From NCBI RefSeq assembly GCF_022750545.1, contig NZ_PUIC01000012.1:1-64000 (forward strand): a DNA stretch of 64,000 nt. The letters are read 5' to 3'. The translations under genes and the position numbers were made by a program. This DNA is from Caulobacter sp. CCUG 60055 (GTDB taxonomy: Bacteria > Pseudomonadota > Alphaproteobacteria > Caulobacterales > Caulobacteraceae). Shown piece by piece: positions 1-64,000 of the stretch. The notes under the pieces were generated by a model. The model did no database searches, was not told the origin of the DNA, and saw only the letters and a list, made by a program, of their open reading frames with translations. How positions within the stretch are numbered: the stretch's first letter is position 1; each line of letters begins with the position of its first letter.

Positions 1-21
1 CGCGACCTTCAACCGGTTCAT
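1..21 (-). CDS. Possible 5' end of a divergent gene (partial)
   Basis: An ATG on the minus strand at 21-19 opens a frame that runs off the window edge after seven codons (MNRLKVA). A plausible ribosome binding site (GAGGA, 5 nt spacing) lies upstream on that strand, and a strong palindrome at 63-82 sits between it and the plus-strand hydrolase. The layout fits a divergent regulator gene. Too little is visible to name a product, and a chance start codon is possible. Confidence 0.3.
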
Positions 22-62
22 GGAAATCCTCGTCTCGCCGACTGGTTCAACCTGGACGCGCT

Positions 63-82
63 TGTCGCAAACTTTTGCGACA
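63..82. promoter_or_regulatory. 20-bp palindromic operator candidate
   Basis: TGTCGCAAA-CT-TTTGCGACA is a perfect inverted repeat with 9-bp arms and a 2-bp centre. It lies 97 bp upstream of the alpha/beta hydrolase start and 42 bp from a possible divergent start codon. Its size and symmetry suit a dimeric TetR- or MarR-type repressor. The regulator itself is not visible. Confidence 0.5.
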
Positions 83-179
83 GTTCGCAGAACGTCCGGC
101 GCCGCGTCCGCGCGCGTTGAACGGCCGGCCGGAACCGGCCTATGAAGAGGATCGCCCCCGCCGCCCGAGCCCGACCGCC

Positions 180-989
180 ATGATCGCTGACGACGACGAC
201 CTGACCGCGTTCGAGGCGCACGGCGCCCCGCCCCTGCCCGTCGCCGAGCGCCAGGACTTCATCGAGCGCGACGGCGCCAGGATCTGGTTCGCCAGCTTCG
301 GGTCGGGGCCGCCGGTGATCCTGCTGCACGGCGGCCTCGGCCACAGCGGCAACTGGGGCAAGCAGGTCCCCGCCCTGGTCGCCTCCGGCCGCCGCGTGGT
401 GCTGATCGACAGCCGGGGCCACGGCCGCAGCACCCGGGACGCGCAGCCCTACGCCTACGAGCGCATGGCCCTGGACGTCCTGGCGGCGATGGACGCGCTG
501 GCGATCGACCGGGCGGCGCTCGCCGGCTGGAGCGACGGCGCCTGCGTCGCCCTGATCCTGGCCATGCGCGCGCCCGAGCGGGTTTCCGGCGTGTTCTTCT
601 TCGCCTGCAACATGGACCCGAGCGGGGCCAAGGCGATCGGCGACCTGCCCCCGATCCTGCGCCGTTGCCTGAACCGCCACGCCCAGGACTACGCCAGCCT
701 GTCGGCCACCCCGGACCAGTTCAAGGCCTTCGCCGACGCCGTGGGCGAAATGATGAGCACCCAGCCGAACTATTCCGCCGCCGACCTGGCCAAGGTCCGG
801 ACGCCGACGGCGATCGTGCAGAGCGAGCACGACGAGTTCATCAAGCCCGAGCACGCCGAGCATCTGGCCCGCAGCATCCCCGGCGCCGAGCTGGTCCTGT
901 TGCCCGGCGTCAGCCATTTCGCGCCCCTGCAACGGCCGGCGCTGTTCAACGGCGCGCTGCTGGGGTTCCTCGACCGGATCGGCGCTTGA
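180..989 (+). CDS. Alpha/beta hydrolase
   Basis: A 269-residue alpha/beta-hydrolase-fold protein without an obvious signal peptide, so probably cytoplasmic. The oxyanion-loop motif HGG is at residues 50-52, the SRGHGRS strand near 78-84, the nucleophile elbow GWSDG puts Ser at 118, the acid is probably Asp218 (SEHDEF) and the base His246 (GVSHF). All catalytic parts are present. The ATG at 180 is chosen because the frame upstream offers only a TTG at 75, and a likely control palindrome (63-82) would overlap that longer start. The substrate cannot be told; related proteins act as esterases, lactonases or C-C hydrolases. It stands alone, followed by a separate LysR gene. Confidence 0.85.
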   Translation: MIADDDDLTAFEAHGAPPLPVAERQDFIERDGARIWFASFGSGPPVILLHGGLGHSGNWGKQVPALVASGRRVVLIDSRGHGRSTRDAQPYAYERMALDVLAAMDALAIDRAALAGWSDGACVALILAMRAPERVSGVFFFACNMDPSGAKAIGDLPPILRRCLNRHAQDYASLSATPDQFKAFADAVGEMMSTQPNYSAADLAKVRTPTAIVQSEHDEFIKPEHAEHLARSIPGAELVLLPGVSHFAPLQRPALFNGALLGFLDRIGA

Positions 990-1125
990 CCCCTGCCGCG
1001 CGCGCCGCCCGAGCGAAGCTTCGGGACGGATGAGAATTTCTCACTTTCAATCCCTATGCATTTAATAGGAGTTTTAGCGCAGGCGGGCTCGGGGGAAGCG
1101 CGCCGTCCGTCCTGCGGGTTGCGTC

Positions 1126-2217
1126 ATGACCTTGACTCAGTTGCGTTATCTGGCCGCGATCATCGACGCCGGCTTCAACATCACCGAGGCCGCCAGCCGG
1201 CTGAACGCCACCCAGCCGGGCGTCTCCAAACAGCTGAAGCAGATGGAGGACGAGCTCGGCTTCCAGATCTTCGTGCGCCGGGGCAAGAGCCTCGAAGGGC
1301 TCAGCCCGGCCGGCGCCAAGGTGGTCGAACGCGCCCGGGTCATCCTGTCCGAGACCGCCAACATCCGCGCCCTGGCCGCCGACCACCGCAACGAGGCGCG
1401 CGGCGAGCTGGCGGTGGCGACCACCTACACCCAGGCCCGCTTCGTCCTGCCCGCCACCCTGGCGCGGCTGCGCACGCTGCATCCAGGCATCGACGTCCGG
1501 CTCAACCCGCACAGCGAGGCCGAGGCCCTGGCCCTGCTCGGCGCCGGGGCGGTGGACGCGGCGGTGGTCAGCAGCCCCGACCGCCCCGCCGCGACCGGCG
1601 TCGTCGCCGTGCCTGTCTATCGCTGGAGTCTGGCCGCCCTGGCGCCGCGCCGCCACCCGCTGGCGGCGGCCTCCCGGCCGCCGACCCTGCGCGAGATCGC
1701 CGGCCACCCCCTGGTCACCTACGCCTCCGCACAGAGGCCGGATTCCAGCCTCGCGCGCGCCTTCGGCGCCGCCGGCCGCGCGCCGCGCCTGGCCTGCGCC
1801 ACCCGCGACGCCGAGGTCATCAAGACCTGCGTGCGCGCCGGCATGGGCCTTGGCCTGCTGGCCGAGATGGCGGTCGCCGAAGCCGACGCGGCCGACCTCG
1901 CTGTCCTCGATGTCGACGGGCTGTTTCCACTGAACACGACCTGGGTGGTGTTGCGGCGCGGCCATGTCCTGCGCGGCTATGTCCACGACTGGCTGGCCGA
2001 TCTGGTCCCGCACGTCGGCCGACGCGACCTGCGCGCGGCCATGGAGGGCGGCGCCGAGCCCTGGATCGAACCGCCGCACTGGCGCGAGGTCCGCGGCCGC
2101 TTCCAACTGGAGGCCGAGCCCCGCTCCGACCTCCATCCCGCCCGCAACGTCGTGCCGTTCGAAATCGCCCAGCCCCCCGTCCGCGCCGCCGAGCGGCTGG
2201 CCGTCTCCTGCGGCTGA
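1126..2217 (+). CDS. LysR-family regulator, CysB-like
   Basis: A 363-residue LysR-type transcription factor. The winged helix-turn-helix covers about residues 1-60 (MTLTQLRYL, then ATQPGVSKQLKQMEDELG). The effector domain opens with ATTYTQARFVLP, which closely resembles the substrate-binding segment of CysB and Cbl, as does DAEVIKTCVRAGMGLGLLA near 226-245. CysB-type proteins bind acetylserine or sulfur metabolites and activate sulfur assimilation; that role is inferred here, since no sulfur gene is in the window. The protein is about 40 residues longer than typical CysB because of a C-terminal tail rich in Arg, Pro and Glu. The gene is monocistronic in appearance with 136 bp upstream. Confidence 0.85.
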   Translation: MTLTQLRYLAAIIDAGFNITEAASRLNATQPGVSKQLKQMEDELGFQIFVRRGKSLEGLSPAGAKVVERARVILSETANIRALAADHRNEARGELAVATTYTQARFVLPATLARLRTLHPGIDVRLNPHSEAEALALLGAGAVDAAVVSSPDRPAATGVVAVPVYRWSLAALAPRRHPLAAASRPPTLREIAGHPLVTYASAQRPDSSLARAFGAAGRAPRLACATRDAEVIKTCVRAGMGLGLLAEMAVAEADAADLAVLDVDGLFPLNTTWVVLRRGHVLRGYVHDWLADLVPHVGRRDLRAAMEGGAEPWIEPPHWREVRGRFQLEAEPRSDLHPARNVVPFEIAQPPVRAAERLAVSCG

Positions 2218-2225
2218 GCAAGACC

Positions 2226-2594
2226 TCAGGTCGCCGGCGGCGGCCGCTTCTCCGGGTGCAGGTCATGGCACGAGCGGCAGGTCGCCTGCAGCTCGCCATA
2301 GGCCCCGGCCGCGGCCTCCCAGCGCCCGCCGGCCGAAGCCGCGCCGACCGCCTGGGCCGCGACATCCTCGAACCCCGCCTTCCGCCAGGACGCGTCCTCC
2401 AGGCGCAGCAGGCGGTCGAGCTCGGCCGCCGCCTTGCCGGCCTTGCCGGCGTCCTTGGCGTCGAGGCCGTCCTGCAGGTCGTATTGCAGGTCCTGGACCG
2501 CGTCCATGCGCGCCTTGCGGTCGGCGACGTCCGCCGCCGCGACGGCGGCGGCGAGCATCAGCAGCAAGGCCGCCAGGCCTGGACCGACGGACAT
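2226..2594 (-). CDS. Small cytochrome c-prime-like haem protein
   Basis: A 122-residue secreted protein. A signal peptide covers roughly residues 1-20 (LAALLLMLAAAVAAA). The mature part is helical and Ala-rich, and a single haem-attachment motif CRSCH lies near the C-terminus, at about residues 108-112. A C-terminal CxxCH after a four-helix body is the cytochrome c-prime / cytochrome b562-c plan, although the protein is somewhat short. It sits 9 bp downstream of the secreted protein gene at 2604-3506 on the same strand, so the two are probably co-transcribed, and it ends 8 bp from the tail of the LysR gene. Electron carrier or gas-binding roles are possible; neither can be shown here. Confidence 0.7.
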   Translation of the reverse strand: MSVGPGLAALLLMLAAAVAAADVADRKARMDAVQDLQYDLQDGLDAKDAGKAGKAAAELDRLLRLEDASWRKAGFEDVAAQAVGAASAGGRWEAAAGAYGELQATCRSCHDLHPEKRPPPAT

Positions 2595-2603
2595 CCGCGC
2601 CGC

Positions 2604-3506
2604 CTACTTCTTGGTCTCGTAGAACTCGGGAGGCGGAGGATTGTCGGGCAGCTTGTCCGTCAGATAGCCGCGATTGCCGTCCGGCCGGATGGGGCCGGGA
2701 CCGAAGCCCAGGTGCTCCTTGTCGACGTTGTTCTCATTGCAGGCGAACTCGCGCAGCCCCTCGCGCGGCTTGCCCAGCACCCAGGTCCGCGCGAACGTGA
2801 AGGGCCGGGTGTAGAACTTGCTGTCGTCGACGGTCAGGTCGAGATGCAGGTGGTCCGCGTCGGGACGCGACCACCGCTCGACCACGTGCATGGCGTCGCT
2901 CTGCGGATTGGCGTTCTCGTCGATCCAGATCTGCTTGTCCTTGAAGCCGATCGAGTCGACCACCAGCACGTCGCCCTCCCACCAGCCGACCGGATTGCCG
3001 AAGAAGCCCGGCTCGGGGTCCTCTTCGTGCTTGCGGCCGTCGATCGGGATCAGGCGATAGGTGGTGTAGAGATAGAGCACGCCCAGGCGCTGGGGCGTAT
3101 GCAGGATCTCGAACGGCAGGCCGCTGGCGTCGTGGCGCGGAATGCCGCCCAGGATGCACAGGGCCTCCGGGTCGCGGGTCTGGGTAAGGTTGTGCTGCAG
3201 GGCCGCCTCCCCCGCCGGCGTCAGCGGCAGCTTGAAGCCTGGCAGGTCCTTGCCGATGTTGCCGCCCGGCTTGGACGGATCGCGCAGCGGCTTCCAGAAC
3301 CCGGTGAGGTCGGGCTTTCCGTCCGGCAGGCGCGGGGTCGGCCGCGGCGGTCCCTTGGGCTCGACGCCCAGTATGCCGCCGTTCTCGCCCGGCGCCTCGG
3401 GCTGGACGGCGGGCGGCGGCTTCTGGGCCCAGGCGGCGGAGGCCGAGGCCAGCAGCGCCACGGCTGCGACGGCGCGCAGCCGCGCGAGGGATGCACTCTT
3501 CACCAT
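2604..3506 (-). CDS. Secreted protein of unknown function (PDGKPDLTGFW type)
   Basis: A 300-residue exported protein. The start at 3506 is preferred because it begins a normal signal peptide (MVKSASLARLRAV, cleavage after AWA near residue 26) and has a GGGG ribosome binding site; the open frame continues 36 codons upstream without such features. After a Pro-rich linker comes the motif LPDGKPDLTGFW, found in a widespread but uncharacterised family of secreted proteins in Proteobacteria and Acidobacteria. Downstream are GWWEGDVLVVDSIGF and a C-terminal FACNENN segment, both usual for that family. It is co-directional with the c-type cytochrome and divergent from DUF6152/DUF6644 genes, which often accompany it. 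The biochemical role is unknown. Confidence 0.7.
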   Translation of the reverse strand: MVKSASLARLRAVAAVALLASASAAWAQKPPPAVQPEAPGENGGILGVEPKGPPRPTPRLPDGKPDLTGFWKPLRDPSKPGGNIGKDLPGFKLPLTPAGEAALQHNLTQTRDPEALCILGGIPRHDASGLPFEILHTPQRLGVLYLYTTYRLIPIDGRKHEEDPEPGFFGNPVGWWEGDVLVVDSIGFKDKQIWIDENANPQSDAMHVVERWSRPDADHLHLDLTVDDSKFYTRPFTFARTWVLGKPREGLREFACNENNVDKEHLGFGPGPIRPDGNRGYLTDKLPDNPPPPEFYETKK

Positions 3507-3707
3507 GATGTCCCCGGATCGGTTCGTGTTCGGGATTTTGAGTCCTGTTCGGATGGCGCGGACGGCCCCTCCGGCTCGACGCGAGCATAGGCGCCGCCGC
3601 CCGCCGCCCCTCAAAATCTCTGGTCATGTCCATATGACGAACCGCCATAAGGCGCGGGCGGCTGCGACGCCTATAGCTCGGCTCCAGACCCGACCTGGAG
3701 CGCCGCC

Positions 3708-4133
3708 ATGAAGGCCAAAGTCCCGCTGATCGCCGCCAGCCTCGCCCTGCTCGCCGCCGTCGCCAGCCCGGCCCTGGCGCACCATTCGTTCTCGGCCGAG
3801 TTCGACGGCGCCAAGCCCGTGCGCCTGGTCGGCAAGATCACCAAGATCGAATGGACCAACCCCCACTCGTACTTCTATCTGGACGTCAAGAACGCCAAGG
3901 GCGAGACGGCCAACTGGGCCTGCGAGGGCGGCGGCCCCGGCGCCCTGTCGCGACGCGGCTGGAAGAAGGGCGACGTCAAGATCGGCGACACCCTGATCGT
4001 CGACGGCTATCTGGCCAAGGACGGATCGCGCACCATAGACGCGCGGCGCATCACCTTGCCGGACGGCCGCTCGATCTATGGCGGCACCCCGGGCGACGGC
4101 GGCCCCGGCGACGGCCAGCCCCAGAACAAGTGA
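3708..4133 (+). CDS. DUF6152-like secreted protein
   Basis: A 141-residue exported protein with a signal peptide ending at ALA near residue 24. The mature protein starts HHSFSAEFD and contains IEWTNPHSYFYLDVK and WACEGGGPGALSRRGW, which are the hallmarks of the DUF6152 family (an OB-fold-like small periplasmic domain). The His pair at the mature N-terminus could bind metal, but that is only a guess. It is the first gene of a plus-strand set with two DUF6644-like membrane proteins 19 bp further on, and is divergent from the secreted PDGKPDLTGFW protein. Function is not established. Confidence 0.75.
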   Translation: MKAKVPLIAASLALLAAVASPALAHHSFSAEFDGAKPVRLVGKITKIEWTNPHSYFYLDVKNAKGETANWACEGGGPGALSRRGWKKGDVKIGDTLIVDGYLAKDGSRTIDARRITLPDGRSIYGGTPGDGGPGDGQPQNK

Positions 4134-4152
4134 ACCGGCGCCGACCCGACGG

Positions 4153-4647
4153 ATGTCCTTCCTCCTGAACGTGAGCCAGGGGCTCTACGACACGGCCCTG
4201 GCCACCTCGATCCGGGAGTCGGAAATCACCTTTCCGGCGCTGGAGACCGCGCATGTTCTGGGCCTCGCCTTGATGGCGGGGGCCATCGCCCTGGTCGATT
4301 TCCGCCTGCTCGGGCTGGTCTGGCGCCGCTCGCCGGTCGGCGTGGTGGCCGCGCAGCTGCTGCCCGCCACCTGGAGCGGCTTTGCGGTGATGGCCGTCAC
4401 CGGCGGCCTGCTGTTCTGCGCGGAAGCGGCCAAGATGTATGGCAATCCCGCGTTTCGAGTGAAGCTGCTGCTGCTGGTCCTGGCCGGGCTGAACATGCTG
4501 GCCTTCCACTTCGGCGTCTATCGCCGGCTGGCCGACTGGGATCTCGCGCCCAGCCCGCCGCCGGCCGCCAAGGCCGCCGCCGGCGTCTCGCTCGCCCTGT
4601 GGGCGGCGATCATCGTCGCCGGCCGCATGATCGCTTACTTCCACTAG
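4153..4647 (+). CDS. DUF6644-like inner-membrane protein 1
   Basis: A 164-residue integral membrane protein with four predicted helices (about residues 30-52, 64-86, 98-118 and 138-160). The conserved opening SLRES-like segment reads ATSIRESEITFPALETAHVLG, which with FRLLGL and NPAFRVKLLLL marks the DUF6644 family. The His in the first helix (ETAHVLG) is kept in the neighbouring paralogue and might be a haem ligand, which is inference. The start at 4153 is 19 bp after the DUF6152 stop, and the next gene begins 12 bp after its end, so the three form an operon. Confidence 0.7.
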   Translation: MSFLLNVSQGLYDTALATSIRESEITFPALETAHVLGLALMAGAIALVDFRLLGLVWRRSPVGVVAAQLLPATWSGFAVMAVTGGLLFCAEAAKMYGNPAFRVKLLLLVLAGLNMLAFHFGVYRRLADWDLAPSPPPAAKAAAGVSLALWAAIIVAGRMIAYFH

Positions 4648-4659
4648 GCCAGGCGCGAG

Positions 4660-5127
4660 ATGATCCTGCACGCCCTCTTCCACGCCTTCGCCGAAACGCC
4701 GCTCAGCGCCGCCATGCGCGGCTCCACCTGGGGATTCGCCGTGGTCGAGGCGGTCCATCTCCTGGGCTTGGCGGTGTTCGGCGGCGCCGTCCTCGTCATC
4801 GATTTCGCCGCGCTCGGGATCGGCTTTCGTCGGTTGCCGCCCTCGACCACGGCGCGGAGCCTCGGGCCGGTGTTGTGGATCGCGCTGGCGGCCCTGGTCG
4901 CCTCGGGCGTGCTGCTCGTCGGCTCCAACCCGATGAAATACTATTTCAACGCCGCCTTCCGCACCAAGATCGCCCTGCTGGCGGCGGCCGCGCTGGGCAC
5001 GGCCTTCGTGATCCGCCGGACCGGCTCGGCCGAGGCGACGCCCCTGGACGCCCGGCTGGCGGCGGCCCTCACCCTGGTCCTGTGGCTCGGCGTCGGCCTG
5101 GCCGGCCGGTTGATCGGCCTGCTGTAA
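4660..5127 (+). CDS. DUF6644-like inner-membrane protein 2
   Basis: A 155-residue membrane protein, a paralogue of the preceding gene. It shares the segment AMRGSTWGFAVVEAVHLLG with a His in helix 1, a VIDFAALG turn, and NAAFRTKIALL before helix 3. Four helices are predicted. The tandem arrangement of two related subunits suggests a heterodimer. It ends 124 bp before the TonB-dependent receptor gene; that spacer is AT-rich and has its own control features, so the receptor may be transcribed separately. Confidence 0.7.
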   Translation: MILHALFHAFAETPLSAAMRGSTWGFAVVEAVHLLGLAVFGGAVLVIDFAALGIGFRRLPPSTTARSLGPVLWIALAALVASGVLLVGSNPMKYYFNAAFRTKIALLAAAALGTAFVIRRTGSAEATPLDARLAAALTLVLWLGVGLAGRLIGLL

Positions 5128-5192
5128 AGCATGACCCCACAGCACAACCATATTCATATGAAAACATATAATAACGCCATACCGATCAAACA

Positions 5193-5238
5193 GTTCTGAA
5201 TAAATATAAATATCCCCGATCCGCTGAAAATTCAGAAC
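5193..5238 (+). promoter_or_regulatory. Inverted repeat next to the receptor ribosome binding site
   Basis: GTTCTGAAT (5193-5201) and ATTCAGAAC (5230-5238) form perfect 9-bp arms 28 bp apart. The right arm directly abuts the strong ribosome binding site GGAGGGG (5240-5246) of the TonB-dependent receptor. The surrounding 5150-5215 stretch is unusually AT-rich for this genome and likely holds the promoter. The repeat could be an operator pair, or in RNA a stem that affects translation. Confidence 0.45.
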
Positions 5239-5251
5239 CGGAGGGGATAAC

Positions 5252-7810
<2,559 letters not shown>

Positions 7811-7813
<3 letters not shown>

Positions 7814-7849
7814 CGCCCGCGCCCGGAACGAGGATCGGGATCGGCGCTA
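7811..7849. terminator. Inverted repeat spanning two convergent stop codons
   Basis: TAGCGCC (7811-7817) and GGCGCTA (7843-7849) are perfect arms. Each arm contains the TAG stop codon of one of the two converging genes (receptor and sensor kinase). Inner CCCG/CGGG can extend the stem. No T-run follows, so any termination would be of a weak or bidirectional kind. Confidence 0.35.
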
Positions 7850-9211
7850 GTCGGCGGCCGGGGCCAGCGGCAGGGTCAGGGTGAAGGCCGCGCCGCCGCC
7901 CTGGCGGTTCTCGAACGAGACCGCGCCGCCGTGGGCGGCGGCCACCCGGGCGACGATGGACAGCCCCAGCCCCGACCCGCCCGGCTTGCGGCGGTCGGCC
8001 CGCCAGAACCGTTGAAAGAGGTGCGGCGCCTGGTCCTCGGCGATCCCCGGTCCGTCGTCGAGGACGCGCACCACGCCGTCCGCCGAGATCTCGACCTCGA
8101 CCACGCCGCCCGGCCCGGTGTGGTGGACGGCGTTTTCGGCCAGGTTGCGCACCGCCTGGTGCACGGCCGAGGCCCGCGCCCGCACCCAGACCGGCGCCTC
8201 GACGCCGGTGAGCGCCATCGACTTGCCGCGCCCGACGGCCAGGGGCGCGATCTGGCTGACCACCTCCAGCGCCGCCGCGCGGAGGTCGGCGACCTCGTCG
8301 CCGCCCGCCCCGGCGTCGTCCAACTCGGCGATCTCGAGCAGTTGGCCGACCACCCGGGCCATGGATTCCACGTCCGCCCGCAGCACCGCCGCCGCGTCGT
8401 CGTCCAACAGGGCGTCGATGCGCATCCGCAGCACGGTCAGCGGCGTGCGCAGCTCGTGGGCGGCGTCGGCGGTGAAGGCCCGCTGCACCCGGAACCCGGC
8501 CTCCAGCCGGTCGAGGGCCTGGTTCACCGCAGTGGCCAGGGGCGCGATCTCGGTCGGCAGGTCTGAGACCGGCAATCGGCGGTCCATGCGTGCCGGATCG
8601 ATGTCGCGGGCCATCTCCGAAGCGTGCACCACCGGCCGCAGCGCCCGGCGGACGATGAGGATGTCGACCGCCAGCAGGGCCAGCAGCACCGGCGCGATCA
8701 GCAGGGCGATGCGCGGCAGGAAACCGGCGACGATGTCGTCGACGACCACGTCGGGGTGGCGCAGGTTCTGCATGACCACCACCCAGACCCTCCGGCCGTC
8801 CCGGACCTCCGGCACGCTCGCGCCGTAATAGTCGGCCTGTCCCAGGCGGGTCTGGAAATAGGTCGGCCCCGGCGCGCGGCGGGCCTCGGCGTAGGGGGCG
8901 GCCGCGCCGGGCAGCGAGGTGAACAACGGCCGGCCGCCGGCGTCCACCACGGCGAAGGCGAAACCGCCGTACTGCTGGGCGTAGAGGGCGCGCAGGTCTG
9001 GTGCGAGGTCGAGCCGCCACCCCGCCTGGTCCGGCGTCAGCGCCCGGGCGATCCGCTCGGCGTGGTTCAGCAGCACCCGGTGCTGGAAGCCTGTAGTGGT
9101 CGAGCTGAGCAGCAGATAGGCGGCCAGGGGCGCCGCCACCGCCGTGGCGGCCAGGGCCAGGACGTGCAGCCACAGAATCCGCGACAGCAGCGAGCCGAAC
9201 AGCGGCTTCAC
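7847..9211 (-). CDS. Sensor histidine kinase of a metal-type two-component system
   Basis: A 454-residue membrane kinase. Helix 1 covers about residues 12-35, the periplasmic sensor about 36-165, helix 2 about 166-186, then a HAMP-like linker, the phosphoacceptor box ADAAHELRTPL with His252, the N box NLAENAVHH, and ATP-binding motifs DDGPGI and GSGLGLSI. It overlaps the response regulator gene by ATGA (9211-9208), so the pair is translationally coupled. Divergence from a heavy-metal RND efflux operon suggests that the kinase senses a periplasmic metal and switches on that operon. The sensor domain lacks an obvious His- or Met-rich metal site, so the signal remains open. Confidence 0.9.
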   Translation of the reverse strand: MKPLFGSLLSRILWLHVLALAATAVAAPLAAYLLLSSTTTGFQHRVLLNHAERIARALTPDQAGWRLDLAPDLRALYAQQYGGFAFAVVDAGGRPLFTSLPGAAAPYAEARRAPGPTYFQTRLGQADYYGASVPEVRDGRRVWVVVMQNLRHPDVVVDDIVAGFLPRIALLIAPVLLALLAVDILIVRRALRPVVHASEMARDIDPARMDRRLPVSDLPTEIAPLATAVNQALDRLEAGFRVQRAFTADAAHELRTPLTVLRMRIDALLDDDAAAVLRADVESMARVVGQLLEIAELDDAGAGGDEVADLRAAALEVVSQIAPLAVGRGKSMALTGVEAPVWVRARASAVHQAVRNLAENAVHHTGPGGVVEVEISADGVVRVLDDGPGIAEDQAPHLFQRFWRADRRKPGGSGLGLSIVARVAAAHGGAVSFENRQGGGAAFTLTLPLAPAAD

Positions 9212-9885
9212 GGCGTCACCACCGCCAAGATGTAGCCGACCCCGCGCACGGTGTGGATGTCGGCCGTGGCGCCCTTGCGCTCCAGCCGCTTGCGCAGGCG
9301 GTGCACATAGACCTCGACGGCGTTGGAGCCGATGTCGCCGGCGACGCCGAACAACTGGTCCTCGACGTGCTTCTTGGGGACAACCCGGCCGCTTCGTCGC
9401 ATCAGCAGCTCCAGCACCTCCAGTTCGCGCGCCGACAGCCTCTGCGGCTGGTCGTCGACGAAAGCCTCCCGCGTCTCGGTGTCGAAGGCGAGGTTGCCGA
9501 CCTGCAGGCGCCGCCCGAGCAGGGCCCCCGGCCGGCGCAGCAGCGCCTGCAGCCGGGCGACCAGCTCCTCGACGGCGAACGGCTTGACCAGATAGTCGTC
9601 GGCGCCGGCCTGGAGCCCGGCGACGCGGTCGTTGACCCCGCCGCGCGCGGTCAGCACCAGCACGGGCGTGGCGTCCTGCCGCAGCCGCATCCAGCGCAAC
9701 ACCTCCAGCCCGTCGCCGTCCGGCAGGCCGAGGTCCAGCACCACCGCGGCGTAGCGGGCGGCGGCCAGCATGACGCGGGCGTCCTCGCCGCCGCCGACCC
9801 GGTCGAAGGCGAAGCCCGCCATGGCCAGGGCCTGGCCCAGCAGGCCCGCCACGTCCTCGTTGTCTTCTACGACCAGCAGCCGCAC
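9208..9885 (-). CDS. OmpR-family response regulator
   Basis: A 225-residue two-domain regulator. The receiver domain begins VRLLVVEDNED; the phosphorylated residue is Asp51 (VVLDLGLPDGDG), with the conserved Thr (LTARGG) and Lys (YLVKPF) further on. The C-terminal winged-helix domain contains SNAVEVYVHRLRKRLE and the terminal HTVRGVGY. The GTG at 9885 is chosen because it starts the receiver fold at the usual point and is preceded by AGGGGAG; a longer open frame to 10011 adds sequence unlike this family. It is coupled to the kinase and divergent from the efflux operon. Direct repeats at 9953-9969 may be its binding site. Confidence 0.9.
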   Translation of the reverse strand: MRLLVVEDNEDVAGLLGQALAMAGFAFDRVGGGEDARVMLAAARYAAVVLDLGLPDGDGLEVLRWMRLRQDATPVLVLTARGGVNDRVAGLQAGADDYLVKPFAVEELVARLQALLRRPGALLGRRLQVGNLAFDTETREAFVDDQPQRLSARELEVLELLMRRSGRVVPKKHVEDQLFGVAGDIGSNAVEVYVHRLRKRLERKGATADIHTVRGVGYILAVVTP

Positions 9886-9952
9886 GGGTCCCTGCTCCCC
9901 TCGGGATCGAGTCGCGACGCTATAGCAGAACCGCGCCGCGCGCAGGCTCGCC

Positions 9953-9969
9953 GTAAGCTGGGTGTAAGC
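9953..9969. promoter_or_regulatory. Tandem GTAAGC repeats, candidate response-regulator site
   Basis: GTAAGC occurs at 9953-9958 and again at 9964-9969, an 11-bp period, or about one helical turn. OmpR/PhoB-class regulators bind such tandem half-sites. The repeats lie in the 213-bp region between the regulator gene and the efflux operon, 68 bp from the former and 130 bp from the latter. Confidence 0.45.
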
Positions 9970-10098
9970 CAGCGCGTTTATACAGCGGTGGCCGCCTCGA
10001 CCTCCCCCCATCTCGAGAGCGGACGCTTATAGTCGAGCCCTGAACGTGACCGGCGCGCCAATCCGCGTCGGTCACGTCTTGCTTAAAGGTCGGTGCGC

Positions 10099-11355
10099 AT
10101 GCAGGACGGACGCCCCTCTTCTTCGCCGGCCCGCCGACTGTCGCGCCGAACCCAGATCATCATCCTCGCCGGCGCGGCCGCCGGATGCGTCGCCGTCGCC
10201 GCGACGGCCGCCGCCGTCGGCGCCGTGGCCTCGCGCCCCGCCGCCGCCGCCCCGCCGCCAGCCAACGGCGCGTTCCGCCCGGCTGACGACCAGTGGGCGG
10301 CCCTGGCCCTCGCCCCGGCCGCGGCCATGACCTTCCACGACGGCGTCCAGGCCGACGGCAAGATCGCGGTGAACGACGACCTGACCACGCCGGTGCTGTC
10401 GCCCTATTCCGGCCGCGTCACCCGCCTGGCCGTCGAGGCCGGCGACCATGTGCGGCGCGGCCAGACGCTGTTCGAGGTCGACGCCGTCGAGTTCGTCCAG
10501 GGGCGCAACGACCTGTCGACGGCCAAGGCCGGGCTGGCCACCGCGCGCGCCCAGCTCAAGCTCGCCCAGGAGACCGAGGCGCGCCAGTCCGAGCTGTACA
10601 AGAGCGGCGGCGGCGCCCTGAAGGACTGGCGGCAGTCGCAGAGCGACCTGATCGCCGCCCAGGGGGCCGAGCGGACCGCCGAGAACGCCCTGGGCGCGGC
10701 GCGCAGCCGGCTGGCCATCCTCGGCCAGACCCCCGACCGCATCCGCGCCCTGGAGGCGGCCGCCCCCAGCCAGGCCGTCCGCCCGGAAACCGGCGTCCCC
10801 GCCCCCGTCGCCGGCGTGGTGGTCAAGCGCAACCTCGCCCTGGGCCAGTACATCACCGCCGGGGCCGGCGATCCGCAGTTCCTGATCACCGACCCGTCGT
10901 CGCTGTGGCTGGTCGCCCAGGTGCGCGAGAGCGACGCGGCCAAGATGCGGCTGGGCGAGCCTGTCGAGGTCAGCACGCCGGCCTATCCGGGCCGGGCCTT
11001 CGCGGCCAAGGTCACCTATGTCGCCGCGGCCCTTGACCCCGACTCCCACCGCCTGACGGTGCGCGCGACCATCGCCAACCCGGACGGGGCGCTCAAGCCG
11101 GAGATGTTCGCCCATTTCAGCATCGTCGCCGGCGAGGCCATGACCAGCCCCGGCGTGCCGGAAAGCGCCATCGTCCGCGAAGGCGACGCCGCGCGGGTCT
11201 GGACCGCCGCCCCCGACCGCACCCTCCGGCTGCGCCAGATCAAGACCGGCGTGACCAATCGCGGCATGGTGCAGGTGCTGGCGGGCCTGGCCCCCGGCGA
11301 GCGCGTGGTGACGCGCGGCACCCTGTTCATCGACCGGGCCGGCAAGCCGGACTGA
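10099..11355 (+). CDS. RND efflux periplasmic adaptor (CzcB/CusB type)
   Basis: A 418-residue membrane-fusion protein linking the inner-membrane pump to the outer-membrane channel. One N-terminal membrane anchor lies near residues 18-45, followed by an Ala/Pro linker, the barrel-sandwich segment (LSPYSGRVTRLAVEAGDHV, the lipoyl-like half), an alpha-helical hairpin around 130-215, the second half (VPAPVAGVVVKRNLALGQYI) and beta-barrel and membrane-proximal domains. The ATG at 10099 has AAAGG nine bases upstream; a GTG two codons earlier would be too close to it. First gene of the operon, 52 bp before the pump gene. Confidence 0.88.
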   Translation: MQDGRPSSSPARRLSRRTQIIILAGAAAGCVAVAATAAAVGAVASRPAAAAPPPANGAFRPADDQWAALALAPAAAMTFHDGVQADGKIAVNDDLTTPVLSPYSGRVTRLAVEAGDHVRRGQTLFEVDAVEFVQGRNDLSTAKAGLATARAQLKLAQETEARQSELYKSGGGALKDWRQSQSDLIAAQGAERTAENALGAARSRLAILGQTPDRIRALEAAAPSQAVRPETGVPAPVAGVVVKRNLALGQYITAGAGDPQFLITDPSSLWLVAQVRESDAAKMRLGEPVEVSTPAYPGRAFAAKVTYVAAALDPDSHRLTVRATIANPDGALKPEMFAHFSIVAGEAMTSPGVPESAIVREGDAARVWTAAPDRTLRLRQIKTGVTNRGMVQVLAGLAPGERVVTRGTLFIDRAGKPD

Positions 11356-11407
11356 CCGCGCCCCCGCTCCCTTCCCGTTTTCACGCCCAGGCGGACAGGC
11401 CCCTCCC

Positions 11408-14400
11408 ATGAACCGCGTCGTCGCGTTTTCCCTGCACCAGCGCGCCCTGATCGTGATCATGCTGATCGCGCTGCTGGCCGCCGGCGCGGCGGCCTTCTCC
11501 AGGCTCAACATCGAGGCCTATCCCGACCCGGTGCCGCCGATGGTCGAGGTGGTCACCCAGAGCCCCGGCCTGTCGGCCGAGGAGATCGAGCGCAACATCA
11601 CCATCCCGATCGAGGTGCAGATGTCGGGCGTGCCGCACGTGACCAGCGTGCGGACCATCTCGCTGTTCGGCCTGTCGGACGTGAAGATCCAGTTCACCTA
11701 CGACTTCACCCACGAGGAAGCGCAGCAGAAGATCATCAACCGGCTGAGCCAGCTGCCGTCGCTGCCCGGCGGCGCCCAGCCGCAGGTCTCGCCCACCAGC
11801 CCGATCGGCGAGATCTACCGCTACCGGCTGGTCGGCCCGCCCGGCTATTCGGTGATGGACCTCAAGACCCTGCAGGACTGGGTGCTGAACCGCCGGCTGA
11901 AGGCCGTGCCCGGCGTCATCGACGTCACCGGCTGGGGCGGCAAGACCAAGATCTACGAGGTGGCGGTCGACAACCAGCGCCTGGTCGCCCACGGGCTGGC
12001 CCTGCCGCAGGTGCTGGCCGCGCTGAACAACAGCAACGTCAATGTCGGCGGCCAGACGGTCAATTTCGGGCCCCAGGCGGCCATCGTGCGCGGCGTCGGC
12101 CTGATCCAGTCGGTCGACCAGATCCGCAACGTCGTGCTGTCGCCCAACCACGGCGCGCCGGTGACGCTGGGCGACGTGGCGCAGGTGAAGGTCGGCTTCC
12201 AGCCCCGGCTCGGCGTCGCCGGCCAGGACAACAGCGACGACATCGTCCAGGGCATCGTGCTGATGCACCGCGGCGAGAAGAGCATGCCGGCGATCAAGGC
12301 CGTCGAGGCCGAGATCAAGGCGATCAACGCCTCGAACATCCTGCCTCCCGGCGTGCATATCGAGCGCATCTACGACCGCAGCGACCTGATCGCCCTGACC
12401 ACCACGACGGTGCTGCACAACCTCATCGTCGGCGTGCTGCTGATCTTCGTGGTGCAATGGGCCTTCCTCGGCAATCTGCGCAGCGCCCTGATCGTGTCGG
12501 CGACCATTCCGTTCGCCCTGTGCTTCGCCGTGCTGATCATGACCATACGCGGGGAGTCGGCGAACCTGCTGTCGGTGGGGGCGCTGGACTTCGGCCTGAT
12601 CGTCGACGCCACGGTGATCATGATGGAGAATATCTATCGCCACATGGCCGAGCGGTCGCACGCCGGCCCGGCGGTCGGCGCGGCCAAGACCTCGACGATC
12701 ATGGGCGCGGCGAGCGAGGTGAACCGGGCGATCTTCTTCGCCGCCGCCATCATCATCGCCAGCTTCCTGCCGCTGTTCACCCTGACCGGCGTCGAGGGCC
12801 ACATCTTCGGGCCGATGGCCAAGACCTACGCCTACGCCATCGGCGGCGGCCTGCTGGCCACCTTCACCGTGACGCCGGCGCTGAGCGCCCTGCTGCTGCC
12901 CCAGCGGGTCGACGAGACCGAGACCTTCGTGGTCCGCTTCCTGCGCAGGCTCTACGAGCCGGCGGCGGCGTTCGCCCTGGCCAACCGCACCCTGGTGCTG
13001 GGCGCCGCCGGCATCTTCGCCGCCCTCGCCGCCCTCGCCGGCGGCACGCTGGGCCTGGAGTTCCTGCCCCATCTCGAAGAGGGCAATTTCTGGATCCGCG
13101 CCACCATGCCCGCCTCGATCTCGCTCGAGGAAGGCAACGGCTACGTCAACGAGATGCGGCGGATCATCAAGTCGTTCCCCGAGGCCCAGACCGTGGTCTC
13201 CCAGCACGGCCGCCCAGACGACGGCACCGACGCCACCGGCTTCTTCAACGCCGAGTTCTTCGTGCCCCTCAAGCCCTCCGGCCAGTGGCCGGCCGGGGTG
13301 ACCAAGGAGAAGCTGACCGAACAGATCAACAAGGCGCTGGAGGCCCGCTTCCCCGGCGTCGAGTTCAACTTCTCGCAGTACATCCAGGACAACGTCGAGG
13401 AGGCCGCCTCCGGCGTGAAGGGGTCGAACTCGGTCAAGCTGTTCGGTCCCGACCTGGAGACGCTGGAGAAGACCGCCGCCCAGATCCAGTCGACGATGAG
13501 CAAGGTTCCGGGCGTCGCCGACCTGGGCGTGTTCAACTCGCTCGGCCAGCCGACGGTGCGCATCGACATCGACCGCGCCAGGGCCGCCCGCTACGGCCTC
13601 AACACCGGCGACGTCAACGCCGTGGTCCAGGCCGCCGTCGGCGGCGCCCAGGCCGGCGCCCTGTTCGAGCAGGGCAGCGACCGCAACTTCCCGATCATCG
13701 TGCGGCTGCAACCCGACCAGCGCGCCGACCTGGCCGCCATCGGCCGGCTGACCATGGCCGGGACTTCGCCGACGGGCGCCACGGTCCAGGTTCCGCTGGG
13801 CGAGGTCGCCGAGGTCAAGCTGGTCTCCGGCGCCTCGTTCATCTACCGCGAGGGGCAGGAACGCTACATCCCGATCAAGTTCAGCGTCCGCGACCGCGAC
13901 CTGGGCGGGGCCGTCCGCGAGGCGCAGGCCAGGGTGGCGCGCGAGGTCAAGCTGCCGCCCGGCTACCGCATCGAATGGGCGGGCGAGCTGGGCAACCTCA
14001 ACGCCGCGGTGCAGCGCCTGGAGATCGTGGTGCCGATCAGCCTCGCCCTGATCCTGCTGCTGCTGTTCATCAACTTCGCCTCGGCGCGCGACATGCTGCT
14101 GGCCGCCAGCGTCATGCCCATGGCCATGATCGGCGGCGTCCTCGGCCTGTTCGTCACCGGCACGCCGTTCAGCATCTCGGCCGCCATCGGCTTCGTGGCC
14201 CTGTTCGGCATCTCGGTGATGGACGGCATCATCGTGCTCAACGCCTTCAACCACGCCGTGGACGAAGGCCTGGAGCGGACGGCCGCCCTGCGCCGCGCCT
14301 GCAGCGCCTGCCTGCGGCCGGTGGTCATGACCTGCGTCGCCGCCTGCGTCGGCCTGCTGCCGGCCGCCCTGTCCACCGGCATCGGCTCCCAGGTGCAAAA

Positions 14401-14542
14401 GCCGCTGGCCCTGGTGGTGGTCAGCGGCATCCTGCTGGCCCCCGTGCTGATCCTCATCGTGCTGCCGGTGTTGATCGACCTGTTCTCGCATCACGTCAGC
14501 CGCGACCGCGTGACCCCGGTCCGGCCGGAGGAAGCGTCATGA
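11408..14542 (+). CDS. Heavy-metal RND efflux pump (CzcA/CusA family)
   Basis: A 1044-residue proton-driven inner-membrane transporter of the HME-RND class, the usual length. It has the standard plan of twelve helices and two large periplasmic loops. The family signature ALDFGLIVDATVIMMEN places the proton-relay acids at Asp394, Asp400 and Glu407, equivalent to the three acids essential in CzcA. A second-half helix contains GFVALFGISVMDGIIVLN. The family exports Co, Zn, Cd, Ni, Cu or Ag; the metal cannot be decided here. It overlaps the next gene by ATGA (14539-14542), and the divergent two-component system is its probable regulator. Confidence 0.9.
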   Translation: MNRVVAFSLHQRALIVIMLIALLAAGAAAFSRLNIEAYPDPVPPMVEVVTQSPGLSAEEIERNITIPIEVQMSGVPHVTSVRTISLFGLSDVKIQFTYDFTHEEAQQKIINRLSQLPSLPGGAQPQVSPTSPIGEIYRYRLVGPPGYSVMDLKTLQDWVLNRRLKAVPGVIDVTGWGGKTKIYEVAVDNQRLVAHGLALPQVLAALNNSNVNVGGQTVNFGPQAAIVRGVGLIQSVDQIRNVVLSPNHGAPVTLGDVAQVKVGFQPRLGVAGQDNSDDIVQGIVLMHRGEKSMPAIKAVEAEIKAINASNILPPGVHIERIYDRSDLIALTTTTVLHNLIVGVLLIFVVQWAFLGNLRSALIVSATIPFALCFAVLIMTIRGESANLLSVGALDFGLIVDATVIMMENIYRHMAERSHAGPAVGAAKTSTIMGAASEVNRAIFFAAAIIIASFLPLFTLTGVEGHIFGPMAKTYAYAIGGGLLATFTVTPALSALLLPQRVDETETFVVRFLRRLYEPAAAFALANRTLVLGAAGIFAALAALAGGTLGLEFLPHLEEGNFWIRATMPASISLEEGNGYVNEMRRIIKSFPEAQTVVSQHGRPDDGTDATGFFNAEFFVPLKPSGQWPAGVTKEKLTEQINKALEARFPGVEFNFSQYIQDNVEEAASGVKGSNSVKLFGPDLETLEKTAAQIQSTMSKVPGVADLGVFNSLGQPTVRIDIDRARAARYGLNTGDVNAVVQAAVGGAQAGALFEQGSDRNFPIIVRLQPDQRADLAAIGRLTMAGTSPTGATVQVPLGEVAEVKLVSGASFIYREGQERYIPIKFSVRDRDLGGAVREAQARVAREVKLPPGYRIEWAGELGNLNAAVQRLEIVVPISLALILLLLFINFASARDMLLAASVMPMAMIGGVLGLFVTGTPFSISAAIGFVALFGISVMDGIIVLNAFNHAVDEGLERTAALRRACSACLRPVVMTCVAACVGLLPAALSTGIGSQVQKPLALVVVSGILLAPVLILIVLPVLIDLFSHHVSRDRVTPVRPEEAS

Positions 14543-16017
14543 CCGACGCCGCGCGCGCCTTCGCCAGGGCCAGGCCCTGGCTGACCGTCCTGGCCCTGGC
14601 CCAGCTCGGCGGCTGCGCCGTCGGGCCGAACTTCCACAGCCCGCCCGCGCCGACCGCCGCGACCTATGCGCCCGAGCCGCCGCCCGCCGTCACCGCCTCG
14701 GCTCCTGGCCCTGGCGGCGAGGCGCAGCGCTTCGTCCAGGGCGCGCCGGTGCCGGCCCGGTGGTGGACCGCGTTCGGCTCGCCCGCCCTCGACGCCATGG
14801 TCGACGAGGCGCTGGCCGCCAGTCCGGACCTGAAGTCGGCCGAGGCCGCCCTGCGCCAATCCCAGGCCCTGCTCTCCGCCCAGCGCGGCGCCCTGCTGCC
14901 GTCGGTCGAGCTGACCTACCAGGCCCAGCGCGCCAAGAACGGCGCGGCCCTGTCGCCGCCGCTGGCGGACAACAGCTCGCTCTATTCGCTCCACACCGCC
15001 CAGGTGACAGTGGCCTATCCCCTCGACCTGTTCGGCGGGGTCCGCCGGCAGATCGAACAGGGCAAGGCCCAGACCGAGGCCCAGCGCTTCCAGTACGAGG
15101 CCGCCCGCGTCAGCCTCGCCGCCAACGTCGTCCAGGCCGCCGTGCAGGAGGCCTCGCTGCGCCGGCAGGTCGAGGCCGCCCGCGATCAGGTCGCCGCCGC
15201 GCGCGACGTCCTGGCCCTGGTCCGGCGGCAGGCCGCTCTCGGCGCCCTCGGCGTCGCCGACGTGGCGGCCCAGGAGGCCCAGCTGGCCCAGGCCGAGCAG
15301 ACCCTGCCCCCGCTGGAGAAGAGCCTGGCCCAGCAGCGGGCGGCCCTGGCGGTGCTGCTGGGGCGCGAGCCGTCGCGCGGCCTGCCGCAGACCCTCGACC
15401 TCGACGCCGTCGGCCTGCCCGCCGACCTGCCGCTGACCCTGCCCTCGCAGCTGGTGCGCCAGCGGCCGGACGTGCGGGCGGCCGAAGCCAACCTGCACGC
15501 CGCCAGCGCCGGCGTCGGGATCGCCATCGCCGCGCGCCTGCCGTCGATCACCCTGAACGGCTCGGCCGGCGGCGCGGCCGCCCAGCCCGGCGCCCTCCTG
15601 GCCCACGGCGACGATTTCTGGAGCATCAGCGCCGGCCTCGCCCAGCCGCTGTTCCAGGGCGGGGCCCTGCTGCGCCGCCAGCGCGCCGCCGAGGCCGGCC
15701 TCGACCAGGCCAAGGCCCAGTACCGCAGCGCCGTGCTCAACGCGTTCAAGGACGTCTCCAACACCCTCGACGCCCTGCGCTTCGACGCCGACGGCCTCAA
15801 GGCGGCCCAGGCGGCGGAGGCGGCCTCCGGCCGCAGCCTGGCCCTGCAGAAGCGGCAACTGGAGCTGGGCCAGGTCGGGACCCTCGCCGTGCTCAACGCC
15901 CAGCAGGCCCACAGCCAGGCCGTCGTCGCCCTGGCCGCCGCGCGGGCGGCGCGCTACGCCGACACGACGGCGCTGTTCCAGGCCCTGGGCGGCGGCTGGT
16001 GGGACGCGGACCGCTGA
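14539..16017 (+). CDS. NodT-family outer-membrane factor lipoprotein
   Basis: A 492-residue outer-membrane channel subunit. The signal ends in the lipobox LGGC with the lipidated Cys at residue 26, followed by AVGPNFHSP, a standard opening of NodT-type factors. Two repeated outer-membrane-efflux domains follow, each with long coiled helices, and ARWWTAFGSPALD is the conserved start of the first. Such factors more often serve multidrug (HAE-type) RND pumps, while metal pumps commonly use CzcC-type factors, so the pairing is slightly unusual. The start overlaps the pump stop codon. The gene ends 25 bp from the convergent PepSY gene. Confidence 0.9.
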   Translation: MTDAARAFARARPWLTVLALAQLGGCAVGPNFHSPPAPTAATYAPEPPPAVTASAPGPGGEAQRFVQGAPVPARWWTAFGSPALDAMVDEALAASPDLKSAEAALRQSQALLSAQRGALLPSVELTYQAQRAKNGAALSPPLADNSSLYSLHTAQVTVAYPLDLFGGVRRQIEQGKAQTEAQRFQYEAARVSLAANVVQAAVQEASLRRQVEAARDQVAAARDVLALVRRQAALGALGVADVAAQEAQLAQAEQTLPPLEKSLAQQRAALAVLLGREPSRGLPQTLDLDAVGLPADLPLTLPSQLVRQRPDVRAAEANLHAASAGVGIAIAARLPSITLNGSAGGAAAQPGALLAHGDDFWSISAGLAQPLFQGGALLRRQRAAEAGLDQAKAQYRSAVLNAFKDVSNTLDALRFDADGLKAAQAAEAASGRSLALQKRQLELGQVGTLAVLNAQQAHSQAVVALAAARAARYADTTALFQALGGGWWDADR

Positions 16018-16042
16018 GCCCCCTCCCCGCCGCCAGGTCCGG

Positions 16043-17512
16043 CTAGCCGCCGATCCAGCGGCCGCGCAGACCGCGCATCACGCCCGCCACCAGGCCCAAG
16101 CCGAGCAGCAGGCACAGGGCCTGGACCGCCCCGGCCGAGACCGTCTGGGCCGGCCCCGGATGCCGCGACGCATAGGCGACGGACAACGCCATCAGCGAGA
16201 CCCCGAGGGCGAACCGTCCCGACCGCGCCGCCGCCTTGGGCCGTCCCAGGACCGCCGCTCCCGCCGCCAGCAGGATCGCCAGCGGCCAGAACACCAAGGT
16301 CGGAGCCGCCGCGCCGGTCGCCAGCGCCGACACGGTCATGGCGGCGGGAACGCCCCACACCCAGCCGAGCCAGGCGCTTTCGAGCCTCGGGGCCGGACGG
16401 CCGGCGTCGCGGCGGCGCGCGAACCAGATCGACAGGCCCCCCGCCGCGATCGCCGTCAGGGCCAGCCCCAGCACGCCGTAGACCAGCCGCACCGGCCAGC
16501 CGCCGAACGAGCCGAAATGCAAGGTCGCCACGGCGGCGTAGGTCTGGGCGCCGACCGACCCCGTCGCACCGCCGTCACGTCCGATCAGCTTGCCGGCGCC
16601 GTCGAAGAACCAGCGGTCGCCGCGGGGCAGGCGGTCGGGCGCCGCCAGTTCGACGGCGATCCTCTGCCCGGCCTTGCCCGGCTGTTCGATCCCGACATAG
16701 TTCACCTGCCGCGCCGGATCGACGACGCCCAGCTGGGCGAAGATCGGCCCCATCGGCGGCGGCGGCGACGCGGCGGCCCTCGCGGCCGGCCCCTCCAGCG
16801 GCGCATAGACCTTGGCGACGTCTCCGTCATAAGCCGCCGTCGCCAGGGCCAGGGCCAGCAGGTTGGCCAGGCCGAAGAACGTCCCGGTCAGGGTGACCGT
16901 CAGGTGGAACGGCAGCCCCCAGATGCTGAGCCGGTTGTGGAGGTCGGCCTCCTGGATGCGTTTCGAGCCGCCCAGGCGCAGGGTGAAGGCGTCGCGGAAG
17001 GCCCGGGGATGGGCCAGGACCCCGGAGATCAGCAGGGTCAGCAGCATGACGCCGACCAGCCCCACCGCGATCATGCCGATGGTGCGCGGCAGGGTCAGGT
17101 ACATGTGCAGGCCGTCGACGAAATCGGTCCACGGGGTCTTCAGTTCGCCGAAGCTCGCGCCGCCCGGCCCGACCCACTGCGTCGCCTCGGCCTTGCCGCC
17201 GTAGGCCGCGACGGTCATGCGCCCGGCGACCATGCGCGGCAGCATGACATAGACCGCGGAGACCGCGTCGTCCGCCGTCGCGCGGGCGACGGCGCGGTCG
17301 ATCGCCGCCGCCCCGACCGTCTCGATGCGCGGCGCCTGCGGCGCTTCCCAGGCCCGCAGGTCGGCGACGAACACCGCCACGGTTCCCGACAGGCAGACCA
17401 GATAGATCATCGCCCCGGCGAACAGGCCGAGGGCGGAGTGCCCCGCCAGCGCCTCCTTGACGAAGCCCGGCCGGACCTTGGGCCAGATCGGGCGTCCCGG
17501 ATGCCGGCTCAT
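16043..17512 (-). CDS. PepSY-TM membrane protein, putative siderophore-iron reductase
   Basis: A 489-residue inner-membrane protein of the PepSY-associated TM family. Helix 1 carries HSALGLFAGAMIYLVCLSGT; a periplasmic PepSY-like domain follows; then DGLHMYLTLPRT, DLHNRLSIWGLPFHL and further helices. The conserved His residues in these segments are likely haem ligands. Family members next to siderophore receptors reduce ferric siderophores at the inner membrane or periplasm. The C-terminal 115 residues form about four extra helices. It is the third gene of the operon with the receptor and the fused membrane protein, overlapping the latter by ATGA (17512-17509). Confidence 0.8.
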   Translation of the reverse strand: MSRHPGRPIWPKVRPGFVKEALAGHSALGLFAGAMIYLVCLSGTVAVFVADLRAWEAPQAPRIETVGAAAIDRAVARATADDAVSAVYVMLPRMVAGRMTVAAYGGKAEATQWVGPGGASFGELKTPWTDFVDGLHMYLTLPRTIGMIAVGLVGVMLLTLLISGVLAHPRAFRDAFTLRLGGSKRIQEADLHNRLSIWGLPFHLTVTLTGTFFGLANLLALALATAAYDGDVAKVYAPLEGPAARAAASPPPPMGPIFAQLGVVDPARQVNYVGIEQPGKAGQRIAVELAAPDRLPRGDRWFFDGAGKLIGRDGGATGSVGAQTYAAVATLHFGSFGGWPVRLVYGVLGLALTAIAAGGLSIWFARRRDAGRPAPRLESAWLGWVWGVPAAMTVSALATGAAAPTLVFWPLAILLAAGAAVLGRPKAAARSGRFALGVSLMALSVAYASRHPGPAQTVSAGAVQALCLLLGLGLVAGVMRGLRGRWIGG

Positions 17513-18060
17513 GGCAGCAACGCCAGGCCGACGACGAGCGTCGAGGCCGCGCCGAGGCCGAGCGCGATGCGGCCGAGGCGTCGTCCGGTCAACGACCAGA
17601 CCCCCGCCGCCGCCCACGCCGCCGGCGCGGCCAGGCCGCCGAGGACCAGCCGGTCTATGGGCGGGATCGGCGCGCGCAGGACGATCAGCAGGCAGACCCC
17701 TACCGCCAGCCCGCCCGACAACGGCCCGGCCAGCAGCGTCCTGGCCGTCGTCCGCCACAGCCGGCCGGCCGGGCGCTCGGCCTCGGCCGGCTCGGCGCGC
17801 ACCCGCGCCGCCTTGCGCGTGCGCCGCTCGAAGCCCGCCGCCGCCGCCGCGCCGCCCAGGCACGAGAAGCCGAGCACCCCGAGGGCGATGGCCTTGTCGG
17901 CCCGCCAGGGACCGGCGCACCAGGCGGCAAGCCCCAACGCCGCCAGGAGCCAACCGGCCGAGATGAACCACGGCCGCGCCCTGTCGGCGTGGCTCCAGGC
18001 CCGGCGCAGCCCGGCGACGCCCAGGCCCAAGGCCCCGACCCCGCCGACGCCCGCCAGCAT
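17509..18060 (-). CDS. Membrane protein, apparent DUF3325-DUF3649 fusion
   Basis: A 183-residue membrane protein with about six helices in two groups. Residues 15-75 (HADRARPW, AGWLLAALGLAAWCAGPW) resemble DUF3325, a small three-helix protein. Residues 105-183 (RTTARTLLAGPLSGGLAVG to AAAGVWSLTGRRLGR) resemble DUF3649. A basic linker (about 78-104) joins them. In other bacteria these two are usually separate genes flanking a PepSY reductase in siderophore operons, so this looks like a natural fusion. The gene lies between the receptor (11 bp away) and the PepSY gene (ATGA overlap). I assign the halves from memory of the families, with moderate certainty. Confidence 0.6.
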   Translation of the reverse strand: MLAGVGGVGALGLGVAGLRRAWSHADRARPWFISAGWLLAALGLAAWCAGPWRADKAIALGVLGFSCLGGAAAAAGFERRTRKAARVRAEPAEAERPAGRLWRTTARTLLAGPLSGGLAVGVCLLIVLRAPIPPIDRLVLGGLAAPAAWAAAGVWSLTGRRLGRIALGLGAASTLVVGLALLP

Positions 18061-18071
18061 TCCCGCCGCGT

Positions 18072-20210
18072 CTACCACCGGTAGCGCAGCGTCGCCTGGG
18101 CGGTGCGGCCCGAGCCGTACCAGCACCACATGGTCGCATAGCAGGAGGTGATGTAGCGCTTGTCGAACAGGTTGTTGACGTTGGCCGACAGGGTCAGGCC
18201 CCGCCAGCGGCCGTCCAGCCGGCCCAGGTCGTAATTGGCGATCAGGTCGAACAGCGTCGCCTCGGGAATCTTGACCTTGCCGTCGCCGACGACGCCGTTG
18301 AAGCCGTGGCCGAGGTAGCGCACGCCGCCGCCCAGGCCGAGGCCAGCCGCCGCGCCCTCCTGGAAGGTGTAGACGCCGAAGGCGCTGGCGGTCTGCTGGG
18401 GCACGCCGTAGGGCCGCGCGCCCTGGAGGCCGGAATTGTCCTTGGTCACCAGATTGTCGAGATAGGTGTAGGCGCCGTTGAGCTGCAGCCCCCGGACGGG
18501 CGTCGCCCTTCCCTCCAGCTCGACCCCGCGCGAACGGATCTCGCCGGCGGCGATCGATATGCCGGGCGCGCCCTTCGGGTCCTGTGTGGCGACGTTGGTC
18601 TGGCGAAGATCGTAGAGCGACAGGGTGACCAGCGCGTTCCAGATCCTGGGCTGGTATTTCAGGCCGATCTCGACCTGTTCGCCCTCGGTCGGCGGCAGCA
18701 GCTGGCCCTTGGCGTCGACCGTGGTCTGCGGCTGGAACGAAGTGGCGTACGAGGCATAGGGCGCCAGGCCGTTGTCGAACACGTAGAGCAGGCCGGCGCG
18801 GCCGGTGAACTTGTCCTGGGACAGGGCCGAGGTCGATTGGGCCAGGCGGTCGTACTGGCTGATGTCCACCCAGTCGAAGCGGCCGCTGAGCAGCACCCGC
18901 CAACCGCCCAGCGACACCTGGTCCTGGGCGTAGACGCCGGTCTGGTTCAGATTCATCCGAACACTGAACGTCGTCGCCGGGAAGGCCACGGGCGCGCCGT
19001 AGACGGGCTTGAAGGCGTCCAGCGGCGGCGCGTCGCCGAAGCCCGCCGCCTCGGTCTGGCCGGTATGCTGGTAGTCGAGGCCGAACACCGCCGCATGGGC
19101 CGCCGCCCCGGTTTGGAACTTGCCGCTGACCTGGTTGTCGAGGGTGAAGCCGTCGACCCCCTCGACGCTGGCGGCCGCGCCCCGGTTCAGCGTGCGCAGG
19201 TCCGGCGCCAGGCCCTGGATGTAGACGCTGCGATATTCGCTCTCCACTCGCATGAACCGGGCGTTCTGCCGGAAGCTCCAGCCCGCGCCCAGTTCGCGGG
19301 TGAAGAACGACGAGACCGCTTGCTGCGTGCGCGAGAAGCGGTCGAACGCCGGCTCGCTGTCGAAGAAGTCGCGCGCGATCCGCCCGTTGGGGTTGGGCAG
19401 CACCGAGCCGCGCAGCGGCACGGCCCCGTAGGCGCCAGTCTTGGGGTCGTCCTGATAGGCGTAGGCCAGGGTCCAGCTGGTCTTGTCGTCGATCTTCCAG
19501 GTGATCGACGGGGTGATGGCGTAGCGCTCGGCCTCAGTCAGGCGGATCTGGGTGTCGCTGCGGCTGACCACGCCGGCCACCCGCGCCGCGAACCGGCCGT
19601 CCTTGTCGAGCACGCCGCCCAGGTCGAAGGCGCCGTTCCAGTATCCGTAGTCGCCGACGGTCAACGCCGCCTCGCCCAGGGTCTCGAAGCGCGGCAGCTT
19701 GCTGGACATGGCGATCAGGCCGCCGGGGCTGGACAGGCCGTAGAGCGCCGAGGCCGGTCCCTTGACCACCTCGATCCGGTCGATCAGGGCGATGTCGATC
19801 TGCGACTGGTTGTAGCCGTTGGAGCTGTCGATCAGGCGCAGGCCGTCCAGGTAGCGGTCCGGCGAGAAGCCGCGCAGATTGAGCTGGTCGTAGCGGCCGG
19901 CGGTGTTGCCCCGCGTCTCAGGCGCGACCCCGGCCGTGAAGCGGACCGCCTGGTTCAGCGAACCCACGCCGCGCAGGTCCAGTTCGTCGCGGGTGATCAC
20001 CGAGATCGACTGCGGCGTCTGGGCCGCCGGCAGGTCGAGCTTGGCGCCCGAGGTGGTTTCCGCCTGCTTCTGCCCGGTCACCAGCAGCTCGCTGACGATG
20101 GGGCCGGAATCGGCCTCGGCCGCCTGCGCCGGCGCGGCGGCGAGCAACAGGGCGGAAAGGGCCGCCGAACCGGCGAACCCACGTCGGAGCTGAGGGGTGA
20201 AGGACTGCAA
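18072..20210 (-). CDS. TonB-dependent siderophore receptor (FhuA/FpvA type)
   Basis: A receptor of about 712 residues for a ferric siderophore. The TonB box is SELLVTG; the plug carries ISVITRDELDLRG and VVKGPASALYGLSSPGG; the barrel ends with NLFDKRYITSCY, WCWYGSGRTAQ and a terminal RYRW, a signature close to ferrichrome/pyoverdine-type receptors. The TTG at 20210 is preferred: it has GGAG nine bases upstream and gives a normal signal peptide (RRGFAGSAALSALLLAAAPAQA). The frame stays open to 20276, but an iron-box-like sequence occupies that stretch. First gene of the receptor, DUF3325-3649 and PepSY operon. Confidence 0.88.
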   Translation of the reverse strand: MQSFTPQLRRGFAGSAALSALLLAAAPAQAAEADSGPIVSELLVTGQKQAETTSGAKLDLPAAQTPQSISVITRDELDLRGVGSLNQAVRFTAGVAPETRGNTAGRYDQLNLRGFSPDRYLDGLRLIDSSNGYNQSQIDIALIDRIEVVKGPASALYGLSSPGGLIAMSSKLPRFETLGEAALTVGDYGYWNGAFDLGGVLDKDGRFAARVAGVVSRSDTQIRLTEAERYAITPSITWKIDDKTSWTLAYAYQDDPKTGAYGAVPLRGSVLPNPNGRIARDFFDSEPAFDRFSRTQQAVSSFFTRELGAGWSFRQNARFMRVESEYRSVYIQGLAPDLRTLNRGAAASVEGVDGFTLDNQVSGKFQTGAAAHAAVFGLDYQHTGQTEAAGFGDAPPLDAFKPVYGAPVAFPATTFSVRMNLNQTGVYAQDQVSLGGWRVLLSGRFDWVDISQYDRLAQSTSALSQDKFTGRAGLLYVFDNGLAPYASYATSFQPQTTVDAKGQLLPPTEGEQVEIGLKYQPRIWNALVTLSLYDLRQTNVATQDPKGAPGISIAAGEIRSRGVELEGRATPVRGLQLNGAYTYLDNLVTKDNSGLQGARPYGVPQQTASAFGVYTFQEGAAAGLGLGGGVRYLGHGFNGVVGDGKVKIPEATLFDLIANYDLGRLDGRWRGLTLSANVNNLFDKRYITSCYATMWCWYGSGRTAQATLRYRW

Positions 20211-20258
20211 GACGGAGGCTCCGACGCTTTTGACAATGATTTGCAGCTCACTAATGCA

Positions 20259-20276
20259 ATTGAGAATGCCTCGCAA
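20259..20276. promoter_or_regulatory. Candidate iron box
   Basis: ATTGAGAATGCCTCGCAA includes the TGAGAAT element typical of bacterial iron-regulator boxes and lies 49 bp upstream of the proposed receptor start. The gene content of the operon agrees with iron control, but the match is to one half-site only. Confidence 0.35.
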
Positions 20277-20355
20277 TATCTGACATGAGGCCGCTTGCGC
20301 ATCGCGGCGCCTCGCCTAGATTTCCCGCCTCGTTGCCAACCTGGATTCCCCGCGC

Positions 20356-20748
20356 ATGTCCGACCAACCCGCGAGCCCCGGCCCCCGCCCTCGCCTCGCC
20401 ATCTGCGTCACCTGCCGGGCGGGGCGAGAGCTTGGCGAGGACGAGACCCGCCCCGGCGCCCTGCTGTACGAGGCCGTCGGCCATCTGTGCGCCGGCGACG
20501 ACGCGCCGGCGACCCTCCTGCCGGTGGAGTGCCTGTCCCTATGTGACGACGGCTGCTCGGCGGCGATCTCGATGCCGGGGAAATGGAGCTACCTGCTGGG
20601 CGGGCTCGACGCCGCCATGGCCGACGACCTGATGACCTACGCCGCCGCCTATGCGGCGTCGCGCACCGGCCTGGTCCTGCCCTCGCGTCGCCCGGCCAGC
20701 CTGGCGACCATGGTCAAGGGCCGCATGCCCCCGGCCGAGCCCGCCTGA
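20356..20748 (+). CDS. DUF1636 metal-binding protein
   Basis: A 130-residue cytoplasmic protein. Cysteines form the pattern AICVTCRAG near residues 17-22 and VECLSLCDDGCSAAI near 57-71, five in all, consistent with an iron-sulfur or other metal centre in a thioredoxin-like fold, as annotated for DUF1636. Genes of this family often sit in cobalamin gene clusters; here it is beside the B12 ABC transporter and faces it, ending 7 bp from the ATPase stop. A ferredoxin-like or metal-chaperone role is possible but unproven. Confidence 0.75.
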   Translation: MSDQPASPGPRPRLAICVTCRAGRELGEDETRPGALLYEAVGHLCAGDDAPATLLPVECLSLCDDGCSAAISMPGKWSYLLGGLDAAMADDLMTYAAAYAASRTGLVLPSRRPASLATMVKGRMPPAEPA

Positions 20749-20755
20749 ACGGCGG

Positions 20756-21556
20756 TCAGGTCAGGGCGCGGACCCTGACCATCCGCTCCCCCGCCAGCAG
20801 CCCGCCGTCCACGCGATAGACGACGCGCAGCCGTCCGGGGGTCAGCACCGCCTCGGGCGGCCCCTCGGCCACGACGCATCCGCCGTCCATCAGGACCAGG
20901 CGGTCGCAGCTCTGGGCCGCGGCCGTCAGGTCGTGCAGCACGGCGACCACGGCCCGACCACGGCCGGCGACGCGGCGCAGGGCGGCCATCACCTCCAGCA
21001 CGTGATAGGGATCCAGCGACGCGGTCGGCTCGTCCGCCAGCAGCAGCGGCGCCTCCACGGCCAGGGCGCGCGCCAGCAACACCCGCGCCTGCTCGCCGCC
21101 GGACAGGGCGTCGGTCGTCCGCCAGGCGAGATGCAGCGTGTCCGTCGCGGCCATGGCCGCGCGCACCGCCTCGGCGTCGGCCGGGCCCGGCCGGCCGAGC
21201 GGCCCGAGCCTGGGCAACCGGCCGAGTTCGACCAGGCGCTGGACCGCCATCGGCCAATGGATGAGCCGCCCCTGCGGCAGATAGGCCAGCACCCTGGCCC
21301 GCGCCTTGGGGGCGAGGTCCAGCAGGGACCGGCCGTTCCAGGCCGCCGCGCCCGCACCCGCGGGGACCAGTCCCGCCAGGGCCCGCAGCAGGGTGCTCTT
21401 GCCGGCGCCGTTCGGACCGATGAGCCCGACGACCTCGCCGCACCGCGCCGTGAAGCTCGCCCCGCGCACCACCGCCGTCCGGCCCAGCGCGACGTCGAGT
21501 CCCTCGACACGCAGGCCCTCGTCCGGCCCCGCCGCCGCGCCCGCGCGGCCGCTCAC
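20756..21556 (-). CDS. Cobalamin/iron-complex ABC transporter ATPase (BtuD-like)
   Basis: A 266-residue ABC ATPase of the metal-chelate import group. Walker A is GPNGAGKST, the signature is LSGGEQAR, Walker B is PLLLADEPTA and the switch His is in VLHDLTAA. The GTG start at 21556 overlaps the permease stop (GTGA), so the two are coupled. Together with the permease and the divergent binding protein it makes a complete BtuCDF-type importer. Clustering with cobO, cobN and cobW points to a corrinoid substrate, though haem and siderophore systems have the same architecture. Confidence 0.85.
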   Translation of the reverse strand: MSGRAGAAAGPDEGLRVEGLDVALGRTAVVRGASFTARCGEVVGLIGPNGAGKSTLLRALAGLVPAGAGAAAWNGRSLLDLAPKARARVLAYLPQGRLIHWPMAVQRLVELGRLPRLGPLGRPGPADAEAVRAAMAATDTLHLAWRTTDALSGGEQARVLLARALAVEAPLLLADEPTASLDPYHVLEVMAALRRVAGRGRAVVAVLHDLTAAAQSCDRLVLMDGGCVVAEGPPEAVLTPGRLRVVYRVDGGLLAGERMVRVRALT

Positions 21557-22569
21557 GACAGCCGCCGCATGCGCAGCAGCACGGCGATGAACACCGGCGC
21601 GCCGAGGAAGGCGGTGACCACGCCCAGGCGCAGTTCGGTCTGGGTCGGGATCAGCCGGACCAGCAGGTCGGCGAGGCCGAGCAGCACCGCGCCGACCAGG
21701 GCCGACGGCGCCAGGGCGTGGCTGGGCCGGCCGTCGGTGAACGGGCGCACCAGATGCGGGGCCACCAGGCCGACGAAGCCGACCGACCCGCACACCGCCA
21801 CCGCCGCGCCGACGCCGAGGGCGGCCCCGGCGACCACCAGCAGGCGGACCCGGTCGAGGTCGAAGCCCAGCGAACGGGCCGCGTCCTCGCCCAGGGCCAG
21901 GGCGTCCAGCGCCCGCCCGCAGGACAGGATCAGCGCGCCGCCGGCCAGGATCAGCGGCGCGGCCAGGGCGAGGTGCTGCAACGAGCGGTCGGTCAGCGAA
22001 CCCAGCAGCCAGAAAGCCATCTCGGAGACGGCGTAGGGGTTGGGCGCCAGGTTCAGCGCCAGGGATATCGCCGCCCCGGCCAGGGTCGAGATCGCCACGC
22101 CGGTCAGGATCAGCGCCAGGGGCCCCTCTCCCCGCCGCGCCGCCGGCGCCAGGGCGGCCAGCCCGAGCGCCGCGCCGGTCACCGCCAGCGCCGGCAAGGC
22201 CAGGGGCGCGGTCTTGGCCAGCCCGAAATAGAGCGCCACCACCGCGCCCAGGGCGGCGCTGTTCGAGACGCCGATGACGGTGGGGTCGGCCAACGGGTTG
22301 CGCAGCAGCCCCTGCAAGGCCGCGCCGGTCAGCCCGAGCACGCCGCCGACCAGCACGGCCAGCAGCGCCCGGGGCGCGCGGATCTGAGTGACGATGTCGG
22401 CGATCACCGGGTCGCCGCGGCCGTTCAGCGCCGCGAACACCTCGTCCGGCCGCAGCGGCGCCGGCCCGATCACGAACGAGGCGGCCAGGGTCGCCGCCGC
22501 CAGGACGAGCAGGAACAGGACGGCGGGCGTCCTCAGGCGGCCGACCTTGTCGGCTGGAATGGCGACCAC
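21553..22569 (-). CDS. Cobalamin/iron-complex ABC permease (BtuC/FecCD family)
   Basis: A 338-residue permease with about ten helices. Family motifs visible include RAPRALLAVLVGGVLGLTGAA, GLLRNPLADPTVIGVS and VGFVGLVAPHLVRPFTDGR. The GTG at 22569 gives the normal family length and has GAGG six bases upstream; the open frame extends a further 71 codons without family sequence. It is coupled to the ATPase by GTGA and is divergent from the binding-protein gene. No cobalamin riboswitch is visible in the 79 bp between them. Confidence 0.87.
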   Translation of the reverse strand: MVAIPADKVGRLRTPAVLFLLVLAAATLAASFVIGPAPLRPDEVFAALNGRGDPVIADIVTQIRAPRALLAVLVGGVLGLTGAALQGLLRNPLADPTVIGVSNSAALGAVVALYFGLAKTAPLALPALAVTGAALGLAALAPAARRGEGPLALILTGVAISTLAGAAISLALNLAPNPYAVSEMAFWLLGSLTDRSLQHLALAAPLILAGGALILSCGRALDALALGEDAARSLGFDLDRVRLLVVAGAALGVGAAVAVCGSVGFVGLVAPHLVRPFTDGRPSHALAPSALVGAVLLGLADLLVRLIPTQTELRLGVVTAFLGAPVFIAVLLRMRRLS

Positions 22570-22648
22570 GGCAGACCTCGGGTTCGATCGGTCCGAAAAG
22601 CGCCCCGTCACGCTTGTGTCCCGAGGCCGGCGCGGGCATTCGTAGAAG

Positions 22649-23545
22649 ATGAGGTTTGGTTTGGAAAGGCGTTGCGTGCAAAGAGTTTTCGGACGCGCGG
22701 CCGCGGGGTTCGTCCTGGCCGTCCTGTGCGGCGCGACGGCCCTGGCGGCGACGCCGGACGACGCTCCCGCCCCCCGCCGCATCGTCTCGCTGAACGCCTG
22801 CGCCGACCAGTACCTGATCGCCCTCGCCGACCGCGCCCAGGTCGCCGCCCTGACCCAGTTCGCCCGCGATCCGGACCTGTCGTTCTACGCCCGCGAGGCG
22901 CGCGCCTACCCCTTCACCCAGGGCCAGGCCGAGGCCGTGCTGGCGCTGAAACCCGACCTGGTGATCGCCAGTCCCTATCGCCGCGCCGAATCGCTGGCGC
23001 TGCTCAAGGGCCGGGTCCGCATCCTGGAGGTGAAGCCGGCGCGCTCGTTCAAGGACGTCGTGCGGCAGACCCGGCAGATCGCCGCCGCCGTCGGCCGCCC
23101 GGCGCGGGGCGAGGCCCTGGTGCGCGAGATGCAGGCCCGCGTCGACGCCGCCGGCCGCCGGCCGGCCAGCGGCGTGGCGGCCCACTACGAACGCGCCGGC
23201 TTCGTCACCGGTCCAGGCTCGCTGATGGACGACCTGATGCAGCGCGCCGGCCTGGAGAACCTGGCCCGGCGCATGAACCGGGGCGCGATCGGCCGGGTCT
23301 CGCTGGAGGAGATCGTCTACGCGCGCCCGGACTTCCTGGTGCTGGACGCCGAGACCCACGCCGGCCAGGACGAAGCCGGCCTCAGCCTCGACCATCCGGC
23401 CCTGGCCCGCGCCGTGCCGCCCGCCCGTAGGCTGCTGGTGCCCAAGGCCCTGACCGTCTGCGGCGGCCCGTCCTATCCCGCCGCCCTGGAGCGGCTGCAG
23501 GCCGAGGCCGACCGCGCCCGCGCGGCGGCGCCGCCGCGACGCTAG
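22649..23545 (+). CDS. Periplasmic cobalamin-type binding protein (BtuF-like)
   Basis: A 298-residue (or 289 from GTG 22676) periplasmic binding protein. A signal peptide ends at ALAA near residue 34. The mature start RRIVSLNACADQYLIALAD is the conserved first strand of the class III (BtuF/FhuD) fold, with LVIASPYR and FLVLDAETH as later core strands. The GTG at 22676 has GGAAAGG six bases upstream and may be the true start. The protein delivers substrate to the divergent permease and ATPase. Its stop overlaps the cobO stop in a shared CTAG (23542-23545). Confidence 0.82.
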   Translation: MRFGLERRCVQRVFGRAAAGFVLAVLCGATALAATPDDAPAPRRIVSLNACADQYLIALADRAQVAALTQFARDPDLSFYAREARAYPFTQGQAEAVLALKPDLVIASPYRRAESLALLKGRVRILEVKPARSFKDVVRQTRQIAAAVGRPARGEALVREMQARVDAAGRRPASGVAAHYERAGFVTGPGSLMDDLMQRAGLENLARRMNRGAIGRVSLEEIVYARPDFLVLDAETHAGQDEAGLSLDHPALARAVPPARRLLVPKALTVCGGPSYPAALERLQAEADRARAAAPPRR

Positions 23546-24159
23546 AACTCGATGCCCGCCTGGGCCTTCACCCCGCTGCGGAACGGGTGCTTGAGCAGCT
23601 CCATCTCGGTGGCCAGGTCGGCGAGCTCGATCAGGCCGTCCGGGGCGTTGCGGCCCGTCACCACCACGTGCTTGCCCTCGGGCTTGCCGCGCAGGACCTC
23701 CAGCACCTCCTCCAGGGGCAGGTAGTCGTAGCGCAGCACGACGTTCAGTTCGTCGCAGACCACCATGTCCACCGAGGGGTCGGCGATGCGCGCCCGCGCC
23801 ACTTCCCACGCCTCGCGCGCCTTGGCGACGTCGCGGGCGCGGTCCTGGGTGTCCCAGGTGAAACCCTCGCCCATGGCGCGGAACTCGACCTGGTCGGGAA
23901 AGGCGTCGAACACCGCCTTCTCGCCCGAATGCATGGCCCCCTTGATGAACTGGACGACGGCGACGCGCTTGCCATGGCCGATCATGCGGCAGACCATGCC
24001 CAGGGCCGCCGTGGTCTTGCCCTTGCCCTTGCCGGTGTGGACGATGACCAGCCCGCGCTCGACCGTCTTGCCGGCCATGATCTTTTCGCGGGCCTGCTGC
24101 TTCTTGCGCATCTTGTCGTTGTGGTAGGCGTCGCGTTCCTGGTCCGTCGCGTCGGTCAT
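23542..24159 (-). CDS. cobO: Cob(I)yrinic acid a,c-diamide adenosyltransferase
   Basis: A 205-residue corrinoid adenosyltransferase of the CobA/CobO/BtuR class, which transfers the adenosyl group of ATP to the reduced corrinoid. The N-terminal DKMRKKQQAREKI segment and the P-loop HTGKGKGKTTAALGM are diagnostic; VCDELNVVLRYDYL and VVTGRNAPDGLIELADL are conserved further on. Length is normal. It overlaps the cobN stop codon by ATGA (24159-24156) and is last in the minus-strand operon under the riboswitch at 30117-30292. Confidence 0.93.
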   Translation of the reverse strand: MTDATDQERDAYHNDKMRKKQQAREKIMAGKTVERGLVIVHTGKGKGKTTAALGMVCRMIGHGKRVAVVQFIKGAMHSGEKAVFDAFPDQVEFRAMGEGFTWDTQDRARDVAKAREAWEVARARIADPSVDMVVCDELNVVLRYDYLPLEEVLEVLRGKPEGKHVVVTGRNAPDGLIELADLATEMELLKHPFRSGVKAQAGIEF

Positions 24160-27100
24160 GAGGCTTCTCCCGCCAGTCGGGCCAGCAGGTCGCCGGCGCT
24201 GTTTGATCTGGGCCGCCAGAGCCCGCGTTCGATCGCCTCGAGCAGACGAGAGGCGGTCTCGCGCAGGGCGGCCGGATTGGCCTCGGCCATGAAGGCGCGC
24301 ACGGCCTCGTCCTCGATGAACGCGCGGTGCGCCAGTTCGAAATGATGGTCCTTCACGGCGTCGGTGGTCGCCGCGAACGCGAACAGATAGTCGACCGAGG
24401 CGGCGATCTCGAACGCCCCCTTGTAGCCGTGGCGCATGACGCCGGCGATCCATTTCGGATTGACCAGCCGCGCCCGCACCACCCGGCCGATCTCCTCCTC
24501 CAGCGTGCGGATCACCGGCCGCTCCGGCCGCGAATGATCGTTGTGATAGATCGCCGGAGCCGCGCCGCGGATGGTCTCGACCGCCGCCGCGAGCCCGCCC
24601 TCGAACTGATAATAGTCGTCGGAATCCAGCAGGTCGTGCTCGCGGTTGTCCTGGTTGTGCACGACGGCGTCGACCTGGCCCAGCCGTGCCTCGAACGCGG
24701 CCCTCGCCGGCGCCCCCTCCCGCCCGCCGCCATAGGCGTAGGCCCCCCAGGTCAGGAACGACTCGGCGAGGTCGGCGCGGGTGCGCCAGAGGCGCTCGTC
24801 GATCAACGCCTGCAGGCCGGCGCCGTAGGCTCCGGGCCGCGATCCGAAGATGCGGGTCCCGGCCTCGCGCGCGGCGACGCCGGCGGCGACCTCGCGGCGG
24901 AAGCGGGCGGCGGCGGGATTGTCCTCCTCGGGTTCGTCCAGCGCCATCACCGCCCGGCCGGCGGCGTCGAGAAGCTCGACCTGCTCGATGAAGGCGTCGC
25001 GGAAGAAGCCGGATATGCGCAGGCTGACATCGACGCGCGGTCGCCCGAGCATGGCCAGCGGCAGGACCTCGAAGCCCGTCACCCGGCCCGTGCCGTGGTC
25101 CCAGCACGGCCGTGCGCCCATCAGGGCCAGGGCCTGGGCGACGTCGTCGCCGCCCGTGCGCATGTTGGCCGTGCCCCAGGCCGACAGGACCACCGCCCGC
25201 AGGTGGTCGCCCGTCCTCTGCCAGTGCTCCTCGACCAGCCGCTGGGCCGACGCGAACCCCAGGCTCCAGGCCGTCGGCGTCGGCGCCGTCCGGGTGTCGA
25301 CGGAATAGAAGTTGCGGCCGGTGGGCAGCACGTCCGGCCGCCCCCGTGTCGGCGCGCCCGACGGCCCCGGCGCCACGAAGCGCCCAGCCAGCCCGCGCAG
25401 CAGGCCCTGGCGTTCGGCCTCGCCGCAGGCCCGCACGCGGAGGGCGAGGTCGGCGCGGACGCCGTCCAGCACCGCCCGGGTCGCGGCCCAGTCATCCTCG
25501 GGCGGCCGATCCCCGGAAATCAGGTCGGCCGCCAGACGCTCCAGCCGCTCGACCGTGTCGCCGCGCGTCCGCCAGGCGTCGTCGCCCAACGACGCCAGCA
25601 CCGCCGGCCGCGGCCCCGGCCAAGGCTGGCCCAGGCCCTCGACCAGGGGATCGAAGCCGAGTCCGAGATCGTCGGCCAGGCAGCGGATCAGCGAGGCGTC
25701 CGCGCCCTGGCCGCCTCGCCGGGGCGTGCGGACCAGGGCCGCCAGCAGGTCGGTCTCCAACCGCCCCTGCGGGGCGCGCGTGAAGACATGCAGCCCGTCG
25801 CGGATCTGCATCTCCTTGAGCTCGCACAGATAGTTGTCGAGGGCGGCGAGATCGCCCTCGTCGTCGCGCCCGCCCAGCCCGGCGTCCTTGTCCAGGCCCT
25901 GGGCGCGGGCGAGGTCGAGGATCTCGGCCTTCAGCGGCGGCAGGCGGCGCGGGTCCATGCCGGCGGCGGCGTAGTACTCGTCGACCAGGGCCTCCAGCGC
26001 CTTGAGCGGCCCGTAGCTCTCGGCGCGGGTCAACGGCGGGGTCAGGTGGTCGACGATGACCGCGCCGATCCTGCGCTTGGCCTGGGAGCCCTCGCCGGGA
26101 TCGTTGACGATGAACGGATAGAGTTGGGGCGTCGTGCCGGCGATCGCGGCTGGGAAACAGGCTTCGGAGAGCGCCAGCGCCTTGCCGGGCAACCACTCCA
26201 GGTTCCCGTGCTTGCCGAGGTGCACGAGAGCGTGGGCGTCGAAGGCGCCGCGCAGCCACGCATAGAAGGCGACATAGCCGTGCGGCGGCGGCAGGGCCGG
26301 GTCGTGATAGCTGGCCTTGGGATCGATGTTGTAGCCGCGCGCCGGCTGCACCCCGACGGCGAGGTTTCCGAACATCCGGACCGCCAGGCGGAAGCCGCCG
26401 CTTTCGGCGTCGAAGAGCGGGTCCTGCTCGGGAGCGCCCCATCGCGCCGTCACCGCCGCGCGGACCGGCTCGGCCAGGGCGGCGAAGGCCTCGGCGTAGG
26501 CCGCCAGGGACAAGGTCGCGTCGCCGCGTTCGCGCCCGGCCCAGCCGGCGTTGGTCGGGCCGCGCTGGAGATCGCGCATCAGCTCGGCCGCCGCCCGCGG
26601 CCGGCCGGACGCGTCGTAGCCTTCGTCCTCCAGGGCCTGAAGCACGGCGACGGCGCTCTCCGGCGTGTCCAGGCCGACGCCGTTGCCCAGCCGCCCGTCG
26701 CGGTTGGGATAGTTGGCCAGGATCAGGCCGATCCGCCGCCGCGAGGCCGGCGTGCGCCGCAGCCGCGCCCAGCCCGCCGCCATCGCGACGATGCGTCGGG
26801 TCTGCTCGTCCAGCGGCGCGTGCTCGACCAGGCCGCATTCGGTGCGCGGGTCGAACCGCGCCTCGGCCTTGAAGCCGGCGATCCCGGCGGTCAGCCGGCC
26901 GTCGACCTCCGGCAGGGCGACGTTCATGGCCAGGTCGCGCGCCCCCAGCCCCCGGGGGTCCTCCCGCCAGGCCGCCTCGCCCAGGCCGGCCATCACCGCC
27001 TGCAGCACCGGCGCGTCGGCGCGCTCCAGCACGCTGGGCGTGCGGTCGTCCCCCGGCGTCGAGGCCGCGAAGGCGGTGGCGTTGACGACGACGTCCGGGC

Positions 27101-27875
27101 GGGCCCGGTCGAAAGCCTCGGCGATGAAGGCCTGGGCCTCGGGGTTCTTGAGGCTGGGCGCGAAGATCGGCAGCGGATTGAGCCCCGCCGCCTCCAGGCC
27201 GGCGATCAGGGCGTCCACCGCCCGCGTCGTCGCCGCCGCGACCAGATGGCGATAGAAGACCAGCGCGACCACCGGCGCGCCCGGCCGCCAGGCCGCGGTC
27301 GCGCCCGCCCAGTCGGCGGGGCCGCCGGCGCGGTAGAACCCGGCCTCGGTCACCGGCCTGGCCGCCTCGGCCGCGCCCCAGCCGTCGCGGCCCGTCAGGC
27401 CGGCGGCGAAGCGCAGCAGGTTGCGAGCGTTGTCGACGCCGCCCGCCAGCAGATAGCCGAGCAGGCGGCGGCGGGCGGCGGCGTCCAGGGTCGACAGCGC
27501 CTCGGCGTCCGGGTCGAGGGGGTCGTCGGACAGCAGGGCGGCGAACGCGATCCCTTTCGCCCGACAGGTCTCGGCGATCTGCTCGAGCCCGTAGGCCCAG
27601 TAGCTGCGCCCGCCGAGCAGCCGCACGCACACGAACCGCGCCCCGGCGACCACCCGCTCGACATAGATGTCGACCGACAACGGATGCCCAAGGCGCAGCA
27701 GGTTGGCCAGGCGCACGGACGGCCCGGCCTCGTCCAATTCCTCCAGGGCCCGCGACAGGCAGGACAGGTCGCTGTCGGCCGCCGACAGGATCACGACGTC
27801 GCCAGGGCTCTGGCCGAGATCGACGGCCTCGTCGCCTTCGACCATCTGCCCCGGCTGGACGGCGAGCAGGTGCAT
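24156..27875 (-). CDS. cobN: Cobaltochelatase large subunit
   Basis: A 1239-residue CobN, the large subunit of the ATP-dependent aerobic cobaltochelatase that inserts cobalt into hydrogenobyrinate a,c-diamide. Conserved blocks seen: ILANYPNRDGRLGNGVGLDTP, HLGKHGNLEWLPGKALALS, YPFIVNDPGEGSQAKRR, VLSAWGTANMRTGGDD and NPKWIAGVMRHGYKGAFE. Length is in the family range. The ATG at 27875 overlaps the cobW stop by one base and is preferred over the longer open frame. The partner subunits CobS and CobT are not in the window. Placement with a Ni/Co permease and cobW fits a cobalt-supply and insertion operon. Confidence 0.94.
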   Translation of the reverse strand: MHLLAVQPGQMVEGDEAVDLGQSPGDVVILSAADSDLSCLSRALEELDEAGPSVRLANLLRLGHPLSVDIYVERVVAGARFVCVRLLGGRSYWAYGLEQIAETCRAKGIAFAALLSDDPLDPDAEALSTLDAAARRRLLGYLLAGGVDNARNLLRFAAGLTGRDGWGAAEAARPVTEAGFYRAGGPADWAGATAAWRPGAPVVALVFYRHLVAAATTRAVDALIAGLEAAGLNPLPIFAPSLKNPEAQAFIAEAFDRARPDVVVNATAFAASTPGDDRTPSVLERADAPVLQAVMAGLGEAAWREDPRGLGARDLAMNVALPEVDGRLTAGIAGFKAEARFDPRTECGLVEHAPLDEQTRRIVAMAAGWARLRRTPASRRRIGLILANYPNRDGRLGNGVGLDTPESAVAVLQALEDEGYDASGRPRAAAELMRDLQRGPTNAGWAGRERGDATLSLAAYAEAFAALAEPVRAAVTARWGAPEQDPLFDAESGGFRLAVRMFGNLAVGVQPARGYNIDPKASYHDPALPPPHGYVAFYAWLRGAFDAHALVHLGKHGNLEWLPGKALALSEACFPAAIAGTTPQLYPFIVNDPGEGSQAKRRIGAVIVDHLTPPLTRAESYGPLKALEALVDEYYAAAGMDPRRLPPLKAEILDLARAQGLDKDAGLGGRDDEGDLAALDNYLCELKEMQIRDGLHVFTRAPQGRLETDLLAALVRTPRRGGQGADASLIRCLADDLGLGFDPLVEGLGQPWPGPRPAVLASLGDDAWRTRGDTVERLERLAADLISGDRPPEDDWAATRAVLDGVRADLALRVRACGEAERQGLLRGLAGRFVAPGPSGAPTRGRPDVLPTGRNFYSVDTRTAPTPTAWSLGFASAQRLVEEHWQRTGDHLRAVVLSAWGTANMRTGGDDVAQALALMGARPCWDHGTGRVTGFEVLPLAMLGRPRVDVSLRISGFFRDAFIEQVELLDAAGRAVMALDEPEEDNPAAARFRREVAAGVAAREAGTRIFGSRPGAYGAGLQALIDERLWRTRADLAESFLTWGAYAYGGGREGAPARAAFEARLGQVDAVVHNQDNREHDLLDSDDYYQFEGGLAAAVETIRGAAPAIYHNDHSRPERPVIRTLEEEIGRVVRARLVNPKWIAGVMRHGYKGAFEIAASVDYLFAFAATTDAVKDHHFELAHRAFIEDEAVRAFMAEANPAALRETASRLLEAIERGLWRPRSNSAGDLLARLAGEAS

Positions 27876-28909
27876 CAGGCCAGGGCCGCCTGCAGGTCCC
27901 GCTCGATGGCGGCCCGATCCAGTCCCTTCTCGCCGATGACCACCAGCCGGGTGAGGCGCGCCTCGCCCGCCGCCCACGGCCGGTCGAAATAGGCGTCGAT
28001 GCGCGGACCGACCGCCTGGACGATCAGGCGCGCGGGGCGTCCGGCGACGGCCACCACGCCCTTGAGGCGCAGCACCTCGTGGCGGCCGAGCCCCTCGGCC
28101 AGGCGATCGGCCAGGCGGTCGGCGGCGGCGACCTCGCCGGCCGACATCACGAAGCTCTCGAAATCGTCGTGGTCGTGGTCGCCCTCGGTCTCGTGGTGCG
28201 AGGGCCGGCTGTCGAGATCGTCCTCGGCGGCCAGCCCGAGGCCCAGGAGCACGGCGGGGTCCAGCCGCCCGTGCGCGGCGCGCACCGCGCCGGCCGCCGG
28301 CCGCATCTGGCGGCGCACCTCCTGCTCGACCGCAGCCAGGGTCTCGGCGTCGAGCAGGTCGACCTTGCCGAGCACCACCAGGTCGGCGCAGCCGAGCTGC
28401 TCCTCGAACAGCTCCTCCAGCGGCGTCTCGTGGTCGAGGTTGGGGTCCTCGGCGCGCGCCGCCGCCACCGCCGCCTCGTCGGGCGCGAACCGCCCCTGGG
28501 CCACGGCGTGGGCGTCGACCACGGCCACCACGCCGTCCACCGTCGCCCGCGTGCGGACCTCGGGCCAGGCAAAGGCCTTAAGCAGCGGCTTGGGCAGGGC
28601 CAGACCGCTGGTCTCGACCAGGATGTGCTCGGGCGGCAGCGGCCGGTCGAGCAGCTTCTTCATGGTCGGCAGGAAGTCGTCGGCGACGGTGCAGCAGATG
28701 CAGCCGTTGGCCAGTTCGATGATGTCGTCGTCCGAGCAGCCTTCGACGCCGCAGCCGCGCAGTATCTCGCCGTCGACGCCGACGTCGCCGAACTCGTTGA
28801 CGATCACCGCCAGCCGGCGGCCGGCGGCGTTCTCGAGCAGGCTGCGGATCAAGGTGGTCTTGCCCGAGCCCAGGAAGCCAGTGACGACGGTGGTGGGTAT
28901 CTTGGCCAT
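27875..28909 (-). CDS. cobW: CobW GTPase, cobalt chaperone for cobalamin synthesis
   Basis: A 344-residue G3E-family GTPase. The P-loop GFLGSGKTT is at residues 11-19, the metal-binding CxCC motif (GCICC) at 69-73, and a His/Asp-rich stretch (HHETEGDHDHDDF) near 236-248. The C-terminal CobW domain ends with RLTRLVVIGEKGLD. The family delivers a metal, here most likely cobalt, to CobN-type enzymes. It lies directly upstream of cobN with a one-base overlap, and 26 bp after the Ni/Co permease gene. Confidence 0.92.
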   Translation of the reverse strand: MAKIPTTVVTGFLGSGKTTLIRSLLENAAGRRLAVIVNEFGDVGVDGEILRGCGVEGCSDDDIIELANGCICCTVADDFLPTMKKLLDRPLPPEHILVETSGLALPKPLLKAFAWPEVRTRATVDGVVAVVDAHAVAQGRFAPDEAAVAAARAEDPNLDHETPLEELFEEQLGCADLVVLGKVDLLDAETLAAVEQEVRRQMRPAAGAVRAAHGRLDPAVLLGLGLAAEDDLDSRPSHHETEGDHDHDDFESFVMSAGEVAAADRLADRLAEGLGRHEVLRLKGVVAVAGRPARLIVQAVGPRIDAYFDRPWAAGEARLTRLVVIGEKGLDRAAIERDLQAALA

Positions 28910-28935
28910 GAGGGGACTTTCCGTGCGGCGGAGGA

Positions 28936-29985
28936 TCAGGAAGGACGGACGACCTCGACCTCGTCGAGGCCGCGGGCGCGGTAGATCAGCCACGAGCCCA
29001 GCCAGGCGGCCGCGAACACGCCGATGATCAGGAAGCCGAGCAGGTTGAAATGCTGGCCGAGCCTGCGGAACATGTCCCAGAACGGCCCCGGCAGGGACAG
29101 CTTGTCGGCCAGCAGCGCCAGGGTCTCGATGCCGCCGATGACGATGGCGGTCAGGGCCGAGACCAGGGTGATGGTCATGTTGTAGTAAAGCTTGCGGATC
29201 GGCTTGACGAAGGCCCACTCGTAGGCCCCCAGCATCAGCACCCCGTCGGTGGTGTCGACCAGGGACATCCCCGCCGCGAACAGCGCCGGGAACACCAGCA
29301 CCACGCCGATCGACACCCCGTCAGCGGCCTGCGCCGCCGACAGGCCCAGGAGGCTGACCTCGGTGGCGGTGTCGAAGCCGAGGCCGAACAGGAAGCCGAG
29401 CGGGGCCATGTGCCAGCTGCGGCTGACCAGCCCGAACAGCGGCCGTAGCAGGCGGGCGAACAGGCCCCGCCCGTTGAGCAGCATGTCCAGGTCCTCCTCG
29501 ACATAGACCCCGCCCGCACGCACGCGGCGGTAGGTCCGGTGGACCGAATGCAGGATCATCAGGTTCATCGCCGCGATGACGAACAGGAACGCGGCCGACA
29601 CCGCCGTCGACACCACCCCGCCCACCGCCTTGAACGCCTCGAAGCTCGACAGGGCGCTGGCTGTCCAGGCGATCAGGATCGCGGCGATCAGCACCACCGC
29701 CGAATGGCCGAGCGCGAAATAGAAGCCGACGGTCGTCGGCCGGCGGCCGTCCTGCATCAGCTTGCGGGTGACGTTGTCGATGGCGGCGATGTGGTCGGCG
29801 TCGACGGCGTGCCTCAGGCCGAAACTGTAGGCTAGGAAGGCCGTGCCCAGCAGGACGGGCTTTCCCTGAAGGGCGACGAAGGCCCAGATCCATACGGCGA
29901 CGTTGGCGGGGATGAGGATGGCGTAGAGGCCGAGGATGCGGCGCTTCAGGCCGCCGGGTTCGCCCGGTTTCGCAAGGCCGGCCAT
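28936..29985 (-). CDS. NiCoT-family nickel/cobalt permease
   Basis: A 349-residue inner-membrane permease of the HoxN/NixA/NhlF family with about eight helices. The signature HX4DH is seen as RHAVDADHIAAIDN (His59, Asp64, His65). Further conserved blocks are GFYFALGHSAVV, GFLFGLGFDTATEVSLL and LFAAGMSLVDTTDGVLM. In this position, first in an operon with cobW, cobN and cobO and behind a cobalamin riboswitch, cobalt is the likely substrate. The ATG at 29985 is preferred over a much longer open frame because it starts the family homology and has a GAGGGAG site. Confidence 0.92.
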   Translation of the reverse strand: MAGLAKPGEPGGLKRRILGLYAILIPANVAVWIWAFVALQGKPVLLGTAFLAYSFGLRHAVDADHIAAIDNVTRKLMQDGRRPTTVGFYFALGHSAVVLIAAILIAWTASALSSFEAFKAVGGVVSTAVSAAFLFVIAAMNLMILHSVHRTYRRVRAGGVYVEEDLDMLLNGRGLFARLLRPLFGLVSRSWHMAPLGFLFGLGFDTATEVSLLGLSAAQAADGVSIGVVLVFPALFAAGMSLVDTTDGVLMLGAYEWAFVKPIRKLYYNMTITLVSALTAIVIGGIETLALLADKLSLPGPFWDMFRRLGQHFNLLGFLIIGVFAAAWLGSWLIYRARGLDEVEVVRPS

Positions 29986-30116
29986 CGCGTCGCTCCCTCG
30001 CCGCACGACGGCGGACGGGGCGCATGAGGATCGCATCAGGCTGGCGCCCGACGCCGGACGCCCGCGGGCGCCGCCGCCATCGGAGCGCCCCGCCCGATCG
30101 CGCGATCTATGGGGAT

Positions 30117-30292
30117 GGCAGGTCTCCTGGCTCACGGATCGAACGCGCCCCTCGCCTTCCCAGGACATGGCGTCCCAGTGGCGTTCGAAGGGCGCTCTCC
30201 GCTTACAGTTGCGGGGGCAGCCGCGGCCTTGGGCGTCGCCGCCCGCACCGCATTCCCTATTCACCTTCCTCTCGGAAGGACCATCGCGGCCT
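30117..30292 (-). promoter_or_regulatory. Cobalamin riboswitch (minus strand, cobalt/cob operon)
   Basis: On the minus strand the aptamer begins near 30292 and contains GGGAATGCGGTG, the B12-box segment GCCCCCGCAACTGTAAGCGG, CCACTGGG, TGGGAAGGCGA and the closing AGCCAGGAGACCTGCC (30132-30117). These blocks occur in canonical order. The first gene downstream is the Ni/Co permease, 131 bp from the aptamer end. Cobalamin binding is expected to repress the permease, cobW, cobN and cobO. The exact 5' boundary is approximate. Confidence 0.93.
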
Positions 30293-30400
30293 GGGGTAGT
30301 GCAGGGCCGGACGGCTGTCAAATGCGTTGCACGCCGGGGCGGGTTCGCGTAGGGCGAGCACATCGCCGAGGAGCCCTGCGCTCCCGAAGCGACGATTTCG
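30293..30400. other. Divergent promoter region between two riboswitches
   Basis: About 110 bp separate the 5' ends of the two aptamers. Both transcripts must start in or close to this segment. It is GC-rich and I see no clear -35/-10 pair or repeat. Confidence 0.5.
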
Positions 30401-30590
30401 CGCTGGCGCCCGAGAGGGCTGAACGGGAACACGGTGAGACGCCGACAGGCGTCGAATCCGAGGCTGTCCCTGCAACTGTGAGCGGCGAGCGCGGCCGACA
30501 CCGTGGCCCGGTTTCCGGGTCGCAGCCACTGGAGCCCCGGCTCTGGGAAGGCGACGGCCGCGCGATGACCCGCAAGCCAGGAGACCGGCC
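30401..30590 (+). promoter_or_regulatory. Cobalamin riboswitch (plus strand, btuB operon)
   Basis: Aptamer blocks in order on the plus strand: GGGAACACGGTGAGA, then the B12-box segment GCTGTCCCTGCAACTGTGAG, GCCACTGGAGC, CTGGGAAGGCGACGG, CGCGATGACCCGCAAG and AGCCAGGAGACCGGCC (30575-30590). It is back-to-back with the minus-strand aptamer. The controlled gene, btuB, starts 345 bp downstream, which is long for this class. Confidence 0.92.
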
Positions 30591-30935
30591 GGCGCGGGTC
30601 GCTCTTGCCCTGGCCCAGGGGATGGTCGAGGCGCGGAAACCCGTCTGAGCGACGACGAGCGGCGAGAGCCGAACGAGCCGACCGGGCTGGCGCGACGGCG
30701 TCCGCACGCCCGACGGCCGCCGACCGCGCTTGCGCGGGCGGAAGCTTTCGCTGGTTTCAGCGACGCCATGCGGGAGGGCTGCATGCCCCCGATCCTCACG
30801 CGCGCCCAGTCGGCGCGGACCTCGTCCTCCAGCCGCCAGGGGGACGCCGGCGCATATGCATATGCGATCAAATCATACGCCTTCGCGGCCGCGCCCGGTC
30901 AAGAAGCCGACCCTGTACAAACGGGGGGCGCTTCC
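30591..30935 (+). other. Long btuB leader with a 16-bp palindrome
   Basis: No gene is supported in this 345-bp stretch. A frame in register with btuB is open from 30768 but lacks a credible start and would bury the signal peptide. CGCATATGCATATGCG at 30851-30866 is a perfect palindrome in an AT-richer patch 70 bp upstream of btuB and could be an operator or part of a second promoter. A small hairpin (30748-30763) has no T-run. Confidence 0.5.
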
Positions 30936-32945
30936 ATGAACCGCAGACTTCACGCCCATGCGCTCGCCGCGGGCCTGGCGGCCGCGTCGCTCGGCCTCGC
31001 CGGGCCGGCCCTGGCCGCCGACGCCGTCGACGAGCTCAAGGTCACCGCGCCCAAGCTGGAGGACTCCCTGCCCGAAGCGCTGGCCCGGTCGGGCGTGCGG
31101 GTGGAGATCATCACCGACGCCGCCATCCGCAACGGCGGCTATATCGACGTCGCCCAGGCCCTGCAGCAACTGGCGCCGGGCCTGTCGATCACGCCCAAGA
31201 ACGGCCCGTTCGACTATGTCGACATCTCGCTGCAGGGTTCGCGCACCGGCGACGTGTTGTGGCTGGTCGACGGCGTGCGCATCAACAACCGGCTCTACGC
31301 CGGCACCCCGCCGCTCGACACCCTGCCCTCGGCCATGGTCGACCGCATCGAGGTGCTGGAGGGCGGCCAGGCGCTATTCTACGGCACCTCGGCGGTGGCC
31401 GGGGCCGTCAACATCGTCACCCGGCCCTTCTCGGACTCTCCCGACGGCGCGGTCAGCCTGGCGGCGGACACCAACGGCGGGCGACACATCGACGCCTATT
31501 TCCGCGACGGCGTCGGCCGGCACCATTTCGTCGCCTACGGCTCGGCCGACAAGTCCGACGGCTTCAAGGCCTTCCGCGACCAGGACTACCAGCCCAGCGC
31601 CACCGACCGTAAGCGCGGCTATGCGGTCTATACGCTCGGCGGCAAGTACCGGTTCGACGTCAGCGACCAGCTGAGCCTGACCGCCTCCTACCAGCACACC
31701 GACGCCGACCTCGACTACGCCCAGCCCTATCGCGTGGCCCGCAACGTCAACGCCCGCAAGGAAGACCTCGCCGTCGTCAAGGTCGACTACCAGCCGACCG
31801 AGCGCCTGGCGTTCTACGTCAAGGGCTACCACCACGAATGGCGGACCCGCTACGACACCGACTACAACGACCTCGGCCGCCCCGGGGTCATCAACGTCCT
31901 GCACCGCAACGCCTTCTGGGGCTACAAGGACGACGGGGTCAACGCCCTGGTCAAGTTCGACACCGCGCGCGGGGTCGAGACCTATTTCGGCTACGACTTC
32001 CAACGCTATGGCGGCCGGGACGAGGTGCTGGTCATCGACCAGCATGACGAAGAGACCCAGGCGGTGTTCGGCCAGGTCCGCATCACGCCGGACCTGATCC
32101 CGCGGACCCGCCTCGCCTTCGGCTATCGCTACAACAGCCCCAGCGTCGGCAAGTCGGCCGGCGTCTGGAACGTCAGCGGCCGTTACGACCTGACCGACAG
32201 CCTGACGCTCAAGGGCGAGGTCGGCGCCAACTTCCGCCTGCCCACCGCCGAGGAGCTGTTCGCCAACGACCCGCTCGACGAGCGCGGCAACCCCAACCTC
32301 AAGCCCGAGCGTAGCACCTCGGCCAACCTGTCGCTGGGCGGCCGCCTGACCCTGGCCGCCGTCCCGGTGCGTTGGGAGCTGGTCGCCTTCGCGCGCGACA
32401 TCGAGGACCTGATCGACCTCAAGACCTACGACCCCGTGACCCAGCAGGACGTGTTCGGCAACGTGCCGGGCGTGGTGAAGACGCGCGGCGGCGAGTTCCT
32501 GATCGACGCGGCGCTGACGCCGTCCCTGTCGGCCAATTTCAACTACACCTACAACCGCGCCCGCCAGGACGGCGGCGGCCAGCTGCAGCGCACGCCCAAG
32601 CAGCTGCTGAAGGCCGGGCTCGACTACCACCCGGCCGACCGGCCGTTCGGGGCGACGCTGAGCCTGACCCACACGGGCGAGACCTTCGTCTCGGTGGCCG
32701 GCGCGCCGCGTCCCTACGGCGACTACACCCTGGTCGACCTGTCGGGCCGCTACTTCCTCGACGCCGCCCGGCGCAACGAGATCAGCGTGAGCATCCAGAA
32801 CCTGTTCGACGTCGAGTACGGCAAGCCGGCGCGCGGCTGCGCCGACGTGTCGACCGACGGGCCGTACAGCTGCAGCTCGCCCTACATCTACGTCAATCTC
32901 GGCCTGCCGCGCACGCTGCGGGCCAGCTTCACCCGACGCTTCTAG
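30936..32945 (+). CDS. btuB: TonB-dependent vitamin B12 receptor
   Basis: A 669-residue outer-membrane receptor. The signal peptide ends at ALA near residue 27; a TonB box DELKVTA follows at about 31-37, close to the DTLVVTA of E. coli BtuB. The plug includes VDGVRINNRLYAG and DRIEVLEGGQALFYGTSAVAG, and the barrel ends in LRASFTRRF. Size and TonB box suit BtuB. The upstream cobalamin riboswitch supports a corrinoid substrate. The ATG at 30936 begins the signal peptide and has a GGGGGG site. A PepSY gene follows after 9 bp. Confidence 0.88.
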   Translation: MNRRLHAHALAAGLAAASLGLAGPALAADAVDELKVTAPKLEDSLPEALARSGVRVEIITDAAIRNGGYIDVAQALQQLAPGLSITPKNGPFDYVDISLQGSRTGDVLWLVDGVRINNRLYAGTPPLDTLPSAMVDRIEVLEGGQALFYGTSAVAGAVNIVTRPFSDSPDGAVSLAADTNGGRHIDAYFRDGVGRHHFVAYGSADKSDGFKAFRDQDYQPSATDRKRGYAVYTLGGKYRFDVSDQLSLTASYQHTDADLDYAQPYRVARNVNARKEDLAVVKVDYQPTERLAFYVKGYHHEWRTRYDTDYNDLGRPGVINVLHRNAFWGYKDDGVNALVKFDTARGVETYFGYDFQRYGGRDEVLVIDQHDEETQAVFGQVRITPDLIPRTRLAFGYRYNSPSVGKSAGVWNVSGRYDLTDSLTLKGEVGANFRLPTAEELFANDPLDERGNPNLKPERSTSANLSLGGRLTLAAVPVRWELVAFARDIEDLIDLKTYDPVTQQDVFGNVPGVVKTRGGEFLIDAALTPSLSANFNYTYNRARQDGGGQLQRTPKQLLKAGLDYHPADRPFGATLSLTHTGETFVSVAGAPRPYGDYTLVDLSGRYFLDAARRNEISVSIQNLFDVEYGKPARGCADVSTDGPYSCSSPYIYVNLGLPRTLRASFTRRF

Positions 32946-32954
32946 GGGCGTCGC

Positions 32955-34448
32955 ATGGGGGGCGGTTTCTCCTGGAGCTCGGCGCGCGCCGGGGCGTGGC
33001 GCGGCCTGATCGTGCTGCATCGCTACCTCGGCGTCGCGGTCGGTCTCGTCATGACGGTCTGGTGCCTGTCAGGCTTCGTGATGATGTACAGCGGCTATCC
33101 GCGCCTGACCGAGGCCGAGCGCCTGCGCGGCCTTTCGCCCCTGCGGTTCGACGGCTGCTGCGCCGCCGTTCCGACGCTGGCCGCGCCCCCGCGCGACTTC
33201 CGCGTCGAGATGCTGGCGGGACGGCCGGTGCTGCGGCAGGACGGGGTCGGCGGCCGCACCGTCGTCGACCTGCGCGCCGGAACGCCGGTCACGGGCGTTT
33301 CCGCCCCCGAGGCGCGGGCCGTCGCCGAGGCCTTCGTGCGGGGCCAGGGGGTCGCGGCGGCGGCCGGCCCGCCCCGGCTGATCGACCAGGATCAGTGGAC
33401 CGTGCAAGGCGCCGCCCGCCGGGGCCCGGTGTGGCGCGTGGCCTTCGACGATCCGGCGGCGCGACAGGTCTATGTGGCCCGCGCCACCGGCGAGGTGGTG
33501 CAGTGGACGACGCGGTCGAAGCGTTTCTGGGGCTGGCTCGGCGCGGTGCCGCACTGGCTCTATCCCACCCTGCTCAGGCAGGACGGCGCGCTGTGGAGCG
33601 AGGTGGTGATCTGGACCTCGACCGTCGGGGTGTTCCTCACCGCCACCGGCCTCTATGTCGGCGCGGCGAGGCTGAAGCGCTATCGCAGCGGACGCTGGTC
33701 GCCCTATCGGGGCTGGTTCTTCTGGCACCACATGACCGGGCTGGCCTTCGGCGTCCTGACCCTGGCCTGGGTGACGTCCGGCCTGCTGACCATGGGGCCC
33801 TGGGGCCTGCTGGACAGCGAGGCCGGCCTGAACGAGCGGGCGGCGCTGGCCGGCCGGATCGATCCGGCGGCGGCGGCCGGCCTGATCGCCGCCCTTCCCG
33901 GACTGCCGGCGGGACCGGCCGTGGCGCTCAAGGCCGCGCCGCTCGACGGCCGGCTGTTCGTGACGGCGCATGACGGCCGCCGCCCGGCTGTCCGACTGGA
34001 CGGCCTCGGCCGCCCCGCGCCCCTCGCCGCCGCCGAGCTGGACCAGGCCATTCGCGCCCGCATCGACCCGCAGGCCGGCGCCATCGTGCTGATGACCGCC
34101 CCGGACGACTACAACTATGACGGCTACGACCGTCCGGCCGACCTGCCGGCCTATCGGGTCGCGCTGCGCGATCCCCAGGCGACGACGCTCTATCTCGACC
34201 CGGCCTCCGGCGCGGTGGTGCGGGCGGTCGACAGGACCGAGCGCCTGTCGCGCTGGACCCGCACGGCGCTACACGACTGGGACTTCCCGGCGTTGAAGAA
34301 GGGGGTGCTGTGGGACATCGTCGTCCTGCCCCTGCTGGCTGGGGTCACGGCGGTCTGCGCGTTGGGGGCGTGGCTGGGCTGGCGGCGGATCGTCCGCGAC
34401 GCGGCGTCGATCCGCTCACGGGCCGGCGGCGGCAGGCGCCCTGGCTGA
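32955..34448 (+). CDS. PepSY-TM protein in the btuB operon
   Basis: A 497-residue inner-membrane protein with four main helices. Helix 1 contains VLHRYLGVAVGLVMTVW; a periplasmic PepSY-like domain (about 95-180) follows; then LGAVPHWLYPTLLRQ, GWFFWHHMTGLAFGVL and the C-terminal ALHDWDFPALKKGVLWD segment with a last helix. The His residues in these blocks are conserved in PepSY-TM proteins and may bind haem. It starts 9 bp after btuB, so it should respond to the same riboswitch. Family members elsewhere act with siderophores as reductases; reduction of imported cobalamin is a plausible, untested role here. Confidence 0.8.
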   Translation: MGGGFSWSSARAGAWRGLIVLHRYLGVAVGLVMTVWCLSGFVMMYSGYPRLTEAERLRGLSPLRFDGCCAAVPTLAAPPRDFRVEMLAGRPVLRQDGVGGRTVVDLRAGTPVTGVSAPEARAVAEAFVRGQGVAAAAGPPRLIDQDQWTVQGAARRGPVWRVAFDDPAARQVYVARATGEVVQWTTRSKRFWGWLGAVPHWLYPTLLRQDGALWSEVVIWTSTVGVFLTATGLYVGAARLKRYRSGRWSPYRGWFFWHHMTGLAFGVLTLAWVTSGLLTMGPWGLLDSEAGLNERAALAGRIDPAAAAGLIAALPGLPAGPAVALKAAPLDGRLFVTAHDGRRPAVRLDGLGRPAPLAAAELDQAIRARIDPQAGAIVLMTAPDDYNYDGYDRPADLPAYRVALRDPQATTLYLDPASGAVVRAVDRTERLSRWTRTALHDWDFPALKKGVLWDIVVLPLLAGVTAVCALGAWLGWRRIVRDAASIRSRAGGGRRPG

Positions 34449-34480
34449 CACGGGGAACCGCAAGTTGTACAGCAGCGGTC

Positions 34481-34502
34481 GGAGCCCCGACGTCCGGGCT
34501 CC
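34481..34502 (+). terminator. Hairpin after the btuB-PepSY operon
   Basis: GGAGCCC (34481-34487) and GGGCTCC (34496-34502) form a 7-bp GC-rich stem with an 8-nt loop, between the PepSY stop and the protease gene. No T-run follows, so termination would be weak, and a leader role for the protease gene is also possible. Confidence 0.35.
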
Positions 34503-34517
34503 GCCGAGGGGGATCGC

Positions 34518-35297
34518 ATGTCTGACCAAGGCGGGCCGTGGGGACGCGAGCCCTCGGAGCCGAAGCCGGCGCCGCGCGCGGCGCGGCCGCGGGTCGGCCT
34601 CTGGCTGCTGCTGCTCGCCGCGCTCGCCGGGCTGGTCGTCGCCCTGATCGTCGCCTTTCCGCAGGCCCTGCGCACCCAGGACGACTGGGCGATGCTGGTC
34701 TACCGCCTGGGATTCATCGCCCTGGTCTCGGCGGGCCTTCTGAGGGTCCGCGGCGCGCTGGGGCGACACCTGCTCCACATCGCCGTCTGGGTCGCCGTCG
34801 CGGCCGTCCTGGCGCTGGGCTACGCCTACAGGGACGTGCTGGCCGAGGCGCCCCGCCGCCTGCAGTTCGCCTTCAATCCTGGCGAGCCCGTGGCCGTCGG
34901 CGAACACGAACTGGTCGTCCCGCAGGACGACGACGGAGCCTTCGTGTTGACCGCCAGGGTGAACGGTCAGCCGGTCCGCTTCCTGGTCGACACCGGCGCC
35001 ACCGACACCGTGCTCAGCCCCGACGACGCCCGCCGGCTGGGGCTGGCGCCGGAGAGCCTGCGCTACGTGCACGAGGCCGAGACCGCCAACGGCAAGGGCT
35101 ACGGCGCGCCCTACGTCGCCCGCAGCCTGGAGGTCGGGCCGCTGCGGTTCGCCGATTTCGGCATGGTGGTGAACCAGGCGCCGATGAGCGGCTCGCTTCT
35201 CGGCCTCAGCTTTCTCAACCGGCTCGAATCCTTCGAGGTCCGCCAGCGCAGGCTGATCCTGAAATGGCGCGACGGCGCCGACGGGACCGGCCGCTAG
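34518..35297 (+). CDS. Membrane-anchored retropepsin-like aspartic protease
   Basis: A 259-residue protein. A Pro/Arg-rich N-terminus is followed by three helices (about 25-47, 54-74 and 86-106), then a single aspartic-protease domain. Its catalytic motif is FLVDTGATDTVLS, with the Asp near residue 157, and LLGLSFLNRL is the conserved second motif. This is the clan AA family seen in Proteobacteria (TIGR02281 type), thought to act as a dimer in the periplasm. It shares its stop codon region with the convergent TetR gene (CTAG at 35294-35297). Confidence 0.82.
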   Translation: MSDQGGPWGREPSEPKPAPRAARPRVGLWLLLLAALAGLVVALIVAFPQALRTQDDWAMLVYRLGFIALVSAGLLRVRGALGRHLLHIAVWVAVAAVLALGYAYRDVLAEAPRRLQFAFNPGEPVAVGEHELVVPQDDDGAFVLTARVNGQPVRFLVDTGATDTVLSPDDARRLGLAPESLRYVHEAETANGKGYGAPYVARSLEVGPLRFADFGMVVNQAPMSGSLLGLSFLNRLESFEVRQRRLILKWRDGADGTGR

Positions 35298-35923
35298 GAG
35301 GCCTCGCCGCTCCCCGTCGCGAAACCGGTCAGCGCCTGCATGTAGAGCTCGCTGGCGGCGTAGCGCTCGGCCCTCGGCACCTGCTCGTCGAGCGCGTAGT
35401 AGCCGACCTGGTGGTAGTAGGTGATGCGGGCCCGGACGTCGGCCTCCTCGGGCCGCCAGCCGGCGTCGCGGAACAGGGCGGCCAGGACCGCCAGCCGCTC
35501 GGCGTCGACCGCCTTGACCACCGCCGCGACCTCGGGCTCGGTCCGCGCCCAGGCGCGCACGGCCATGTCGTAGGCGGGCGAGAAGTCGACCTCGTCGATC
35601 AGCACCCGCATGAACGCGCGGAACCGCTCGATCGGCGGGCCTTCGCCGGCCAGGGGCGCGACCATGGCCAGGCCGTTGCGCTCGCGCCAATCCTCGACCA
35701 GGGCGTCGAGCAGCGCCTTGTGATCCTCGAACCGCCAGTAGAACCCGCCGCGCGTGACGCCTAAAGCCTTGGCGAGGCGGTCGATCTTCACGGCCTGGAT
35801 TCCCTCCGCGACCAGCAGGCGGCGCGCGGCCGCCACCCACTCGCCGCGTTCGAGACCGCCGCCCTCGGCGCGCTCGGCGAAGCGGCGGCGGCGTTCCGAG
35901 CTGGAGTTGGAGGTTTCGGTCAT
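35294..35923 (-). CDS. TetR-family regulator
   Basis: A 209-residue repressor-type regulator. An acidic/basic N-terminal tail precedes the DNA-binding domain: AARRLLVAEGIQAVKIDRLA, then KALGVTRGGFYWRFEDHKALLDAL (about residues 32-75). The helical ligand domain follows, with ITYYHQVGYYAL near 165. It is divergent from the sox operon, whose promoter carries a perfect palindrome over the -10 box, so control of sarcosine oxidation is the likely job. The ATG at 35923 is preferred to an upstream frame without family sequence. Confidence 0.88.
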   Translation of the reverse strand: MTETSNSSSERRRRFAERAEGGGLERGEWVAAARRLLVAEGIQAVKIDRLAKALGVTRGGFYWRFEDHKALLDALVEDWRERNGLAMVAPLAGEGPPIERFRAFMRVLIDEVDFSPAYDMAVRAWARTEPEVAAVVKAVDAERLAVLAALFRDAGWRPEEADVRARITYYHQVGYYALDEQVPRAERYAASELYMQALTGFATGSGEAS

Positions 35924-36008
35924 GGCGGTCCCTGACGTGACGGCCGCGCCGCGGCCGCTGCGCGTTAACTCGATGTGATACGCGGCCGGCCACGCCGAAG
36001 AAAGCCGC

Positions 36009-36047
36009 TTGACGAGGATCGGAGCCAGCACGATACAGTACTGTATT
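36009..36047 (+). promoter_or_regulatory. sox promoter with palindromic operator
   Basis: TTGACG (36009-36014), a 17-bp spacer and GATACA (36032-36037) make a good sigma-70-type promoter. The 14-bp perfect palindrome ATACAGTACTGTAT (36033-36046) covers the -10 box and the bases after it. Binding there would block polymerase. The divergent TetR protein is the obvious candidate. soxB starts 23 bp downstream. Confidence 0.6.
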
Positions 36048-36069
36048 CCTCCGTTCCAGCGAGTTCCCG

Positions 36070-37323
36070 ATGACCCAATATTCCGCCGGACGGCTGTTCA
36101 TCGAGGGGCTGCGCGGGCAGACCGGATGGCGTCCGGCGTGGCGTTCGCCCGAACCGAAGAAGCGTTACGACGCGGTGATCGTCGGCGGCGGCGGGCACGG
36201 GCTGGCCACGGCCTACTACCTGGCCAAGAACCACGGCCTCACCGAGGTGGCGGTGCTGGAGCGCGGCTGGCTGGGCGGCGGCAACACCGGCCGCAACACC
36301 ACGGTGATCCGCTCGAACTACTACTATCCGCAGAGCGCGCGGCTCTACGACTTCTCGCTCAAGCTCTACGAGGGCCTGTCGCGGGAGCTGAACTACAACA
36401 TCATGTTCAGCCAGCGCGGCATGATCACCGTCGCCCACAGCCGGCACGATCTGGAGATCGCCGAACGCTGGGCCGGCGCCGTGCGGCTGAACGGCGTCGA
36501 CGCCGAGATGATCTCGCCGCAGGAGATCAAGCGGCGCGTCCCCCTGCTCGACATCTCGGCCGGCGCCCGATTCCCGGTCTGGGGCGGGTTCGTGCAGCCC
36601 AGGGCCGGCACGGCGCGGCACGACGCCGTCGCCTGGGGCTACGCGCGGGCGGCGAGCGGCCTCGGCGTCGACATCATCCAGAACTGCGAGGTCGTCGGCT
36701 TCCTCAAGAACGAACGCGGCCGGGTGACGGGCGTCCGCACCAGCCGCGGCGACATCGCCGCCAACCGCGTGGGGCTGGCCGCCGCCGGCCATTCGACGGT
36801 GCTGGCCGACCTCGCCGGCTTCAGCCTGCCGATCACCAGCTACGCCCTGCAGGCCTTCGTCTCCGAACCGCTGAAGCCCGTGCTCGACACGGTGATGCTG
36901 TCGCTGGCCACAGGGGTCTATCTGAGCCAGTCCAACAAGGGCGGCCTGGTCGTCGGCGGCCCGCTGGACCCCTACGCCTCGTACGGGCAGCGCGGGAACC
37001 TTCCGGTCTGGGCCCACACCCTCGGCGCCGTGGCCGAACAGATGCCGGCGCTCGGCCGGGTCCGCCTGCTGCGCCAATGGGCCGGAATCGTCGACGTCGC
37101 CCCGGATTCCAGCCCCATCCTCGGCGAGACCCCGACGCCGGGCGTGCTGGTCAACTGCGGCTGGGGAACCGGCGGCTTCAAGGCCATACCGGCCGGCGGA
37201 ACCCTGTTCGCCCATCACCTGGCGACGGGGCGCCCCCACCCTCTCGCCGAACCCTTCTCGCTGGAGCGGTTCGCCGCCGGCGCCCTGATCGACGAGGCCG
37301 CGGCCTCGGGCATCGCTCACTAA
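36070..37323 (+). CDS. soxB: Sarcosine oxidase subunit beta
   Basis: A 417-residue flavin subunit of heterotetrameric sarcosine oxidase, which oxidises N-methylglycine to glycine, H2O2 and an activated C1 unit. The dinucleotide fold VIVGGGGHGLATAYYLAKNHG is near residues 36-56. RAGTARHDAVAWGYARAA contains the His usually linked covalently to FMN. C-terminal GETPTPGVLVNCGWGTGGFK is conserved. Length is normal. It is the first gene of soxBDAG-purU; soxD follows after 12 bp. Confidence 0.95.
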   Translation: MTQYSAGRLFIEGLRGQTGWRPAWRSPEPKKRYDAVIVGGGGHGLATAYYLAKNHGLTEVAVLERGWLGGGNTGRNTTVIRSNYYYPQSARLYDFSLKLYEGLSRELNYNIMFSQRGMITVAHSRHDLEIAERWAGAVRLNGVDAEMISPQEIKRRVPLLDISAGARFPVWGGFVQPRAGTARHDAVAWGYARAASGLGVDIIQNCEVVGFLKNERGRVTGVRTSRGDIAANRVGLAAAGHSTVLADLAGFSLPITSYALQAFVSEPLKPVLDTVMLSLATGVYLSQSNKGGLVVGGPLDPYASYGQRGNLPVWAHTLGAVAEQMPALGRVRLLRQWAGIVDVAPDSSPILGETPTPGVLVNCGWGTGGFKAIPAGGTLFAHHLATGRPHPLAEPFSLERFAAGALIDEAAASGIAH

Positions 37324-37335
37324 GGCCCGTCCTTC

Positions 37336-37629
37336 ATGCTGCTGATCCCCTGCCCCTGGTGCGGCCCCCGCGACGAGACCGAGTTCCGCTGCGGCGGCCA
37401 GAGCCACATCCAGCGCCCCGAACCCTATGGCGCGGTCGGAGACCAGGCCTGGTCCGACTACCTGTTCACCCGCGCCAATCCCAAGGGGGCCGGGCGCGAG
37501 CGCTGGGTGCACGCCTTCGGCTGCCGCCAATGGTTCAACCTCGTCCGCGACACCCGCACCCACGAGATCGCGGCGGTCTATCCGATGGGAGCGCCCCCCG
37601 CCGAGATCGCGGCGGAGACCGGCCGATGA
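37336..37629 (+). CDS. soxD: Sarcosine oxidase subunit delta
   Basis: A 97-residue small zinc-binding subunit. The N-terminal IPCPWCGPRDETEFRCGGQ and a following His supply the metal ligands; GCRQWFNLVRDTRTHEI is the conserved C-terminal block. Size is typical. The stop overlaps the soxA start by ATGA (37626-37629). Confidence 0.94.
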   Translation: MLLIPCPWCGPRDETEFRCGGQSHIQRPEPYGAVGDQAWSDYLFTRANPKGAGRERWVHAFGCRQWFNLVRDTRTHEIAAVYPMGAPPAEIAAETGR

Positions 37630-40547
37630 GCGGGAGCAGGCTCGCCGAGGGCGGCTCGGCCATCGACCGGAGCCGGCCGCTGCGCTTCACTTTCGACGGG
37701 CGCGCCCATACGGGCTTCGCCGGCGACACCCTGGCCTCGGCGCTGCTGGCCGCCGGCGTCTCCGTCGTCGGCCGGTCGTTCAAATACCACCGGCCGCGCG
37801 GCCTGCTCGCCGCCGGGGTCGAGGAGCCCAACGCCCTGGTCCGGCTGGAAGACGGACCGCGTACGGACGTCAACCTGCGCGCCACCGAGATCGAGCTGTA
37901 CGACGGCCTGGCCGCCGCGCCCGTGAATTGCTGGCCCAGCGCCCGCTTCGACGTCGGCGCGATCAACGCCGCGATCAGCCGCTTCATCCCGGCCGGCTTC
38001 TACTACAAGACCTTCATGTGGCCGGACTGGCGCTGGTTCGAGCCGCCGATCCGGCGGGCGGCCGGCCTGGGGCGCATATCGACCTCGCCCGATCCCGACC
38101 GCTATGACGAACGGCACGCCCATTGCGACCTTCTTGTGGTCGGCGGCGGGCCGGCGGGACTGGCCGCCGCGCTCGCCGCCAGCCGTCGCGGCGAGCGGGT
38201 GGTCCTGGCCGAGCAGGACCCGGCGCTGGGCGGCGCGGCGCTATGGCGCGCGGCGACGATCGACGGCCTGGAAGGCGCGGCCTGGGTCGCCCGGGCGCAG
38301 GCCGAGCTGGACGCCGCCCCCGAGACCACGGCCCTCGTCCGGGCCACGGCGATCGGCTGTTTCGACCACAACAGCGTCGCGGTCCTGGAGCGCCTCGTCG
38401 ACCGGCGCGACCGGGATGCGCGCCGCCCGAGGCTGCGGCTGTGGCGCGTGCGCGCCCGTCGGATCGTGCTGGCGACCGGCGCCATCGAGCGGCCGCTGGT
38501 GTTTCCCGGCAACGACCGCCCGGGCGTGATGCTGGCCTCGGCCGTCCAACAGAATCTCGAGCGTTGGGCGGCGCTGGCCGGCGAGGCGGCGGTGATCTTC
38601 ACCGACAACGACAGCGCCTACGCCGCCGCCCACGCCCTGGTCGGGGCCGGCGCCCAGGTGGTCGCCCTGCTCGACCGCCGCCCGGCCCCGCCCAAGCCGC
38701 TGGTCGAGGCCGCCGAAGCGCGCGGCGTCAGGGTCCTGCCGGGGACCGAGGTGACCGCGACGCACGGCGCCCCGGCGCTGTCGGCGGTGACGGCGCGGAC
38801 GCGGGACGGCGCGACCTTCAAACTCCAGGCCGACCTGCTGGCGATGTCCGGCGGCTGGAACCCCGCCGTCCACCTGTTCTCCCAGACCGGCGGCGCGCTG
38901 GCCTGGGACGCCGCACAAGCCCTGTTCAAGCCCTCCGCCATGGTCCGGGGATACGATGTCGTCGGCGCGGCCGACGCCAGGTTCGACCTCGGCGGCGCGC
39001 TCGAACAGGGATGGCGGGCCGGCGGGGGCCACGGCGCCCCGCCGGCCGCATCCGGCGAGGCCCGTCCCTGGACCTTCTCCGCCATCGGCCGCGTGGCCGC
39101 CCCCGGCAAGGCGTTCCTCGATTTCCAGAACGACGTCACCGTCGACGACCTCGCCCTGGCCCGGCGCGAGTCCTTCGTCTCGGTCGAGCACCTGAAACGC
39201 TACACCACGCTGGGCATGGCCCCCGACCAGGGCAAGACCTCGAACGTCAACGCCCTGGCGCTGATGGCGGAGCTGACCGGGCGCGGCGTGGCCCAGACCG
39301 GGACCACGCGGTTTCGCCCGCCGTACACTCCGGCGGCCTTCGGCGCGTTCGGCGGCCGGATGCGCGGCGAGCTCTTCCGGCCGCGCCGCCGCCTGCCGGC
39401 CCACGACCGCCACATCGAGGCCGGGGCCGTGTTCGAGGAATACGGCGGCTGGCTGCGCCCGGCCTGCTACGCCCACGCCGGCGCGACCCCGTCCGAGGCC
39501 GTGCGGGAGGAAGCCCTGGCCGTGCGGCGCGGGGTCGGCCTGTTCGACGCCTCCCCGCTCGGTAAGATCGAGGTGGCGGGCCCCGACGCCGCCGAGTTCC
39601 TCGACCGCGTCTACGCCAACGCCATGTCGACGCTGAAGGTCGGCCGGGCGCGCTACGGGCTGATGCTCAACGAACTCGGCGTGGTCATCGACGACGGCGT
39701 CACGGCGCGGCTTGCCGAGGACCGCTTCCTGGTGGGCGCCACCGGCGCGGGGGCCGCCCGCATCGCCGCCTGGCTGGAGGAGTGGCTGCAATGCGAGTGG
39801 CCGCATCTCGACGTGCTGGTCGCCCCGGTCACCACCAGCCTGGCCGTCCTGACGCTCAGCGGCCCGAAGGCCCGCGCCGTGCTCGAGGCGGCCGGCGTCG
39901 ACATCCCCGTCGACGCGGCGGCCTTCCCCCACATGGCGTTCCGCGACGGGCGGGTCGCGGGGACGCCGGCGCGCATCTTCCGCGTCAGCTTCACCGGCGA
40001 GGTCTCTTACGAGATCAACGTTGCGGCCGACCGCGCGGGCGAGCTCTGGGACCGCCTGCTCGCCGCCGGGCGGCCCCACGGCGTTCGTCCGGTTGGGATC
40101 GACGCCTGGATGCTGCTGCGCACCGAGAAGGGCTATCTGCACGTCGGCGCGGACACCGACGGCGGCACCGCCCCCGGCGACGTGGGCTGGGGCCACGTGC
40201 TCAAGCGGACGCACGATTTCATCGGCCGCCGCTCGCTGACCCGGCCGGCCAACCTGCGCGAGGACCGATTGCAGTTCGTCGGGCTGGAGGTGGTGGGCTC
40301 AAGCGCGCCCCTGACCATCGGCGGCCACCTCAAGGGCGCGGGCGGCGACGAGCCGAGCGACGGCTATGTCACCTCGTCCGGCTTCAGCCCCGTTCTGGGC
40401 CGGGGGGTGGCGCTGGGCATGGTCCGCGGCGGACGCGACCGCCTGGGCGAGGAACTTATGGTGGCGTCCGGCCCTGAGCGGGGCGCGCGCGTCCGCGTCA
40501 CCGCACCGGGCGCCTACGATCCGACGGGAGAGCGTCTGAATGGCTGA
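37626..40547 (+). CDS. soxA: Sarcosine oxidase subunit alpha
   Basis: A 973-residue subunit. Its N-terminal 2Fe-2S-like fold (without the cluster ligands) contains GRSFKYHRPRGLLAAGVEEPNALV; an NAD-binding fold follows with CDLLVVGGGPAGLAAALAA near 167-186 and VLATGAIERPLVFPGNDRPG; the C-terminal third (from about residue 600) is a GcvT-like aminomethyltransferase domain that binds tetrahydrofolate and collects the C1 unit, including GLFDASPLGKIEVAGPDA and FTGEVSYEINV. Length is normal. It overlaps soxD (ATGA) and soxG (8 bp). Confidence 0.95.
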   Translation: MSGSRLAEGGSAIDRSRPLRFTFDGRAHTGFAGDTLASALLAAGVSVVGRSFKYHRPRGLLAAGVEEPNALVRLEDGPRTDVNLRATEIELYDGLAAAPVNCWPSARFDVGAINAAISRFIPAGFYYKTFMWPDWRWFEPPIRRAAGLGRISTSPDPDRYDERHAHCDLLVVGGGPAGLAAALAASRRGERVVLAEQDPALGGAALWRAATIDGLEGAAWVARAQAELDAAPETTALVRATAIGCFDHNSVAVLERLVDRRDRDARRPRLRLWRVRARRIVLATGAIERPLVFPGNDRPGVMLASAVQQNLERWAALAGEAAVIFTDNDSAYAAAHALVGAGAQVVALLDRRPAPPKPLVEAAEARGVRVLPGTEVTATHGAPALSAVTARTRDGATFKLQADLLAMSGGWNPAVHLFSQTGGALAWDAAQALFKPSAMVRGYDVVGAADARFDLGGALEQGWRAGGGHGAPPAASGEARPWTFSAIGRVAAPGKAFLDFQNDVTVDDLALARRESFVSVEHLKRYTTLGMAPDQGKTSNVNALALMAELTGRGVAQTGTTRFRPPYTPAAFGAFGGRMRGELFRPRRRLPAHDRHIEAGAVFEEYGGWLRPACYAHAGATPSEAVREEALAVRRGVGLFDASPLGKIEVAGPDAAEFLDRVYANAMSTLKVGRARYGLMLNELGVVIDDGVTARLAEDRFLVGATGAGAARIAAWLEEWLQCEWPHLDVLVAPVTTSLAVLTLSGPKARAVLEAAGVDIPVDAAAFPHMAFRDGRVAGTPARIFRVSFTGEVSYEINVAADRAGELWDRLLAAGRPHGVRPVGIDAWMLLRTEKGYLHVGADTDGGTAPGDVGWGHVLKRTHDFIGRRSLTRPANLREDRLQFVGLEVVGSSAPLTIGGHLKGAGGDEPSDGYVTSSGFSPVLGRGVALGMVRGGRDRLGEELMVASGPERGARVRVTAPGAYDPTGERLNG

Positions 40548-41073
40548 CCCTAGCGCCGTGGCGCACGCCCCTGGACTGTCGATCGCCGAAAGCCCGGTCG
40601 CGGTCAGCCTGCTGCGCGTGCGCTCGCCCGATACGGGCCTGACGACCGCGCTCGGCGACGCCTTCGGCCTGGAATGGCCGACGCGGCCCAACACCGTCGG
40701 CGAGGGGCGCGTCCGCGCGGCCTGGCTCGCGCCCGGCGAGTGGGCGCTGTTCGACGCCGCCGAGGTCCTGGCGGCGCCCGTGACGGCGGCGCTCGGCGAG
40801 CGGCTGCATCACCTTTCCGACGTGTCGGCCGGCCGCCGGCTGTGGCGGGTCGAAGGCGAGCGGGCGCGCGAGCTGCTGGCCAAGGGCTGCGGCCTCGACA
40901 TTCACCCGCGGAGCTTCCCGCCCGGCAGTTGCGCCCAGACCGTGCTGGCCCAGGTCGCGATCCTGCTGATCGCGCCCGGCGGCGACGGAGCCTTCTCGAT
41001 CATCGCCGACGCCACCCTGGCCGCCCACCTGCGGCTCTGGTTCGCCGAGGCCGTACAGGAATTCATCGCATGA
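40540..41073 (+). CDS. soxG: Sarcosine oxidase subunit gamma
   Basis: A 177-residue small subunit. LAPGEWALFD near residue 63, HLSDVSAGRRLWRVEG and the segment ELLAKGCGLDIHPRSFPPGS are the conserved gamma-subunit blocks. It overlaps soxA at its start by 8 bp and purU at its end by ATGA (41070-41073), so translation is coupled through the operon. Confidence 0.93.
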   Translation: MADPSAVAHAPGLSIAESPVAVSLLRVRSPDTGLTTALGDAFGLEWPTRPNTVGEGRVRAAWLAPGEWALFDAAEVLAAPVTAALGERLHHLSDVSAGRRLWRVEGERARELLAKGCGLDIHPRSFPPGSCAQTVLAQVAILLIAPGGDGAFSIIADATLAAHLRLWFAEAVQEFIA

Positions 41074-41957
41074 CCCTCGCCGCACCGCCCTCGCCCGCCG
41101 CGCCCTCCTACGTGCTGATCGTCCGCTGCCCCGACACCAGGGGCGTGGTCGCGGCGGTGTCCGGCTATCTGGCGGACCAGGGCTGCTCGATCACCGAATC
41201 CAGCCATTACAACGACGCCGCCACCGGGCGCTTCTTCATGCGCACCGTGTTCGTGCGCGAGGGCGCCGAGCCGCTGCTGGCGCTGGAGCCGTTCAAGGCC
41301 GGCTTCGCGGCGGTGGCGGACCGCTTCGACATCCAATGGTCGCTGCACGACCTGTCGGTCCGTCCGCGCGTGCTGATCGCGGTCTCCAAGTTCGGGCATT
41401 GCCTGTTCGACCTGCTGCATCGCTGGCGCTCGGGCTTGTTGCCGGTCGACATCATGGCCGTGGTGTCGAACCACGACGACATGCGCTCGTTCGTCGAGTG
41501 GAGCGGCGTGCCCTATCATCACCTGCCCGTCGACAAGGCCGACAAGGCGGCCCAGGAGGCGCGCCTGCTCGAACTGGTCGAGCGGCTCGACATCGAACTG
41601 GTCGTCCTCGCCCGCTACATGCAGATCCTGTCGCCGGCCCTGTGCGAGGCGCTGTCGGGACGGTGCATCAACATCCACCACTCCTTCCTGCCCAGCTTCA
41701 AGGGCGCGACGCCCTATCACCAGGCTCACGCCCGCGGGGTGAAGATCATCGGGGCCACCGCCCATTACGTGACCACCGATCTCGACGAGGGCCCGATCAT
41801 CGAACAGGGGGTCGAACGGGTGAGCCACGCCCACACGCCGGCCAACCTCGTCGGCATCGGCCGCGACATCGAATGCACGGTGCTGGCCCGCGCCGTCTCC
41901 TGGCACATCGAGCATCGGCTGGCGGTCAACGGCCAGCGCACCATAGTGTTCAGCTGA
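41070..41957 (+). CDS. purU: Formyltetrahydrofolate deformylase
   Basis: A 295-residue enzyme that hydrolyses 10-formyl-tetrahydrofolate to formate and tetrahydrofolate. An N-terminal ACT domain (about residues 12-85, VLIVRCPDTRGVVAAVSGYL) is followed by a formyltransferase-fold domain with the catalytic block INIHHSFLPSFKGATPYHQA and the Asp in TTDLDEGPI. It regenerates free folate for sarcosine oxidase, which loads C1 units onto it, explaining its place as the last gene of the operon. Confidence 0.94.
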   Translation: MTLAAPPSPAAPSYVLIVRCPDTRGVVAAVSGYLADQGCSITESSHYNDAATGRFFMRTVFVREGAEPLLALEPFKAGFAAVADRFDIQWSLHDLSVRPRVLIAVSKFGHCLFDLLHRWRSGLLPVDIMAVVSNHDDMRSFVEWSGVPYHHLPVDKADKAAQEARLLELVERLDIELVVLARYMQILSPALCEALSGRCINIHHSFLPSFKGATPYHQAHARGVKIIGATAHYVTTDLDEGPIIEQGVERVSHAHTPANLVGIGRDIECTVLARAVSWHIEHRLAVNGQRTIVFS

Positions 41958-42060
41958 GACAGCGCCCCGCGAAAGGCGCGCCGTAAGAGACAAAAATATT
42001 GCAAATTTGGAAAATCATGAAAAAAATTATCGGAACCTACGGGTGCGGGGGAGAAGCGCA

Positions 42061-42987
42061 ATGGATACAAAATGGATCGAGGACTTCCTGAGCCTCGCCG
42101 AGACCAAGAGCTTCACGCGGTCGTCGGAACTGCGCTTCACGACCCAGTCGGCGTTCAGCCGCCGCATCAAGGCCCTGGAGACCTGGGCCGGCGCCCAGCT
42201 GTTCGACCGCAGCCTCCAGCCCGTGGCCCTCACCGAGGCCGGCGAGGTGTTCCGCGACCACGCCGAGGATCTGATGCGCCGGCTGCGGACCACCCGCGAA
42301 ACCGTGATGCGGCAGTCGTCCCTGCAACAGGGCACGGTGTCGATCACCGCGCCGCACAGCCTGGCCACCGAATTCTTCCCCCCCTGGCTCAAGCGGATCA
42401 GCGAGAAGATCGGGCCGGTGAACACCCGGCTGCTGCCGTGCAGCTTTCCCGAAGGCGTGGCCCTGATGACCGACCGCGGCTGCGAATTCATGCTGACCTA
42501 TTGCAAGGACGACGCCTTGGTCGATCTCGGTCCAGGCGACTACGCCAGCTGCCTGATCGGCGCCGACGCCCTGGTCCCGCTGAGCGCTCCCGCCGAGGGC
42601 GGCGGCCCTCGCCACCGGGCGGACGCCCTTCGGCCCGCGCCGTTCCTGGGCTATGCGGCGACCTCGCGGTTCAGCGGCGCGGTCCAGGCGCTGCTCGACG
42701 CCCATGACGAGATCGAGGTGGAATCGCCGCCGACCTTCACCTCGCCCTACGCCAACATCCTGAGATCGATGGTGCTTCACGGGTACGGCTTCGCGTGGCT
42801 GCTGGAGAACGAGACCCGGGCCGAAGTCCAGGCCGGCGAACTGGTCCGGGCTGGACCGGCCGACTGGGACATCCCGCTCGAAATCCGGCTGTTCCGCCCG
42901 CGCAAGCCGATCTCGCGGGTCGGCGAAGAGGTCTGGAACGCCGCCGTCGCCCTCAGTCTCGGCCAAGGGGACGAGCGGCGGGCCTGA
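42061..42987 (+). CDS. LysR-family regulator
   Basis: A 308-residue LysR protein. The helix-turn-helix begins DTKWIEDFLSLAETKSFTRSS and includes FTTQSAFSRRIKALETWAG; the effector domain follows with GTVSITAPHSLATEFFPPWL. The start at 42061 has GGGGGAG upstream. The 103 bp before it are AT-rich (41985-42045) in a GC-rich genome and likely hold the promoter. It follows purU but is spaced from it, and converges on the peptidase remnant, so its targets could be either the sox genes or the minus-strand amino-acid cluster. Confidence 0.87.
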   Translation: MDTKWIEDFLSLAETKSFTRSSELRFTTQSAFSRRIKALETWAGAQLFDRSLQPVALTEAGEVFRDHAEDLMRRLRTTRETVMRQSSLQQGTVSITAPHSLATEFFPPWLKRISEKIGPVNTRLLPCSFPEGVALMTDRGCEFMLTYCKDDALVDLGPGDYASCLIGADALVPLSAPAEGGGPRHRADALRPAPFLGYAATSRFSGAVQALLDAHDEIEVESPPTFTSPYANILRSMVLHGYGFAWLLENETRAEVQAGELVRAGPADWDIPLEIRLFRPRKPISRVGEEVWNAAVALSLGQGDERRA

Positions 42988-43012
42988 GCCCCTCCCCGGC
43001 TTTCGCCGAGGC

Positions 43013-43977
43013 TCACCAGATCCGCACCCGTTCGCCCGGATCGAGGAACAGCGACCGCCCCGACTTGACGTCGAAGCTGTCGTACCAGGCGTCGACATTG
43101 GGCACGACGCCGTTCACCCGGAACTGTCGCGGGGAATGCGGGTCGCTGACGATCCGGCGGCGCAGCGAATCCTCGCGCTGCTTGCCCCGCCAGGCCTGGG
43201 CGTAGCCCAGGAAGAAACGCTGGTCGCCGGTCAGGCCGTCCACCACCGGCGCGGGCGCCCCCTTCAGCGAGACGTGGTAGGCGTCGAGCGCCAGCAGCAC
43301 CCCGCCAAGGTCGGCGATGTTCTCGCCCAGGGTCAGTTGACCGTTCAGGCGCACGCCCGGCAGCGCCACGTAGGACGAATACTGCTTGGACAGCCTGGCG
43401 GCGCGGGCCTCGAAAGCGGCCGCGTCCTCGGCGGTCCACCAGTCGGCCAGCCGCCCGTCGCCGTCGTACTTGCGCCCCTCGTCGTCGAAGCCGTGGGTGA
43501 GCTCGTGGCCGATGACCGCGCCGATCGCGCCGTAATTGACCGCCGGGTCGGCCTCCGGGTCGAACAGCGGCGGCTGCAGGATGCCGGCCGGGAACACCAC
43601 CTCGTTGAGGATCGGGTCGCTATAGGCGTTGAAGGTCTGCGGCGTCAGGGTCCACTCGCCGCGGTCCACCGGCTTGTCGAGCAGCCCCACGGCGAACCGC
43701 CATTCGAACGCCGCCGCCCGCCTGACGTCGCCATAGAGGTCGTCTCGGCGGATGACCAGGGACCGATAATCGCGCGGGCGGTCCGGATAGCCGACATAGA
43801 CCGCCGTCTTGGACAGCTTCTCCAGGGCCCGCGCCTTGGTGGTCGGCGACATCCAGTCCAGCCGCTCGATGCGGGCCTTGAACGCCGCCTTCAGATCGTC
43901 GGCCAGGGCCTGGATGCGCTGCTTGGCGACCGGCGGGAAATACCGGGCGGCGACCGCGCAGGTCGCCCAGGGGTTCC
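43013..43977 (-). pseudogene. M13 metallopeptidase remnant, N-terminus missing
   Basis: About 320 codons match the C-terminal catalytic half of M13 (neprilysin/PepO-type) peptidases: RYFPPVAKQRIQALADDLK, DWMSPTTKARALEKLSK, AGILQPPLFDP, the zinc site GHELTHGFDDEG and the third ligand motif GENIADLGG, ending in RVRIW. Full family members have about 690 residues, so more than half is absent. The homology begins within a few codons of the stop of the upstream oxidase gene, and there is no start codon or ribosome binding site at the junction; the frame simply continues into the oxidase gene in another register. A deletion that joined the two genes is the simplest explanation. The catalytic residues themselves are intact. 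Confidence 0.75.
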
Positions 43978-45108
43978 TCAGCCGAACCGGCTCGGGCTCA
44001 GCGCCGCCGGGTCGAGGCCGAAGGCGTCCATCTCGCTGGGCGGGCCGGCGTTGAGGATCGACATGGCCACGAACCGGCCCAGCGCCGGCGCGGTCTGCAC
44101 GCCATAGCCGCCCTGCCCCACCGACCAGAACAGGCCCGCGACGTCCGGATCGGGTCCGGCCACGATGGTCCGGTCGGGCGCGAAGGTCCTGAGGCCGGCC
44201 CAGCTGCGCCTGACCCGCGACACCTCGATGGTTGTCGCGGTCTGCAGGCGGTCGGCGGCGACAGCGATGTCGTATTCGTCGGCGTAGGCGTCGTGCGGCG
44301 CCACCGGGGTTTCGTCGGCCGGCGAGCACAGCAGCCGCCCGGCCTCCGGCTTGAAATAGAAGCTCTCGTCGATGTCCATCACGATCGGCCAGCGGGAGAC
44401 GTCCCGCCCTTCGGGCGCATCGACGATGATCGCGGTGCGCCGCAACGGATTGAGGCCGACCGGCCGCGCGCCGCAGCGGGCGGCGACCAGGTCGCCCCAG
44501 GCTCCGGCGGCGTTGATCAGCCAGCCGCAGGACAGCGTCCTGTCCGCCGCCCGCAGCCGCCAGGCCGACCCGACGCGTTGCGCGGCCTGCAGCTCGGCCT
44601 CGAAATAGATCTCGCCGCCCCGCCGCCGCAGCCCGCGAAGATAGCCCTGGAGCAGCGCGTCGACGTCGATCTCCAACGCTTTCGGATCGTAGAGGCTGCC
44701 GGAGGCGAACTCGGGACGCAGCACCGGCGCCCGCGCCATCGCCGTCTCGGCGTCGTCGCGGACATAGGCCGTGCCCTGCTCCGAGAGCGTGGCGGCCAGG
44801 GCGTCGACAGCCTCGGCCCGGCCGGGGGCGGCGATGAACAGGATGCCCCGGTCGCTGACCAGCGGCGTCGGCGCGAAGCCCTCCGGCGGGTTGGTGTAGA
44901 AATCGAAGCTCGCCCGGGTCAGCGCCCGGGCGGAGGCGTCGCCGTAACCCTCGATATAGCTCGCCGCCGACCGGCCGGTGCTGTGATAGCCGGCGTGCGC
45001 CTCGCGCTCCAGCAAGGCCACCCTGCCGTGGGCGGACAGCGACCAGGCGATCGACGCGCCGGCCACGCCGCCGCCGATGACGACGAAATCGAAAACCGAG
45101 TCAGACAC
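43978..45108 (-). CDS. FAD-dependent amino-acid oxidoreductase (DAO family)
   Basis: A 376-residue flavoprotein. The FAD-binding fold FDFVVIGGGVAGASIAWSLS is near residues 6-25; HSTGRSAASYIEGYG, DPKALEIDVDALLQGYL, LINAAGAWGDLVA and VGQGGYGVQTAPALG are the usual DAO blocks. Members of this group oxidise glycine, sarcosine, D-amino acids or related imino acids; the exact substrate is not evident. It lies 36 bp after the dipeptidase gene in the minus-strand amino-acid cluster, so a D-amino acid freed from peptides is a reasonable guess. Confidence 0.85.
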   Translation of the reverse strand: MSDSVFDFVVIGGGVAGASIAWSLSAHGRVALLEREAHAGYHSTGRSAASYIEGYGDASARALTRASFDFYTNPPEGFAPTPLVSDRGILFIAAPGRAEAVDALAATLSEQGTAYVRDDAETAMARAPVLRPEFASGSLYDPKALEIDVDALLQGYLRGLRRRGGEIYFEAELQAAQRVGSAWRLRAADRTLSCGWLINAAGAWGDLVAARCGARPVGLNPLRRTAIIVDAPEGRDVSRWPIVMDIDESFYFKPEAGRLLCSPADETPVAPHDAYADEYDIAVAADRLQTATTIEVSRVRRSWAGLRTFAPDRTIVAGPDPDVAGLFWSVGQGGYGVQTAPALGRFVAMSILNAGPPSEMDAFGLDPAALSPSRFG

Positions 45109-45144
45109 GGCTGGAGACTCCCTTGAGACGGCGGCCCCAGCCGC

Positions 45145-46152
45145 TCACACCCAGACTTGGCGCGCCACGCGCCAAAGATTGCCGCCGAGGACGCCGCGCA
45201 CATCGTCCTCGGCGTAGCCGCGACGCAGCAGCTCTTCGGTCACCTCGGGCAGGCGCTCGGGCGCCATGAACGCGATGTCCTGCTGGTACCCCCCCTCGGG
45301 CGGCCACAGCGCCGCGCTCTGGGCGATGATCCCGCCCAGGCCTTCCTGGTCGAACACGTAGTCCAGCCCCACGCCGACGTGCGCGGCGCCGACACGCTGG
45401 ACCACATGGTCGATATGGTCGACGAAGGTCTTCACGCTGGCGTCGTTGGCACCCAGGAAGATGCCGATGCCGTTGATGCAGACCACGCCGCCGATACGCG
45501 CGCACGCGTCGACGAGCTCGTCGGGGATGTTGCGCGGATGGTCCCTCAGCGCCCTTGGGTTCGAATGCGAGAACACCACCGGCTTGTCGGTGTTGTTCAT
45601 CACGTCCATCGCCGTGCGATAGCCGGTGTGGGTGCAGCACTTGAGCATGCCGACCCGGTCCATCTCCTCGACCACGCGGCGGCCGAAGGGGGTCAGGCCG
45701 CCGTCGACCGCGTCATGGCAACCCGAACCCACATTGTTGGCGATGTTGTAGACCATCGCCATCCAGCGGACGCCGAGCTCGTAGTAGAGTTCGATCAGGC
45801 TGAGGTTGTCGCCGATGGAGAACGCCCCCTCGACGTCGAAGAAGATGGCCAGCTTGCCGGCGGCCTTGGCCTCCAGGATCGCCGCGGCCGTCCCGACCAG
45901 GACGTAGCGGTCGGGATGCTGCTTCACGTGCGCGCGCAGCCTGGCGACGTTGTGGATCAGCTCTTCCAGCGGAACGTGGCTGTCGCCGATGTTGACGCCC
46001 GCCACGTCGACCCCGGCGCGCCGGTAGCGGTCGAGGTCGTCGAGCCAGCGGTCCGGCGCCTCCATCGGCAGGCATCCGTGATTGTCCCAGACCAGCGCGT
46101 TCGCGTGAAGGTCGGCGGGGCCCGTCCGGCTCGCGCGATCAAGAGCATCCAT
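45145..46152 (-). CDS. M19-family (membrane-type) dipeptidase
   Basis: A 335-residue zinc dipeptidase of the renal dipeptidase family, with the amidohydrolase fold. WDNHGCLPM gives a shifted form of the metal-binding HxD strand (here DNH), FDVEGAFSI carries the bridging Glu, KCCTHTGYR and VVFSHSNPRAL carry the zinc His residues, and HVGVGLDYVFD the late Asp. No signal peptide is seen, so it may be cytoplasmic. Enzymes of this family accept L,D and L,L dipeptides. The ATG at 46152 has GGGGA 8 bases upstream; an in-frame TTG lies 12 codons earlier. Confidence 0.88.
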   Translation of the reverse strand: MDALDRASRTGPADLHANALVWDNHGCLPMEAPDRWLDDLDRYRRAGVDVAGVNIGDSHVPLEELIHNVARLRAHVKQHPDRYVLVGTAAAILEAKAAGKLAIFFDVEGAFSIGDNLSLIELYYELGVRWMAMVYNIANNVGSGCHDAVDGGLTPFGRRVVEEMDRVGMLKCCTHTGYRTAMDVMNNTDKPVVFSHSNPRALRDHPRNIPDELVDACARIGGVVCINGIGIFLGANDASVKTFVDHIDHVVQRVGAAHVGVGLDYVFDQEGLGGIIAQSAALWPPEGGYQQDIAFMAPERLPEVTEELLRRGYAEDDVRGVLGGNLWRVARQVWV

Positions 46153-46211
46153 GGATCCATTCCCCAAAAACCGAAGGTCAGTGGTCAAGTTCTAGATCCG
46201 CCCAATGCGAA

Positions 46212-46229
46212 AATACATTCTTGTATCGT
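46212..46229 (-). promoter_or_regulatory. Operator candidate matching the sox site
   Basis: On the minus strand this reads ACGATACA-N4-TGTATT, identical at all 14 fixed positions to 36030-36047 in the sox promoter, and in the same orientation to transcription. It lies 60 bp upstream of the dipeptidase start, in the 101-bp gap after the ornithine-cyclodeaminase-like gene. Confidence 0.5.
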
Positions 46230-46253
46230 CATGCGACGACCATCCCGGCGGCC

Positions 46254-47216
46254 TCAGGACAGATCGAGCGTCTGGACCGACCCTTCGGCCTGCGCCCGCT
46301 CCAGCGCCAGGGCGCAGATCGCCAGGTCCTGCAGCGCGACGCCGGAACTGTCGTAGATGGTGATCTCTTCATCGCCGCAGCGCCCGGGCAGCCGTCCCGA
46401 GATCAGACCGCCGATGGGCTGGACGCCGCCGGCCAGCGCGGCGGGCAGCCGCTGGAATTCCCCGATGACGATCGACTGGGTCGGCAGGTCGGCCCACAGC
46501 GACGCGCCGAGCAGCAGGGCCGGGTCGAGTTCCTGCTTGCCGACGCCGTCGGCGCCCATCGCCGAGAGGTGCGTCCCGGGACGCACGTCCCCGGCCGCGA
46601 ACAGGGCGCTCCGCGAAGCGGTCGCTGTCGAGACGATGTCGGCGCGGGCCAGGGCCGGCCGCAGGTCCGACGCCTGGGCGGGCAGTCCCGCCGTCCGCAG
46701 GCGGGCGGCCAGAGCCTCGGCCGCGCTCGCCTCGCGCGCCCAGACCAGCACCTGCTCCAGCTTGCGCACTTCGGCGACGGCCAGGGCGTCCCAATAGGCC
46801 TGATGCCCAGCGCCGACCACCGCCAGGACGGAGGCGTCCTTCCGGGCCAGATGCTTCACCGCCACCGCGTCCGAGGCGGCCGTGCGCAGAGCGGTCAGGT
46901 GCGTCGCCGCGACCAGGGCGCGCGGCGCGCCGGTGTCGTCGTCGAGCAGCAGGGTCGTCGAGGCGTGGTTGCCCAGTCCCCTTTCGACGTTGCGGGGCCA
47001 GTAGGACCCGACCTTCAGTCCCGGCGTCCGGCGCTCGCCGTCATAGCCGAGCTTGGCGCCGAACCGGGTGGCGGGATCGCTGCCATGCCCGGCGACGAAC
47101 GGAAACAGACGCGACTCGCCGCGGTCCAGCGAAGCGAACGCGGATTCCATCAGGGCGATGGCGTCCTTGAGCGTGACCAGCCGCGCGGCGACGGTTTCAC
47201 TGACGGCCAGGATCAT
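46254..47216 (-). CDS. Ornithine cyclodeaminase / mu-crystallin family protein
   Basis: A 320-residue NAD(P)-dependent enzyme. The conserved front part KLGYDGERRTPGLKVGSYWP is followed by LTALRTAASDAVAVKHLA and the dinucleotide fold VLAVVGAGHQAYWDALAV near residues 130-147; later blocks are ADIVSTATAS and GTHLSAMGADGVGKQELD. The family includes ornithine cyclodeaminase, ketimine reductases, alanine dehydrogenase and iminosuccinate reductase, so the reaction is not fixed. It overlaps the peptide transporter stop by ATGA (47216-47213). Confidence 0.85.
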   Translation of the reverse strand: MILAVSETVAARLVTLKDAIALMESAFASLDRGESRLFPFVAGHGSDPATRFGAKLGYDGERRTPGLKVGSYWPRNVERGLGNHASTTLLLDDDTGAPRALVAATHLTALRTAASDAVAVKHLARKDASVLAVVGAGHQAYWDALAVAEVRKLEQVLVWAREASAAEALAARLRTAGLPAQASDLRPALARADIVSTATASRSALFAAGDVRPGTHLSAMGADGVGKQELDPALLLGASLWADLPTQSIVIGEFQRLPAALAGGVQPIGGLISGRLPGRCGDEEITIYDSSGVALQDLAICALALERAQAEGSVQTLDLS

Positions 47217-48562
47217 GCAGACGCCTCTTGTTGGATCGTGACGGGATCGGGACCGGCGTCCCGGCAGAAGGAATGGTCGATCAGCCGCGCGGGCCGGTCG
47301 AACAGCAACAGGATCGACGAGGCCCCGCCGGCCAGGATGGCCAGCAGCAGGAAGAACAGCTCGTGGCCGATCACGCCCCACAGCGTGCCGATGACCCCGG
47401 CGAGCAGGTTGCCGAGGAAGGAGGCGAAGAACCAGAGGGCGATGGTCGTCGCCCCCATCCCGGCCGGCGCCAGCCGCCCGAACAGGCCGAGCCCCACCGG
47501 CAGGATGAACAGCTCGGCCGTGGTGAACACCAGGATGAACAGCGCCGCCCATATCCAGCTGACGCGGGCGCCGTCGGCCAGGGCGCAGATGCCGGCCAGC
47601 AGCAGGAAGGCCACGGCCATCAGGGCGGCGCCGGTCACCATCTTCGTCAACGGCGACAGGTCGCGCTTGCGCGCGGCCGCGCGCGTCCACCACGTCACCA
47701 GGATCGGCGTCAGCAGCAGCACCAGCAGCGGGTCGAACGACTGGAACCAGGTCGCCGGAATGGCCAGCTCGCCCAGGCCGACGCGGCGGTCGACCGCCTG
47801 GTCGATCCACAGGGCCAGGGTGTTGCCGCCCTGGCCGTAGGGGATGCGGAACACCACCACCGCCGCCGCGATGCCGCCCAGCAGCAGGAACCGGCGCAGC
47901 AGCCCCTCGGGCGGACGGTCGCCTCCGGCGCCGGCCCCCAGGCGCTCGGCCCTGGACGGCTCGGGAGGAAGGTGCCGGCGGCCCAGGATGTAGACGCCGA
48001 GGCCGATCATCATGCCGATCCCGGCCGCGCCGAACCCCCAGTGCCAGCCATAGAGCTCACCGAGCGTGCCGCAGATCAGCGGCGCCAGGAACGCGCCCAG
48101 GTTTATGCCGACATAGTAGACGCTGTAGGCCGAGCCGGTGCGGGGATCGCCCGGCGGATAGAGCCCTTTGATCTGGCTCGGCAGGCTGGGCAGGAAGAAG
48201 CCGTTGCCCAGCGCGATCACCGCCAGCGCCGGATAGAGCAGCGCCTCGGACGCCATCATGAAATGGCCGACCGCCATGATCGACCCGCCGAGGATCACCG
48301 CCTTGCGCCGGCCCAGCCAGCGGTCCGAAATCGCGCCGCCGAAGATGGGCGTGAAATAGACGAACGCCGTATAGAGGCCGTAGACCATGGACGCTTGCTG
48401 CTGGCTCATCAGCAGCTGCTTGGTCATGTAATAGACCAGCAGCGCCCGCATCCCGTAGAACGAGAAGATCTCCCACATCTCGGTCAGGAAAAGGACCATC
48501 AGTCCTTTCGGATGACCGAACCAGGCCCTATCGCCCGACCGGGCGGCTAGGCGCTCAGACAT
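47213..48562 (-). CDS. POT-family peptide transporter
   Basis: A 449-residue major-facilitator protein of the proton-dependent oligopeptide transporter group, with about twelve helices. EMWEIFSFYGMRALLVYYM is the first-helix signature, slightly changed from the usual ExxERFxYYG, and GSAYSVYYVGINLGAFLAPL is the PTR2 motif. It likely brings di- or tripeptides into the cell for the neighbouring dipeptidase. It overlaps the upstream DgcN-like gene by 16 bp and the downstream enzyme by ATGA. Confidence 0.87.
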   Translation of the reverse strand: MSERLAARSGDRAWFGHPKGLMVLFLTEMWEIFSFYGMRALLVYYMTKQLLMSQQQASMVYGLYTAFVYFTPIFGGAISDRWLGRRKAVILGGSIMAVGHFMMASEALLYPALAVIALGNGFFLPSLPSQIKGLYPPGDPRTGSAYSVYYVGINLGAFLAPLICGTLGELYGWHWGFGAAGIGMMIGLGVYILGRRHLPPEPSRAERLGAGAGGDRPPEGLLRRFLLLGGIAAAVVVFRIPYGQGGNTLALWIDQAVDRRVGLGELAIPATWFQSFDPLLVLLLTPILVTWWTRAAARKRDLSPLTKMVTGAALMAVAFLLLAGICALADGARVSWIWAALFILVFTTAELFILPVGLGLFGRLAPAGMGATTIALWFFASFLGNLLAGVIGTLWGVIGHELFFLLLAILAGGASSILLLFDRPARLIDHSFCRDAGPDPVTIQQEASA

Positions 48563-49563
48563 GCATCCACCAGGCGCTCGAACTCGGCCCCGCCGCGGAT
48601 CGGGTCGGCGCAGGGCAGGCCGAGGCGGACGCCCTCGTCATGAAGCACGGCGGCGGCCTCGGTCGGCGACAGCCGGGCGGTGTTGAGGCTGATCCCCGCG
48701 CAGCGAACCGCCGGATTGGTGCGGCGCGCCATCAGCAGATGGGTCTCGATCGCCTCGGCGAGGCTGGGGACGGCGAAGTCCGGATAGCCCGACATCCGGT
48801 CGCGGCCGACCTTGTGGCAGACGACGATGACGTCCGGCTGGCTGCCGTGCAGCAGGCCCAGCGACACCCCGGCGTAGGCCGGATGGAAAAGCGACCCCTG
48901 CCCCTCGATGACGTCCCAATGGTCGGCGGCGGCGTCGGGCGAGAGGCTCTCGGCGGCGCCGGCGACGAAATCGGCGACCACCGCGTCCATCGGCAGGCCC
49001 GAGCCGGCGATCAGTATGCCCGTCTGTCCCGTCGCCCTGAAGTCGGCGTCGAGGCCGCGCGCGGCGAAGGCCCGCGCCAGGGCCAGGGCCGTATACTTCT
49101 TGCCGAGGGCGCAATCGGTGCCGACGGTCAACAGGCGCTTGCCGGACCGCTTGCGGCCGGTGCCGACCGGCAGGCCCGCCGGCGGCCGGCGCACGTCGAT
49201 CAGCCGGCGCCCGAGCCGGGCCGCCGCGCTGCGCAGCACGGGAATGTCGCCGAGGGCGGCGTGCATGCCGCTGACGATGTCCAGCCCGGCCTCCAGCGCC
49301 TGGACCAGCGCCGGAATCCAGGCGTCCGAAAGACCGCCGCCATCCACGGCGACGCCGATCACCAGGGCGCGCGCGCCCTGGGCCTGGGCCTCTTCGGGCG
49401 ACAGGACCGGCAGGCCCAGGGTCACCTTGCAGTCGGGCAAGGCGAATTCGCCGAGCACGCGGTCCGCAGCCCAGTCGCGCAGGCCGAACGCCGTCTTGGC
49501 GTCCGACGGCGTCTGCGCGTCGGCCAGGAAGAGCAGATAAGGATACGGCAGGACCAGGCTCAC
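48547..49563 (-). CDS. dgcN: DUF1611 protein, DgcN-like D-glutamate N-acetyltransferase
   Basis: A 338-residue protein of the DUF1611 family, with a Rossmann-like N-terminal part and a P-loop-type C-terminal domain: TVGTDCALGKKYTALALA near residue 146 and later FRATGQTGILIAGSG, VIEGQGSLFHPAYAG and GYPDFAVPSL. A member of this family, DgcN, was shown to acetylate D-glutamate, after which the enolase-superfamily racemase DgcA converts it to the L form. A DgcA-like gene lies four genes upstream here, which supports the assignment, although the exact substrate may differ. Confidence 0.75.
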   Translation of the reverse strand: MSLVLPYPYLLFLADAQTPSDAKTAFGLRDWAADRVLGEFALPDCKVTLGLPVLSPEEAQAQGARALVIGVAVDGGGLSDAWIPALVQALEAGLDIVSGMHAALGDIPVLRSAAARLGRRLIDVRRPPAGLPVGTGRKRSGKRLLTVGTDCALGKKYTALALARAFAARGLDADFRATGQTGILIAGSGLPMDAVVADFVAGAAESLSPDAAADHWDVIEGQGSLFHPAYAGVSLGLLHGSQPDVIVVCHKVGRDRMSGYPDFAVPSLAEAIETHLLMARRTNPAVRCAGISLNTARLSPTEAAAVLHDEGVRLGLPCADPIRGGAEFERLVDACLSA

Positions 49564-49633
49564 GACGTCGCTCCACGAACTCTCGACGGGACAGGCCCCT
49601 CGCCGGGGCCGGGCTGGGCCGGGACGCGCGGGC

Positions 49634-50608
49634 TCATCGCGCCGCGTCCTGCCAGGGCAGTTGGTCGAGATCGACGTTGCCGCCGGTGAGGATGACCCCG
49701 ACCTTGCGGCCCCGGGCCTCGAAGCGGCCTTCGAGCAGGGCGGCGACCGGCACCGCGCTGCTGGGCTCGATGACCACCTTCAGCACCTCCCAGACCAGCC
49801 GCATCGCCGACACGATCGCGGTCTCCGGAACCGTGGCGAAGTCGTCGAGCAGGGCCCTCAGGATGACGAAGCCGTTCTCGCCCAGCGTGGTGCGCAGCCC
49901 GTCGGCGATGGTGTTCGGCGGGTCGCCGGCCGTGCGCACGCCGCTGCGCCAGGAGCGCCAGGCGTCGTCGGCCTGCTCGGGCTCGCTGGCCCAGAGCCGA
50001 GCCTGGGCGCCCGAGCCCCGCACCGCCACCGAGGTTCCCGACATCAGCCCGCCGCCGCCGACCGGCGCGACGACGGCGTCGAGATCCGGGACCTCGGCCA
50101 GCAGCTCCAGCGCCGCCGTCCCCTGCCCGGCGATGACCTTGAGGTCGTCATAGGGATGGACCAGGGTGGCGCCGCGCTCGGCCACGATGGCGGCGGCGGC
50201 GGCCTCGCGCGCGGCGGTGGTCGGCGCGCAGAACTCGATCTCGCCGCCCAGGCGACGGACGGACTCCACCTTGGCCTTGGGCGCGTTGGACGGCATGACG
50301 ATGTAGGCGCGCGCGCCGCGGTTGCCGGCGGCCAAGCTGAGGGCGGCGGCGTGGTTGCCCGACGAATGCGTGACCACCCCGCGCGCGGCCTCCTCGTCGC
50401 TCAGCGAGAACACCGCGTTGTGCGCGCCCCGCGCCTTGAAGGCGCCGATGCGCTGCAGGTTCTCGCACTTGAAGAACACCTCGCAGCCCAGGATCGCGTT
50501 CAGCCGGTGCGAGGTCAGCACCGGGGTGCGATGCACGAACGGCGCGATGCGCGCGGCGGCGGCTTCGATATCGGCGAAGGTGACGGGAAGGCTGCTCAGA
50601 TCACGCAC
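49634..50608 (-). CDS. PLP-dependent threonine/serine dehydratase-like enzyme
   Basis: A 324-residue fold-type II PLP enzyme. The Schiff-base Lys is at residue 58 in RIGAFKARGAHNAV; SSGNHAAALSLAA and the phosphate-binding loop VGGGGLMSGTS follow, and ILTGGNVDLDQLP is the conserved C-terminus. It lacks the regulatory ACT domain of IlvA, so it resembles catabolic threonine dehydratases, serine racemases and hydroxyaspartate dehydratases (including EutB and BhcB). The start codon is GTG with a weak ribosome site. It lies 70 bp upstream of the DgcN-like gene. Confidence 0.85.
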   Translation of the reverse strand: MRDLSSLPVTFADIEAAAARIAPFVHRTPVLTSHRLNAILGCEVFFKCENLQRIGAFKARGAHNAVFSLSDEEAARGVVTHSSGNHAAALSLAAGNRGARAYIVMPSNAPKAKVESVRRLGGEIEFCAPTTAAREAAAAAIVAERGATLVHPYDDLKVIAGQGTAALELLAEVPDLDAVVAPVGGGGLMSGTSVAVRGSGAQARLWASEPEQADDAWRSWRSGVRTAGDPPNTIADGLRTTLGENGFVILRALLDDFATVPETAIVSAMRLVWEVLKVVIEPSSAVPVAALLEGRFEARGRKVGVILTGGNVDLDQLPWQDAAR

Positions 50609-50787
50609 GGGCGAGGCTCACTTCTGTCGATTTGTCGCGATGGAATGGTCCGGCCGGAACCGCGGACGAAACCGTCGGGCCATAGCCCTTAGAGACGATC
50701 CGCGACGGCCCGCCCCTACCCGCGCCGCGCCGCAATTCTGGCGCTTCGCCCCCCGGGCGGGCCTTGCGGGCGCCCCGCCGGGAGGGG

Positions 50788-52227
50788 TCAGATCGCCCGG
50801 ACACGATAAATCCTCCCGTCCCGCGCATAGGCGAAGGCCATGTGCTCCACGCGGTCGGCGTAGACGCAGCGATAGCGCCGGACATGGCCGCCGCCGTCCT
50901 CGTCGAACGCCTCCACCAGGTTCAGGTCGAGCAGGCCGGCGGCGGTCCGGTCGGGCGGAGCCGCCTTTTCGCCCGCCGGCCGCCCCAGCAAGCAGGCGAT
51001 CTCGGGCGCGAACCGGCCGGGATCGAGCGGCCGGCCGCCGCGCAGCAGCATGGCCCTGGCCTCGGCGGCGAGCGCCGGGTCCGGATCGCGCATGGGGACC
51101 AGCGAGATCGCCGTCGAGCCCGGCGCGAAGCCTTCGGCCGCCTCGTGGGCGATCCGCGCCACGGCCGCCCGGGCGCGCTCGCTCTGAACATTGGCCGTCA
51201 CCACCACCCCAAGGCGCTCGGACGGGATGCGCAGATAGAAGGCCATGAACCCTGGAACGCTGCCGGCGTGATAGTGGACCTCGCGCCCCCGCACCCGATC
51301 GAGCCGCCACCCGAAGCCGTAGGCGCAGTTGCGCCCGGTCTTCAGCAGCACCGGCGTGGTCATCGTCCGCAGGGGAACGGCCGGCGCCGCCTCGCCCCTC
51401 TGCAGGCCCGCCTCCCAGCGGGCCGCGTCCCGGGCCGAGATCAGCATCCCGCCGTCGGGCCAGCCCGAGAAATCGGAATCCATCGTCATCGCCCGCCGCA
51501 GCACGCCGTCGGCCAGCACATGCGGTTCGGCCCGGCCCGGTATGATCGCCGAGGCGTCGTCGACGCGCGCCTCGCGCAGCCGGGCCGGCGCCAGCAACTC
51601 CTGGGCGACCACCTCGCGATAGGGCCGCCCGCAGACGTCGGCGATCAGATAGCCGAGCAGGACATAGCCGGTGTTGGAATAGGACCACGCCTCGCCCGGC
51701 GCGAAATCGACCGCCAGGCCTCCCATCCGCGCCAGGAACATCTCGCGGCAGACCGGCTTGTCGCCCTCGAAGCCCGCGAGCGCCTCGTATTCCGGCGCGC
51801 CGGCGGTATGGGACAACAGGGCGCTGATCGGCAGACCGGCCAGCGACGGCGGCAGGCCGCGCGCATAGTCCCCGACCGCGTCGCCCAGCCGGATGCGCCC
51901 GGCCGCCGCCAGCCTCAGCACCAGCGCGGCGGTGAAGTGTTTCGACGCCGACCCCAGGTGGAACAGGGTCCTCGGCGTGGCGGCGACGCCGAACGGCGGC
52001 GAGGCGAGCCCCAGCCCCTCGACCGCCGCTGGAACCCCGTTGCGGACGACGGCGACAGCGACGGCGGGCAGCCGGCCGGCCTCCATCCGAGCCTGGACGG
52101 CGCGGCGGAGCGGCGGCGGCAGGCCGATCCGTCCCGATCCGGCCGCGATCGCCGGAGACGCGCCGAGCGCGGCGGCCCCGGCCACGCCCAGGCCGACCAT
52201 GGCGCGTCGCGAGGGGCGGCCGGTCAC
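50788..52227 (-). CDS. Beta-lactamase-fold serine hydrolase (class C related)
   Basis: A 479-residue exported hydrolase. The N-terminus RPSRRAMVGLGVAGAAALG looks like a Tat-type signal, with cleavage near AIA at residue 28. The SxxK motif is SASK (Ser93, Lys96), the YxN motif is YSN in AWSYSNTGYVLLGYL, and HAG replaces the KTG triad, as is usual in D-aminopeptidase and esterase relatives. A C-terminal domain of about 110 residues follows. Periplasmic cleavage of D-residue peptides or amides would fit the cluster, but beta-lactamase or esterase activity cannot be excluded. It starts 3 bp after the DgcA-like stop. Confidence 0.83.
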   Translation of the reverse strand: MTGRPSRRAMVGLGVAGAAALGASPAIAAGSGRIGLPPPLRRAVQARMEAGRLPAVAVAVVRNGVPAAVEGLGLASPPFGVAATPRTLFHLGSASKHFTAALVLRLAAAGRIRLGDAVGDYARGLPPSLAGLPISALLSHTAGAPEYEALAGFEGDKPVCREMFLARMGGLAVDFAPGEAWSYSNTGYVLLGYLIADVCGRPYREVVAQELLAPARLREARVDDASAIIPGRAEPHVLADGVLRRAMTMDSDFSGWPDGGMLISARDAARWEAGLQRGEAAPAVPLRTMTTPVLLKTGRNCAYGFGWRLDRVRGREVHYHAGSVPGFMAFYLRIPSERLGVVVTANVQSERARAAVARIAHEAAEGFAPGSTAISLVPMRDPDPALAAEARAMLLRGGRPLDPGRFAPEIACLLGRPAGEKAAPPDRTAAGLLDLNLVEAFDEDGGGHVRRYRCVYADRVEHMAFAYARDGRIYRVRAI

Positions 52228-52230
52228 GGG

Positions 52231-53253
52231 TCAGCGATCCGCGACGGCCGGGTCGCCCCAGGCCTCGGGCGGGCAGCGGACGCAGCCGTCCTCGTAGATC
52301 GTCGCCGGGGTCCGGTCCGAAGACAGCTCCATCGGCCCGTCGAGATCGACGATGTCGCAGAGCTGGCCGACCACGAAGGCCGGGGCCATGGCCAGCACGG
52401 TGCCGCACATGTTGCCGACCATGACCTTGAGGCCGAGGCGGCGGGACTCGCGGACCATGTCCAGCGCCTCGGTGAGCCCGCCGCACTTGTCGAGCTTGAT
52501 GTTGATGACGTCGACCCGCCCGACCAAGCCGGCGATGTCGCCGCCGTCCTGGACGCTCTCGTCGGCGGCGATCGGGATCGGCGAGGCCAGGCCGTCGAGC
52601 CAGTCGTCGCGGTCGAGGGGAAACGGCTGCTCCAGCAGCTTGACCCCGGTTTCGACCAGACAGGGCGCCAGCCGCGCGAAGCTGTCGCGATCCAGGCCCT
52701 GGTTGGCGTCGACGCCGAGCCAGACGTCGGGGCGCGCCGCCCTCACCCGCCGCACGCGTTCGCCGTCGACGGCGTCGCCGGTCAGCTTCAGCTTCAAGGC
52801 CCGCGCGCCGGCGAAACGCCGCGCCTTGGCCGCCATCACCTCCGGATCATCGGCGCCGACGGTGTAGGTGGTCAGAAGCGGCCGGGACGCCTCCAGGCCG
52901 GCGAGCGCCCAGACCGGACGACCGACGCGCTTGGCCTCCAGGTCCCACAGGGCGCAGTCCAAGGCGTTGCGGGCGCCGCCCGGCGGCAGCAGGCCGCGAA
53001 GGTCCTCGCGGTCGAGGCCCGCCTCGATCCGCTCGCGCAGGGCCTCGATCTGGGCGACCATGGCCGCCGGGTCGTCCCCTCGGTAATAGACCCCGGCCGC
53101 CTCGCCGCGCCCCACATGGGCGCCGTCGCTCAGGGCGACCACGACCACGTCGATGTCGACGAAGGTGTAGCCGGATATCCGGAACGGCTTGGTGAACGGC
53201 CAGTTCTCGACCCCGACCTCAAGGCGGACAGGCCGCCTGACATTCTCACTCAA
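52231..53253 (-). CDS. dgcA: Enolase-superfamily racemase, DgcA-like
   Basis: A 340-residue member of the muconate-lactonising / dipeptide epimerase group. Catalytic residues are all visible: KxK at 154-156 (LKLKL), metal ligands Asp182 (VDANQG), Glu208 (LEQPF) and Asp231 (ADES), and the second base Lys253 (INIKLDKCGG). Such enzymes epimerise Ala-Glu dipeptides or, for DgcA, racemise N-acetyl-D-glutamate. The presence of a DUF1611/DgcN-like gene in the same run favours the latter. The TTG at 53253 gives the usual length and has AGGAG nine bases upstream. Confidence 0.8.
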   Translation of the reverse strand: MSENVRRPVRLEVGVENWPFTKPFRISGYTFVDIDVVVVALSDGAHVGRGEAAGVYYRGDDPAAMVAQIEALRERIEAGLDREDLRGLLPPGGARNALDCALWDLEAKRVGRPVWALAGLEASRPLLTTYTVGADDPEVMAAKARRFAGARALKLKLTGDAVDGERVRRVRAARPDVWLGVDANQGLDRDSFARLAPCLVETGVKLLEQPFPLDRDDWLDGLASPIPIAADESVQDGGDIAGLVGRVDVINIKLDKCGGLTEALDMVRESRRLGLKVMVGNMCGTVLAMAPAFVVGQLCDIVDLDGPMELSSDRTPATIYEDGCVRCPPEAWGDPAVADR

Positions 53254-53284
53254 AAGGGGCTGCTCCTGTGGATCGGGACCAAGG

Positions 53285-53956
53285 TCAGGGTCTGGCGAGC
53301 CGGCGGCGCGGCGGCGCGGCGGCTTGTCCGGGCCCATGCTCGAACTCGGCGGCGAGTTGCGCCTTGCCGGCCGCGAGGTGCTTTTCGATGGCGTGCACCG
53401 TCACGCCCATGCGCCGGCCGGCTTCGGCGTGGGAGAGCTTCTCGAACCGGCAGAGCATGAGGGCCTCGCGCCGGCGCGGCGGCATCCGCGCGATGATCGC
53501 CAAGGCCGCCCGCAGTTGCTGCGCGGCGATCAGAGCCCGCTCTGCGCCCGGCGTCGGATCGGGCGCGTCGGCGTCCTCCAGGCCGTAGTCCAGAACGCGC
53601 TTGCGGCGGGCTCTCGATCTGAAGCGGTCGGTCAGGGTGTTTCGCGTCGCCTGAAGCAGGAAACAGGTCGGGTCGAGGATCTCGACCCTCAGCCCCGCCT
53701 GCAGGGTCTTGACCACGGCGTCGTGCATCAGGTCGGCGGCCTCGTCGGCGCCGCCGCAGCCGGCCAACTTGAGCAGCTTCTCCCTGCGGTCGCGATAGAC
53801 CTCGTCCAGCCGGCTCGACAGCGAACCGCGCTCCCCGGCCGGGGCGTGGCGACGAACCGCGCCGTGCTCGTCGTCCGCGCCGACCCGGTCGGCGCCGAGG
53901 GTCTCCCGGTCGAGCCCGGCCGGCGCGAGCTGGCGCGCCTGCCCCCGCCCCATCAT
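53285..53956 (-). CDS. ECF-type RNA polymerase sigma factor
   Basis: A small sigma-70-family protein of about 223 residues. Region 2 is seen around LMHDAVVKTLQAG and CFLLQATRNTLTDRFRSRARR; region 4 around RMPPRRREALMLCRFEKLSHAEAGRRMGV and HAIEKHLAAG. It resembles FecI-type factors. ATG 53956 has GAGG upstream; a GTG at 53974 is an alternative, and the first 45 or so residues have no sigma homology. No FecR-type anti-sigma or dedicated receptor gene is adjacent, which is unusual for this class. It is 31 bp upstream of the DgcA-like gene and may be co-transcribed with it. Confidence 0.82.
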   Translation of the reverse strand: MMGRGQARQLAPAGLDRETLGADRVGADDEHGAVRRHAPAGERGSLSSRLDEVYRDRREKLLKLAGCGGADEAADLMHDAVVKTLQAGLRVEILDPTCFLLQATRNTLTDRFRSRARRKRVLDYGLEDADAPDPTPGAERALIAAQQLRAALAIIARMPPRRREALMLCRFEKLSHAEAGRRMGVTVHAIEKHLAAGKAQLAAEFEHGPGQAAAPPRRRLARP

Positions 53957-54159
53957 CGGGACGGACCTCGACACGCCCGGCGGGCCGCCAAGACCAGTCC
54001 CGGCCGCGGACCCGCGGCGATGGTCGCCGGGGCGATAAACGGCCAGCTCTTCCAGGTCATCGGCGAACTCTTGCTGTCGGGTTCCGGACTAAGCGGCGAC
54101 CCTACGCAGGCGGCGCGGAGGCGCCCAATGCTGAGATCGGCGCAAGTCAGACCGAACTC

Positions 54160-55713
54160 TCATAGGCCCGACGACGGCGGCGGCGGAAACGACGGCCGCT
54201 TGAACGCCGGCGCCGGCAGCGAGGCGTTCACCGGCAGCGCCTGGACGTCCCCGGTCTTGAGGAAGGCGACGACGGCGTCGGTGACGGCCGGCTGCTGCTC
54301 CAGCAGCGCCGCCCGCGCGCCATGGCCGCCCCGGTGCACCAGGACCGTCCGGCTGTTGGGGAAATAGGGCAGCATGTTCAGCGTGTTCTCGACCGGGGTC
54401 GAGGTGTCCCAGTCGCCGTTGACGAACAGCACAGGCGTCCGGTTCAGGACCGGCGTGCGGAAGGCGTCGCCGACGTCCGGGCTCGGCCAGACGCCGGCCT
54501 TGCGCGAGGCGATGTAGGCGTCGAAGTCCCACCATCCCATCGCCGCCACGCCGGCGTCGGTCCGCAGCAGGTGCTCGCGCGCGGGGGTCACGCCCAGGCT
54601 GGTGTCGATCAGCGGCCCGATCAGCGCGTCGCGCTCGTCGCTGGCCCGGCGCTGGGCCGCCACCGCGCGGGCCCAGTCGTCGTAGCGGCCGTGATAGGCC
54701 GACAGCACCAGGGCCGGCCAGTCGGCGGCCGGGGTCAGCATGGCGCGCTGGAAATCCTCGCGGCCGAGCGCCACGGTCGACATCCGCCCGGTCTTGTCGT
54801 CCTTGATCCGCACCCTGACCGGAGCCTTGGCCAGCCGGCGCTGGACCGCGCCGACGGCGGCCATCACCCCGCCGTTGGGCAGGTAGGGCCGCAGGCCGGG
54901 ATCATGGTCGGCGTCCCAAGCGATCCGCTGGAGCGCGGCGTAGATGTGCGAGGGCATGTCGTAGGCGTAGTCCAGCGGCTCCACGCCCGAGAGCAGCGCC
55001 CGCGCGACGATCTCCGGCCGCCGCCGCATGACGGCGAAGCTCCATTGCGAGCCGAAGCTCTGGCCCACCAGTGTGATCTGGCCGTATCCCAGCGCCTGCC
55101 TGAGGTCGTTCACGTCCTCGACGCATTGCAGCACGGTGTAGCCCGACAGGTCCTTGTCGGCGTTGGCCGCGACGGCGGCCTTGAAGATCTTCAGGTTCTC
55201 GGCCGTGTCGGCGGCCAGGGAGGCCGGCCGGTCCAGGGGCAGGTCGCGGGGCCGGCCGACGAAGCCCAGCACCTCGCCCCGCCGCGAATAGCCGCGCTGG
55301 TCGATGACGACGACGTCGCCGGCCCGGCTGAGCTGGAGCAGTTGCGCCTGCTGGCGGCGGGCGCGGTCGGTGGTCTCGGAGAAGGCGCCGAGATAGCTGT
55401 CGCCCGGCCCGCCCGGCAGGACGAACATCGGCGGGGCCCCGGTCGGCTCGGCCGGACGCAGGCGGGCGAAGCCGACGGCGATGATCCGGCTGGTCTTGGC
55501 GTCGCGGTTCTCGGGCACGAAGACGGCGCCGATCTCGTAGCGCACCTGGCGTCCGTCGGCTGCGGTCAGCACCTTGGTCTCGCTGACGACCTCGCCGGCC
55601 TTGCGCTGCTCGGCGGCGGAAACGGCCGGCGCGGCCGCCAGAACGGCGAGCGCGGCGAAGGCCAGAGCAGCACGCCCCAGCCGCCCCACGGCGAGGTGAC
55701 GAGATATCCACAT
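54160..55713 (-). CDS. Exported alpha/beta hydrolase, S33 aminopeptidase-like
   Basis: A 517-residue secreted hydrolase. The signal peptide ends at VSAA near residue 33. FVLPGGPGDSYLG carries the oxyanion GGPG motif typical of proline iminopeptidase and tripeptidyl aminopeptidase relatives. The nucleophile is in LVGQSFGSQWSF, the acid in FVNGDWDTSTPVE, and the His in VHRGGHGARA. A large lid region separates the Ser and Asp motifs. The C-terminus is Pro-rich. The start has a strong GGAGGAG site. It probably trims peptides in the periplasm, but an esterase role is possible. Confidence 0.83.
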   Translation of the reverse strand: MWISRHLAVGRLGRAALAFAALAVLAAAPAVSAAEQRKAGEVVSETKVLTAADGRQVRYEIGAVFVPENRDAKTSRIIAVGFARLRPAEPTGAPPMFVLPGGPGDSYLGAFSETTDRARRQQAQLLQLSRAGDVVVIDQRGYSRRGEVLGFVGRPRDLPLDRPASLAADTAENLKIFKAAVAANADKDLSGYTVLQCVEDVNDLRQALGYGQITLVGQSFGSQWSFAVMRRRPEIVARALLSGVEPLDYAYDMPSHIYAALQRIAWDADHDPGLRPYLPNGGVMAAVGAVQRRLAKAPVRVRIKDDKTGRMSTVALGREDFQRAMLTPAADWPALVLSAYHGRYDDWARAVAAQRRASDERDALIGPLIDTSLGVTPAREHLLRTDAGVAAMGWWDFDAYIASRKAGVWPSPDVGDAFRTPVLNRTPVLFVNGDWDTSTPVENTLNMLPYFPNSRTVLVHRGGHGARAALLEQQPAVTDAVVAFLKTGDVQALPVNASLPAPAFKRPSFPPPPSSGL

Positions 55714-55849
55714 GGCGACGCTCCTCCGGCGACGGGCGTCGTCTTGTCGCGCGCCCGGTTCTGGAGACGCTCGTCGCGCGCCCGACCCTACCTGCGCGGA
55801 TCGGGGGATCGTCGCGAGACCAGCGCCCTCGGCGACGGGAACGTCCCGG

Positions 55850-56758
55850 TCAACGCCGCGCCAGCCACGCCTCGAACAGGGCCTTCCAGCCGTCGACGGG
55901 CAGGTTCTGGGGCGCCATGCCGAAGCCGTGGCCGCCCTTCTCGTAGAGGTGCAGCTCGACCGGCCGCTCGGCCGCCCGCCACGCGGCGTACAGCTTGAGA
56001 CTGTCCGGCGCGCCGATGGGGTCGTCGTTCGCGGCCAAGATGAACATCGGCGGCGCATCGCCAGGAACCGACAGCGTCCCCAGCAGGCCGGGATAGATGG
56101 CGGCGACGAAATCGGGCCGCGAGGCCGGCTCGGCCTTCAGGGTCGCCCACGCCGTCACCGCGCCGCCGGCGGAAAAGCCCATCATGCCGATGCGGTCGGG
56201 CGAGACCTTCCATTCGGCGGCGCGCTGGCGGACCAATTTCACCGCCTGGACGCCGTCGGCCGTGACGTCCGGCTTCAACGGCGCCGTCGCCGCGACCATG
56301 GCGTCCATGTTCATCAGCCGCGCCATGAACACCGGGACGAAATCGCCGCCGGTCGCCAGCAGGCGATACTTGAGCACGAAAGCGGTGACGCCCAGCGAGT
56401 TGAGCCACCGCGCCACCTCGACGCCCTCGTTCTCGTAGGACAGCATGTGGAAGCCGCCGCCGGGCGCGACGATCACCGCCATCCCGTTGGCCTTGGCCGG
56501 ATCGGCGGGAAACACTTCGAGGACGGGCCGGGACACGTTGCGCACGATGGTTCCCTTGAAGGGCGCCGCCTTGCCGACGACCTCGGCCGGATAGTCGGCC
56601 TTGCCCCCCTGCCCCCCCGCCGGCCAGAGCGGGATCGTGGCGCTCTGCGCCGCCGTCATCACCGGGGACAGCAACAGCCCCACGCCCGCCGCCAACGGGG
56701 CGAACCAGCGCAAACTCGTCGAAAGGGCCATTCGCCCGCTCCTTTGCAGGTTGGTCAT
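55850..56758 (-). CDS. Exported alpha/beta hydrolase, acetylesterase-like
   Basis: A 302-residue protein with a signal peptide (cleavage near AQSA, about residue 39). IVAPGGGFHMLSYENEG holds the oxyanion loop, GMMGFSAGGAVTAW the nucleophile Ser, AANDDPIGAPDS the Asp and GGHGFGMAP the His. This pattern resembles secreted acetyl-xylan esterase and BD-FAE-like enzymes. It overlaps the carboxylesterase stop by ATGA (56758-56755) and should be expressed with it. Confidence 0.83.
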   Translation of the reverse strand: MTNLQRSGRMALSTSLRWFAPLAAGVGLLLSPVMTAAQSATIPLWPAGGQGGKADYPAEVVGKAAPFKGTIVRNVSRPVLEVFPADPAKANGMAVIVAPGGGFHMLSYENEGVEVARWLNSLGVTAFVLKYRLLATGGDFVPVFMARLMNMDAMVAATAPLKPDVTADGVQAVKLVRQRAAEWKVSPDRIGMMGFSAGGAVTAWATLKAEPASRPDFVAAIYPGLLGTLSVPGDAPPMFILAANDDPIGAPDSLKLYAAWRAAERPVELHLYEKGGHGFGMAPQNLPVDGWKALFEAWLARR

Positions 56759-58368
56759 CGGCGCACGCCGCATCTGAAGGTGAAATCGCCGCTCCCGACG
56801 GCGTAGACCGCGTCGCCAGCCTCCAGGCGCAGGAAGCGCGCGCGCTTGGCCGGCGCGGCGCCGTCGAGCGTGAAGACCAGTTGCTGGTCCTCGGTCTTGA
56901 CGTATTTCGGCCAGGCGGGCCGTCCCGCGCCGTTCGGATCGCCGCCCCTGGCGAACTCGGTCCAGTAGTCGCCGATCAGCTTGGCCGCGGCGCGGTCGGC
57001 GTCGCTGACCGGATCGCCGGAGACCTGAAGGTTGTCGAAGACGTAGGCCAGCTCCGAGGCGTGCGACGCGCCCTTGGTCGACTTGCGCTTGGCCTCGGCG
57101 ACGTAGCCGAAATTGTAGAGCCAGGCCGGCTGGCCGGCGGCGGCGGCCGAACCGGCCATGAAGCGCGCCGGTTCGACGAAGTTCAGGTCGCTGGCCAGCT
57201 TGGCCTCGTAGGCCGCCTTGGAGCCGTAGGCGGCGACGACGGCGTCCTTGTCCGCCCCGAGCACCGCGGCGACCTTGGCGGTCATCGGCCCGAGCAGGAA
57301 GCCGGGGATGAAGCCCAACTCGTCGCTGTTGGCCCCGACGATATAGGGAATCTTGGCCTGACGGCCGGCGGCGAAGCCCGCGCCGATGTCGGCCGTCACG
57401 ATCTTGCCGTCGATGATCGCGCCGGAATAGGTCTTGGCCTCGTTGTCCAGCATGTTGAGGCCGCCCAGCACCTTGGACGCGGGGATGGCGCGCAGGGCGG
57501 CGACGTCGTCGCCGGCGACGCCGGCCCTGACCGCGAAGGCCTTGCCCACGGCCTCGGCCGACGGCGCGTCCGGCTTGTCCTCGCGCAGGGGCCGCCACTT
57601 GTCGCGACCGCCGCCGGACTGGGAGATGGCCTTGTGGAACAGGCCCTTGGCCGCCGGCGAGACCATCAGGGCGTTGACCGAGCCGCCGCCAGAGGACTCG
57701 CCGAAGATGGTGAGGTTGGCCGGATCGCCGCCGAAGGCCGCGATGTTCTTCTGGACCCACTTCAGCGCGGCGATCTGGTCCATGAAGCCGTAGTCGCCCA
57801 GCGGCCCGTCGGGACTTTCGGCGCTGAGCGCCGGGTGGGCGAAGAAACCGAAACGGCCCAGGCGATAGTTGAAGGTGACCAGCACCACGCCGCGCTGGGC
57901 GAGCTTGGTCCCTTCGAACACCGGCTGCGAGGCCGAGCCGCTGACGAAACCGCCGCCGTGAATCCAGACCATGACCGGCAGCTTGCCCTTGGCCCCGGCC
58001 TGGGCCGGCGTCCAGACATTGAGGGTCAGGCAGTCCTCGCTGACCGGCTGGGTCGACTGGCTGGTGTCCCAGGACACGCGGTTCTGCATGCAGTCCGCGC
58101 CGTAGCGCGCGGCCTGCTTGACGCCGGCCCAGGGCGCGGCGGGCTGGGGCGGCCGCCAGCGCAGGTCGCTGACCGGCGCCGCGGCGTAGGGCACGCCCTT
58201 GAATATCTGGACCTGGCCGTTGCGCACGCCTTGCAGCTCGCCCGCGTCGACCTTCACGACCGCGCTCGGCTCGGCGGACGCCGCAGCCCCGATCGCCCCG
58301 GCCAACGCCAGCCCGCACGCCACGCGGCCGGCGGCCTTCGCCGCCTTACGCCCCCGCCAATACGCCAC
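56755..58368 (-). CDS. Exported type B carboxylesterase
   Basis: A 537-residue secreted carboxylesterase of the cholinesterase-like family. The signal peptide is AGRVACGLALAGAIGAAASA. GVPYAAAPVSDLRW, SEDCLTLNVWTP, VWIHGGGF and the nucleophile block FGESSGGGSV are family marks; the acid is in ANSDELGFIPG and the base His in SHASELAYVF. GTG 58368 has GGGAG six bases upstream; GTG 58386 is an alternative. It is divergent from the FCD-type GntR regulator across a repeat-rich spacer. Confidence 0.9.
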   Translation of the reverse strand: MAYWRGRKAAKAAGRVACGLALAGAIGAAASAEPSAVVKVDAGELQGVRNGQVQIFKGVPYAAAPVSDLRWRPPQPAAPWAGVKQAARYGADCMQNRVSWDTSQSTQPVSEDCLTLNVWTPAQAGAKGKLPVMVWIHGGGFVSGSASQPVFEGTKLAQRGVVLVTFNYRLGRFGFFAHPALSAESPDGPLGDYGFMDQIAALKWVQKNIAAFGGDPANLTIFGESSGGGSVNALMVSPAAKGLFHKAISQSGGGRDKWRPLREDKPDAPSAEAVGKAFAVRAGVAGDDVAALRAIPASKVLGGLNMLDNEAKTYSGAIIDGKIVTADIGAGFAAGRQAKIPYIVGANSDELGFIPGFLLGPMTAKVAAVLGADKDAVVAAYGSKAAYEAKLASDLNFVEPARFMAGSAAAAGQPAWLYNFGYVAEAKRKSTKGASHASELAYVFDNLQVSGDPVSDADRAAAKLIGDYWTEFARGGDPNGAGRPAWPKYVKTEDQQLVFTLDGAAPAKRARFLRLEAGDAVYAVGSGDFTFRCGVRR

Positions 58369-58388
58369 GACGCTCTCCCAGTTCACGC

Positions 58389-58468
58389 CTTGGGAGCCTT
58401 CCCAAGCGTTTTCGTTGGCGGATTTGATAATCGATTTTTTTATGCAAGCAACAATATAATCGATTTTT
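58389..58468. promoter_or_regulatory. Control region with inverted and direct repeats
   Basis: CTTGGGA-GCCT-TCCCAAG (58389-58406) is an 18-bp inverted repeat just upstream of the carboxylesterase start. ATAATCGATTTTT occurs twice (58427-58439 and 58456-58468), 29 bp apart. The stretch 58420-58475 is very AT-rich for this genome. The divergent promoters of the esterase and GntR genes must lie here, and the repeats are candidate binding sites for the GntR protein. Confidence 0.5.
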
Positions 58469-58515
58469 CTGCCAACCGCTTGATTTGACGGTTCGCGACG
58501 GGCATTGGGGTCGTG

Positions 58516-59223
58516 ATGAACGTGTCCGAGCAAAGGCTGCGTGGGGGAAAGACGTCCGCGTCGTCCCTGATCGACCAGACTCAGCAGAGGATCCGGCGCG
58601 ATATCGTGCGCGGCGTCCTGCCGGCTGGCGGCCGGCTCAAGATCGAGGAGCTGGCCAGGCGCTACGGCGTCGGCCTCAGCCCGATCCGCGAGGCCCTGTC
58701 CCTGCTGTGCGCCACCCGGCTGGTGGCCAAGGAGGACCGCCGGGGCTTTCGCGTGACCCCGGTGTCGCTGGCCAACTACATGGACGTGCGCGCGGTGATG
58801 AACCGGCTATGGCCGATGGCGCTGCACATGGCCCTGACCAACGGCGACGAGGCCTGGGAGAAGCGGCTGGTGCTGGCGCTCTACCGCACGCTCAAATTCG
58901 ACTGGGCCAAGGCCGAACAGCAGCCCGAGCTCTACGACGAATGGGACGCGGCCTTCCGGGACTTCCACCGCGAGATGGTCGCCGGAGCCGGCTCGCCGAC
59001 CCTGTCCGATTTCATCGACGGCCTCGTCGACCAGCTCGAACGCTATCGCTGGCTGGCCCCGGAGGTCCGCGCCGACACCAGCTTCGACGACCGCAACCAC
59101 AAGGCGCTGGTCGACGCCCTGCACCAGCGCGATCCGGCCCGCCTCAACGAGGCGATGACCACCTACGCCAGCGGCGGCAACGCCCACCGCGAGGCGGTCG
59201 AGGCCAAGCTCAAGGCGCTTTGA
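58516..59223 (+). CDS. GntR-family regulator, FCD type
   Basis: A 235-residue regulator (one residue longer if GTG 58513 is used). The winged helix lies around LIDQTQQRIRRDIVRGVLPAG, LKIEELARRYGVGLSPIREAL and KEDRRGFRVTPVS (about residues 18-85). The helical FCD ligand domain follows, with FRDFHREMV and RNHKALVDAL carrying the usual metal/ligand His residues. Proteins of this type sense organic acids or sugars. It probably controls the divergent carboxylesterase and acetylesterase pair. Its 3' end overlaps the convergent sapC gene by 14 bp. Confidence 0.88.
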   Translation: MNVSEQRLRGGKTSASSLIDQTQQRIRRDIVRGVLPAGGRLKIEELARRYGVGLSPIREALSLLCATRLVAKEDRRGFRVTPVSLANYMDVRAVMNRLWPMALHMALTNGDEAWEKRLVLALYRTLKFDWAKAEQQPELYDEWDAAFRDFHREMVAGAGSPTLSDFIDGLVDQLERYRWLAPEVRADTSFDDRNHKALVDALHQRDPARLNEAMTTYASGGNAHREAVEAKLKAL

Positions 59224-59986
59224 CCGCCGCGCCCTGGCGGCCGAGCAGGTCGCGCCACAGCGACAGCGACGCGAGGTGGAAATCGATCAGGGTCAGCCAG
59301 CCCTTGCGACGCCAGTCCAGCACCACCTCGTCCGGCAGGGCGTGCAGGCGCGCGGCGTCGACGGTGCGAAACCCCCGCACATTGAACGGCTCGCCGTCCG
59401 CCAGCGCCCCCTGGGCCTGCTGTTCGACCAGAAGATCCCGTTCGACGAGCGCGTCGCAAAAGGCGCGCGTGTCCTGCTGGCTGGCCTGCAGCGCGGCCGA
59501 GAAACGCAGCGCCTCCTGGGTCAGCGGGCTGGGCTGGCCGTCCACGAACAGCGCCTGCCCCTCCCCGTCCCCCGGCGTGGCGGCCAGGCGCGAACAGGCG
59601 ACGTCGATCCCCAGGGCGTACTGGGTCTTGTCGGCCGTCTCGATGAACACGAACGGATAGCGCCGGACATAGGCGGGGATGTAGCGCCCCTCGGCCCAGC
59701 CGCCGTCCGCCTCGACATAGAGGTTCTCCTCCGCCAGGCCCAGGACCACGGCCGGATGGGCCGGCTCGCCCACGAAGACGATGGGATAGGCCCTCTGTCC
59801 CTCGACGAACTCGGCCGCCATGATCGGAACGGCGTTGGTCCCCGCCGCGAAACGGAAATCCTGTCCGTTCTTCAGGCGAAGGGCGCCGTGCGCCTCGGCC
59901 GTCAGCGCCTGCGGTTCGGCGTAGAACAGGGGGAAGGTCGCCGCCGCCGTCCCCGGCTGCGGGTCGGTCTTGGACTTCGAGGCCAT
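59210..59986 (-). CDS. SapC family protein
   Basis: A 258-residue SapC-type protein. Family blocks are FPLFYAEPQALTAEAHG, EFVEGQRAYPIVFVG, YIPAYVRRYPFVFIET and the late DWRRKGWLTLIDFHLASL. The name comes from a Campylobacter S-layer-linked gene, and the biochemical role is unknown. ATG 59986 has AGGA upstream; an earlier ATG at 60025 overlaps the stop of the giant exoprotein gene by ATGA, so translation may be coupled. Its place directly behind an exoprotein suggests a role in surface protein production. Confidence 0.85.
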   Translation of the reverse strand: MASKSKTDPQPGTAAATFPLFYAEPQALTAEAHGALRLKNGQDFRFAAGTNAVPIMAAEFVEGQRAYPIVFVGEPAHPAVVLGLAEENLYVEADGGWAEGRYIPAYVRRYPFVFIETADKTQYALGIDVACSRLAATPGDGEGQALFVDGQPSPLTQEALRFSAALQASQQDTRAFCDALVERDLLVEQQAQGALADGEPFNVRGFRTVDAARLHALPDEVVLDWRRKGWLTLIDFHLASLSLWRDLLGRQGAAVKAP

Positions 59987-60021
59987 GGTTCGGTCCTGGT
60001 TCAACAAAGGTCCCCCTGCGC

Positions 60022-63000
60022 TCATCGCGGCGGACAGCCGCCGGCGGGATCACAGTCGCCGGAGGCCAGGCCGAAGCCGATGATCGAGACGGAGATGATC
60101 GACGGCCGCTCGTTGCGCCGGCTCTGCTGCATGGCCTGCGCCGCCTCCTGCACCGCCGAGGCGGCGGCGCTGGACGCCGACAGGTTGCCCAGCACGTTGG
60201 CGACCTGGGTCGGCACGCCGACGGTCTGGCCCTTGACGTCGACATTGGCGACGTTGGCGACGAACTGGGCCGCGACGATCAGGTTGCCGGACGAGCGGAT
60301 GCCGGCGGCGCCGAAATCGACCGTGCCGCGCGGCGCCACCGTCTCGACGTCGGCCGAGGGCGCGCCGGGGATGGTCTGCAGCGTGGCGATGCCGGCGCCG
60401 GTGACCGCCCCCCGCGCGTCGCGGGTGCAGTAGAAGTCGGCGTCGCAGACATAGATCGGCTCGGGCATGTCGGCCGTGGTCTTCGAGCCCTTGCCGGCGT
60501 TGATGTCGCCGTTGGACGACCAGATCATGATCGCCCCGCCCTGCTCGGTGAAGATCCGGCTCTGGGCCAGCAACACGCTGGTGTCGGTGAACATGCTGAT
60601 CGTCCCCTGCTCCAGGGTCAGCACGCCCATGTTCGAGGGCCCCGCGACGACCATCCCGTCGGTGTTGACATAAGCCGCCGGCGCGGCGCTGGCGCCGATC
60701 AGGGCCCGCCCGCCCGGCCCCAGGATCGAGACGTCGCCGCCCTGCTGGGTCTGGACGGTGGAGCCGCGCAGGTCGAGGTCGCCGGTGCGGACCGGCGTCA
60801 GGGCCCCCTGCACCCCGCCGCTCAGGCTGTTGGCGGTGTAGCCCATCGCCGCCGGGAACAGCGTGTTGATGGCCTGATAGCCGCGGGCGTACTGGTGGAA
60901 ATAGGAACTGGCCGGGTCGTTGTAGTCGATCCCGACCTTGGCCAGCACCGAGAACAGCACCTGGCGGTTGAAGCGCTGCTGCGCCGCCGCCGGCAGCGCC
61001 TGGAACTCGCTCCAGGCCTTGTCCAGGTTCATCGTCACCGACGGCTGGTCCTTGACCAGGCCGGTATAGACGCCGGTCCCCTCGTCCCAGGCCTTCATGT
61101 AGGCGACCAGCGCCTTCTGCACGTCGGGTCCCGCCACGGCGGGGTCGACATAGGCCTTGACGAAGGCGTCGTTGGCCACGCCCGGCCCCACGCCGAACAG
61201 CACGTCGATGTCGGCGCCGGCGTGCGGCAGATAGGGGTTCTTGGCGTTGCCGACGGCGATGATCCCGCTTGCCGCGACGGACGAGACTGTGAAGTTGGCG
61301 TAGGGGTTGGCGGCGCTCAGCTCGTAGGGATTGGCGAGGTTGATGTTGCGGCCGGCCTCCACGTCGAACACGCCCGGCCCCGCCAGATTGAGCGTGTTCA
61401 TGCCCGACGGGTTGAACAGCGGGTTGACCGCCGCGATGTCCCCGCCGGCCACGATGCGGGTGATGTCGTTCTGACGAAGGTTCTGGCCCAGGAAGTCGAG
61501 GTTGACGATGTCGCCGCCCGCATAGATCTGCGCCGGCTTGTCGACGACCACGGTCACGAACCGGTCGTAGAAGCCGGCGCTGGGGCCGGTGGTCTCCTTG
61601 AGGCCGTCCACGATGTCGCCGTTCAGGCTGTAGATGCGCACCGGCTGGGCGTCGTTCGCGTGCAGGGGCGTCGGCGAGTGATCGACCAACGCGGCCGAGG
61701 TCAGGTTGAAGTCGAACACGCCCGAAGCGGTGTTGAGGGCGATCGGGCTCGGGCTGAGCGGCGACGGCAGGGTCGATGGCGAAGCGTCTATCAGGCCGAA
61801 TTGCAGATCGGCCGCGTTGCCGCCGCCGGCGACCGACTGCAACAGCACGACCGACCGGTCGGCGATCAGGCTGAGCTGGCCCACGGCGGACGGATAGAGC
61901 TGCCCCGCCCGGGCGATGGTGACGCCGCCGTCGAAGGCGGTCAGCGCCACGGTCGCGGGCAGGATGTTGCTGGCGTCGCTGTTGGCCGTGCCCGGCCGGC
62001 CCGCGCCCAGCAGACTGAGGCTGGGCAGGCTGTTCAGGACCACGTCGCCCGTGGTCGTGGCGATGTTGACGGCCGAAGCGCCCGAATAGCTCTGCGCGTC
62101 GGCGAGCCAGGCCGGCCCGGCCGACGGGCTGTAGCCGCTGGTCAGCCCCGAGCCCTGGATATACGAGGGATTGACCACCGCGCCGATGTCCACGCCTTGG
62201 CGGGCGACGACGTTGAGCGCCCCGTCCTGGACGGCGAGGATGGTCGAGACGCCGATGGGGGCCGCGCCCGCCTGCGACGCCGGCGTCGTCAGGCCGCCCG
62301 AGGCGATCTGGCCGCCGGCGGCGATCACGCCGGTTCCCTTGGCCACGAAATAGGCGCCCGCCAGTATGTCGCCGCCCGCCGTGACCTTCAGGTCGCCGCC
62401 GCCGACGGTGTTCGCCGTCTGGCCGCCGTTCGACAGGTACCAGGTGGTCGGCAGGGACACGGAAAGGTTCTGGATGTCGCCGCCGGCCGAGATGGCGACG
62501 TCGCCGCCGACGCTCATCACCCCCTGGTCGAAGGCTCCGAAGTTGATCGACGACTGGGTGACCTTGCCGCCCGAGCGGACGTTGCCGGTCTGCATCCACT
62601 GGAGCCAGAACTGGCCGGTCGCCAGGCCGCTGTTGCCGCTCGGCTGCACGTTCTCGACGCCCAGGATGTCGCCGCCGACGCGGATGCTGACGTCGCCCGC
62701 CGAGTCCGGGTTGACGCTGGTGGTGGCCAGCAGGTCGAAGACGCCGAAGCCGTTGCTCTTGACGATGCTTGCGGCGGTCCCGACCGGAGCGCCGGCCGCC
62801 GGCGCGCCAGCCGTATAGATGACGCCCGGCGCGGTCTGGTCGAGCAGGCTCATGTCGTTGGCGGCGGCGACCGCGATCGAGCCGGTCCCGGTCCGGATCG
62901 TGGTCGGGCCGTACAGGGTCTGGCTGTTGCTGTCGACATAGGCGAAATGTCCGTCGAGCGAGACGTCGCCCTTCCCGGCGACCGCCGCGCTGGAGACCGC

Positions 63001-64000
63001 CTGGACCCCCAGCGGATCGGCGCTGGCCGCGTTCGCGCCGGCCACGATGCGATAGGAGGAGCTCTGCCCCCCGAGCAGACTGGCGAAGGCGATCGGCAAC
63101 GGATTGTTCAACGACGCCACGGCCGCCGGCGCGTTGCCGGGCAGATCGCCGATGTTGACGCCCGTATAGGGTATCGACAGCGGCGCGTCCGGCGCGAACC
63201 AGATGTTGTAACTGTTCCAGGGCTTGGTGATGTTTGGGTTCTGGAAACTCCGCGTCATGGTGAGGACGTCCAGATAGCCCAGATATACGTGCACATAGGC
63301 GGCGTAGTCGGTTGGATTGCTGGACAACACCGGCGCTGTCGGCGTTCCGAACCGGGGGAAGTTCTTTGCGAAGATCCCGCTGGCGCCGCCGGTCACGGTG
63401 AAGCGGCTGTATCCGAACAGCCAGCCGCCATTGTTCACGCCCGATTGCGACAGGTCGCCGTAATAGGCGGTCAGATATTCCGTATACGAAGCGTAGTTCG
63501 TCGGGATCGGCGCCGCGATGCGAAGCGGCGTGATCGGCAGCATGAAGCCCGCATATTTCGGATCCGCCCAGGCGCTCATGTCGGCGCCCCACGCGTTGGC
63601 GTACTGGAGATAGTTTCCGTAATAGGCGGGCGCCTGGTTCTTGAGCGGCGCGCCGAGGAGCGCGTTCGGATCGAGCCCCGTCAGCGACTGGTTCGTACCG
63701 TCCGCGAACTGCACGGTCACCGAGGCCGGATTGTCCGTGGCGGACAGCTGCTGGAACAGCGACTGGGCCTGGTCGTAGGTGCCGCCGCCCCCCGCCGACC
63801 CGGCGGCGCCGAGAATGCTCGCCACCTGGCTCTGGAAGAAGCCGTCGGTGATGCTCGCCTTCGCGACGAAGTCTCCGACGGCGCGGAACGAGATGTAGGG
63901 CGCGATGGCGTCCTTGTAGCGATAGGCGGGCGTGATCGAGCCGCTGTTGTTCGGCCGCCCCGCGCCGAGGTTCCAGTTGCTGAGGACCGTGACGCCGCCG
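60022..64000 (-). CDS. Filamentous-haemagglutinin-like giant exoprotein (C-terminal part)
   Basis: At least 1325 codons are open to the window edge; the N-terminus with its secretion signal lies outside. The visible part is rich in repeated beta-helix phrases such as SVGGDVAISAGGDI, KVTAGGDILAG and RIVAGGDIAAV, and begins near the edge with SNWNLGAGRPNNSGSI, a hallmark of haemagglutinin-type exoproteins secreted by TpsB partners. The C-terminus (FGLASGDCDPAGGCPP) has no barrel domain, so secretion is by a separate transporter not seen here. It may belong to the group with a DUF3739 C-terminal region; I am not certain. SapC follows immediately. Confidence 0.85.
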   Translation of the reverse strand, partial: GGVTVLSNWNLGAGRPNNSGSITPAYRYKDAIAPYISFRAVGDFVAKASITDGFFQSQVASILGAAGSAGGGGTYDQAQSLFQQLSATDNPASVTVQFADGTNQSLTGLDPNALLGAPLKNQAPAYYGNYLQYANAWGADMSAWADPKYAGFMLPITPLRIAAPIPTNYASYTEYLTAYYGDLSQSGVNNGGWLFGYSRFTVTGGASGIFAKNFPRFGTPTAPVLSSNPTDYAAYVHVYLGYLDVLTMTRSFQNPNITKPWNSYNIWFAPDAPLSIPYTGVNIGDLPGNAPAAVASLNNPLPIAFASLLGGQSSSYRIVAGANAASADPLGVQAVSSAAVAGKGDVSLDGHFAYVDSNSQTLYGPTTIRTGTGSIAVAAANDMSLLDQTAPGVIYTAGAPAAGAPVGTAASIVKSNGFGVFDLLATTSVNPDSAGDVSIRVGGDILGVENVQPSGNSGLATGQFWLQWMQTGNVRSGGKVTQSSINFGAFDQGVMSVGGDVAISAGGDIQNLSVSLPTTWYLSNGGQTANTVGGGDLKVTAGGDILAGAYFVAKGTGVIAAGGQIASGGLTTPASQAGAAPIGVSTILAVQDGALNVVARQGVDIGAVVNPSYIQGSGLTSGYSPSAGPAWLADAQSYSGASAVNIATTTGDVVLNSLPSLSLLGAGRPGTANSDASNILPATVALTAFDGGVTIARAGQLYPSAVGQLSLIADRSVVLLQSVAGGGNAADLQFGLIDASPSTLPSPLSPSPIALNTASGVFDFNLTSAALVDHSPTPLHANDAQPVRIYSLNGDIVDGLKETTGPSAGFYDRFVTVVVDKPAQIYAGGDIVNLDFLGQNLRQNDITRIVAGGDIAAVNPLFNPSGMNTLNLAGPGVFDVEAGRNINLANPYELSAANPYANFTVSSVAASGIIAVGNAKNPYLPHAGADIDVLFGVGPGVANDAFVKAYVDPAVAGPDVQKALVAYMKAWDEGTGVYTGLVKDQPSVTMNLDKAWSEFQALPAAAQQRFNRQVLFSVLAKVGIDYNDPASSYFHQYARGYQAINTLFPAAMGYTANSLSGGVQGALTPVRTGDLDLRGSTVQTQQGGDVSILGPGGRALIGASAAPAAYVNTDGMVVAGPSNMGVLTLEQGTISMFTDTSVLLAQSRIFTEQGGAIMIWSSNGDINAGKGSKTTADMPEPIYVCDADFYCTRDARGAVTGAGIATLQTIPGAPSADVETVAPRGTVDFGAAGIRSSGNLIVAAQFVANVANVDVKGQTVGVPTQVANVLGNLSASSAAASAVQEAAQAMQQSRRNERPSIISVSIIGFGLASGDCDPAGGCPPR

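Follow-up and report, generated by a model that had tools for sequence, protein, structure and literature searches.

A predicted catabolic operon for D-amino-acid peptides in Caulobacter sp. CCUG 60055 and its relation to a recurrent DUF1611-linked locus

The DgcN-DgcA D-glutamate pathway combines a DUF1611 protein with an enolase-superfamily racemase, and D-amino acids are described as an important part of the recalcitrant organic matter pool of the deep sea (PMC12363236, PMC10845958). In Pseudomonas aeruginosa, where DauA and DauB convert D-arginine to L-arginine, DauB forms L-Arg from the keto product of DauA (PMC5619798). The beta-hydroxyaspartate cycle is encoded by bhcABCD, and Aminobacter plasmid pAA03 has all four genes. 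Microcystin degradation by mlrB and mlrD joins a serine hydrolase to a POT transporter, MlrD, on a natural D-residue peptide, and is likened by description only to the similar gene pair reported here. MlrB has been modelled on penicillin-recognising enzymes (PMC11070527).

The window analysed here is a stretch of 64,000 nucleotides from Caulobacter sp. CCUG 60055. It contains both families of the DgcN-DgcA pathway within a run of eight minus-strand genes, and the families given for these genes in an earlier note were confirmed for all eight by open reading frames, Pfam and NCBIfam. In order of transcription they encode a DgcA-like protein, an S12 serine hydrolase, a PLP enzyme (PALP), a DgcN-like protein, a POT symporter, an OCD-family reductase, an M19 protein and a DauA-like oxidase (DAO). 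By their coordinates, and read in the same direction, neighbouring genes lie 3 bp, then 179 bp and 70 bp apart, next overlap by 16 bp and by 4 bp, and finally lie 65 bp and 36 bp apart. Because the eight same-strand genes are separated by short gaps or overlap, they are likely to form one operon, as predicted from gene spacing. GC3 was 0.89–0.94 for the seven frames chosen by a simple gene picker, which passed over the OCD frame and chose a short plus-strand frame there instead, so that the OCD call rests on homology (NCBIfam, Pfam and PDB matches). Scans for promoter-like sites (0 against 0.3 expected) and terminator-like sites (5 against 2.8 expected) were uninformative. Just upstream of the run lies a gene for an ECF-type sigma factor (53285–53974, minus strand; Sigma70_r4_2, TIGR02937), a candidate regulator only, and past its 3′ end, on the plus strand, one for a LysR-type regulator (42007–42987; PF00126, PF03466), a candidate link only. 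A truncated M13 (neprilysin-type) peptidase gene (43013–43951, minus strand), with PF01431 complete and PF05649 matched only over positions 326–381 of 381, adjoins the 3′ end of the DAO gene and is a boundary marker and no working part of the run.

The earlier note had proposed that D-Glu peptides, for example muropeptides, are imported and that D-Glu is converted to N-acetyl-D-Glu by DgcN, to N-acetyl-L-Glu by DgcA and finally to L-Glu. Peptide uptake and cleavage genes do adjoin the DgcN- and DgcA-like genes, and both proteins are clear members of their families in the wide sense. The DgcN-like DUF1611 protein (48547–49563, minus strand; PF07755, PF17396) has PDB 7xrj as its best structural match (E 1.1e-104) and keeps the P-loop by motif check. 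Only six alignment positions separate its clade from the reference group, which also suits the D-Glu route; the comparison used 91 window-type rows, including the window protein, the own-genome duplicate L182 and the identical pair L107/L055, and here as for DgcA, rows of unclear placement were left out of both groups. Against the NCBIfam equivalog model NF041892 the protein scored 454.1 bits, below the cut-off of 480 that four NCBI-named DgcN controls all passed (506.9–551.4). A second copy in the same genome (477.1), locus L112 (464.7) and three relatives from the recurrent locus described below (445.3–447.9) likewise fell short of 480. In a quick tree, the rows of which were mostly chosen by similarity to the window protein, it was placed in a 94-row clade (SH-aLRT 98) without 7xrj or any NCBI-named dgcN. 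Pfam still labels DUF1611 as of unknown function.

The DgcA-like protein, also dipeptide-epimerase-like, belongs to the enolase superfamily (MR_MLE; 52231–53253, minus strand; PF13378). Its frame is open up to 53337, and a TTG at codon 29 gives the start at 53253, the end of the run in the earlier note. Its score with the NCBIfam model racemase_DgcA, NF042940, was 370.3 bits, or 370.7 when the protein is read from 53253, against a cut-off of 400; the second copy in the genome reached 380.2 and four NCBI-named DgcA controls 413.7–507.9. The cut-offs were thus missed narrowly, and all nine other DgcN/DgcA relatives scanned, the second pair of this genome included, miss them too. The score with the NCBIfam L-Ala-D/L-Glu epimerase model was 231.9 against a cut-off of 343. 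The best PDB match was 4gfi (E 7.5e-75), and YcjG (1jpd) gave E 1.7e-58. In a quick tree the protein fell in a 75-row clade without NCBI-named DgcA. It was compared with a reference DgcA group of eight rows, consisting of four NCBI-named proteins, one unannotated near-copy and three unnamed relatives. Two arginines present in 8/8 reference rows are replaced in the window's clade by Gly (74/75) and Tyr (73/75), and the motif P[YT][PA]RY, found in 8/8 reference rows, occurs in 0/75 window-type rows. The arginine replaced by Gly is aligned to YcjG chain residue 24 and corresponds to window Gly56 (Gly in 74/75); we take it to bind the Glu side chain. D-Glu is therefore a doubtful substrate for the window's clade, which lacks two arginines common to all references. 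The window protein also has GVYY, MVGNM and DANQ, and retains DLDGP, as do 71/75 rows of its clade. DLDGP presumably binds the dipeptide amino group in dipeptide epimerases; as it occurs in all eight reference DgcA rows, it does not discriminate dipeptide epimerase from DgcA activity.

Thus the two proteins differ from those of the described pathway in clade, in score and, for DgcA, in the two arginines, and their identification as DgcN and DgcA in the strict sense was rejected. Since both lie outside the clades that hold the NCBI-named proteins and 7xrj, and no obvious N-acetyl-L-Glu deacetylase is among the eight genes, the D-Glu route is unlikely. The side chain handled by the DgcA-like protein probably differs from that of the substrate of named DgcA, and we caution against extending the D-glutamate annotation to this DUF1611/DgcA branch.

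Relatives of the window DgcN-like protein lie in a locus that recurs chiefly among Sphingomonadales, Lysobacteraceae and Steroidobacteraceae. Eighty relatives were kept, and the 74 loci of at least 14 kb were counted, six shorter ones being left out. Within about 10 kb of DgcN, S12a was found in 68 of the 74 loci, S12b in 50 and any S12 in 71, DgcA in 67, an XRE regulator in 62, YkvI in 60 and a TonB receptor in 51. An N-acyl-D-amino-acid-deacylase-like gene was present in 37, POT in 30 and two M19 types in 24 and 20, with POT or M19 in 53/74. DgcA and any S12 occurred together in 65/74 loci, with POT or M19 in addition in 48, and with a TonB receptor in 40. Matches lay largely on the DgcN strand (DgcA 68/70, YkvI 59/60, POT 30/31, TonB 48/52, S12b 48/51, S12a 75/85). 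These neighbours support a use of D-peptides. The contrast group comprised 11 loci, including L105 of this genome and L116, the DgcN of which branches basally in the window's clade. This contrast is only rough, because the neighbour queries were drawn from the recurrent loci and the contrast loci came from other organisms. In five nearer-relative loci (L106–L110), which speak rather against the D-peptide reading, S12a, XRE and TonB were found in 3/5 each and DgcA and POT in 1/5 each. In five NCBI-named dgcN loci, inspected over 4–6 kb on each side, S12, POT and M19 were not annotated; genes for a TonB receptor and an amidohydrolase lie near the Sphingobium dgcN, and one for an ABC transporter near that of Pantoea.

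On plasmids of Sphingobium, Croceicoccus and Novosphingobium the recurrent locus has the order S12/dipeptide epimerase/POT/TonB/DUF1611/S12. With these plasmids and the 74 genome loci the window shares the S12, POT and M19 families, and its DgcN- and DgcA-like proteins fall in the same clades as theirs, its S12 and M19 proteins being only 24–38% identical to their counterparts. It differs in adding PALP, OCD and DAO, and window positions 39001–59000 yielded neither a TonB receptor nor a YkvI protein nor an XRE regulator. DAO was present in 0/74, OCD in 1/74 and PALP in 2/74 of the recurrent loci, so the tie of these three genes to the rest consists of adjacency in one genome and two partial parallels. 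The view of all eight genes as one conserved unit was accordingly abandoned. Placement outside the characterised clades and lack of joint conservation are results that the earlier note named as refuting its proposal, and both largely apply. The broader proposal of uptake and breakdown of D-peptides fared better, through the repeated linkage of DgcN relatives to S12, TonB, POT and M19, and its D-Glu part is weak. On balance, the run is probably a catabolic operon for small D-amino-acid peptides, the form that a widespread D-peptide locus takes in Caulobacterales, with an oxidation-reduction module added to it. We found no name for the recurrent locus in the open-access literature searched, a weak negative, and among the titles and beginnings of abstracts listed in those searches none describes this locus or combination. 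The plasmid copies of the DUF1611/'dipeptide epimerase' branch that were inspected carry generic NCBI names; the recurrent neighbourhood offers a concrete, testable role for this branch.

The S12 (beta-lactamase-fold) serine hydrolase (50788–52227, minus strand; PF00144, E 2.4e-54) has the SxxK, YxN and HxG motifs, as SASK, YSN and HAG. Its best PDB match was alkaline D-peptidase 4y7p (E 1.7e-29), and its best NCBIfam model, D-aminopeptidase, gave 88.8 bits against a cut-off of 443. The N-terminus, with a twin arginine and an Ala/Gly-rich stretch, looks Tat-like by eye. The POT/PTR2 family peptide:H+ symporter (47213–48562, minus strand; PF00854) scored 268.3 bits with TIGR00924, above the cut-off of 130.2. 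The M19 dipeptidase-family protein (45145–46188, minus strand; PF01244, E 4.4e-80; best PDB 2i5g) belongs to the 'WDxHxC' subgroup and has no signal peptide evident by eye. Of the metal ligands His, Asp, Glu, His and His, Asp22 of renal dipeptidase is replaced by Cys and the other four are retained (numbering from a stretch of the human enzyme). The changed ligand is a point against the D-peptide reading, although close relatives have Cys there as well.

The DauA-like FAD-dependent D-amino-acid dehydrogenase/oxidase (43978–45108, minus strand) has DauA 3nyc as its PDB match (E 2.6e-93), with 169/365 aligned residues identical (46%). It stands in one run with an OCD-family reductase, the family to which DauB also belongs, and so resembles the DauA-DauB pair. 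R222 and R305 of DauA, which we take to be carboxylate-binding arginines, are retained together with Y249, Y53 and G332. Unlike in DauA, however, Glu87, presumably the binder of the D-Arg guanidinium, is Ile, His48 is Ser and Thr50 is Ile, and the window OCD is BhcD-like. The OCD/mu-crystallin family reductase (46254–47216, minus strand; PF02423) starts at an ATG at 47216, overlapping the POT stop by 4 bp.

Among curated models the PALP (49634–50608, minus strand; serine racemase/BhcB group) is nearest BhcB and the OCD nearest BhcD, as in the beta-hydroxyaspartate cycle, and in the PDB the OCD comes closest to an iminosuccinate reductase, 6rqa (E 2.6e-61). PALP might then turn 3-hydroxyaspartate into iminosuccinate and OCD reduce this to L-Asp, the operon using peptides with hydroxyaspartate and D-residues, such as peptide siderophores, which can carry hydroxyaspartate. 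PALP has SSGNH and the 'AREA' Arg common to BhcB-type rows and a serine racemase, which agrees with this branch. So does the second grouping of PALP, POT and OCD on contig C20, where the PALP is 80–81% identical to that of the window and the OCD is a decayed remnant; C20 and C2 carry two further related loci of this genome, and YkvI and TonB receptors are present on C20. Yet PALP scored 437.6 bits with BhcB against a cut-off of 550, and OCD 284.7 with BhcD against 500. Both are well below, and their identification as strict BhcB and BhcD was rejected. The run lacks bhcA and bhcC, and a profile search of the genome gave no BhcC-grade aldolase (best match 306.1 against 690). OCD matches unnamed OCD proteins more closely (47.7%) than it does named BhcD (about 41–43%). 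We regard a 3-hydroxyaspartate branch as rather unlikely.

For a D-peptide operon the following steps are suggested by homology and context, from which all of the biochemistry is inferred. The exported S12 hydrolase would trim peptides in the periplasm, the POT symporter would bring in di- and tripeptides, and the cytoplasmic M19 protein would split dipeptides. The DUF1611/DgcN-like protein may then N-acetylate a D-amino acid and the DgcA-like protein racemise the N-acyl product; alternatively, the latter may epimerise an L,D-dipeptide. In a second conversion, modelled on the joint action of DauA and DauB on D-Arg, the DauA-like flavoenzyme would oxidise a D-amino acid, and the OCD reductase would reduce the resulting imino acid to the L-amino acid. 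In line with this, FAD oxidoreductase genes were near the unnamed OCD genes in 3/3 neighbourhoods inspected. The BhcB/serine-racemase-type PLP enzyme could deaminate serine-like or 3-hydroxyaspartate-like residues, and iminosuccinate from it could also supply the OCD reductase. Tentatively, we suggest the possibility that a distinct DUF1611-DgcA branch inverts non-Glu D-residues, either N-acetylated or in dipeptides, within a widespread, undescribed TonB-to-cytoplasm D-peptide system. In this Caulobacter it would be joined by a second route, in which an imino acid from the DauA-like oxidase or the PLP enzyme is captured by the OCD reductase; in the sister locus on C2, a Rid-like protein (imine-hydrolase family) stands in its place. 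If both inversion routes are real, this is one operon in which to ask how acetylation-racemisation and oxidation-reduction share D-residues.

Parts of the run were also sought in other settings. A Variovorax plasmid carries S12, a DauA-like DAO (48%), MFS and XRE genes beside an S12 gene (34%), M19 (49%) and RidA, and a Phyllobacterium plasmid carries DAO (about 50%), XRE, a D,D-dipeptide ABC transporter and an amino acid deaminase. Among the plasmid contexts inspected, three for M19 and two for DAO, one of each kind (Variovorax and Phyllobacterium, respectively) looks like a D-peptide locus. None of the other genes of the run was found in the remaining M19 contexts (Rahnella and Novosphingobium) or DAO context (Azospirillum), in 12 M19 loci from genomes (4–20 kb), or within the 20 kb around two relatives of PALP from the same order. 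The partial recurrence of the run elsewhere, its end at a truncated M13 gene and the decay of the OCD copy on C20 would fit a patchwork in which the eight genes come from pieces gained by lateral transfer and share no pathway, and in which M19 and the oxidase may do other jobs. We consider such a patchwork improbable, given that all eight frames are intact, tightly packed and in one direction, that all eight families suit peptide or amino-acid metabolism, and that the Variovorax plasmid independently pairs S12, M19 and DAO. Sarcosine-oxidase-like genes, named by eye, lie 3–8 kb from the run and also near the M19 relative L218, as would suit other jobs for these enzymes.

The eight genes lie at 43978-53253, all on the minus strand, and open reading frames and family profiles bore out the families that an earlier note had assigned to them. 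In transcription order they encode a DgcA-like protein, an S12 protein, a PLP enzyme (PALP), a DgcN-like protein (DUF1611), a POT permease, an OCD-type reductase, an M19 protein and a DAO-type oxidase. From the coordinates, gaps of 3 bp separate DgcA from S12, 179 bp S12 from PALP, 70 bp PALP from DgcN, 65 bp OCD from M19 and 36 bp M19 from DAO; DgcN overlaps POT by 16 bp, and POT overlaps OCD, whose ATG is at 47216, by 4 bp. The run is probably a D-peptide operon, which is the best of four partly overlapping readings.

The earlier note had proposed a route specific for D-Glu, with DgcN and DgcA at its centre. Both proteins scored below the NCBI equivalog cut-offs (DgcN 454.1 against 480, DgcA 370.3 against 400), and four NCBI-named control pairs scored above them, at 506.9-551.4 and 413.7-507.9. 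Missing the cut-offs is by itself weak evidence, because all nine of the nine other DgcN/DgcA relatives scanned missed them too, including a second pair in the same genome (477.1 and 380.2). In quick trees, whose rows were picked mostly for similarity to the window and so favour a picture of separate clades, both proteins were placed outside the NCBI-named clades: DgcN in a 94-row clade (SH-aLRT 98) lacking 7xrj, the named dgcN products and the genome's own second copy, and DgcA in a 75-row clade (SH-aLRT 99) lacking the four named DgcA proteins and the own second copy. The DgcA motif P[YT][PA]RY was found in 8/8 reference rows and 0/75 window-type rows. At window residue 56 all eight reference rows have Arg and 74/75 window-type rows Gly; at residue 85 the residues are Arg (8/8) and Tyr (73/75). 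In the genome's second DgcA, position 56 is Arg and position 85 Tyr. Counted on an alignment to the YcjG structure, residue 56 corresponds to chain residue 24; in YcjG, Arg24 binds the Glu side chain of the substrate. DLDGP is present in 8/8 reference and 71/75 window-type rows, and the DgcN groups are less distinct than the DgcA groups, with six separating positions at the thresholds used. We regard a D-Glu-specific route as possible but weakened, and now unlikely.

Relatives of the window DgcN were found in a recurrent neighbourhood of probable D-peptide type. The best 80 of 488 relatives were sampled, and 74 loci of at least 14 kb were counted. Their hosts are mainly Sphingomonadales, Lysobacteraceae and Steroidobacteraceae, others including two MAGs labelled Verrucomicrobiota. 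A common order is a divergent XRE-type regulator, then S12a, DgcA, POT and/or M19, TonB receptor, DgcN, YkvI and S12b; it differs in Sphingopyxis loci (e.g. L011). By tblastn at 1e-10, with queries taken from the recurrent loci themselves, the 74 loci contained S12a in 68, DgcA in 67, XRE in 62, YkvI in 60, TonB receptor in 51, S12b in 50, an N-acyl-D-amino-acid-deacylase-like protein in 37, POT in 30, M19 of two query types in 24 (M19a) and 20 (M19b), and amidohydrolase in 15. Any S12 protein was present in 71 and DgcA with S12 in 65, together with POT or M19 in 48 and additionally a TonB receptor in 40. Most matches lie on the DgcN strand (DgcA 68/70, YkvI 59/60, POT 30/31, TonB 48/52, S12b 48/51, S12a 75/85, M19a 21/26, M19b 18/20, deacylase-like 33/43) and XRE mostly does not (16/65), a pattern consistent with operons that have a divergently transcribed regulator. 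The names YkvI and N-acyl-D-amino-acid-deacylase-like are presumptive; YkvI matched no Pfam or NCBIfam model at the thresholds used, and the deacylase-like protein matches general amidohydrolase models. On three annotated plasmids (Sphingobium, Croceicoccus, Novosphingobium) the locus genes carry generic names only.

The eight genes do not recur as one conserved unit: in the same search PALP was found in 2/74 loci, OCD in 1/74 and DAO in 0/74. A truncated M13 peptidase gene (43013-43951, minus strand), its N-terminal domain almost wholly gone, adjoins the DAO stop, and looks like a rearrangement boundary. A patchwork without joint function is rather improbable. PALP, POT and OCD have been grouped at least twice, since they also occur together on contig C20 of the same genome, OCD there being a remnant.

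That C20 locus (L153, L230/L231) appears from its gene content to be a second, larger D-peptide-like locus. It holds TonB receptors (29% and 31%), S12 proteins, amidohydrolases, two PALP (33% and 81%), POT (62%), YkvI (58%), an M55 D-aminopeptidase, XRE (27%) and a DgcA-like protein (41%). The second DgcN/DgcA pair lies on contig C2 (L105 7010-12331; DgcN 63% and DgcA 44% relative to the window), with a DauA-like DAO (50%, tblastn), an XRE-type regulator (44%) and a Rid-like protein scoring 63.7 bits, under the TIGR00004 cut-off of 106.25. Elsewhere close PALP relatives are rare, occurring at E 1e-80 in 3/398 genomes of the order with this one counted. The own genome is in the same family as genome G040; in the tree, the DgcN proteins of G040 and of an uncultured Caulobacterales bacterium (L055) are identical.

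Contrast loci were compared with the same queries, which originate from recurrent loci, and the comparisons are confounded by taxonomy: 11 loci of other DgcN types had DgcA in 11, TonB in 4, S12a and deacylase-like in 3 each, XRE in 2, POT, S12b and DAO in 1 each, and YkvI and M19 in none (tblastn); five loci of nearer relatives (L106-L110) had S12a, XRE and TonB in 3 each, and DgcA, YkvI, POT, S12b, M19b and deacylase-like in 1 each; and 11 OCD-centred loci had PALP in 9 and XRE in 1. Around five NCBI-named dgcN genes, annotation covering 4-6 kb to either side shows no S12, POT or M19, although in Sphingobium a TonB receptor and an amidohydrolase are close by, as is an ABC transporter in Pantoea.

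PALP and OCD might form a hydroxyaspartate branch. The closest solved structure to OCD is iminosuccinate reductase 6rqa, and SSGNH and one Arg of the PLP enzyme recur in BhcB-type rows and in a serine racemase. Both miss the NCBIfam cut-offs (OCD 284.7 against 500 for BhcD, PLP enzyme 437.6 against 550 for BhcB), and among the plasmid records listed the nearest proteins to OCD are unnamed OCD proteins, at up to 47.7% against about 41-43% for named BhcD. Such a branch is possible, if somewhat unlikely.

The DAO-type oxidase is related to DauA (3nyc, E 2.6e-93, 169/365 aligned residues identical); it retains R222, R305, Y249 and Y53 and is changed at E87, H48 and T50. FAD oxidoreductases lie within 6 kb in 3/3 neighbourhoods of unnamed OCD genes. 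A Variovorax plasmid carries S12, a DauA-like DAO (48%), MFS and XRE alongside S12 (34%), M19 (49%) and RidA; the other two of three M19 plasmid contexts examined (Rahnella, Novosphingobium) lacked the other genes of the run. In one of two DAO contexts, that of Phyllobacterium, DAO is accompanied by XRE, an amino acid deaminase and an ABC transporter for D,D-dipeptides; the other, in Azospirillum, has no comparable genes. The imine made by DauA is deaminated by some Rid proteins, and the resulting keto acid is converted to L-arginine by DauB (PMC5619798). This handling of the DauA product suggests that the window OCD may do the work of Rid and DauB in one, reducing the imine directly.

The top solved-structure match of the S12 protein is an alkaline D-peptidase. 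The M19 protein belongs to a subgroup that has WDxHxC where His-x-Asp is usual, with other letters there in a few relatives. Three metal ligands are gone in the nine aligned of 21 M19a members (e.g. L005, L006, L010, L013), so that these proteins may not be dipeptidases; their role in the recurrent locus is possibly non-hydrolytic.

Sarcosine-oxidase-like genes and a formyltetrahydrofolate-deformylase-like gene, both named by eye from translations, lie at 36009-41957 (plus strand), and at L218 an M19 relative is likewise near sarcosine-oxidase-like genes by eye. A TAP-like alpha/beta hydrolase frame at 54160-56058 (minus strand) resembles by eye the frame adjoining the YkvI gene on C20. A long open frame at 60022-63999 (minus strand), with a DUF3739 filamentous-haemagglutinin-type domain, adjoins a SapC-family gene (59210-60025).
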